Shown here piece after piece: positions 1 to 29,916 of a stretch of 29,916 nucleotides of DNA. Numbering within the stretch: position 1 is the first letter of the stretch; each line of letters opens with the position of its first letter. The stretch comes from Pseudomonadota bacterium. GTDB lineage: Bacteria > SAR324 > XYD2-FULL-50-16 > JAHJRI01. Location: assembly GCA_022360105.1 (NCBI GenBank), contig JAKSDL010000899.1:1-29916 (forward strand). The letters are read 5' to 3'. The position numbers were made by a program, and so were the translations under genes. The notes beneath the pieces are model-generated. The model saw nothing but the letters and a program-made list of their open reading frames with translations, searched no databases and had not been told where the DNA came from.

Positions 1-351
1 AATACTGGACATGAAAGTCCGACCGCCGTTGCAATAAACAATTTTAATTCGATGTTTTTGAATAAGCTTTGATAACGTGTATGCGCTTCGAATTGAAGTG
101 AATGAATAACGGGAAATATCTATTAAGAAAGATGATTTCATGGAGTGCTTAACCATGGGGGTTATAATGCACTCAAACCCTTTTTTTCTTAAAAGATCAG
201 TAAAAACACCTTCTTCGGGAAGAGAAACAAAGATATTCCACTGATTGGTTTTTTGAAGATACTCAAGAATCCCCAATAAAATAATTTGACCACCACCAAT
301 ATGATTTCCAAACTGTTCTAAGAACAGGATGTTGTTTTTCCTTTCATCCAT
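1..351 (-). CDS. Glycosyltransferase family 4-like, N-terminal part (cut by window edge)
   Basis: 117 codons are visible, from an ATG at 351 to the window edge; the C-terminal, nucleotide-sugar-binding half lies outside. An in-frame stop four codons upstream (TAG) fixes the start region. The N-terminus reads NILFLEQFGNHIGGGQ, followed by a helix (ILLGILEYLQK), a strand with the phrase FVSLPEEG, then DLLRKKGFE and later IKIVYCNGG. This is the usual first half of the GT-B fold in group 1/GT4 glycosyltransferases: beta-1, a glycine-rich loop, and the 'S.PEEG...LL...G' stretch. Such enzymes transfer a sugar to a lipid-linked or polysaccharide acceptor at the inner face of the cytoplasmic membrane. 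Donor and acceptor cannot be told. It lies downstream of the acyl-CoA operon on the same strand but is separated by about 280 bases and a hairpin, so it is probably a separate unit. Confidence 0.75.
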   Translation of the reverse strand, partial: MDERKNNILFLEQFGNHIGGGQIILLGILEYLQKTNQWNIFVSLPEEGVFTDLLRKKGFECIITPMVKHSMKSSFLIDISRYSFTSIRSAYTLSKLIQKHRIKIVYCNGGRTFMSSI

Positions 352-449
352 TCTTGCAGATCGCTACATTCATTAGTTAAAATAATTTGCCAACAGATCA
401 CTGTAATGATGTTTAATTCTCTTCAAATGTGGCTCAGGTTGGCCGAATT

Positions 450-566
450 ATGAAAGGGATTAATCCATTGTCAGTATTATTGTTTATCACAACTTTGTTA
501 TTACCTCTTCTAGGTTTATTTCAAACAGGTGCAAAAACGCAACAGGCAGGTTTCTCCCAAAGGTAA
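450..566 (+). CDS. Possible 38-residue hydrophobic small protein
   Basis: A short frame opens with ATG at 450 and closes with TAA at 564. It encodes one strongly hydrophobic segment (about residues 8-25: LLFITTLLLPLLGLF) after a short basic start MKGINP, then a polar tail. This resembles a signal peptide or a single-span membrane peptide. No convincing Shine-Dalgarno sequence precedes it, and it sits antisense to the likely promoter region of the glycosyltransferase. It could equally be chance or a gene remnant. No function is proposed. Confidence 0.18.
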   Translation: MKGINPLSVLLFITTLLLPLLGLFQTGAKTQQAGFSQR

Positions 567-585
567 TTGAAATATGTGAATCGTA

Positions 586-617
586 AGTCATTTGAGGGCA
601 TACTTTCTCAAATGACT
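586..617 (-). terminator. Hairpin after the acyl-CoA operon
   Basis: Arms 586-596 and 607-617 are perfect 11-base inverted repeats (AGTCATTTGAG / CTCAAATGACT) with a 10-base loop. They lie 13 bases beyond the stop codon of the AtuA-like gene. A second, smaller hairpin, CTAATC-AG-GATTAG (616-629), sits between the stop and this one and shares two bases with it. No U-tract follows, so this may be a factor-dependent terminator or a 3' end stabiliser rather than a classical intrinsic terminator. Confidence 0.5.
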
Positions 618-629
618 AATCAGGATTAG

Positions 630-2420
630 CTAATAATTATAATCACCTTCAGGTTCGGGGAGGAGGTCTGGATTGATTTTGATTGGCATAGTCAGCAGGG
701 CCTGGGAGAGGGTTTTGCCCTGGTTGTCCAGGAGCAGGGAAACAGTCCCGCCGCCGTTGAGGGCTCCGTGGAGTACGAAATTTAGGGCATACAAGTTGTC
801 CAGGCGATAGACATCGATGGGGCCTTTAACATTGCTTTTAAAGAATTCGGCCAGGCGATTTGTTGTGACTTCGCGGATAATTTCCGGATAAAGCTCTGGT
901 TTGAGGGCAATCACACCGATATTGGCAAGATCGCCTTTATCTCCCGATCTCGCGTGAGCAATCCTGCCTAATGGCACTTGCACCCGAGTGATTGAACCAT
1001 CATCGGCATCCGTTTCAGAAAAATCCCGGACAATCGGCTCTCCGCTGGGACCTTCATCACAATCAAAAAGATACTCTTTATTGTTTAAAAACATACGAGC
1101 TTGTAGTTTATCACGAGGAATCAGCCCCGGCCAGAATCCATAGGCGGGAGCCATTGCAGGTCTTCCTCCAAAAACGGTGACGCCGGGAGGACCAGCTAAG
1201 ATTAATCCTGCCAGTTCTTTGCTCATCCGCTTCAAAGGGTCTTTTGTTTCAGCACGGGCAGCAAATCGCAGGAGTATTTCAGGAGGATCATGGTCTGGTG
1301 TAGCCGACTCTCCCCAACAGGCGGATGCTCCCACAAAATCTGTTCTGCTATCTGTGAATCCATCAGTACCTACCCTGTCCCAAAACATGTCGGCAAAAAC
1401 TCTCCCTTTTGCAACGGCATCCGGTCCGCTGACTACAAGCATTCCTGTCAATTTGAATCCGGCGGAATAGTTTGTGGAAACTTTCAACATGTTGGATGGT
1501 TTCTGACCTTTGGCTCCCCAGAATTTGACTTGATCCTCTCCAATCTCTTCCAGAGAAAAAGACGTAAAATCAGCTATGACATCTGGTGACCGATAAATTC
1601 TAGGATCGGAAATCTCATAAACAATCTGTTCCTTGGCTGTTCGGGCTGATATCTTTCCTCCAGTGTTAGGATGCTTTTTCAAAACAAATGAACCATCCGG
1701 GTACGCTTCCACTAAGGGATAACCCATATTTTTATATGTCTTGATTTCCTGCCACCGCGAGTAATTTCCGCCGGTTGATTGAGTTCCGCATTCGATCAAA
1801 TGACCGGCTAGTAGAGCAGACGCCAACTTATCATATTCTTCCCAGTCCCAACCGAATTCATAAACAAATGGAGCGATAACACTGGCGGCATCGTAGGTTC
1901 TTCCGGTAACAACAATCCTGGCTCCTTTTTGTAGTGCTGCAACAATTGGTTTGGCTCCCAGGTAGGCATTAGCAGATTCAATTTTGTTAAACAGCTCTCC
2001 CACAGGCAACCCTGTTTCAAGGTGGGGTAAATCCACTCCTGCAGATTGTAGCTCCTCAAGCCTGGGCATTAAGTTGTCGCCATACACTGCGGCGACCGGA
2101 AGATCCAATCCTTGTTCTTTTGCCATGGTTTCTACGGCTTTGGCGCAGGCCTGGGCATTGATACCCCCGGCATTGGTGACAACAGTGATGTTTCTCTCGG
2201 CAATTTCCTTGATTACTTCTGCCAGTGAAGAAACGAAATCCCTGGCATATCCTGCCTCCGGATCTTTTGCCATTTGCCGGCCCAGAATAATCATGGTGAT
2301 CTCTGCCAGGTAATCCATGGTCAGATAATCGATAGGGCCGCCTAAAACCTGTCTTTTTATGGCGTCTGCTTCATCGCCCCAGAATCCACTTGCATTTGCT
2401 ATAACAATTTTATCTTTCAT
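630..2420 (-). CDS. AtuA-like protein (DUF1446 / acyclic terpene utilisation family)
   Basis: 596 residues, the usual length of the AtuA/DUF1446 family. The N-terminus (IVIANASGFWGDEADA, then LTMDYLAEITM and VVTNAGGINA) and the middle (GRTYDAASVIAPFVYEFGW, GTQSTGGNYS) are characteristic of the family. A C-terminal portion with HARSGDKGDLANIGV and LHGALNGGGTVSLL is also typical. AtuA is required for citronellol/geraniol breakdown in Pseudomonas, but its reaction is not established. Family members commonly sit beside acyl-CoA carboxylase genes. It is the last gene of the operon, 20 bases after the carboxylase beta subunit, with ATG at 2420. The context suggests a role in branched-chain or isoprenoid acyl-CoA degradation. 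Family membership is secure; substrate is unknown. Confidence 0.85.
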   Translation of the reverse strand: MKDKIVIANASGFWGDEADAIKRQVLGGPIDYLTMDYLAEITMIILGRQMAKDPEAGYARDFVSSLAEVIKEIAERNITVVTNAGGINAQACAKAVETMAKEQGLDLPVAAVYGDNLMPRLEELQSAGVDLPHLETGLPVGELFNKIESANAYLGAKPIVAALQKGARIVVTGRTYDAASVIAPFVYEFGWDWEEYDKLASALLAGHLIECGTQSTGGNYSRWQEIKTYKNMGYPLVEAYPDGSFVLKKHPNTGGKISARTAKEQIVYEISDPRIYRSPDVIADFTSFSLEEIGEDQVKFWGAKGQKPSNMLKVSTNYSAGFKLTGMLVVSGPDAVAKGRVFADMFWDRVGTDGFTDSRTDFVGASACWGESATPDHDPPEILLRFAARAETKDPLKRMSKELAGLILAGPPGVTVFGGRPAMAPAYGFWPGLIPRDKLQARMFLNNKEYLFDCDEGPSGEPIVRDFSETDADDGSITRVQVPLGRIAHARSGDKGDLANIGVIALKPELYPEIIREVTTNRLAEFFKSNVKGPIDVYRLDNLYALNFVLHGALNGGGTVSLLLDNQGKTLSQALLTMPIKINPDLLPEPEGDYNY

Positions 2421-2440
2421 AAGACTGATTCCGAAAATAG

Positions 2441-4042
2441 TTAAAATCGCATATTGCCAAAAGCGGGCTCTCCAACAGGTTTTAACAGGCTAACTTCAAA
2501 AGCCATGGCCAACCAGTCGCGAAGTTCATGAAATGCCAACACCCTGTCATTCAGGATTCGTGCACCGCAGTAGAAAGGATGAGCTTCCGAATCGTATTTG
2601 TTCTGCATTTTGTCACTAAACTCTTTTTTCTCTTCGTCGGTCATAGGATTGCCCTTAGCTTTTCTCTTGCCCTCTTCAATGGAAAGCAGCACACCTGCTG
2701 CGCTTCTTCCGGCCATAACAGCTGTTCTCGCTCTCATGGTTGTAAAAAGGAAATGTGGACGGTATGCCCTGCCGCACATACCGTAGTTGGCCGCTCCATT
2801 ATCAGGTCCAATGGCAACCTGAATCCTGGGAACCTGGGCGCAAGCGACTGCTCGCACCATGTCTGATCCGTATTTTCCTATTCCCATATGTTCAGAATTG
2901 GTCCCAACCATGTATCCAGGCGAACCCTGCAAAAAGAGCAACGGAATTTTTTCCTGTGAACAGCGCACAATCCATTCCGTTGCTTTACGAGCTGCTTCGA
3001 AGAAAACAATACCTGAATTGTTGGAGGCGACAATACCAATTGGCATCCCTTTTAATAATATTTTACCGGTTACGATATTATCAGCTCGACCCAGCGCATA
3101 GTCTTTTTTGTATTCGTTAAAAACACTGCTATCAGCCAAAGTTTCAATAATTGGTCGGACATTAAATGCTTGATTTACAGTTGAAGGAAGATTGTTGTAG
3201 ATTGTTTCAGTTGGAACAGCCGGAGGCATTTCTTCGTATCGATGCAAATGTACTTTTTGAGGAGGTTCCATGGAAAGTATCTGCCGGACTCGATCCACAG
3301 CTTCCGACTGGTTATAGCAGAGATGATCAGCACCGCCGGAAATTTGAGTGTGGACTTTCGCCCCTCCAAGATCCTCAGGAGTTGTTACTTCACCGGTTGC
3401 CATCTTTACCAGGGGTGGACCTGCTAAAAACGAGTATGACATCTGATCAACCATAATGGATTGACATGCCATGAACACAATGTAAGCTCCTCCTGCAGTA
3501 TTGCCACCGGTACTGAATGTAATTTGTTTCAAGCCTTTGGCTGACATGCGGGCCATATTATAAAAAATAGAACCAAATTGCTGGTCATCAGGAAAAACAT
3601 CAGCCTGCATGGGCAGGAAAGCACCTCCGGAATCTGCGATATACACACAATTCAAACCACATTGCTCAGCAATGGCCTGGGCTCTCATGTGCTTTTTTAA
3701 TGTGATCGGAAAGTAAGTTCCGGCTTTGACTCGACTGTCATTGGCAAATATCATGGTCCAGTTTCCATGAATCTTTCCTATGCCCGTCACAATCCCACCC
3801 CCGGGAACATCCATGACGTCGGGATAGTCCATTCCAAATCCGGCAATACGGGAAAGCTCATAAAACATGGTGTTTTCATCGATCATTTCCTGGATGAGTA
3901 ATCTAACCGGACGTTTACCAACTTTGGCCAGTTTATCAACAGCTTTCTGACCACCGGTGTTGACTACATCCAGTACCCGCTCTTCCAGTTTTTTCTCTTC
4001 AGCCAACCAGTGATTTCGATTTTGTGTACTTAGTTCCGTCAT
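2441..4042 (-). CDS. Acyl-CoA carboxylase, carboxyltransferase (beta) subunit, methylcrotonyl/geranyl-CoA type
   Basis: 533 residues, close to the length of methylcrotonyl-CoA and geranyl-CoA carboxylase beta subunits. Visible signatures are the N-half IADSGGAFLP (about 135-144), the oxyanion-hole stretch NTAGGAY (181-187), AGPPLVKMATGE (207-218) and LGGAKVHTQISGGADH (225-240), which is very like the MCC beta consensus. The C-terminal half has NNSGIVF and GAANYGMCGRAY for the second oxyanion hole. In this family the subunit moves the carboxyl group from carboxybiotin to a beta-methyl enoyl-CoA. The partner carrying biotin carboxylase and biotin carrier domains is not in the window, so it must be encoded elsewhere or the enzyme works differently. 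Start ATG at 4042, three bases after the hydratase stop; translation is probably coupled. Confidence 0.9.
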   Translation of the reverse strand: MTELSTQNRNHWLAEEKKLEERVLDVVNTGGQKAVDKLAKVGKRPVRLLIQEMIDENTMFYELSRIAGFGMDYPDVMDVPGGGIVTGIGKIHGNWTMIFANDSRVKAGTYFPITLKKHMRAQAIAEQCGLNCVYIADSGGAFLPMQADVFPDDQQFGSIFYNMARMSAKGLKQITFSTGGNTAGGAYIVFMACQSIMVDQMSYSFLAGPPLVKMATGEVTTPEDLGGAKVHTQISGGADHLCYNQSEAVDRVRQILSMEPPQKVHLHRYEEMPPAVPTETIYNNLPSTVNQAFNVRPIIETLADSSVFNEYKKDYALGRADNIVTGKILLKGMPIGIVASNNSGIVFFEAARKATEWIVRCSQEKIPLLFLQGSPGYMVGTNSEHMGIGKYGSDMVRAVACAQVPRIQVAIGPDNGAANYGMCGRAYRPHFLFTTMRARTAVMAGRSAAGVLLSIEEGKRKAKGNPMTDEEKKEFSDKMQNKYDSEAHPFYCGARILNDRVLAFHELRDWLAMAFEVSLLKPVGEPAFGNMRF

Positions 4043-4045
4043 AGC

Positions 4046-4828
4046 TTATTTCCCCTTATATTCCGGTTTTCTTTTTTCGCGAAACGCCTTCAATCCTTCT
4101 AATCTGTCTTCAGTTGGAATAGTCAGCCAGTAGGCGTTTGATTCAATTCCGAGCCCGGTGTTGATATCCGTTTCAATTCCGGCATTGATTGCATATTTCG
4201 CTTGTTCTATGGCTATTGGTCCTGTCTCAAGAATCATTGATGCCATTTTATTACATTCTTCTATTAATTTACCCGTGTCGCAGATCTTGTTTACCAGACC
4301 TATTTCCAGTGCCTCTTCTGCGTTCACTCGCCTTCCTGTGAAGATTAGCTCTTTTGCCTTACCCACACCAATCAGTCTTGGCAGCCGTTGCGTTCCTCCG
4401 GCCCCCGGAATAATGGCGAGCCTGGTTTCTGTGAGTCCCATTGAAGCATTGGTTGATGCAATTCTGATATCAGATGCCAGCGCTAATTCAGTTCCTCCTC
4501 CCAGGGCAATACCGTTAATTCCGGCAATAACCGGTTTGTTTAATGTCGCAAGGGAGGTAAAGAGATTGCGGATAGTGAAAATGAATTTTCTCACTTCCGT
4601 TTCTTCCATACCGGCCCTTTCTTTAAGGTCAGCCCCGGCGCAGAATGCTTTTTCACCGGCTCCTGTGACAATGATAACTCTTACATCACGTCTGAATATG
4701 AGTTCATCCACTTGCTCTTTCAAAGCGGTAAGCAATGCCCTGTTGAGGGCATTCATGTTTTCGGGACGATTCAAAGTCATAATCACAATGCCATCTGCTT
4801 CTTCCGTCAATAAAATTTTATCAGTCAT
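4046..4828 (-). CDS. Enoyl-CoA hydratase/isomerase (crotonase family)
   Basis: 260 residues, the standard length for crotonases. Oxyanion-hole residues lie in AFCAGADLKE (61-70) and GIALGGGTE (106-114). Both catalytic glutamates of the rat hydratase model are present: E114 in GGGTELALASD and E134 in MGLTETRLAIIPGAGGTQRLP. That favours true hydratase activity over pure isomerase or decarboxylase members. In this operon it probably hydrates the product of the carboxylase or dehydrogenase, as methylglutaconyl-CoA hydratase (LiuC) or AtuE do in leucine and terpene degradation. The exact substrate is inference. ATG at 4828 is 41 bases from the dehydrogenase stop. Confidence 0.9.
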   Translation of the reverse strand: MTDKILLTEEADGIVIMTLNRPENMNALNRALLTALKEQVDELIFRRDVRVIIVTGAGEKAFCAGADLKERAGMEETEVRKFIFTIRNLFTSLATLNKPVIAGINGIALGGGTELALASDIRIASTNASMGLTETRLAIIPGAGGTQRLPRLIGVGKAKELIFTGRRVNAEEALEIGLVNKICDTGKLIEECNKMASMILETGPIAIEQAKYAINAGIETDINTGLGIESNAYWLTIPTEDRLEGLKAFREKRKPEYKGK

Positions 4829-4869
4829 CTTGTTGTCGATTTATTAGGGTTGTAGATCCTTTGAATCAT

Positions 4870-6018
4870 TTAACAGCCGATATATCGGGAGATAACAATC
4901 CGTTGAACTTCCGACGTTCCTTCACCAATATCGAGAAGTTTTTGATCGCGATAGAATCGTTCAACATGGTGGTCTTTCATTAATCCATAACCGCCATGGA
5001 TCTGGACAGCATGGTTAGCGACTCTTCCCATTAATTCGGAACAATAGAGCTTACCCATGGCCGCTTCCTTTTCAAACGGTCTTTTATTGCTTCTTAGCCA
5101 GCAAGCTTTATAAAGCAGGTTTCTGCCACATTCGATTTCCATGGCACAATCAGCCAGTTTAAAAGCAATAGCTTGGAATTTTGAGATAGGCTGACCGAAT
5201 TGTTCCCGCTCTTTGGAGTATTTTAATGCCAGTTCGTAAGATCCCTGAGCACCTCCGAGCCCCATGGCACCGATGGAAAGTCTCCCACCATCCAGGGTTT
5301 GCAACATCTGATGAAAACCATCACCCACTTTTCCCAGAATGGCATCTTTCTTTACCCGCACATCATCGAAATACAGTTCTGATGTATTGGATGCGCGCCA
5401 CATCATTTTTCCGTGCATGGGAACAGCCTTGTATCCTGGTGTTCCGTTTTCTACCAGAAAACAGGTATAGATTGGCTTACCATTATCTTTTTTGCCGGTG
5501 ATGGCCTGCACGGTAGTGCCCATGGATAGATCGCAAGAAGCATTGGTAATGAATATCTTTGATCCGTTGATGACCCACTCATCACCATCCTGGACTGCCG
5601 TGGTTTGACTTCCCCCCGCATCAGATCCAGCAGTAGGCTCGGTCAAGCCAAATCCCCATAATCCTTCTCCGGAGCACAGTTTGGGTAAGTATTTTTTCTT
5701 TTGTTCTTCCGTTCCAAAGTAATAGATCGGTCCGATTCCCAGGGAATTGGCTGCAGCTACCGTGGCTGCCTGGGAACCATCAATTCTGGCAACTTCTTCC
5801 ACAGCGATAATATATGAAATATAATCCATGGCTTGACCGCCATATTCTTCCGATACAAACATTCCAAAAAGACCGATTTCACCCATTTTTAAAGTGAGCT
5901 CGTTGGAGAACTCTTCGTTTTCGTCTAACTCCAGTGCTACCGGGGCAATCTCTTTTTCCGCAAATCGTCTGACTTCTTTGCGAATCATTTCCTGTTCTTT
6001 TGAAAGATCAAAATCCAA
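4870..6018 (-). CDS. Acyl-CoA dehydrogenase (butyryl/short-chain type active site)
   Basis: 382 residues, the classic homotetrameric FAD acyl-CoA dehydrogenase length. It shows the family signatures GLTEPTAGSDAGG (FAD and substrate contacts), KYSKEREQFGQPISKFQ, and IHGGYGLMKDHHVERFYRD. The catalytic base position in DIGEGTSEVQ carries Glu (E366), as in short- and medium-chain dehydrogenases. Isovaleryl-CoA dehydrogenase has a non-Glu residue there and takes its base from an earlier helix; that earlier stretch here reads LDGGRLSIG, without the Glu. The start is TTG at 6018, chosen because AAAGGAGG lies about 6 bases upstream and MDFDLSKEQEMIR is the normal N-terminus. It is the first gene of the operon. 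Electrons would go to ETF, which is not encoded here. Confidence 0.92.
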   Translation of the reverse strand: MDFDLSKEQEMIRKEVRRFAEKEIAPVALELDENEEFSNELTLKMGEIGLFGMFVSEEYGGQAMDYISYIIAVEEVARIDGSQAATVAAANSLGIGPIYYFGTEEQKKKYLPKLCSGEGLWGFGLTEPTAGSDAGGSQTTAVQDGDEWVINGSKIFITNASCDLSMGTTVQAITGKKDNGKPIYTCFLVENGTPGYKAVPMHGKMMWRASNTSELYFDDVRVKKDAILGKVGDGFHQMLQTLDGGRLSIGAMGLGGAQGSYELALKYSKEREQFGQPISKFQAIAFKLADCAMEIECGRNLLYKACWLRSNKRPFEKEAAMGKLYCSELMGRVANHAVQIHGGYGLMKDHHVERFYRDQKLLDIGEGTSEVQRIVISRYIGC

Positions 6019-6021
6019 GGG

Positions 6022-6032
6022 TTCCTCCTTTT
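6022..6032 (-). promoter_or_regulatory. Strong Shine-Dalgarno fixing a TTG start
   Basis: On the minus strand the sequence AAAAGGAGGAA lies just upstream of TTG at 6018-6016. The near-perfect match to the anti-SD is the main reason for accepting TTG as the start of the acyl-CoA dehydrogenase. Confidence 0.7.
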
Positions 6033-6207
6033 CATTCAGGTTAACAATGATACTTTTTTATGTACTCACTCATTTAATTGATCAACAATTTGGGTTGTTT
6101 TTGTCGCAATGAGTCCCCCCGTTGAGACGTCACTAAATATGTACAATGGTTTTTTTATACATCTGAGCAAATATTATTTCTATTTAAATCATACCTAACC
6201 ATAAAGC

Positions 6208-6223
6208 CTTCTCCCGGGAGAAG
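6208..6223 (-). terminator. Palindromic hairpin after the OadG-like gene
   Basis: CTTCTCCCGGGAGAAG is a perfect 16-base palindrome (6-bp stem, CCGG loop) 3 bases beyond the stop codon of the OadG-like gene. Read on the plus strand it is followed within 7 bases by TTTTTTT (6231-6237), so it is better as a plus-strand terminator. On the minus strand no U-run follows. It separates the OadG-like gene from the acyl-CoA operon. Confidence 0.4.
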
Positions 6224-6226
6224 ACC

Positions 6227-6544
6227 TCAATTTTTTTGATTACCAAAAATATTATGGGAGCCGGGATTATTAGAACGAGAATATTGCCTCTTATTTTCAC
6301 GTTGCAGCATTAAAGTAATAGCAGCAACAATGTCGTTGTTGTTTTCTTCGCTTGAGGTTCCTGTTCTTATTGATTGCTGTTGCGTTGAATCCCTTTGATT
6401 TAATTTCTCAAATAAAGCAATCCAATTCAGAATCCCGGTTAGTATTCGTATGGTTATGCTGATCAGGAATAGTCCTTTGAAAACGATTGACATGCCGGTT
6501 AAACTGATCGCAAATGCACCCTCCCGAACGTTCAAAGTAATCAT
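6227..6544 (-). CDS. OadG-like small membrane protein (sodium-pump decarboxylase gamma-subunit family)
   Basis: 105 residues. The start VREGAFAISLTGMSIVFKGL leads into one membrane span (about residues 12-40), followed by a polar linker and the helix DIVAAITLMLQRE. A single N-terminal span with 'EG..I...GM..VF..L' and a later 'I.AAI..ML' helix is the OadG/MmdD pattern: the small subunit that assembles biotin-dependent, Na+-pumping decarboxylases. Start ATG at 6544 has AGAAAGGA about 6 bases upstream. No OadB/MmdB-type beta subunit or biotin protein lies nearby, so the partner is unknown. It precedes the acyl-CoA carboxylase operon on the same strand, with about 200 bases and a hairpin between. 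The resemblance is by pattern only in a fast-evolving family. Confidence 0.6.
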   Translation of the reverse strand: MITLNVREGAFAISLTGMSIVFKGLFLISITIRILTGILNWIALFEKLNQRDSTQQQSIRTGTSSEENNNDIVAAITLMLQRENKRQYSRSNNPGSHNIFGNQKN

Positions 6545-7029
6545 TGATGATCCTTTCTGCTTAGAACCAACGCGTTGTTAAATACGATACCAGCAAGATC
6601 TCAATTCAGTGAATTGCTATTCCACTCTTGAAGCAGTGATATCGAAACCAAACACGACATGAACGAGCGCTCAGTCTAAGCCTTGAATATTTTTCTTACT
6701 ATGTCAAGTCATTGTCATCAATCGAAAGAACTGTGGTTGCAAGGAAATTCTATCCGTTTTTGAATAGCGTTATCCAGAGCAATCCGGAGGATTAACGAAC
6801 AGGTGATATCCCGGTTGTAGAACATGAGTTTCATTCTGTTTGGCCGATTATGTTCAGGCATGAGTTGCGTTCGGTTGCAAATCCGGGACTGTTCGTGTAA
6901 CTTTTCCAATCAAGGTGTTTGGTCTTTTTTTGATCTAAAAAGCCTCAGATTCTATAACCACATTATATAATAAGCGCCGGAAAAAAGGACATACCAACTA
7001 TTACGATGGAAATAATCGGACTTGAAAAA
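6545..7029. other. Gene-free stretch with a 15-base palindrome
   Basis: 485 bases between the divergent OadG-like gene and the lipoprotein cluster. No frame here looks protein-like. It holds the perfect inverted repeat CAATTCA-G-TGAATTG (6602-6616), which could be an operator near the OadG-like gene, and a sigma-70-like promoter (6930-6958) for the lipoprotein genes. Nothing else was recognised. Confidence 0.5.
6930..6958 (+). promoter_or_regulatory. Candidate sigma-70 promoter for the lipoprotein cluster
   Basis: TTGATC (6930-6935), a 17-base spacer, and TATAAC (6953-6958). These match 4/6 and 5/6 consensus bases at ideal spacing, about 70 bases before the first lipoprotein start. Confidence 0.35.
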
Positions 7030-7731
7030 ATGACAAGACTAATACAAAGGATTTCTTTTTTATGTTTGATGTTGCTGGTTGTTGCCTGTTCGAAAACGGT
7101 TGTGTTTAAACAGGAAGCCGGGAAATCGGTGCCGTTAAAAACTGATGCCAGGGTGATCAGGCTTCACGAGGATTACTTGTTTGCTGAACGTGATGCCCAG
7201 GCTTTAAAAGAGAAAGTCGTAGAAAACATCAAAAGAGTTATGGAGCAGCAGCAACGTTTTCAATTTGAGTTTGTTCCAACCGGCAGGAGGGTGCCTAAAA
7301 ACAACAGCAACAATGAAAATATCTTTCTAATTGGGGATATTTGGATGTACAAAGGAAGTACTACCGGGAATGAAGTCAAAAAAGTTACCAAAAGAAAAGT
7401 GAAAAGACGACTTTCTCAAAGCTGGGATGAGTTGGAAAAGCGAACCTGGAAGCAGGATAACTTACAAACTGTTGTATCACTTTATTTTGTTGAAATTGGC
7501 AGTAAGACCAAAATATTGAGATCAACCATCACAATTTCCAACGATAAAAGAACGAAAATTCAAACCGGTGGACGTACCATATCCGATCGGCAGTATTCAC
7601 AACTTTACAGGGATAAGGAAATTCAGGCCGGTTATGAGCAGGTGAAATCAAATTCCACTATTACTTCGACACAAAAGGCCCTGGATGAACTCGCACGAAA
7701 AGTTGTGACGGTTCATTTCGATTCACTTTAA
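7030..7731 (+). CDS. Lipoprotein of unknown function
   Basis: 233 residues from ATG 7030. An in-frame ATG at 7006 would add eight residues, but 7030 gives a textbook signal peptide (MTRLIQR, hydrophobic core, lipobox VVAC with Cys20) and has GGA 9 bases upstream. The mature protein is polar and basic in the middle (KKVTKRKVKRR) with later beta-rich stretches such as TVVSLYFVEIGSKTKILRSTITIS. The residues after Cys (Ser-Lys) are not Asp, so outer-membrane sorting by Lol is expected. I do not recognise the family. It begins a three-lipoprotein run, 28 bases before the next gene, so the products probably act together in the envelope. Confidence 0.75.
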   Translation: MTRLIQRISFLCLMLLVVACSKTVVFKQEAGKSVPLKTDARVIRLHEDYLFAERDAQALKEKVVENIKRVMEQQQRFQFEFVPTGRRVPKNNSNNENIFLIGDIWMYKGSTTGNEVKKVTKRKVKRRLSQSWDELEKRTWKQDNLQTVVSLYFVEIGSKTKILRSTITISNDKRTKIQTGGRTISDRQYSQLYRDKEIQAGYEQVKSNSTITSTQKALDELARKVVTVHFDSL

Positions 7732-7759
7732 TACGAATTAATGTTTTGCAATAACCAAT

Positions 7760-8743
7760 ATGAAAACTAAAATCACCTATCTTGGAGTCGGACTGATTTT
7801 GATGCTTGTATCGTCTTGTTCCACCATGATTCAGTTTAATTCTCAAAAGGCTGCTGATCCAAGGTTCAGCGGTATTCGCACAGTAGGGGTCAATACGGTT
7901 TTTCTTGCCAATAGTGAGCACTTGCGACTGGTTGATAATCTCGGTCGCTGGCGAGTTAATAAGTCCGTGATTGATACCAAAGGGTTGAATGTATTGATAC
8001 GAAAAGCCTTGGTGGCAAACCTGAAGAAAACATCCGACTACGAGGTCATTGACCTGGAGGATCTACGCAAATTTCAAAGTGCTTTTCAGCAATTGAGACC
8101 CCTCTCGGGCGAAAGAATCAGTGAAATTGATCTGATCATTGATATCAGGGTAGCGTTGAATTCACAGCAGCAATCGGGGACTGTTCAGGAAGTCATGACA
8201 TTTCGCAACAAGAAATCTGTTGTTAAAGGCAGAGAATGGGTTCAAGTGGAAAACTCTAGCCGGGATAAGGTGGTGACTGTTCCTTACAGCAATTCGCTTG
8301 TGGATATAGCCAGTTACGTGGAAGTGATCAAAACGAAAAATGGGGAAGCAAAGGTGCTAAAGAGTTTCAATGTTTCTTTATCAAACAATTTAAAGCCGAT
8401 GACGTCGATCGAAACGATGGTTAATGAATTGGCGATTGCCCTAACGGGACGGATCTTAAAAAACGTCAGCAAATATTCCGTGATCACAACCAGGCAGATC
8501 GATAAGGACAGCGATGATGAAACTGTGGCGCTGCTTGAAGAAGCGAAATTAAATAAAGCAGTTACCAAGCTGGAAAACGCCTTGTCTGAATCGGATGAAA
8601 GAGAACCGGCGGATGTATATAATCTGGGTATTTGTTATGAGGCTTTTGGTGATCCTGCTTTGGCTATCCAAATGTACAAAGAAGCCCATAAATTGGATGA
8701 AAATAACGAACTCTACATGAAAGCGATTGGAGAACTGGAATGA
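7760..8743 (+). CDS. Lipoprotein with C-terminal TPR-like repeat
   Basis: 327 residues. Signal peptide MKTKITYLGVGLILMLVSSC with lipobox VSSC. The mature domain starts with a strand-like segment (GIRTVGVNTVFL), then VLIRKALVANLKKTSDYEVIDLEDL. That order resembles the CsgG/LpoB-type 'find the regulator, default value' lipoprotein fold, but this is only a resemblance. The C-terminus has one TPR-like hairpin, DVYNLGICYEAFGDPALAIQMYKEAHKLD (residues about 284-312, first part quoted in pieces: DVYNLGICYEAFGD, then ALAIQMYKEAHKLD). The following gene starts inside its stop codon (ATGA), implying coupled translation. The C-terminal half resembles that gene, so the two are likely paralogues. Confidence 0.78.
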   Translation: MKTKITYLGVGLILMLVSSCSTMIQFNSQKAADPRFSGIRTVGVNTVFLANSEHLRLVDNLGRWRVNKSVIDTKGLNVLIRKALVANLKKTSDYEVIDLEDLRKFQSAFQQLRPLSGERISEIDLIIDIRVALNSQQQSGTVQEVMTFRNKKSVVKGREWVQVENSSRDKVVTVPYSNSLVDIASYVEVIKTKNGEAKVLKSFNVSLSNNLKPMTSIETMVNELAIALTGRILKNVSKYSVITTRQIDKDSDDETVALLEEAKLNKAVTKLENALSESDEREPADVYNLGICYEAFGDPALAIQMYKEAHKLDENNELYMKAIGELE

Positions 8744-9687
8744 TACGTCTAAGATCCAAATTAACCGAAAACAGTATTTGCCGGTTGTTGTTTTTGATCC
8801 CGTTTTTGGTTCAAGGTTGTACTAAATACAAGGAATTTAACGCTGTTTTTCCGGCAGAGATTGAAGCTTTGAACCAATACAGTAAAATTGTTATTGAAAA
8901 TCCAAAGCCTGACGATTATCTGCATCAGCTTTTGGAAAATGCGCTCAAAACACAATTGACTTCAATCCACCCGGGAAACATCAAACCGGCAAAGGAGCTA
9001 AATCAGCTGGAAAAGGACATTGCGCTTTTTAATTACAATCCAAAAATCGAAAACCTTGCAGACTCAAAAATAGCCACGCTGAGTTATTCCATAAAAGCAA
9101 AAACGAGATTTAAGCGCAATCACACATCAAAACAAACCGTGTTAAAAAGTTGTAATTTTATGACACGAATCCCAGTTTGCATTCCAATTGGCACGGCTTC
9201 ATTAAAAAAGGGGAAGCAGACGGTTAATGTCACACTATCCGGGTTCATTGCTCTTAAAAACAATGAAGGCAAAACGATTATCGCTGAATTTCCAATTAAC
9301 CAGACATTTGGTGATTCAGGCAAATTAGTGGATTCCCGTGGAAAAATTCTCCATGAAGGGATTAATAGGATTGCTTTTGACTTTGCCAAGCGAATAGTTC
9401 CTCACCGAGATAAAATTAAGAGCGAAATCCTTCGTGGTGGAGATTCTGTAGCGGTTAAACTTATCGAAAACAATGCTTTGAATATGGCAATTAATCGTCT
9501 CGACGGACTAATCAGCAAAGATTCGGATCCTGACCTTGAAGACCTTTACAACCTGGGACTGGCCTATGAGGCCTTAAGTGAGATCCAACAAGCATTGGTA
9601 TATTATGAAAAAGCAAGTGATCTCGATTCTGATCAGGAAGCAGTCAAAATTGCCTTGAAACGAGTACGAAGGATTGTAAGGGATTAA
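8740..9687 (+). CDS. Lipoprotein paralogous to the preceding one, with TPR-like tail
   Basis: 315 residues. N-terminus MIRLRSKLTENSICRLLF leads into a hydrophobic core ending in the lipobox VQGC. The C-terminus has DLYNLGLAYEALSE and ALVYYEKASDLD, matching the previous gene's YNLG..YEA and Y..A..LD pattern; both are preceded by a helix with A-Q/N-type repeats (NMAINRLDGLI here, KAVTKLENAL there). The core differs, so duplication was old or the domains have diverged. Start ATG 8740 overlaps the previous stop by four bases. Its own stop TAA (9685-9687) overlaps the stop of the convergent downstream gene, leaving no room for a terminator between them. Function unknown; an envelope assembly role is inference. 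Confidence 0.78.
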   Translation: MIRLRSKLTENSICRLLFLIPFLVQGCTKYKEFNAVFPAEIEALNQYSKIVIENPKPDDYLHQLLENALKTQLTSIHPGNIKPAKELNQLEKDIALFNYNPKIENLADSKIATLSYSIKAKTRFKRNHTSKQTVLKSCNFMTRIPVCIPIGTASLKKGKQTVNVTLSGFIALKNNEGKTIIAEFPINQTFGDSGKLVDSRGKILHEGINRIAFDFAKRIVPHRDKIKSEILRGGDSVAVKLIENNALNMAINRLDGLISKDSDPDLEDLYNLGLAYEALSEIQQALVYYEKASDLDSDQEAVKIALKRVRRIVRD

Positions 9688-10601
9688 CTGATCTTATTTG
9701 TTCTTCTCGATGTCTGGACTGCGGATAAATCTCCGAAGATCTCAACCAATCTGGCTATCATCTTTTTTTCGGCTTTTGAGATAGCCATAAACCCACCAAC
9801 ACCACCTGAAGCTTTGGCAATTTCATTGGCCAAACGGGACAAATCCACCTTGATTAAACCAGCCTCATGTTTTTCAAGCAGTTTATCGACAAAATAAACC
9901 GTTCTATCCACCTTGTTAATATCTTTTTTATATCTGTCCCTATGGTACTTCATAATCAGCTCACTGAAAAAATAGGAAGTACTGTTAAAAAAAGCGCGAG
10001 CACATTCACTAAGGCACCATTCAGGATCACGAATAATACGCTGAAACTCAATGCGCTCATCGTTATCAACATCTTCATCGGCATGAGCGACAAGAATAAA
10101 GAGTTGGAAGGGCAGTTCTGCCAGCAGGTCTACGAATGAGGTTTTGGGTGACGGGAATTCCCTGTAAAAACTTACCAGTTCATGAAGAGTTGAATCGTAA
10201 GATTTGATGCTTTCATTATCGGATACACGGCTGAATTTGCAATAATCAACAAGTGAATCTGCCAGTGTTTCATTATCTTGTATAAAATCCTCCACTTCTG
10301 TGCGAGTAAGAAATTGTTCCAGTAAGTGGACAGTTTTTCGGTAGTTTTTAAAATGAGGGCGGAAAACTTTTGCTGCCAGATCTTTTTCAAAAAATGGAAA
10401 CACCTGTTTGGCTTGGTTGATGATGATTTTCATGGTGTCACTTTTACACCAATTTGTGTTAGCCATTGGTTGCCTTAATCCCTTTAAATCAGGTGATTGA
10501 GCCAAAATATTGAAATCTTCAAATTCCATTAACAGCTGATAAGGTAAGCAGCTGACTTTTAGTTTGTAGTGCTTTTTCAAATACTTAAGATAAGGCGACA
10601 T
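9684..10601 (-). CDS. Uncharacterised protein, possible TerB-like helical domain
   Basis: 305 residues with no signal peptide or membrane segment. It is helix-rich. About residues 165-190 read FILVAHADEDVDNDERIEFQRII, quoted here as HADEDVDNDERIEF: an acidic 'ADG.V...E' type motif seen in TerB-like domains. A second short segment near the C-terminus, ISKAEKKMIARLVEIFGD, is similar to the second acidic helix of that fold. TerB-like proteins bind divalent metal and appear in stress systems, but identity here is weak. The gene is convergent with the lipoprotein cluster and shares the TTAA at the two stops. Start ATG 10601 with no strong SD. It may be functionally linked to the lipoproteins or simply adjacent. 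Confidence 0.65.
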   Translation of the reverse strand: MSPYLKYLKKHYKLKVSCLPYQLLMEFEDFNILAQSPDLKGLRQPMANTNWCKSDTMKIIINQAKQVFPFFEKDLAAKVFRPHFKNYRKTVHLLEQFLTRTEVEDFIQDNETLADSLVDYCKFSRVSDNESIKSYDSTLHELVSFYREFPSPKTSFVDLLAELPFQLFILVAHADEDVDNDERIEFQRIIRDPEWCLSECARAFFNSTSYFFSELIMKYHRDRYKKDINKVDRTVYFVDKLLEKHEAGLIKVDLSRLANEIAKASGGVGGFMAISKAEKKMIARLVEIFGDLSAVQTSRRTNKIS

Positions 10602-10746
10602 TTGGCATACAGATCAACAAAATAGATGGGATTCAATTTTGAGAGAACTTGCATTCAAAATGTTAAGAATATCTTAGCATTTTCGAGGATACAATACCAT
10701 CATCCAAAACCAGTCTGATGTGCTTTGTATTAGAACCGAAAACAGA

Positions 10747-10760
10747 GTTATTCGAATAAC
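10747..10760. repeat. 14-base perfect palindrome after the response regulator
   Basis: GTTATTCGAATAAC lies 13 bases beyond the stop of the sigma-54 regulator. It could form a small 3' hairpin (stem GTTAT/ATAAC, TCGA loop region) or be a protein site. On the minus strand it is followed by a short, interrupted T stretch (CTGTTTTC), a weak terminator. Confidence 0.35.
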
Positions 10761-10773
10761 CGATAACCGCTTG

Positions 10774-12210
10774 CTAATTATGAGTCTTGATATCGTATTT
10801 TTTCAATAGACTGTAATAATGGGATTTAGACAATCCGGAACGTTTTAAGATCTCTGCCGGTTCACCGTTACAGCCGGAGATAACACGATGAAGATACTTT
10901 ATCTCCATGGAATGTTTGAATTCCTTGAAAGTGGGGAAGCTATCAGCTTTTGGATCGATGAAATCCAATCCGATTTGAGAAACCATTTTGGCGGGATCAT
11001 CTTCAGTGGGTTGTTGGTAGAAGGTATCCCCGATTTGACGTTTGGCAACGTTAATGCGGATTTCCTTGGGAAGGTGCATGGGGTAAAGTGTGTTTTCATT
11101 TCCGGAAGCTATAAATGCCATTTCCAGAACATGAAACAGTTCCCTTACATTTCCCGGCCAATCATATGCTTCCAATATTTCAAAAAATCCTTGTTCAAAT
11201 CCTTTATTGGAAACTTCGTATTCCTCACAAAGCCTGTTGACATGAAATAATGACAGCAGTTTTATGTCTCCCTGCCGAAATTTGAGGGGAGGGATTTTTA
11301 TTTGAATCGCACATAATCTGAATAGAAGATCCTTACGAAAACCGCCAATTTCGACCAAATCATGGAGATCTTTATTGGTCGCGGCAATCAGTCTGAAATT
11401 GCTGGTTAATTCTTTGGTTTCTCCAACAGGTCGATATTGCTTTTCTTGCAGCACTCGTAAGAATGTTTTTTGAGTGGATAAAGGCATCTCCCCTACTTCA
11501 TCCAAAAAAAGAGTGCCACTGTTGGCAAGTGTGATCAAACCAGTTTTTTGAGTCTCCGCCCCTGTAAAGGAACCTTTTTTGTGACCGAATAAGGTGCTTT
11601 CCAGCAAGGTTTCCGTGAGAGAAGCGCAATCAACCACAATGAATCCGTTTTCCTGTCTACTGCTATTTTGGTGAATGGTTTTGGCAAAAAGCTCTTTTCC
11701 TGTGCCTGTTTCACCATTGATTAAAACAGGTGCATTTGATGTTGCTGCCTGAGCCAGGGTTTCAAAGCAACCTTTTATTTGGGGAGAATTTCCGACAATT
11801 TTATTAAGATCCAGGTTTACGGCCTGATGCTTTCTTCTTTTTTCTTCCCGATATTTTAACGCCCTGTTCAGACTTAGTCGGATTTCCTTGATTTTTGTGG
11901 GTTTGATAATATAGTCCCAAACTCCTTCACGGATAGCTATTTCAGCCCCGTCCGGGTCACCTATACCGGTAACGATAAATATCTCAGGAGAAGATATGCT
12001 GCTTTCTTTAATGGTTGGCAAATAGTCAATACCATTGCCATCGGGCAATCTTACGTCCAACAACAACAAATCTACATGTTGTTTTTGTAATACTTGAATT
12101 CCATCACTCAGGTTATGGGCAGCCAGACAATCGTGTTCCATGCGTTCCACTAAGCTGGCCATGGTTTCACAGAAGTCCTTATCGTCATCTATGATAAGTA
12201 TTGTAGACAT
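10774..12210 (-). CDS. Sigma-54-dependent response regulator, NtrC family
   Basis: 478 residues in three parts. Receiver domain (1-120): acidic pocket D8-D9-D10, phosphoacceptor D52 in LLLLDVRLPDG, T81 and K103. AAA+ domain (about 135-370): Walker A GETGTGKE (166-173), the sigma-54-contact loop as GSFTGA (213-218), Walker B LFLDE (234-238), and FRKDLLFRL with the arginine finger. C-terminal Fis-type helix-turn-helix: EILKRSGLSKSHYYSLLKKY. When phosphorylated such proteins hydrolyse ATP to open sigma-54 promoters. It follows its kinase by 30 bases. Its targets are probably the two -24/-12 elements at 14972-14985 and 15449-15462. A two-component, sigma-54-based control of lactate oxidation is known in Desulfovibrio (LurRS, from memory), which supports this reading. 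Confidence 0.93.
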   Translation of the reverse strand: MSTILIIDDDKDFCETMASLVERMEHDCLAAHNLSDGIQVLQKQHVDLLLLDVRLPDGNGIDYLPTIKESSISSPEIFIVTGIGDPDGAEIAIREGVWDYIIKPTKIKEIRLSLNRALKYREEKRRKHQAVNLDLNKIVGNSPQIKGCFETLAQAATSNAPVLINGETGTGKELFAKTIHQNSSRQENGFIVVDCASLTETLLESTLFGHKKGSFTGAETQKTGLITLANSGTLFLDEVGEMPLSTQKTFLRVLQEKQYRPVGETKELTSNFRLIAATNKDLHDLVEIGGFRKDLLFRLCAIQIKIPPLKFRQGDIKLLSLFHVNRLCEEYEVSNKGFEQGFFEILEAYDWPGNVRELFHVLEMAFIASGNENTLYPMHLPKEIRINVAKRQIGDTFYQQPTEDDPAKMVSQIGLDFIDPKADSFPTFKEFKHSMEIKYLHRVISGCNGEPAEILKRSGLSKSHYYSLLKKYDIKTHN

Positions 12211-12240
12211 ACCTGATTCTCCAATAGAATGAATGTCCGC

Positions 12241-14913
12241 TTAAGATGCTGAAGGTTGCTTTGCTGCATCAGTACTTAATTTGTTCATAACCGATCGAAT
12301 AGCTCCCGAGATCGTAATTTTGTCATATGGTTTGACGATTAAGGTTTTAATGTTTTCATATTCATACTCATTAAACTCAAACTGCCTTCCGGAAACCATA
12401 ATAATCGGAGTCGTGGGAGAAATCTTACGTAACGTTTCAGCAAACTGAAATCCGTTGATCATGGGCATATCGTAATCAGTAATGATCAGGTCAATATTTG
12501 CTTTTTTCATTTTGAATTTATCCAACCCATCTTCAGCATTTTCAGCAGTAACGACCTTGTATCCCAGCGTTTCAAGGGCTCGCGGTACACTGGCTCGTTG
12601 ATCCGCATCGTCTTCTACAAATAGAATGGTTTCTTTACCATAGTGCAAAGAAGCGTCCACACTGCCTCTATCTGTCAGTTCCTCTTCCATTTGCGGAATA
12701 TAGATATTGAACTCTGTTCGATCATCTTTGCTGCTGAAAACACTGATTCCACCCTTATGTCCTTTCACAATTCCATGAACCACTGAAAGACCTAGTCCTG
12801 TACCGATATCTTTGTTCTTTGTTGAAAAGAACGGATCGAAAATCTTATCAATATTTTGTTGATTAATTCCCGGGCCATTGTCCGCAATAGAAAGGCAAAT
12901 ATAGGAGCCGGGATTGACATTCAATTGTTGTGATAGCTTCTGGTCGACATAGCTTTCTTTTAAACTAACCTCAATTTTTCCACCTTTGCCCTTTAAGGCC
13001 TGGAAAGAGTTGGTACACAAATTCATAACAATTTGATGAATCTGTGTTGGATTTCCCAGGCAAAACAGAGCGACAGGATTGATGTCTTCCTCAAAACTGA
13101 TGTTTTTGGGTAAGGAGCTTTTGATCAGTTCCAGTGATTCACTTACTGTCTTAATCATGTTAATTGGCCTAAACTCCTGATGGCTGGGCCTGCTGAAAGT
13201 AAGGATTTGCTTCACAAGATTACTGCCACGGGAGCTGGCGTTAAGAATACGCTTTAAATCTTTTCTGGTCATGGAGCCGATCGGGACGTCCTCAATAGCC
13301 AGCTCTGCAGAATTAATTATCGAGGTCAATATATTGTTAAAATCATGCGCAATCCCCCCCGAAAGAATGCCAAGGGCTTCCATTTTTTGCGATTGCCGTA
13401 ATTGTTTTTCCAGATTAAGTTTGCTGGTGATATCTTCAGCGGTGGTTAGAACACCTACGACTTTTTCATTTTCATCATGGAAAGGAATTTTGTTAACTTC
13501 CAGCCAGATCTGGTCCTGGTTATTTCTGCGTATGGCCCAGCGGATCCTGTATTGCGGCTTTTCTGTTATCATTACTTCGCGATTGGTTTGAATCACGGTA
13601 TCCACGTTAATGCCGCCACCCATAAAACTATAGTCACTGCTACCCACAATATCGTCGTAGTTTTCAATATTGAAGAAATCCTGGAACGACCTATTGACGT
13701 CCATAAACCTGAGATCGCGATCTTGCCAGAAAACAATTTGGGGAATGTTATCCAGTATCATCCTCAGTTTCATCCTGGAATCCTTCATGGCAATATTGGC
13801 ATGTTTTCGTTGTGTCGTATTAAAAAACAGCAGAATCACCACAACGACCAATAAAACTACACTGACGACGATAAACCAGAAAATGGTGCGATTCAGCCTA
13901 TAAAAATTAAAAGGTTCGTTGACGATAATGCTGTCCTTGGGAAGCATTTTTCTCGGGATGTCAAAAAACTCCAACACATTGTGATCAAAAATATATTTAT
14001 ATCCCCCGTTAAATATAGGGATAGATGCGGCGTCTTCTCCGTTCATGATTCTTAAAGCCAACTGGGCTGCCGTTTTACCGTGAATTTGAGCACTGGATAC
14101 TTTGCCACCGACCATACCATAACCGACGATAAACTCCCATGAACCGTACACCGGGAGTTTTGTTGCTTTAAATACTTTCTGGGTGAGTTCCCAAGATGAG
14201 TAAAACTCACCGTGTATCTCTTCATAAGCAGGGATTATGTAAAGCATGATCTTTTTGGATTCATGCTTGAGACTTTCGATCAGATCTTCACTTCTTAAAT
14301 CGTTGCGAAATTGAATGTCAAAATCGATGTTGTTGACTCGGATGCTTTCCTTAATCTGGCCTGAGATTGAAATGGAAGTGACAGAGTTGTTTCCTATGAC
14401 AATCATTTTTTCCACTTCCGGATGGAGAGAACGGGCAAAATCAAGGTTTTCTTTGAAGTAAATGTTTTCGAGCACCCCGGTTATCTTTCTTCCCGGTTTT
14501 ATTTCATATTGCTTCAAATCGTTTATTCCGCAAAAAACTATAGGAACACCCGGAAAAAGATTTTCTCCGTACTCAAGAATAAATTCCAAGGCGTTGTTGT
14601 CGGAGACAATGATGATATCAAATTTTTTGTTGCGAAATTTATAGGCAAAATGCCGAAACAGGTTATCTTTGATGACCTCATCGTAATATTTTTTTGAATT
14701 CAGGTATTCGATTTGTACCTGGATAATCTGTTCACTCCCTTCAAACTCCTCCCGGATGCCCGCTGCCATGTTGTCGGACCAAGGATAGCCGTTGTGATAG
14801 GAGTTCAGATAAAATACATTGAGCTTTTTAGGGGCGGCAGTGCTTCCCGACACCGATTGTCCAGATCCGATTACAAATATCAGTAATAAAACGAATCGAA
14901 ATATCATTTTCAT
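12241..14913 (-). CDS. Hybrid sensor histidine kinase with periplasmic ABC-substrate-binding-type sensor domain
   Basis: 890 residues. Order: signal peptide (1-24, ending near SVSGS); periplasmic domain of the ABC_sub_bind/TrpX-like family (about 30-325; NVFYLNSYHNGYPWSDN, VSDNNALEFI, VPIVFCGIND, TGVLENIYFKENLDFA); one transmembrane helix (about 337-360); PAS domain (about 375-500, IVFWQDRDLRFMDVN); HisKA with H523 in GGIAHDFNNILT; HATPase (DNGPGI, FDPFFSTK, GTGLGLSVVHGIVKGH); and a C-terminal receiver (about 765-880) with D813 in LIITDYDMPM. It should bind a small ligand in the periplasm and pass phosphate to the adjacent regulator, the receiver adding a relay or brake. The ligand is unknown; lactate or a related carboxylate is inference from the divergent genes. 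A sigma-54-type promoter lies about 60 bases upstream. Confidence 0.93.
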   Translation of the reverse strand: MKMIFRFVLLLIFVIGSGQSVSGSTAAPKKLNVFYLNSYHNGYPWSDNMAAGIREEFEGSEQIIQVQIEYLNSKKYYDEVIKDNLFRHFAYKFRNKKFDIIIVSDNNALEFILEYGENLFPGVPIVFCGINDLKQYEIKPGRKITGVLENIYFKENLDFARSLHPEVEKMIVIGNNSVTSISISGQIKESIRVNNIDFDIQFRNDLRSEDLIESLKHESKKIMLYIIPAYEEIHGEFYSSWELTQKVFKATKLPVYGSWEFIVGYGMVGGKVSSAQIHGKTAAQLALRIMNGEDAASIPIFNGGYKYIFDHNVLEFFDIPRKMLPKDSIIVNEPFNFYRLNRTIFWFIVVSVVLLVVVVILLFFNTTQRKHANIAMKDSRMKLRMILDNIPQIVFWQDRDLRFMDVNRSFQDFFNIENYDDIVGSSDYSFMGGGINVDTVIQTNREVMITEKPQYRIRWAIRRNNQDQIWLEVNKIPFHDENEKVVGVLTTAEDITSKLNLEKQLRQSQKMEALGILSGGIAHDFNNILTSIINSAELAIEDVPIGSMTRKDLKRILNASSRGSNLVKQILTFSRPSHQEFRPINMIKTVSESLELIKSSLPKNISFEEDINPVALFCLGNPTQIHQIVMNLCTNSFQALKGKGGKIEVSLKESYVDQKLSQQLNVNPGSYICLSIADNGPGINQQNIDKIFDPFFSTKNKDIGTGLGLSVVHGIVKGHKGGISVFSSKDDRTEFNIYIPQMEEELTDRGSVDASLHYGKETILFVEDDADQRASVPRALETLGYKVVTAENAEDGLDKFKMKKANIDLIITDYDMPMINGFQFAETLRKISPTTPIIMVSGRQFEFNEYEYENIKTLIVKPYDKITISGAIRSVMNKLSTDAAKQPSAS

Positions 14914-14970
14914 CAGTCATACCTGGTGTGTGAACTTCTAAAGATCGATCTATTGCGTTTCAGCCCACAT

Positions 14971-14987
14971 CGCAAGATTTACGCCAT
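14971..14987 (-). promoter_or_regulatory. Sigma-54-type promoter for the kinase/regulator operon
   Basis: On the minus strand the sequence reads TGGCGT-AAATC-TTGC: GG (14985-14984), exactly ten bases, then GC (14973-14972). Consensus is TGGCAC-N5-TTGC, so the -12 element is perfect and the -24 element has one or two changes. It ends about 58 bases before the kinase ATG, a natural leader length. It suggests autoregulation by the operon's own NtrC-type regulator. Confidence 0.6.
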
Positions 14988-15077
14988 CTTTTCCGAGTCA
15001 TAATCTTCCCTTAATCAAGTTTGTTTAACCAGTCATGAGTTAACTTAATTCTATCGTTTCGGAAAGTTGTTGTGTTG

Positions 15078-15093
15078 TATCAAGATCTTGACA
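15078..15093. promoter_or_regulatory. Candidate enhancer (UAS) dyad
   Basis: TCAAGATCTTGA (15080-15091) is a perfect 12-base palindrome, extended by a T-A pair at 15078/15093. It lies about 95 bases upstream of the leftward and 370 bases upstream of the rightward sigma-54 element, a normal distance range for enhancer-binding proteins. Assignment is by position and symmetry only. Confidence 0.35.
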
Positions 15094-15446
15094 TCATGAC
15101 CCCTGTTTTTGGATACAGTATTTCAAGTCTGGCCGACCTTGTATGATTCGCATTTTTATCCGTCGATTGCATAAGTATACCTGATTGGGAAAATAAATGA
15201 TTCCTAAAAAAAGGACTATTTATGTTATTGAAATAATAAAATTATAAAGAAAAAACTGCCACGAAGATTCAGAAGTAATCCGAAAAAGCAGACTCATTAA
15301 TCGAGTTTTTTAGGTGAAACGAATCTAGTTTGAAAGTTCAACCGGAATTTTTCAAGGAAACAATCAAGGGCATTATGTTTCTAATTAATTGATATTTATG
15401 GCTTGAAGTGAAATCCAGGCTGGCGTGATTGTCGTTTCAACACCAT

Positions 15447-15464
15447 TTGGCATTTTAACTGCAG
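15447..15464 (+). promoter_or_regulatory. Sigma-54-type promoter for the TRAP/lactate genes
   Basis: TTTGGCAT-TTTAA-CTGCA: GG (15449-15450), ten bases, GC (15461-15462). Against consensus TGGCAC-N5-TTGCA there is one mismatch in each box. A start site near 15474 would give a leader of about 175 bases before dctP. Confidence 0.6.
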
Positions 15465-15650
15465 ATTATCCAACCTTGAAATTTCGTCATTGTCTTGGAG
15501 CAAGGCAGTATCGGGATAATGCAGAGTCGGTTAGATGTGGACCGGCAAAAAGAAGCTGAGTGTTCAGTTTCTTCTTGTTACTGGAAGTTTTAATTAAGAC
15601 TTATAAAATCACTTCTATAGTTCTCAAAAACCAAAATAAGGAGACCCATC

Positions 15651-16802
15651 ATGAAAAAGATGTTGGTAAAATTCTTAGGAATGCTGTTGGTAGTAAGTTT
15701 GGCAGCTGCACCGGTTTATGGTGCAAAACGTGAAAAATTCGGCTTTGATCCGCGGCATAAGGAAGCCAAACGTGTAAAATTCAAGACTTCAAACAAAAAG
15801 ATTCGCTGGAAAATGGTTATGCCATGGACAAAGGGGCTTCTTTTCTACGATGTGGCTGTGCATTTCGCTGACAGTGTTCGATTAGCTTCCGCTGGTCGCT
15901 TGGATATCAAACCTTTTTCTGCTGGTGAATTGGTTCCTGCACTGCAATCGTTTGACGCAGTGAGCAAGGGTTCTGCTCAGGTAGGTCATGACTGGCCCGG
16001 ATACTGGAAAGGTAAGAATGAGGCTTTTGTTGCCTTTGCTTCCGTTCCTTTTGGTTTGGATGCTGAAGGGTACAACATCTGGTTGTATGAAAAAGGCGGG
16101 ATGAAAATGATGCAGGATCTGTATGGCAAGTTTAACTTGTTTGCGCTTCCAGGTGGCCAGATGGGTCAGGAAATGGGATTGTTTTCAAATAAGCGAGCTA
16201 CCAAAATGCAGGATTTCAAAGGGATGCGACTGAGAACTCCTGGTTGGTACATGGATATTATGAACAACCTGGGTGCTTCAGTGACTCCACTACCAGGTGG
16301 TGAGGTCTATCTTGCATTGGAAAGGGGTGTGATCGATGCAGCAGAATTCTCATCTCCCGCAATTAACTATCCAATGGGATTCGATGAAATCACAAAGTAT
16401 GCGATTCAACCTGGTGTTCACCAGCCTGGAATCCAGTGTGCTCTTTTCTTCAACAAGGATGCGTATAATAAGCTTCCGGAAGATCTGAAGTGGATTGTAG
16501 ATATTGCTGCTAAGGAAACCCAACTTTGGAGTTACAATTGGATTAACGCCTTGAATGCAGAAGCCATCAAGAGATTCAGCAAGAAAGTTGAGATCGTGAA
16601 GATGGACAAAGAAACAATGATTAGTTTTAGAAAGACCACTAAGACGTATTTGGAGTCGGTAAAGGCCAAGTATCCGGAAGTGAAGAAGGTTCTGGATTCA
16701 CAAGAAGCTTTTATCGAAGAATTTGCCACCTGGAGAGAAGCAAGAAGCGGTGCTACTCCATGGCCATATGAAACATACATCAGTGGTAAGGTAACAGAAT
16801 AG
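15651..16802 (+). CDS. dctP: TRAP transporter periplasmic solute-binding protein (DctP/TakP-like)
   Basis: 383 residues. Signal peptide MKKMLVKFLGMLLVVSLAAA with likely cleavage after VYG. The mature protein has family signatures: GRLDIKPFSAGELVP (82-96), LFALPGGQMGQEMG (163-176), GMRLRTPGWY (191-200, R195 expected to bind the substrate carboxylate), LPGGEVYLALERGVIDAAEF (214-233, E232 in the conserved D-A-x-E position). These place it with the TakP/lactate-type 2-oxo- and 2-hydroxy-acid binders rather than the C4-dicarboxylate DctP group. Start ATG 15651 has AAGGAG 9 bases upstream. With lutABC and glcDF downstream, lactate is the most likely ligand, but this is inferred from context. Confidence 0.92.
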   Translation: MKKMLVKFLGMLLVVSLAAAPVYGAKREKFGFDPRHKEAKRVKFKTSNKKIRWKMVMPWTKGLLFYDVAVHFADSVRLASAGRLDIKPFSAGELVPALQSFDAVSKGSAQVGHDWPGYWKGKNEAFVAFASVPFGLDAEGYNIWLYEKGGMKMMQDLYGKFNLFALPGGQMGQEMGLFSNKRATKMQDFKGMRLRTPGWYMDIMNNLGASVTPLPGGEVYLALERGVIDAAEFSSPAINYPMGFDEITKYAIQPGVHQPGIQCALFFNKDAYNKLPEDLKWIVDIAAKETQLWSYNWINALNAEAIKRFSKKVEIVKMDKETMISFRKTTKTYLESVKAKYPEVKKVLDSQEAFIEEFATWREARSGATPWPYETYISGKVTE

Positions 16803-16812
16803 CTTAATTTTC

Positions 16813-16845
16813 CCGGCACCAGACTGATGCGATTTTTGGTGCCGG
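16813..16845 (+). repeat. Intercistronic hairpin between dctP and dctQ
   Basis: Perfect 9-base arms CCGGCACCA (16813-16821) and TGGTGCCGG (16837-16845) with a 15-base loop, 11 bases after the dctP stop. Such hairpins after binding-protein genes often protect the upstream mRNA or attenuate transcription, so that more binding protein than permease is made. Confidence 0.6.
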
Positions 16846-16861
16846 CATCCAAGGGAATGAA

Positions 16862-17371
16862 ATGTTCGAATTAATTGCCAACGGAATCGACAAGTTTAAT
16901 ACAAAAATGGGGGAGACTACCTCTTTACTTGCAATCCCTCTCCTACTTGTCGTTATCTACGAAGTATTTATGCGGTATGTTTTCAACACTCCAACCGTTT
17001 GGGGTTTTGAAATGACGGCCTTCTTATACGGAATCCACTATATGTTCGGTATAGCGTATACGGATGTAACCAAAGGGCATGTGAGGGTGGATATTTTTGT
17101 TTCCCGCTTGTCTCCAAAAAACCAAGCGATTGTCAATTTTATCACCACCTTCTTTTTCTTTTTGCCAGTATTTATTTGTCTGGTTATTTGGACCTCCAGC
17201 TTTGCTTATACTTCGTTTATCGAAGCGGAAAGGAATTCCACCAGTTGGGCGCCACTTATCTGGCCTTACAAGATTATCATGGCGTTAACGGTCGTGTTCG
17301 CACTTTTACAAGGATTATCCAATCTGATCAGGGAGATCCAGGTCTTAAGGAAAGAATTGAAATCCAAATAA
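16862..17371 (+). CDS. dctQ: TRAP transporter small permease (DctQ type)
   Basis: 169 residues with four predicted membrane helices, the standard DctQ topology. Family traits include LLVVIYEVFMRYVFNTPTVW (about 27-46), where 'E..RY.F..P..W' is the classic DctQ motif, then a TDVTKGHVRVDIF segment (about 63-75) and a final helix preceded by SWAPLIWPYKI. Start ATG 16862 follows AAGGGA by about 6 bases. It forms the inner-membrane complex with the large permease; 10 bases separate the two genes. Confidence 0.92.
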   Translation: MFELIANGIDKFNTKMGETTSLLAIPLLLVVIYEVFMRYVFNTPTVWGFEMTAFLYGIHYMFGIAYTDVTKGHVRVDIFVSRLSPKNQAIVNFITTFFFFLPVFICLVIWTSSFAYTSFIEAERNSTSWAPLIWPYKIIMALTVVFALLQGLSNLIREIQVLRKELKSK

Positions 17372-17381
17372 GAAGGTAAAT

Positions 17382-18728
17382 ATGAGTCCAGAATTATTAA
17401 CAGTGGCCATGTTTGCCACGCTTATTTTAGCAATTACACTGGGGCATCCATTAGCCTATACACTTGCGGCGATTGCAACCTTGTTTGGTTTAATCGACAA
17501 CGGTTTTAATTTGGCAGCCCTATTTGATATGTTTGCCAACAACATGTGGGGATTGATGAACAACTATGTGTTGGTGGCGATACCATTGTTTATCCTGATG
17601 GCCCAGCTGCTGGATCGATCCAAGGTCTCCGATTCCCTGTTCGAAGCTTTATATGTTGTACTGGGATCGATCAGGGGAGGATTAGGTCTTGCAGTGGTCG
17701 TTGTTTGTACCGTGTTTGCAGCAACAACAGGAATTATCGGAGCTTCGGTTGTTGCAATGGGCCTGCTGGCGACACCGGCATTGCTCAGAAAAGGATATCA
17801 GAAAGAATTGACCAGTGGAATTATCTGTGCGGCCGGAACACTTGGTATTTTAATTCCGCCTAGTATTATGATGGTTGTTTTTGGCGGATTGACAGGAATG
17901 AAAGAGACGTCGGTAGGAAATTTATTTGCAGGGGCCATTTTCCCGGGGTTAGTTTTAGCATCGCTCTACTTCGCTTATATATTGATTAGATGCAGAATCA
18001 ACCCTGAACTCGGTCCACCGATCTCAAAAGAGGAAGCCTCCACATACTCAGCCAGTCAGAAACTTGCGATGACAGCAAAATCACTGGTTCCTCCTTTAGC
18101 CCTGATTCTGGCGGTTATGGGAACCATTTTAGCTGGTGTGGCAACACCAACCGAAGCAGCAGGTCTGGGTGCAACAGGGGCTTTGATACTTGCCTTTTTT
18201 AATAAAAAGCTGAATTGGACCGTTTTAAAAGAATCCTGCTGGGCAACATTAAAGACCACTTCAATGGTGATGATGCTATTCATCGGAGGTAAATTTTTCA
18301 GCACCGTCTTTTTGAGCGCTGGTGGCGGCGATGTGGTAGCTGACTTGTTAATCGGTAGTGGTATGAATCGCTGGTTGGTATTGCTTATTATGATGTTCAT
18401 TGTGTTCATCATGGGTATGTTCATCGACTGGGCAGCCATCTTGCTGGTTACCGTACCAATTTTCATGCCGATCGCCATGGAGTTGGAATTTAATCCACTT
18501 TGGTTTGCCATGCTGTTGTGTGTGAATCTGCAAACATCATTCTTAACGCCTCCATTTGGTTACGCTTTGTTTTATTTCAAAGGAGTAGCACCACCGGAAT
18601 ATACGATGTCACACATTTATCGGGGTATTTTACCGTTTGTGGCATTACAGGTAATAGCAATTGCGATTATTACCATGTTTCCAAGCATAGTTACATGGCT
18701 ACCTGAACTCTTCTTCGGGGCCATATAA
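17382..18728 (+). CDS. dctM: TRAP transporter large permease (DctM type)
   Basis: 448 residues, highly hydrophobic, about 12 membrane helices, the usual DctM size. Diagnostic stretches are GILIPPSIMMVVFG, GVATPTEAAGLGATGAL, and MFIDWAAILLVTVPIFMP; the last resembles the version found with TakP-type binding proteins. It carries out Na+-coupled translocation of the substrate delivered by DctP. SD AAGAAGG precedes ATG 17382. After the stop the mRNA would fold into two hairpins (18736-18788, 18853-18884) before lutA. Confidence 0.93.
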   Translation: MSPELLTVAMFATLILAITLGHPLAYTLAAIATLFGLIDNGFNLAALFDMFANNMWGLMNNYVLVAIPLFILMAQLLDRSKVSDSLFEALYVVLGSIRGGLGLAVVVVCTVFAATTGIIGASVVAMGLLATPALLRKGYQKELTSGIICAAGTLGILIPPSIMMVVFGGLTGMKETSVGNLFAGAIFPGLVLASLYFAYILIRCRINPELGPPISKEEASTYSASQKLAMTAKSLVPPLALILAVMGTILAGVATPTEAAGLGATGALILAFFNKKLNWTVLKESCWATLKTTSMVMMLFIGGKFFSTVFLSAGGGDVVADLLIGSGMNRWLVLLIMMFIVFIMGMFIDWAAILLVTVPIFMPIAMELEFNPLWFAMLLCVNLQTSFLTPPFGYALFYFKGVAPPEYTMSHIYRGILPFVALQVIAIAIITMFPSIVTWLPELFFGAI

Positions 18729-18735
18729 TAACAAA

Positions 18736-18788
18736 CCAGGTAAAAAACGAGCTTAGCGTGATCTTGCAGTTCTAAGAAGATTACCTGG
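18736..18788 (+). repeat. Long-range hairpin after dctM
   Basis: CCAGGTAA (18736-18743) pairs perfectly with TTACCTGG (18781-18788). Inside it CTTAG (18752-18756) pairs with CTAAG (18772-18776), giving a two-tier stem-loop starting 7 bases after the dctM stop. No U-tract follows. Confidence 0.5.
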
Positions 18789-18840
18789 CTGAACGTTTCT
18801 TGGACAAGGTTGTTAAATCGATGGCGCGTTCCATTCCCTT

Positions 18841-18895
18841 GGAACCGGGGAACCGGGAGGAAAGGTTTATGAGTTTCCTCCCGGATCTCTGTTCC
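18841..18895 (+). terminator. Strong hairpin between dctM and lutA (attenuator or partial terminator)
   Basis: Inner arms CCGGGAGGAAA (18853-18863) and TTTCCTCCCGG (18874-18884) are 11 bases and perfect, with a 10-base loop. An outer pair GGAAC (18841-18845)/GTTCC (18891-18895) extends it. The left side contains the tandem 8-mer GGAACCGG twice (18841-18856). No U-run follows, so it could partly terminate, pause, or cut and stabilise the TRAP mRNA away from the lut mRNA. It lies in the 293-base gap before lutA, in which I see no gene and no clear promoter. Confidence 0.5.
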
Positions 18896-19021
18896 TTGGG
18901 AAAATCGGGTGTAAAAGAAGTTCAAAACAGGGACGCGGTTTTCTTTCTATTCCATTTCCTTATAGCAGGTATCCGGTATCACCTGTTTGTTAAGCCTTTT
19001 TTCAAACCTATTGAGTAACTC

Positions 19022-19768
19022 ATGCGACAATATCCAGCAAAACCGGAAAAGGTTTATTTATTTGGCACCTGCATCATTAACGATGTCTATCCGGAAACAG
19101 GCATTTCAACAATTCGCCTGTTACGGAAAGAAGGAGTAAAGGTTGTTTTTCCACAATCTCAATCGTGTTGTGGACAACCCGCCTATAATTCCGGTTTTCC
19201 GGACCAGGCTAAGATTGTGGCGCGCCAGCAATTACGATCATTTCCCAAGGAATATCCCATCGTTGTGCCTTCAGGTTCATGTGCGGGAATGATGAAACAT
19301 CATTATTCCGAATTGTTTGCAAACGAACCGGATCGAGGAGAAGCATTGGCTTTTTCAGCGAGAATATACGAATTGACAGAGTTTTTGGTGCACGTCCTGA
19401 AAATCGAACTTGAAGACAAAGGAGATCCTATCGATGTTACATGGCATTCATCCTGTCATGCTGCCAGGGAGATGAAAATTATTGAGGATTCCAAATATCT
19501 GCTAAAACAATTATCAAACGTCAATTTGATTGATCTTGACAATGAACATCAATGTTGCGGTTTTGGGGGAACCTTTTCGATAAAACAGCCCGAGATATCA
19601 GCTGCCATGGTGAAAGATAAAGTCGATGCTATTCGGAACAGTGGAGCACGTCGGGTCATTGCCGGGGATTGCGGCTGTCTGGTCAATATTACCGGAGCCA
19701 TGGAATATCAGAATGTTCCCATTCAAGGAACACACATTGCCGACTTCATTTGGGAGCGTATTCAATGA
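19022..19768 (+). CDS. lutA: Lactate utilisation protein A (LutA/LldE family)
   Basis: 248 residues, the LutA length. It has two cysteine-rich CCG domains: SCCGQPAYNSG (C49-C50) with GTC (C17) and GSCAG (C87); then SCHAARE (C145), QCCGFGGTFS (C178-C179) and GDCGCL (C217, C219). Each CCG domain is expected to hold a cubane-type iron-sulphur cluster, as in heterodisulfide reductase HdrB. LutA, LutB and LutC together oxidise L-lactate to pyruvate, passing electrons on to the quinone pool. Its stop TGA overlaps the ATG of lutB. ATG 19022 has only a weak SD (GAG 7 bases before), which fits modest expression or coupling to the upstream hairpin region. Confidence 0.92.
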   Translation: MRQYPAKPEKVYLFGTCIINDVYPETGISTIRLLRKEGVKVVFPQSQSCCGQPAYNSGFPDQAKIVARQQLRSFPKEYPIVVPSGSCAGMMKHHYSELFANEPDRGEALAFSARIYELTEFLVHVLKIELEDKGDPIDVTWHSSCHAAREMKIIEDSKYLLKQLSNVNLIDLDNEHQCCGFGGTFSIKQPEISAAMVKDKVDAIRNSGARRVIAGDCGCLVNITGAMEYQNVPIQGTHIADFIWERIQ

Positions 19769-21186
19769 AAGCCAAGTCGTTTAATTTCCAGAAAAATGTA
19801 GTTGACGCCCTGGAAGACGGCCAATTGCGCGGTAACCTCAAGTTTGCCATGGATACCATGACGCAAAAGCGCAAGGCTGTATTTGATGATCAGGATAGAT
19901 TACAGGGGTTGCGTGATCTCGGCACTTCAATTCGAAGCCGCTCTCTGGCAAATCTGCCTGATCTTCTTGAAAAGCTTGAACAAAAATGCCTGGCTAACGG
20001 GATTAAGGTTCATTGGGCTGAAACGGTGGCGGATGCAAACAATATCGTGTTGGATATTCTAAAACAGCACAATGCCACCAAGGTTGCCAAAGGCAAATCC
20101 ATGGTCTCGGAAGAGATGCATTTGAATAACTTCCTGAAGGAAAACGGTATCGATCCACTGGAAACAGATTTGGGGGAATTTATCATCCAACTGGCAGGAG
20201 AAACCCCTTCTCATATCATTGTTCCGGCGATTCACAAAAACAAGTCCGAAATAGCGGACTTGTTTCACAAGCACATACCCGACACCCCATATACGGAAAA
20301 TGTTGAAGAATTAAATGCTATTGCCCGAAAAACCTTAAGACAAAAATTTTACGAAGCTGAAGTAGGTATCAGCGGAGTCAATTTGGCAGTGGCGGAAACC
20401 GGGACGCTTTGTTTGGTGGAAAATGAGGGGAACGGCAGAATGTGCACAACTCTACCACCAGTGCACATCGCCTTAATGGGGGTGGAAAAAGTCGTAGAAA
20501 AGCTAAACGATGTTCCTCCTTTATTGGAATTGCTGACCGGTTCGGCTACCGGACAGAAAATGACCACCTATTTCAACTTTATCACATCCCCCCGAAAACC
20601 GGGTGAAAAGGATGGGCCAAAAGAAGTTCACTTGGTTTTACTGGACAACGGACGCACCAACATTCTGGCTGATCCGGAATTGCGACAAACCCTGAAATGT
20701 ATTCGCTGTGGAACATGCCTTAACCATTGCCCGGTTTACACAAGAATTGGCGGCCACGCCTTTGGTTTTGTTTATCCCGGTCCGATAGGAACAATTCTTA
20801 CTCCACAGATGGAAGGCCTGGATAAAACCCAGGGCATTCCTGATGCTTCCAGTTTATGTAACGCCTGCGAGGAGGTTTGTCCTGTCAAAATCCCCATACC
20901 TGCCTTGATACGGAGAATTCGAAACGAGGGCAAAGCGTCCAAAGGGGCCGTCAAGGGATATGGTAGCAAACGAAGTTTAATGGAGACCGCTGCCTGGAAA
21001 GGATGGGCTTTGGTTAATACACACCCATTGATTAACAAACTAGGAGGAAAAGCTATCCGCTTGTTTGGTTCTGAGCTTCCAAACGCAGGGCCGGTAAAAA
21101 AATGGTCCGGGGTCAGGACTGTTCCACGATTATCTAAAAAAACACTTCAGGAACTTGTAAAGAACGAAGGTGTTGAAAATGAATGA
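19765..21186 (+). CDS. lutB: Lactate utilisation iron-sulphur protein B (LutB/LldF family)
   Basis: 473 residues from ATG 19765, which overlaps the lutA stop (ATGA); the frame is open further upstream but those codons lie inside lutA and are not expected to be used. An N-terminal LUD domain includes VSEEMHLNNFL and the glycine-rich AVAETGTLCLVENEGNGRM. It is followed by two iron-sulphur motifs: C312-x2-C315-x2-C318-x3-C322P and C365-x2-C368-x3-C372P with VKIPIP. The C-terminus has the MTTYFNFITSPRK..GPKEVHLVLLDNGR segment that is standard in LutB. It is the electron-transfer core of the LutABC L-lactate dehydrogenase. It overlaps the start of lutC by eight bases. Confidence 0.94.
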   Translation: MKAKSFNFQKNVVDALEDGQLRGNLKFAMDTMTQKRKAVFDDQDRLQGLRDLGTSIRSRSLANLPDLLEKLEQKCLANGIKVHWAETVADANNIVLDILKQHNATKVAKGKSMVSEEMHLNNFLKENGIDPLETDLGEFIIQLAGETPSHIIVPAIHKNKSEIADLFHKHIPDTPYTENVEELNAIARKTLRQKFYEAEVGISGVNLAVAETGTLCLVENEGNGRMCTTLPPVHIALMGVEKVVEKLNDVPPLLELLTGSATGQKMTTYFNFITSPRKPGEKDGPKEVHLVLLDNGRTNILADPELRQTLKCIRCGTCLNHCPVYTRIGGHAFGFVYPGPIGTILTPQMEGLDKTQGIPDASSLCNACEEVCPVKIPIPALIRRIRNEGKASKGAVKGYGSKRSLMETAAWKGWALVNTHPLINKLGGKAIRLFGSELPNAGPVKKWSGVRTVPRLSKKTLQELVKNEGVENE

Positions 21187-21841
21187 ATCAGCCAAAGAGA
21201 AAATTCTGTTTACCATGCATTCCGCATTAAAACAGAAATCACCAGATCTTAACGAACCTATGATGTTTCCCCTCCGCCATTGGTCACATGAGGAGAGGAT
21301 TGAAATCCTCCGGCAAAATCTGGAGTCTGTTCGCAGTGAGGTGTATGTCAGTAGCGAAGACGGCTGGCTAGCTACTTTATCTGACATCTTGAAGACCAAA
21401 CAGATCAAAACCTTGTTGTATTCCCCTGAAGTTGACATGGGCAAGGAGATAGAATCCACTTTGAAGGACCGGGATTCGATTGAAACGCAATTGGTACAAT
21501 ATGACGGACCAATTGAAGAATTCAAACCCAGGTTGTTTGAAATTGATGCAGCAATTACCACAACAAAGGGAGCCATAGCAGAAAATGGTGCCATAGTGCT
21601 TTGGCCGGATCAAAACGAACCCAGGTTAATGTCACTGGTGCCTCCTATACACATTGCAGTAGTAAAAGCTGCCACGATCAATGCGACATTTAATGAAGCT
21701 TTGGAAAGTGGAAAGTGGACCGAGGGAATGCCGACAAATATCGTGTTGACGTCCGGACCGTCGAAGACAGCTGATATTGAACTGGTACTGGCTTTTGGTG
21801 TCCACGGCCCCAAGGAACTCGTTGTAATTATAATTGATTAA
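21179..21841 (+). CDS. lutC: Lactate utilisation protein C (LutC/LldG, LUD domain)
   Basis: 220 residues from ATG 21179, overlapping the lutB stop. A GTG at 21170 is also in frame, but GAAGG lies 8 bases before the ATG and not at a proper distance from the GTG. The C-terminal LUD portion shows ITTTKGAIAENGAIVLW, LVPPIHIAVV and VLTSGPSKTADIELVLAFGVHGP, the last being the family signature. The N-terminus is helical. It is the third part of the L-lactate oxidising complex. Gap to the next gene 24 bases, so one operon. Confidence 0.92.
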   Translation: MNESAKEKILFTMHSALKQKSPDLNEPMMFPLRHWSHEERIEILRQNLESVRSEVYVSSEDGWLATLSDILKTKQIKTLLYSPEVDMGKEIESTLKDRDSIETQLVQYDGPIEEFKPRLFEIDAAITTTKGAIAENGAIVLWPDQNEPRLMSLVPPIHIAVVKAATINATFNEALESGKWTEGMPTNIVLTSGPSKTADIELVLAFGVHGPKELVVIIID

Positions 21842-21865
21842 TATTGTTAAGCCACTGGAGTGAAG

Positions 21866-23248
21866 ATGGTAGCAAAAAGTGTAGTGAAACGTTTTAAAGA
21901 AATACTTGGCGAAGGTAATGTGCTGGAAGAGGAGGTCGATCGCTTTAATTATGCGTATGATGCTGCTGTATTGGAACCAAAAACACCTGCACTGGTGTTG
22001 AAACCATCACATCGGGATCAACTGGGTGAACTGGTAAAACTATGTAACGAAAACAATCTTCCCATTACAGTCAGAGGCGCAGGCACAAACCTTAGCGGGG
22101 GCACCATACCGGAACGAGAAGGAGTGGTGCTGCTGACTGGCGGATTGAATAAAATCCTGGAAATTAACGAAGAAGATATGTTTGCTGTCGTGGAGCCGGG
22201 AGTGGTTACCTCAAAACTGGCCGCAGAAGTAGCGAACAAAGGGCTGTTCTATCCACCGGATCCTGGCAGTCAAAGTGTTTCGACTATTGCCGGAAATGTG
22301 GCTGAAAATGCCGGGGGTCTCAGGGGATTAAAATACGGTGTGACTAAAGATTATCTGATGGGCCTTAGTTTTTATGATGTGGATGGAAATCTGATCAAAA
22401 CCGGCTCAAGAACAGTAAAATGTGTCACCGGTTACAATTTGACAGGGCTGATGGCAGCTTCGGAGGGAACCTTGGGCATATTCAAAGAGATCACTCTTAA
22501 GCTGATTCCACCTCCGCAAACCTCAAAAGCGATGATGGCAATCTACGATTCTGTGGAAGGAGCAACTGAAACGGTAGCAGCAATCATAGCCAATAAGATT
22601 TTGCCTTGCACCCTGGAGTTTTTAGATAATTTCACTATCCGGGCGGTCGAAGATTTTGCCAAAGTCGGTCTGCCCCTGGATGCCAAAGCTCTTTTGCTGA
22701 TAGAAGTGGATGGCCATGAAGGGCAGGTCACGGAAGAATTTGAAAAGGTCCAGAAAATATGTAAAGCCAATGGGGCTGCCAAGATTCAGGTTGCCAAAGA
22801 TGAGGTGGAAAAAAACAAGGTATGGGAAGCCCGCCGTTCAGCACTTTCGGCCTTGGCACGTTTGAAGCCGACTCTTGTCCTTGAAGATGCTACGGTACCC
22901 AGGAGCAAGATTCCTCGCATGGTTAAAGGCATCGAAGATCTGGCCAAAAAACATGACCTGGCAATCGGAACGTTCGGGCATGCGGGAGATGGTAACCTGC
23001 ACCCAACTATACTGTGTGACAAGCGTAACGAAAAAGAATGGCATACTGTGGAACAGATGGTGGAGGAATTGTTTGAAATCGCTTTGGATTTGGGCGGTAC
23101 CTTATCAGGTGAACACGGTATTGGCATGGCAAAATCCGGTTTTCTTGCTAATGAAGTCGGGCAGGCATCCATCGATTATTCACGAAGAATGAAGTTGGCA
23201 TTGGATCCGAACAATATCCTGAACCCGGGCAAGATGATTGGAGGTTAG
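21866..23248 (+). CDS. glcD: FAD-linked oxidase, D-lactate dehydrogenase / glycolate oxidase GlcD-like
   Basis: 460 residues from ATG 21866, chosen because GGAG is 5 bases upstream; GTG at 21860 is in frame but overlaps that SD. The PCMH-type FAD domain has VRGAGTNLSGGTIP, DPGSQSVSTIAGNVAENAGG and GVTKDYLMGL. The C-terminal substrate domain ends with TFGHAGDGNLHPTI (metal- and substrate-binding His residues) and GGTLSGEHGIGMAK. These are the hallmarks of the GlcD/Dld group, which oxidises D-lactate or glycolate. Only one base separates it from the iron-sulphur partner. Together with LutABC it would let the cell use both lactate isomers. Glycolate cannot be excluded from sequence. Confidence 0.9.
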   Translation: MVAKSVVKRFKEILGEGNVLEEEVDRFNYAYDAAVLEPKTPALVLKPSHRDQLGELVKLCNENNLPITVRGAGTNLSGGTIPEREGVVLLTGGLNKILEINEEDMFAVVEPGVVTSKLAAEVANKGLFYPPDPGSQSVSTIAGNVAENAGGLRGLKYGVTKDYLMGLSFYDVDGNLIKTGSRTVKCVTGYNLTGLMAASEGTLGIFKEITLKLIPPPQTSKAMMAIYDSVEGATETVAAIIANKILPCTLEFLDNFTIRAVEDFAKVGLPLDAKALLLIEVDGHEGQVTEEFEKVQKICKANGAAKIQVAKDEVEKNKVWEARRSALSALARLKPTLVLEDATVPRSKIPRMVKGIEDLAKKHDLAIGTFGHAGDGNLHPTILCDKRNEKEWHTVEQMVEELFEIALDLGGTLSGEHGIGMAKSGFLANEVGQASIDYSRRMKLALDPNNILNPGKMIGG

Positions 23249-23249
23249 G

Positions 23250-24542
23250 ATGAAGGATCTGGAAAAACTGTCGTCCATGTTGGCAGAGATTGACGATCTG
23301 CTAAGCAATTGCATGAAGTGTGGGATGTGCCAGGCTGTGTGTCCGGTGTTCACGGAAACACAAAAAGAAAGCGATGTCACCAGGGGTAAAATCTACATGC
23401 TGGAAGGCCTGGCCAAAAATATGATAGCTGATGCCAAAGGAGTGAAACAACGTCTGGAAAAATGCCTGCTTTGTGGAACTTGCTCTGCGAACTGTCCAAG
23501 CGGGGTGAGTGCTGTCGAAATATTTATGTTGGCGCGCTCAATCCTCACCGAGTTTATTGGCTTGTCAGCAACGAAAAAAGCTATTTTCAGGGGGATGCTC
23601 TCCCACCCTAAACTGTTTGACGCGATTCTGGGGCTATCCAAAAGATTCCAGGGGGTTTTCATTAAACCGGCAAACCCGGAAATGGGGACCTATTGTTCCG
23701 CTGCTTTGTCATCGTTCATTGGAGAGCGACATTTTGTGCCTCTGGCAAAGCAATCGTTTTATGCAAAACAAAAAAAGTCCGAATTAACTTCGGCCAATGG
23801 CGAACACAAAGTACTGTTTTTCCCGGGATGTGTGGTCGACAAGGTCTATCCAAACATTGCTGAATCAGCGGTTGCTGTTCTGGAAAGTAACAATGCTTCA
23901 GTGTCAATACCGGAAATTCAGGCCTGCTGCGGTATTCCGGCGTTGGCTTCCGGTGATACCCGAACATTTGAAGCTTTGTTAAATCAGAATCTTAAAATGT
24001 TCCGGAACTCTGAAGCTGACTATTTATTGACTCCCTGCGCTACCTGTACTTCGACCATCAAAAAGGTCTGGCCAATGATGGCCAAGGATTTAAACCTGAA
24101 ATGCAGGGAAGAGGTAGATCAAATCGCTGAAAAAACCAAAGACATAAGTGAATTCATGGTGGACGTATTGAGAGCAACTCCTCCTGCTCTCTCCAATGGC
24201 AAGGGCTCACGGGTAACTTACCATGACCCTTGCCACCTTGGTAAATCTTTAAATGTTTATCAGCAACCCAGAGAATTATTGAAATCAATGGCTAATATGG
24301 AACTGGTTGAAATGCAGGAGGCAGATGTGTGTTGTGGCAACGGGGGTAGCTTTAATCTGCAGCATTATGAAACCTCCACGGCCATTGGTAATCGAAAATG
24401 CCAGAATATCAAAGCCACGGGGGCAGATGTTGTGGCCACATCATGCCCGGCCTGTATAATGCAACTTACGGATGTACTTTCACAAGACAAACAGGCTATT
24501 CCCGTGAAACATGTTATCGAGCTTTGGAACCAAGCATCTTAG
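23250..24542 (+). CDS. glcF: Iron-sulphur oxidoreductase subunit, GlcF-like
   Basis: 430 residues from ATG 23250, with GGAGG 5 bases upstream inside the end of glcD; an in-frame TTG at 23238 is less likely. Two 4Fe-4S motifs: C21-x2-C24-x2-C27-x3-C31P and C72-x2-C75-x2-C78-x3-C82P. Two CCG domains follow (ACCGIPAL, CATCTST; then DPCHLGKSL, VCCGNGGSFN, CPACIMQL). That layout is GlcF/HdrD-like and accepts electrons from the FAD subunit. It is followed by a large hairpin (24563-24632), so it probably ends the operon. Confidence 0.92.
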   Translation: MKDLEKLSSMLAEIDDLLSNCMKCGMCQAVCPVFTETQKESDVTRGKIYMLEGLAKNMIADAKGVKQRLEKCLLCGTCSANCPSGVSAVEIFMLARSILTEFIGLSATKKAIFRGMLSHPKLFDAILGLSKRFQGVFIKPANPEMGTYCSAALSSFIGERHFVPLAKQSFYAKQKKSELTSANGEHKVLFFPGCVVDKVYPNIAESAVAVLESNNASVSIPEIQACCGIPALASGDTRTFEALLNQNLKMFRNSEADYLLTPCATCTSTIKKVWPMMAKDLNLKCREEVDQIAEKTKDISEFMVDVLRATPPALSNGKGSRVTYHDPCHLGKSLNVYQQPRELLKSMANMELVEMQEADVCCGNGGSFNLQHYETSTAIGNRKCQNIKATGADVVATSCPACIMQLTDVLSQDKQAIPVKHVIELWNQAS

Positions 24543-24562
24543 AAAGTGTTTTTAAAAGAATC

Positions 24563-24632
24563 CCTCCGGAAACGATTTGACTCGTCTGTATAGTGTTGCT
24601 GTATTTCATCCAAACCAAGTCGTTTCCGGGGG
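24563..24632 (+). terminator. Hairpin after glcF
   Basis: Arms 24563-24579 and 24616-24632 form a 17-base-pair helix with two G-U pairs; its core CCGGAAACGA / TCGTTTCCGG is perfect. The loop is 36 bases. It starts 21 bases after the glcF stop. No U-tract follows, so termination might be factor-dependent; end stabilisation is the alternative. Confidence 0.5.
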
Positions 24633-24686
24633 CATCTATAAGAAAATAATCTCGTTTTATAAAGTGTTTTATGTGCAATCAAAATG

Positions 24687-24797
24687 ACTCGTGCCTGGAG
24701 ACGTTTACGTTAATAGAATTGGAACAACTGACTGAAATCTGAACTGTTTTTTCTTTATCATCTCAATCAGTTTTCGTTTATGAATTCAGGCACGAGT
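24687..24797. repeat. Perfect 11-base inverted repeat 89 bases apart
   Basis: ACTCGTGCCTG (24687-24697) and CAGGCACGAGT (24787-24797) flank an A+T-rich segment that includes TTTTTT and an inner AACTGA/TCAGTT pair. The arms bracket the probable promoter zone of the binding-protein gene at 24874. It may be an RNA structure, a looped operator or an eroded small element; terminal direct repeats were not seen. The rest of the 331-base gap (24543-24873) has no gene. Confidence 0.45.
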
Positions 24798-24873
24798 TTA
24801 GAGCATAAGTGACAATTGATAAGATAACTGATAGCAGGAATAACCGCGATCAGTATTAAAAAAAGGAAACACC

Positions 24874-25881
24874 ATGAAACTGCTTTTTCCCGTAATAGCC
24901 CTTGTTATTTTGGGCAACATTGGCATCACCCTTTACTTTTACGTGTTTAACGAAAGTAACAAAATCCTCATCGTTGAAAGCTACCACAAAGAGTATGAAT
25001 GGGACAGAAGCTATAAAGAAGGATTATCGGAGAAGCTTTCCGGTGACTATGAATTGATCAGTTTTGAAATGGATACTAAACGGGTACCTTCTTCAGAATA
25101 CGAAAACAGGGCTAAGCTGGCTTATGAGACTTTCGAACAGACAGATCCGTCCCTGGTTATCCTGGGGGATGACAACGCGCTAAAATATCTCGGCCCAAGG
25201 TTATCGAAAACCGGTGTTCCTGTTGTCTACCTCGGGATCAACAGAAATCCTGAAGATTACCTGGGCCGTAACACTGCTAATTTCACCGGTGTTTTGGAAA
25301 GACCCCTTTTGAAGCGATCTCTTTATACAGTCACCAAAATTTTGGGAGCTGATATAAAGAAAGTGTTGGTTCTATTCGATTCCGGAACTACATCCAAGGC
25401 ATCGCTGGATCATTATTTCCACGGAAGTGAACAAATTAATCTGTCTGGAATTACCGTTGATCTGCGATTAATCGGGGAATGGGACCTCTGGAAGCAGACT
25501 GTGTTACAGTCACAGCAAAATGGTTATGATGCAATTTTTATCGGTTTATATCACACAATTTTTGATAAAGACGACAAACACATTAACGCTGATCGGGTTT
25601 TAACCTGGACCACAAAAAATACGCCTGTTCCGCATTTCGGATTTTGGGATTTTTCTGTCGGACCGGATAAAACGATCGGTGGACTCGTGTTATATGGAAA
25701 ACAACAAGGACTTGCTGCCGGGGAGATTGCAAAAAGAATCCTGGCATTCGACAAAAAACCATCCGATATCGCACCAAAAATTGCTGAAAGGGGCAGGTAT
25801 CTCTTTAGCCGCAGCCTTTTGGAAAAGTATAACCTGAAACTACCCAAAGAATTTGCTTTTGAAGCTGATTTTGTGGACTAA
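24874..25881 (+). CDS. Stand-alone ABC-substrate-binding-family protein, membrane-anchored or secreted
   Basis: 335 residues. The N-terminus MKLLFPVIALVILGNIGITL is an uncleaved anchor or a signal peptide without a lipobox. The remainder is the same ABC_sub_bind/TrpX-like fold as the kinase sensor domain at 12241-14913: shared landmarks are ESYHKEYEWD, LGDDNALKYL, VPVVYLGIN and FTGVLE, and a C-terminal FDKKPSDIAP..ERGRYLFS region. There is no kinase or permease gene with it. It could be a decoy or co-sensor for the kinase, or an uptake protein for a remote transporter. SD AAAGGAAA lies just upstream of ATG 24874. Two or three hairpins follow the stop. Confidence 0.82.
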   Translation: MKLLFPVIALVILGNIGITLYFYVFNESNKILIVESYHKEYEWDRSYKEGLSEKLSGDYELISFEMDTKRVPSSEYENRAKLAYETFEQTDPSLVILGDDNALKYLGPRLSKTGVPVVYLGINRNPEDYLGRNTANFTGVLERPLLKRSLYTVTKILGADIKKVLVLFDSGTTSKASLDHYFHGSEQINLSGITVDLRLIGEWDLWKQTVLQSQQNGYDAIFIGLYHTIFDKDDKHINADRVLTWTTKNTPVPHFGFWDFSVGPDKTIGGLVLYGKQQGLAAGEIAKRILAFDKKPSDIAPKIAERGRYLFSRSLLEKYNLKLPKEFAFEADFVD

Positions 25882-25900
25882 TCTTGCAGTTATGTCGCCA

Positions 25901-25926
25901 TCGAAGATTGTCTCTCCTGTCTTCGA
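25901..25926 (+). repeat. Short hairpin after the binding-protein gene
   Basis: TCGAAGA (25901-25907) and TCTTCGA (25920-25926) are perfect 7-base arms with a 12-base loop, 19 bases beyond the stop. Confidence 0.4.
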
Positions 25927-25941
25927 AGAGTCCACAAATCA

Positions 25942-25988
25942 CCGGCCTGCCATGACCGCCCTAAAGACGGCAGGCCGGGTTCCCGGCC
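25942..25988 (+). terminator. Two overlapping G+C-rich hairpins
   Basis: CCGGCCTGCC (25942-25951) pairs with GGCAGGCCGG (25969-25978). Part of the second arm also belongs to GGCCGGG-TT-CCCGGCC (25973-25988), so the two stems exclude each other. The second stem is followed by ATATTTTC, a weak U-tract. Probably the terminator of the binding-protein gene. Confidence 0.55.
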
Positions 25989-26133
25989 ATATTTTCTTAT
26001 GTGTTGATTTACTTCTTTTGCATAATAAAAACCTCGTAGAGCTGCAAAAATAAAGCCTTCATACCACACTCTATCACTCAATCACCTTCCTCTGTTTTTA
26101 ATTGATTTTGTGCCGGTCAATCGGCGTTATGAA

Positions 26134-26162
26134 TTGATATTTTGAGGGCTCCGTAGTACAAT
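26134..26162 (+). promoter_or_regulatory. Sigma-70 promoter for the cNMP-domain gene
   Basis: TTGATA (26134-26139), a 17-base spacer, and TACAAT (26157-26162); each box has 5 of 6 consensus bases. The predicted start near 26169 gives a leader of about 155 bases. Confidence 0.5.
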
Positions 26163-26168
26163 GTCGCA

Positions 26169-26208
26169 ACTCCTGAAAAAGACAGGTGGCACGGCCTGAT
26201 GAAGGAGT
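26169..26208 (+). other. Two-tier leader hairpin
   Basis: ACTCCT (26169-26174) pairs with AGGAGT (26203-26208), and CAGG (26183-26186) pairs with CCTG (26195-26198) inside. The 3' outer arm resembles an SD (AGGAGT), but no long frame follows it at once. It begins at the predicted transcription start. No known riboswitch consensus was recognised. Confidence 0.35.
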
Positions 26209-26325
26209 CATAAATATTATTATCCTCTTAACAGCTGCTGACTGAATGATTACCGCTGTTAAAATAGTCAATAGGTCAAATTTGGAAACAAGCGTGTTTT
26301 GTATTTAACTTTGGAAGGGGGTTTT

Positions 26326-26829
26326 ATGATTCAAGCAGAATTGGTAAAATCTTTGGAAGCCTTTAGACACATGAATGATCAGCAAATTGTATCCATTCAG
26401 AAGCATTGCGAATTACGGGAGTATCAAAAGGAGGAAAAACTATTTTCTGAAGGAGATGATGCCACACATCTGTGGATCGTAACCCAAGGGGTTGTTGATC
26501 TGCGGTTTGAGATGCCCGATGGTCGGCCCACTTCGAATAAACACACTATTTCAAATGTTGATGTGGAACATCGGAATCCTGAAGCCAAAGTACTGGGATG
26601 GTCATGTTTTGTCCCTCCTTATCAGATGCGGTTATCCGCCTATTGTGTCACAGAAACTGCTACGATCATTCGGATCGAAAAATCAAGGCTAATCGGGATT
26701 TTTGAACAAGATCCGGATATTGGGTACAAGTTTTTATCCTATTTGATTACCGTGGTAGGGTATCGCTTTCACCAGTTTCAGGATCAGGTGGCCAAAAACA
26801 TGGGCGAAGACCTGATGAGCGGATGGTAA
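26326..26829 (+). CDS. Single-domain cyclic-nucleotide-binding (CAP_ED-like) protein
   Basis: 167 residues from ATG 26326, with GGAAGGGGG 4 bases upstream; a TTG at 26299 in frame is rejected because the SD would be inside the gene. About residues 5-125 form the CAP_ED beta-barrel: LVKSLEAFRHMNDQQIVSI, EYQKEEKLFSEGDDATHLWIV (shown in parts: KEEKLFSEGD, HLWIVTQGVVDL), LGWSCFVPPY and TATIIRIEKSRL. There is no DNA-binding helix-turn-helix or channel domain. Position of the phosphate-binding loop is degenerate (no clear GE.AL....R), so it may not bind cAMP. It ends 9 bases from the convergent RseC-like gene. Possible redox or second-messenger role; unproven. Confidence 0.8.
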   Translation: MIQAELVKSLEAFRHMNDQQIVSIQKHCELREYQKEEKLFSEGDDATHLWIVTQGVVDLRFEMPDGRPTSNKHTISNVDVEHRNPEAKVLGWSCFVPPYQMRLSAYCVTETATIIRIEKSRLIGIFEQDPDIGYKFLSYLITVVGYRFHQFQDQVAKNMGEDLMSGW

Positions 26830-26838
26830 GAATTTGCA

Positions 26839-27303
26839 CTAGACTTTGTTCACGTTGCAGCTTTGGGGACGAAGCACTTTCAACAACACAGGGAGGGTGG
26901 CCTCCTTGTTGACAAACAAGCGCTCGTAAGCAACAACGCCAGCAAAACCGAATGCCAATCCCAAGATTAGGCCTAGTAAGGTTCCACTGTTTTTAGTAAA
27001 CCCAATTAACCCATGATAAAATGAACCGGTTGTTGCTCCCAGCACCAAACCTAACAAAGGCACTGTCCAAACGATCAGGGAAACTTTTAGTTCAGTGTGA
27101 CCTGTGAGATCAAACTCTACTTGATCGCCCGGCTTTGCCTGGATCGAATTTACTGCAGTAACCAGTTCAGGAACGGATTTTCCCAACGCATTATCAAACG
27201 AACAGGTGGATTTTTCTGAACAACCTTCACAAATCCCTCTGCGGCTACTTGAAATAACAGCATATTTTCCACTTACTTCCTGTATAATCCCAACTCTTGC
27301 CAT
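26839..27303 (-). CDS. RseC/MucC-like membrane protein (SoxR-reducing system family)
   Basis: 154 residues. The N-terminus has GIIQEVSGKYAVISSSRRG followed by C25-x2-C28-x5-C34, then a small beta domain with PGDQVEFDL, and two membrane helices (about 74-96 and 103-126). That is the RseC/MucC layout. In E. coli RseC works with RsxABCDGE (Rnf homologue) to keep SoxR reduced, and rseC-type genes often lie beside rnf genes; here the rnf frame starts 670 bases away on the other strand. Three rather than four Cys are seen in the motif. Start ATG 27303. Confidence 0.82.
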   Translation of the reverse strand: MARVGIIQEVSGKYAVISSSRRGICEGCSEKSTCSFDNALGKSVPELVTAVNSIQAKPGDQVEFDLTGHTELKVSLIVWTVPLLGLVLGATTGSFYHGLIGFTKNSGTLLGLILGLAFGFAGVVAYERLFVNKEATLPVLLKVLRPQSCNVNKV

Positions 27304-27972
27304 ATAATTCCTGCATCTTTGATTGCTAATCGATTACCTTAATTTTTCATTTTCAATAGGGTTAACGTAAACTCGGTTTTGTTTTTATTAGGTTATTTTG
27401 CTGAATTCGAATGGTTTACAAATAAATAGTTCGGAGAAATTGTTCCTATAATTTAGTAGAATAATGAAGTGGAATTAATTTGTTAATTCCTATTTTTTAA
27501 TCGTTTTTTAGAAAAGAAACCTGGTTGATTAAGATCAATTTCTTCTTGACCAGCGTATTTTAACGATTCCTGCTCTTCAATTGGGTTCATTGATTCTAGA
27601 TATTGTTCAATTAAATTGATCAAAACATTAAAAATATACACCTTACTTTTATTGTTTTTTTGTTGACGAAGATGAATCAAGCACGATAGGAAAAACCGAA
27701 ATCTCCTAACTACAATCATGAATCTTCATGTCTTAGGTTATGATGGATGGCTGTGATTCACAAGTCTCATTGACATAAAAGATGTTATTAACTTGGCACA
27801 ATGAGGATTTGTTGCATGAAAAAGATGCCTGGCATTAAGTTTTTTATGTTCCTACATACTGGTTGATTTAAAAACCTTTGACTCCAATATTTAAAAACAG
27901 ACCGCATTATTGGGGTTTTTGCTAGAATCTCGCTTTCCTGAGAAAGCAGGCAAGCGGACTTTATGGTTATCT
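27304..27972. other. A+T-rich gap between rseC-like and rnf genes
   Basis: 669 bases, divergent. I see no convincing gene; short frames here are Lys/Asn rich as expected from base composition. It includes an extended -10-like TGCTAGAAT (27920-27928) with no clear -35 and a small hairpin GCTTTC-CTGA-GAAAGC (27932-27947) shortly before the rnf start. Confidence 0.4.
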
Positions 27973-29916
27973 ATGAAAGTAATTGACTCTCTCTTGAACT
28001 TCCGGGAAAAAGGTTATGTCCTTAGTACAAACACCTATCCCATTATTGATCTGAAAGCACCTGAAACACTTAGTTTCCCGCTTAACGGCGGAGATGGCGG
28101 TATTTGTTCCTCCCTGGTTGATAAAGGCGATAAGTTGGAATATGGGCAGGCCATTTGGAAGGTTGATGACAAAGAGGTTTTTCCCTCTCCTGTTGAAGGT
28201 GAAGTTGTTGATTTAGTTAATGTTCCTGAAACTCACGGTGATAGCATGGTACCATCTATCACTGTTAAACCCGGTGAAACAGACCCTTCAAAACGATTTC
28301 CGGCGCTAGATCCAGATAAGGCCACATTGGATGAACTAAAAAAGCGATTAGAGGAAACTGCTATCCAGACGGATCGGATTACTGCTCAGCCTCTTGTGGA
28401 AATGCTCTGCCCCAGCGAAGGAAGTCCCATTAAGGCTGTCGTAATTCTGGCGATGGATCGTGAACCGGTAACAGTCAGTTATCTGGAGCAATATCGTGAA
28501 AGAGCGGACGAAGTCAGCAAAGCCGCTTACCTGCTACAAAAAGTGTCAGGTGCCGATAAAACCTTTGTGGCCCTCCCGAAATCTGAACAAGAGAATCTTC
28601 AAACATCATTCTCCGGTAAGGTAACCCCTCTCTGGCTTCCTAATTCCTACCCTGCCGCCTTGGATCCATTTGTGATTAAAGAAACAGAAATGGAGGGCGA
28701 CGTCGCTATTATCAGTGTTGAAACCGCATTGGCGGCTCTCGATGCAGTTTGTAACGGGCAGATTCAGATTAAAAAGACTATTACCGTTGTAGGACCTGAC
28801 AGTAAGGTTAAAGGGGTATACAGAGTATGGATCGGCACTGCGTTTAACCAGATTTTCCAAGAAGCAGGCCTGGAGCCATCCGAAAAAGATAGAATTGTGG
28901 CTGGTGGCCCTATGCTTGGATTTGCACAATATTCTCTGGATGGTACGGTCGATGCCGGTATCAATACCTTAATGCTGATTCCAGGCTCGGAAAGTATTCC
29001 CTGGTCTACAGAGCCTTGCATCAATTGTGGAAAATGCATCGATGCCTGTCCCGTGAATTTGCAGGTTCAACTGATCGGAAGATACAGCGAATTCAGTCTC
29101 TTTGAACGTACCAAGGATTATGAAATTGACGGTTGCATTAACTGTGGCCTTTGTGCTTCAGCCTGCACAGCTCGGCGGCCCTTGTTACAGATGATTGATT
29201 TGGCCAAGCGACAGTTGATAAAGCTGGAAACCGGTGAAAAAGAAGCCGTTGAAGCTGATGCACCGGCGACGGTAAAAGGCCGACGATATTTGACAGCAGC
29301 CACCGGTGATCCGGCGATGTCGTTGTTTTCGGGAAATCCCAGATTTACCGTTGGTTATGCCCCGCACTGGAGATCAAAATCCAGTATCACAAAAATGAAT
29401 ATTGCATTCATCCTTTTTCTGATTCCCACCATCATCGTCAGCGCGTTTGGCCAGTTTTACGGATCACAAGCTGTTGAACTGGATGCGTCAATCACTTCAG
29501 TTAGTAGTGTATTGAGAACACTGACTCTTGAAATGGGATTGGACACCGGATTTTTGTGGTTTTCCGGAGTATTTGGAACGGTGCTCTTTGGAATGGGTTT
29601 GGGTCTTCTGATCGAATATGCCTGTCAAGTCTTGATGCGTCAGCCTTATTATGCAACGAACGGTCATGGTGCCTTGATGGGGTTGATCATTGCCTTGTTA
29701 ATGCCTCCTTCTGTACCTGCCTGGATTATGTTGATTGCAGTTGCTGTTGCTATTTTTATGGCAAAACAGGTGTTTGGTGGTATTGGTGGTTACCCAATGC
29801 ACCCTGCCCTGGTTGGATGGCTGGTTGTTTATCTTTCCTGGCCCCAATATGTATATCCCATAGGCACAGCCAGTATCGCAGGGTTCAATACTGCTGTAAT
29901 CGTAATGACCATCCTG
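27973..29916 (+). CDS. RnfC-RnfD fusion protein (3' end cut by window edge)
   Basis: 648 codons are open from ATG 27973 to the window edge. Residues 1-420 are RnfC-like: N-terminal barrel (FPLNGGDGG, SPVEGEVVDL), SLBB-like region (IVAGGPMLGF), then two 4Fe-4S motifs C349-x2-C352-x2-C355-x3-C359P and C388-x2-C391-x2-C394-x3-C398. After a linker (about 421-455) the frame runs directly into RnfD: FTVGYAPHWRSKSSITKM, several membrane helices, GHGALMGLIIALLMPPSVP and KQVFGGIGGYPMHPALVG. No stop separates them; an in-frame ATG at 29317 could give some separate RnfD. The usual RnfC GGAGFPT (NADH/FMN) motif and the YP.G.E/AK-L stretch are absent. RnfD carries covalent FMN further on, outside the window. 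Rnf couples ferredoxin and NAD to Na+ or H+ transport; this variant may use another partner. Confidence 0.88.
   Translation, partial: MKVIDSLLNFREKGYVLSTNTYPIIDLKAPETLSFPLNGGDGGICSSLVDKGDKLEYGQAIWKVDDKEVFPSPVEGEVVDLVNVPETHGDSMVPSITVKPGETDPSKRFPALDPDKATLDELKKRLEETAIQTDRITAQPLVEMLCPSEGSPIKAVVILAMDREPVTVSYLEQYRERADEVSKAAYLLQKVSGADKTFVALPKSEQENLQTSFSGKVTPLWLPNSYPAALDPFVIKETEMEGDVAIISVETALAALDAVCNGQIQIKKTITVVGPDSKVKGVYRVWIGTAFNQIFQEAGLEPSEKDRIVAGGPMLGFAQYSLDGTVDAGINTLMLIPGSESIPWSTEPCINCGKCIDACPVNLQVQLIGRYSEFSLFERTKDYEIDGCINCGLCASACTARRPLLQMIDLAKRQLIKLETGEKEAVEADAPATVKGRRYLTAATGDPAMSLFSGNPRFTVGYAPHWRSKSSITKMNIAFILFLIPTIIVSAFGQFYGSQAVELDASITSVSSVLRTLTLEMGLDTGFLWFSGVFGTVLFGMGLGLLIEYACQVLMRQPYYATNGHGALMGLIIALLMPPSVPAWIMLIAVAVAIFMAKQVFGGIGGYPMHPALVGWLVVYLSWPQYVYPIGTASIAGFNTAVIVMTIL

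Follow-up and report, generated by a model that had tools for sequence, protein, structure and literature searches.

In the stretch of SAR324 DNA analysed here (29,916 nucleotides of contig JAKSDL010000899.1, referred to as the window), RnfC and RnfD are encoded as one continuous polypeptide, and this fusion is a heritable family trait, because 18 database proteins share its architecture and one of them is encoded without interruption inside a contig of 288,885 bases. The complex to which the fused protein belongs is read from its sequence, with a probability of roughly 55 %, as a derived Rnf2-type, ion-coupled NAD(P)H:periplasmic-cytochrome/quinone oxidoreductase. The preliminary description of this DNA, which had recognized the single polypeptide and pointed to rnfG, rnfE, rnfA and rnfB as possible next genes, was borne out on both counts, the latter in relatives (L001 and L037), whereas its picture of an electron-entry RnfC held at a fixed distance from a membrane flavin was not supported.

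One reading frame for RnfC and RnfD

The frame beginning at ATG 27973 remains open to the last base of the window (27973–29916, + strand), that is, for 648 codons with 0 stops, a length that would arise by chance with a probability of approximately 7e-18 given the base composition of the window; the closest in-frame stop upstream lies at 27892. Signatures of both domains are present. The RnfC part is recognized by profile and by fold, with an RnfC_N signature and a TIGR01945 match at residues 19–416 (167 bits, below the cut-off of 245.95), while PF03116 matches residues 461–627 (E 2e-27), and a linker of about 45 residues separates the two domains (Table 1). The end of the window truncates the gene inside RnfD, and the database copy, P0002, continues to a normal RnfD C-terminus. 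The complete protein comprises 788 aa when started at the upstream TTG 27910, or 767 aa from ATG 27973; its listed identity to the window protein is 100 % over the query, while at least three residue differences are seen by eye.

Table 1. Features of the rnfCD region of the window
Feature	Positions	Strand	Remarks
Cyclic-nucleotide-binding-domain protein	26299..26829	+	syntenic in L037 (66% identity)
RseC/MucC-family gene	26839..27303	-	divergent; PF04246, E 6e-20
RnfC domain, residues 1-424	27973..29244	+	barrel-sandwich N domain; NuoF-like fold lacking the FMN/NADH motifs; ferredoxin domain
First [4Fe-4S] motif, CINCGKCIDAC, C349-C359	29017..29049	+	CxxCxxCxxxC
Second [4Fe-4S] motif, CINCGLCASAC, C388-C398	29134..29166	+	CxxCxxCxxxC
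Linker, residues ~425-468	29245..29376	+	variable, predicted disordered; leads into RnfD N-terminal TVGxAPHWR segment
Possible internal start, GGTGATC + ATG 29317	29305..29319	+	in L001 too, absent in L037
RnfD domain, from residue 457	29341..29916	+	truncated at window end, complete in P0002
His565 (H586 of P0002)	29665..29667	+	at A. woodii RnfD S78
His610 (H631 of P0002)	29800..29802	+	at A. woodii RnfD N123, riboflavin ligand (PMC11889175)
Third His (H716 of P0002)			beyond window end

The whole RnfC–linker–RnfD architecture is found in 18 database proteins of 736–788 aa (43–100 % identical, 94–100 % query coverage, P0002 included), and the copy internal to the 288,885-base contig is an uninterrupted 764 aa. 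An assembly or sequencing error that joined two genes was considered, as the window breaks off inside the fused gene and there are homologues without the fusion. Its probability is close to nil in view of the 17 fused proteins besides the window's own and of two unfused loci, L048 (genome G259) and L055 (G386), in which rnfC and rnfD occupy different frames and are separated by a stop. The preliminary description had allowed for a missed stop or an indel in the linker; the linker frame is stop-free in the window and the architecture is kept in the 17 further proteins, and a local error of this kind is excluded for practical purposes.

The two domains might also, or even mainly, be made separately if RnfD were translated from within the fused gene. 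By reading of the sequence, the GGTGATC that precedes ATG 29317 is Shine–Dalgarno-like, and both it and the ATG occur in the window as well as in L001, so that a second, shorter RnfD product may be made in this species. Free RnfD from this start nevertheless seems improbable, given that Met occupies the corresponding column in only 5 of the 18 fused proteins, that L037 has no start at the equivalent position, and that the long fused frame is conserved in all 18. A conserved internal RnfD start was rejected on the first two grounds.

Between two fixed alignment columns, the linker spans 29–53 residues in the 18 fused proteins, and an AF2 pLDDT below 50 at residues 446–489 of P0002 predicts it to be disordered; because of this variable length and predicted disorder, it fixes no distance. 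In solved Rnf, the N-terminal arm of RnfD is already buried in RnfC (PMC9588780), so what the covalent join contributes may be stoichiometry and stability, and not a new geometry.

Cofactor sites in the two domains

The GGxxFP and ECEP motifs, which we take to be those of the FMN/NADH site in conventional RnfC, were placed by alignment with E. coli RsxC. Motifs of either type are absent from all 18 fused proteins, whereas each is present in 27 of the 28 conventional RnfC frames that served as a positive control (loci L006–L033); among the 76 unfused RnfC matches they are found in four, three of which are conventional proteins. In the window protein, neither PF01512 (Complex I 51K) nor PF10531 (SLBB) was matched in Pfam at E 0.001, and one of the 18 fused proteins, P0015, has a precomputed PF01512 match. 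Because the motifs are missing throughout the fused set, its RnfC domain is unlikely to be an entry or exit subunit for NADH; the preliminary description had cast it as the electron-entry subunit. Two CxxCxxCxxxC motifs are present in 18/18 fused proteins and in 68/76 unfused RnfC matches. That both are kept throughout the fused set argues that RnfC would still carry electrons, and speaks more than anything else against a role of RnfC that is structural only.

In A. woodii RnfD, FMN is bound to T156 and riboflavin is hydrogen-bonded by N123 and D249, and the variants N123A and D249A lose activity (PMC11889175). Alignment with that chain reveals no counterpart in the fused family to residues 143–191, the T156 segment included. 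Measured between two fixed alignment points, the corresponding loop is 25 residues long in all 18 fused proteins, none of which has SxAT in it. The same loop comprises 22–35 residues in 100/100 unfused members of the class (P0217–P0316, a few of which are fragments) and 56–61 residues in 20/20 more distant matches, all among the best 120 of 434 RnfD matches; it extends over 57–94 residues in six comparison proteins, of which three come from distant loci with an RnfB-GltD gene, and over 57, 61 and 94 residues in the three conventional RnfD/NqrB proteins compared. In seven of the 100 unfused class members listed, the shortened loop contains a string resembling SxAT, which is probably a chance occurrence, as the loop is already deleted there. 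As the loop is also short in unfused relatives (L048, L055 and all 100 listed), the fusion was rejected as the cause of flavin loss.

The positions of A. woodii S78, N123 and G238 are occupied by His in 18/18 fused proteins. All three His are found in 88 of the 100 unfused class members listed and in none of 26 others; the remaining 12 class members do not have all three visible, two of them being cut at the first position. The exchange of the riboflavin-ligand Asn for His alone extends to 97 of the 100. In C. tetanomorphum RnfD, Gly237 touches the FMN ring, helix III comprises residues 79–90 and Asn124 flanks riboflavin (PMC9588780); going by one-residue offsets, these positions would be equivalent to A. 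woodii G238, S78 and N123. By alignment, the three His thus appear to sit where channel helix III begins, at the riboflavin-ligand Asn and at the FMN-contacting Gly of helix VIII, and the position matches to both species would place them along the former flavin/ion path. It may tentatively be proposed, as a rather doubtful possibility, that the RnfD flavins were exchanged for a His-bound cofactor or site, such as heme b or a quinone pocket.

The D249 column holds Asp in 17/18 fused proteins and Glu in one. The kept Asp, together with the RnfC Fe-S motifs in 18/18, was counted against an outlet to cytochromes.

The folds and the rnfCDGEAB gene order are those of a conventional ferredoxin:NAD+ Rnf, and on the view of the preliminary description the fusion would do no more than tether RnfC to RnfD. 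Such a complex is very improbable: the FMN/NADH motifs and the covalent-FMN segment are missing in 18/18 fused proteins, the RnfC profile score falls below the cut-off, and genome G003 carries, in addition, a separate, full-scoring conventional RnfC (552 bits on TIGR01945). The proposal that a tether sets the distance from the electron-entry subunit to the membrane flavin is not supported, as the sites at both of its ends are gone and the linker is variable and predicted to be disordered; the flavin at which it was aimed has lost its attachment segment in RnfD throughout the fused family.

Gene neighbourhood, distribution and origin

The window ends inside the fused gene, and all subunits other than RnfC–RnfD were read in relatives. 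Contig L001, from a SAR324 metagenome-assembled genome, has 82 % nucleotide identity with the window over the shared 1.5 kb and carries, in order, rnfCD, rnfG, rnfE, rnfA, rnfB::gltD and genes for a cytochrome with 16 CxxCH motifs, an HmcB/HybA-like Fe-S protein and a protein of the NrfD family whose tail has five CxxCH motifs. L037, from genome G003, repeats this order entirely and has the same upstream cNMP-domain gene and divergent rseC as the window; in L055, rseC lies in-line inside the operon. Genes for a 16-heme cytochrome, an HmcB-like protein and an NrfD::multiheme protein are present at L001, L037, L048 and L055 (with the hemes of L055 uncounted), and in a fifth genome of the class, G306, the contig stops right after the cytochrome gene. 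The GC-rich L048 was read as longest open frames, which hid rnfG, rnfE and rnfA; its rnfB-gltD was found by a separate search.

The RnfB-GltD protein is 712 aa long in both L001 (PF04060 + PF14691 + PF07992) and L037. In comparison with PDB chains, residues 3–191 match RnfB and residues 170–688 match NfnABC/StnABC, and a fold search gave 37–43 % identity to solved RnfB, NfnABC/StnABC and NfnI. The cysteines of the intramembrane Fe-S cluster are present in all rows of RnfA (six relatives) and RnfE (five relatives), as judged by eye against E. coli RsxA and RsxE. The covalent-FMN motif of RnfG reads GAT in L001, L037 and L051 and GAS in the distant loci L052 and L053.

Association of the fused protein with RnfB-GltD was also followed through contig sizes. 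The longest contig is identical in size to that of a listed RnfB-GltD match for seven fused and eight unfused RnfC proteins (15/52, contigs of at least 6 kb) and for 20/100 unfused RnfD matches; the RnfB-GltD matches listed are the best 120 of 7990, from which 119 contig sizes were compared, so that non-matches are uninformative, and the shared-size figures are raw counts. One size common to an RnfD match and an RnfB-GltD match (32452) is that of a contig from G386, in which the genes lie in one operon.

The host of the window is close to G001, judging from a further gene of the window, whose identity to its counterpart is 95 % there, 90 % in G002, 87 % in G010 and 76 % in G003. A single stop-free frame over both domains was found in two of 145 relatives of G001, namely G001 itself, where the fused copy begins inside RnfC at a contig end, and G003. 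G002 and G010, which on that one gene stand closer to the window than G003 does, have an unfused match only; the trait is patchy, the fused gene having been lost or moved in these two unless the genomes are incomplete there, and this was counted against the best explanation. RnfB-GltD at E 1e-150 or better occurs in 8/383 relatives and in 7/386 relatives of G259, in sets that overlap. A search of viral contigs gave no match.

Unfused relatives suggest in what order the changes may have occurred. At L048 and L055 the separate RnfC is motif-less and RnfD is short-looped with three His (the L048 RnfD being P0217, that of L055 judged by eye). At the more distant RnfB-GltD loci L050–L053, which may be Rnf2-like, RnfC is separate and motif-less in 4/4, the three RnfD proteins read (L050, L051 and L053) have a long loop without SxAT, and a multiheme cytochrome lies near three of the four. 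The NADH site and covalent FMN would thus have been lost with the gain of RnfB-GltD, followed by loop deletion and the His, and then by fusion.

On the RnfC tree the fused proteins cluster, with two changes on a quick tree (77 of 94 RnfC proteins plus seven others) and three on a careful tree (70 of 94 plus G259), versus approximately 16 in shuffles; A2 comprised 51 of 94 rows and A3 50 of 120. A single origin appears in 0/200 bootstrap trees, in a bootstrap that had not settled, and holding the 18 together was not rejected (p-AU 0.391).

A proposed electron path and its precedents

In the canonical flow, electrons pass from ferredoxin through RnfB, the RnfA/E cluster, RnfG FMN, RnfD FMN, riboflavin and the RnfC clusters to FMN and NAD+ (PMC11889175). 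Judged by its motifs, the family has the first half of this path intact, with an NAD(P)H-type domain added to it, and its second half is without the RnfD-FMN and RnfC-FMN sites. In the proposed oxidoreductase, electrons from NAD(P)H, and possibly from ferredoxin, would enter at RnfB, cross the membrane via RnfA/E in an ion-coupled step to RnfG, and exit from there to the adjacent 16-heme cytochrome and HmcB/NrfD-like module, not to RnfD, RnfC and NAD; this module may in turn feed menaquinone. RnfC–RnfD would be retained as a docking or coupling unit with two Fe-S clusters, and the fusion may be tolerable because RnfC is no longer a separate dehydrogenase and already wraps the N-terminal arm of RnfD. 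In this scheme we infer the direction of flow, the ion, the nucleotide (NADPH or NADH) and the cofactors.

Such an outlet is favoured by the loss of motifs, the short RnfD loop, the RnfB-GltD protein, the contig sizes that RnfC and RnfB-GltD matches share, the kept RnfA/E/G motifs and the cytochrome/NrfD operon, and has a precedent in the Rnf of M. acetivorans, which does not use NAD(P) and for which transfer from RnfG to cytochrome c was modelled (PMC4023990). Counted against it were the HmcB-like gene, which begins 18 nt (L001) or 25 nt (L037) past the cytochrome gene and whose product, with no visible signal peptide, may lie on either side of the membrane, and the description of Rnf2 as linking the NADH, ferredoxin and NADP pools (PMC11887813).

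A less probable alternative is that the U-shaped path was kept, with electrons passing from RnfG over a non-covalent RnfD cofactor (riboflavin or a replacement) and the RnfC clusters to a cytosolic one-electron partner such as ferredoxin, which would make the complex an ion-coupled NAD(P)H:ferredoxin enzyme, or the reverse, with the cytochromes as accessories. The retained RnfC fold, the two cluster motifs and the RnfD Asp fit this path, and the Rnf2 authors stated that RnfC needs a non-NAD acceptor or donor (PMC5109826). It would, however, have to do without the segment for the covalent FMN, the link between RnfG and riboflavin, and with His in place of the riboflavin-ligand Asn (18/18 fused, 97/100 unfused class members listed); moreover, no gene for an RnfC partner is evident in the operons read, whereas a multiheme cytochrome adjoins in the five genomes of the class.

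Among the closest known systems is Rnf2 of Desulfobacteraceae, the Desulfobacula toluolica Tol2-type Rnf, with which the family was compared by published description. The Tol2-type Rnf has an RnfB of approximately 700 aa with NAD-binding sites and an RnfC without the NADH and soluble-ligand-binding domains; its mode of action is described as unverified, and it was found by proteomics in D. multivorans (PMC5109826). Rnf2 is part of the Desulfobacteraceae core genome and was abundantly formed in six strains (PMC11887813). The family differs in that RnfC and RnfD are one protein, the flavin loop of RnfD is deleted with three His nearby, and the 16-heme/HmcB/NrfD module follows. With conventional Rnf (A. 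woodii, C. tetanomorphum and A. vinelandii; Rsx in E. coli) it shares the RnfA/E cysteines, the RnfG FMN motif, the RnfB Fe-S chain and the RnfC and RnfD folds, but it lacks the FMN/NADH motifs of RnfC and the covalent-FMN segment of RnfD and has two gene fusions.

An analogous decay, from RnfC to NqrA, has been described, and Na+-NQR likewise has an output subunit without an NADH/FMN site, a dehydrogenase module at the input side and quinone as the likely final acceptor (PMC4014512). Unlike RnfB-GltD, however, its module consists of NqrF domains; NqrA lost the Fe-S cysteines that are kept here, and the NqrB of G001 keeps SGAT. The Methanosarcina acetivorans Rnf resembles the family in the absence of NAD(P) use and the modelled step from RnfG to a multiheme cytochrome, whereas neither an NAD(P)H module on RnfB nor an RnfC–RnfD fusion is mentioned in the available text (PMC4023990). 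Two-subunit Nqr/Rnf-like complexes, for which transfer from NAD(P)H to outside acceptors was proposed, also have an RnfD/NqrB-like subunit without a flavinylation site; as far as the available text describes them, they have two apparent subunits only, of which the RnfD-like subunit carries the NAD domain (PMC11334425), whereas here rnfG, rnfE, rnfA and rnfB follow in relatives. PF00175 was matched neither in the window protein, whose RnfD C-terminus is cut off, nor among the precomputed domains of P0002. As in the Hmc complex, HmcB- and HmcC-like products and a 16-heme cytochrome are encoded, here adjoining the rnf genes, but the HmcA-, HmcB- and HmcC-like proteins of L001 score 91.9, 238.2 and 224 bits, below the Hmc equivalog cut-offs of 400, 420 and 550. 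The large RnfB with an NADH-less RnfC is already known as Rnf2 in sulfate reducers; the RnfC–RnfD fusion, the rebuilt RnfD and the cytochrome/NrfD module are apparently new, and no paper on the fusion, the RnfD deletion or the His was found among the open-licence papers listed.

In the current view of Rnf and Na+-NQR, a U-shaped chain of cofactors couples the transfer of electrons to the pumping of ions. The family keeps the cysteines of the intramembrane cluster and RnfG and seems to have dismantled the return arm, probably stepwise, which would make it an experiment of nature in which one can see, by deletion, what half of the circuit is needed for pumping, and the second case of an Rnf turning into a respiratory NAD(P)H dehydrogenase. 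The cofactor question in RnfD is testable. Should the His-bound site be real, the complex would represent a third kind of ion pump in the Rnf/Nqr family: its membrane arm would be free of flavin, NAD(P)H would feed in at RnfB, the output would go to cytochrome/menaquinone, and RnfC and RnfD would form one chain. The family also serves as a warning that genomes annotated with a ferredoxin:NAD+ Rnf may lack that activity.

Gene neighbourhood

The TRAP transporter and oxidation genes beside the fused rnfC–rnfD gene read, from their domains, as a putative cluster for organic acid uptake and lactate/glycolate-type oxidation, to whose oxidation genes the names LutABC and GlcDF may be assigned by interpretation. 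In the SAR324 contig L001 and in L037, a locus of the relative genome G003, the N-terminus of the HmcB/HybA-like Fe-S protein leaves little space for a signal peptide, although the cytochromes with which it partners are expected to lie in the periplasm.

Features of the window and of related loci
Feature	Locus	Coordinates	Strand or position	Basis
HmcB/HybA-like Fe-S protein gene	L001	7618-8481		
HmcB/HybA-like Fe-S protein gene	L037	8954-9826		
Hybrid sensor kinase with ABC-substrate-binding-like domain, adjoining sigma-54 response regulator	window	10777-14913	-	Pfam
TRAP transporter genes (DctP, DctM), then CCG/LutB/LUD-domain and FAD-oxidase/CCG genes	window	15651-24542	just upstream of rnfC-rnfD	Pfam

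Other pumps and subunit variants

G003 additionally encodes a conventional Rnf (locus L038), and the relative genome G001 carries genes reading as Na+-NQR (L039); the fused variant therefore coexists with other pumps of the Rnf/Nqr family. In one RnfD of 556 aa (P0096), the loop carrying the FMN site in conventional RnfD is interrupted by an extended Ala/Thr/Glu/Pro repeat, estimated by eye at about 200 residues or longer. Further, unfused RnfC subgroups (P0068-P0095, one bearing the name Spirochaetota) are for the most part without the FMN/NADH motifs, which a motif count found in 3 of 28 proteins; RnfC without an NADH site may be widespread.
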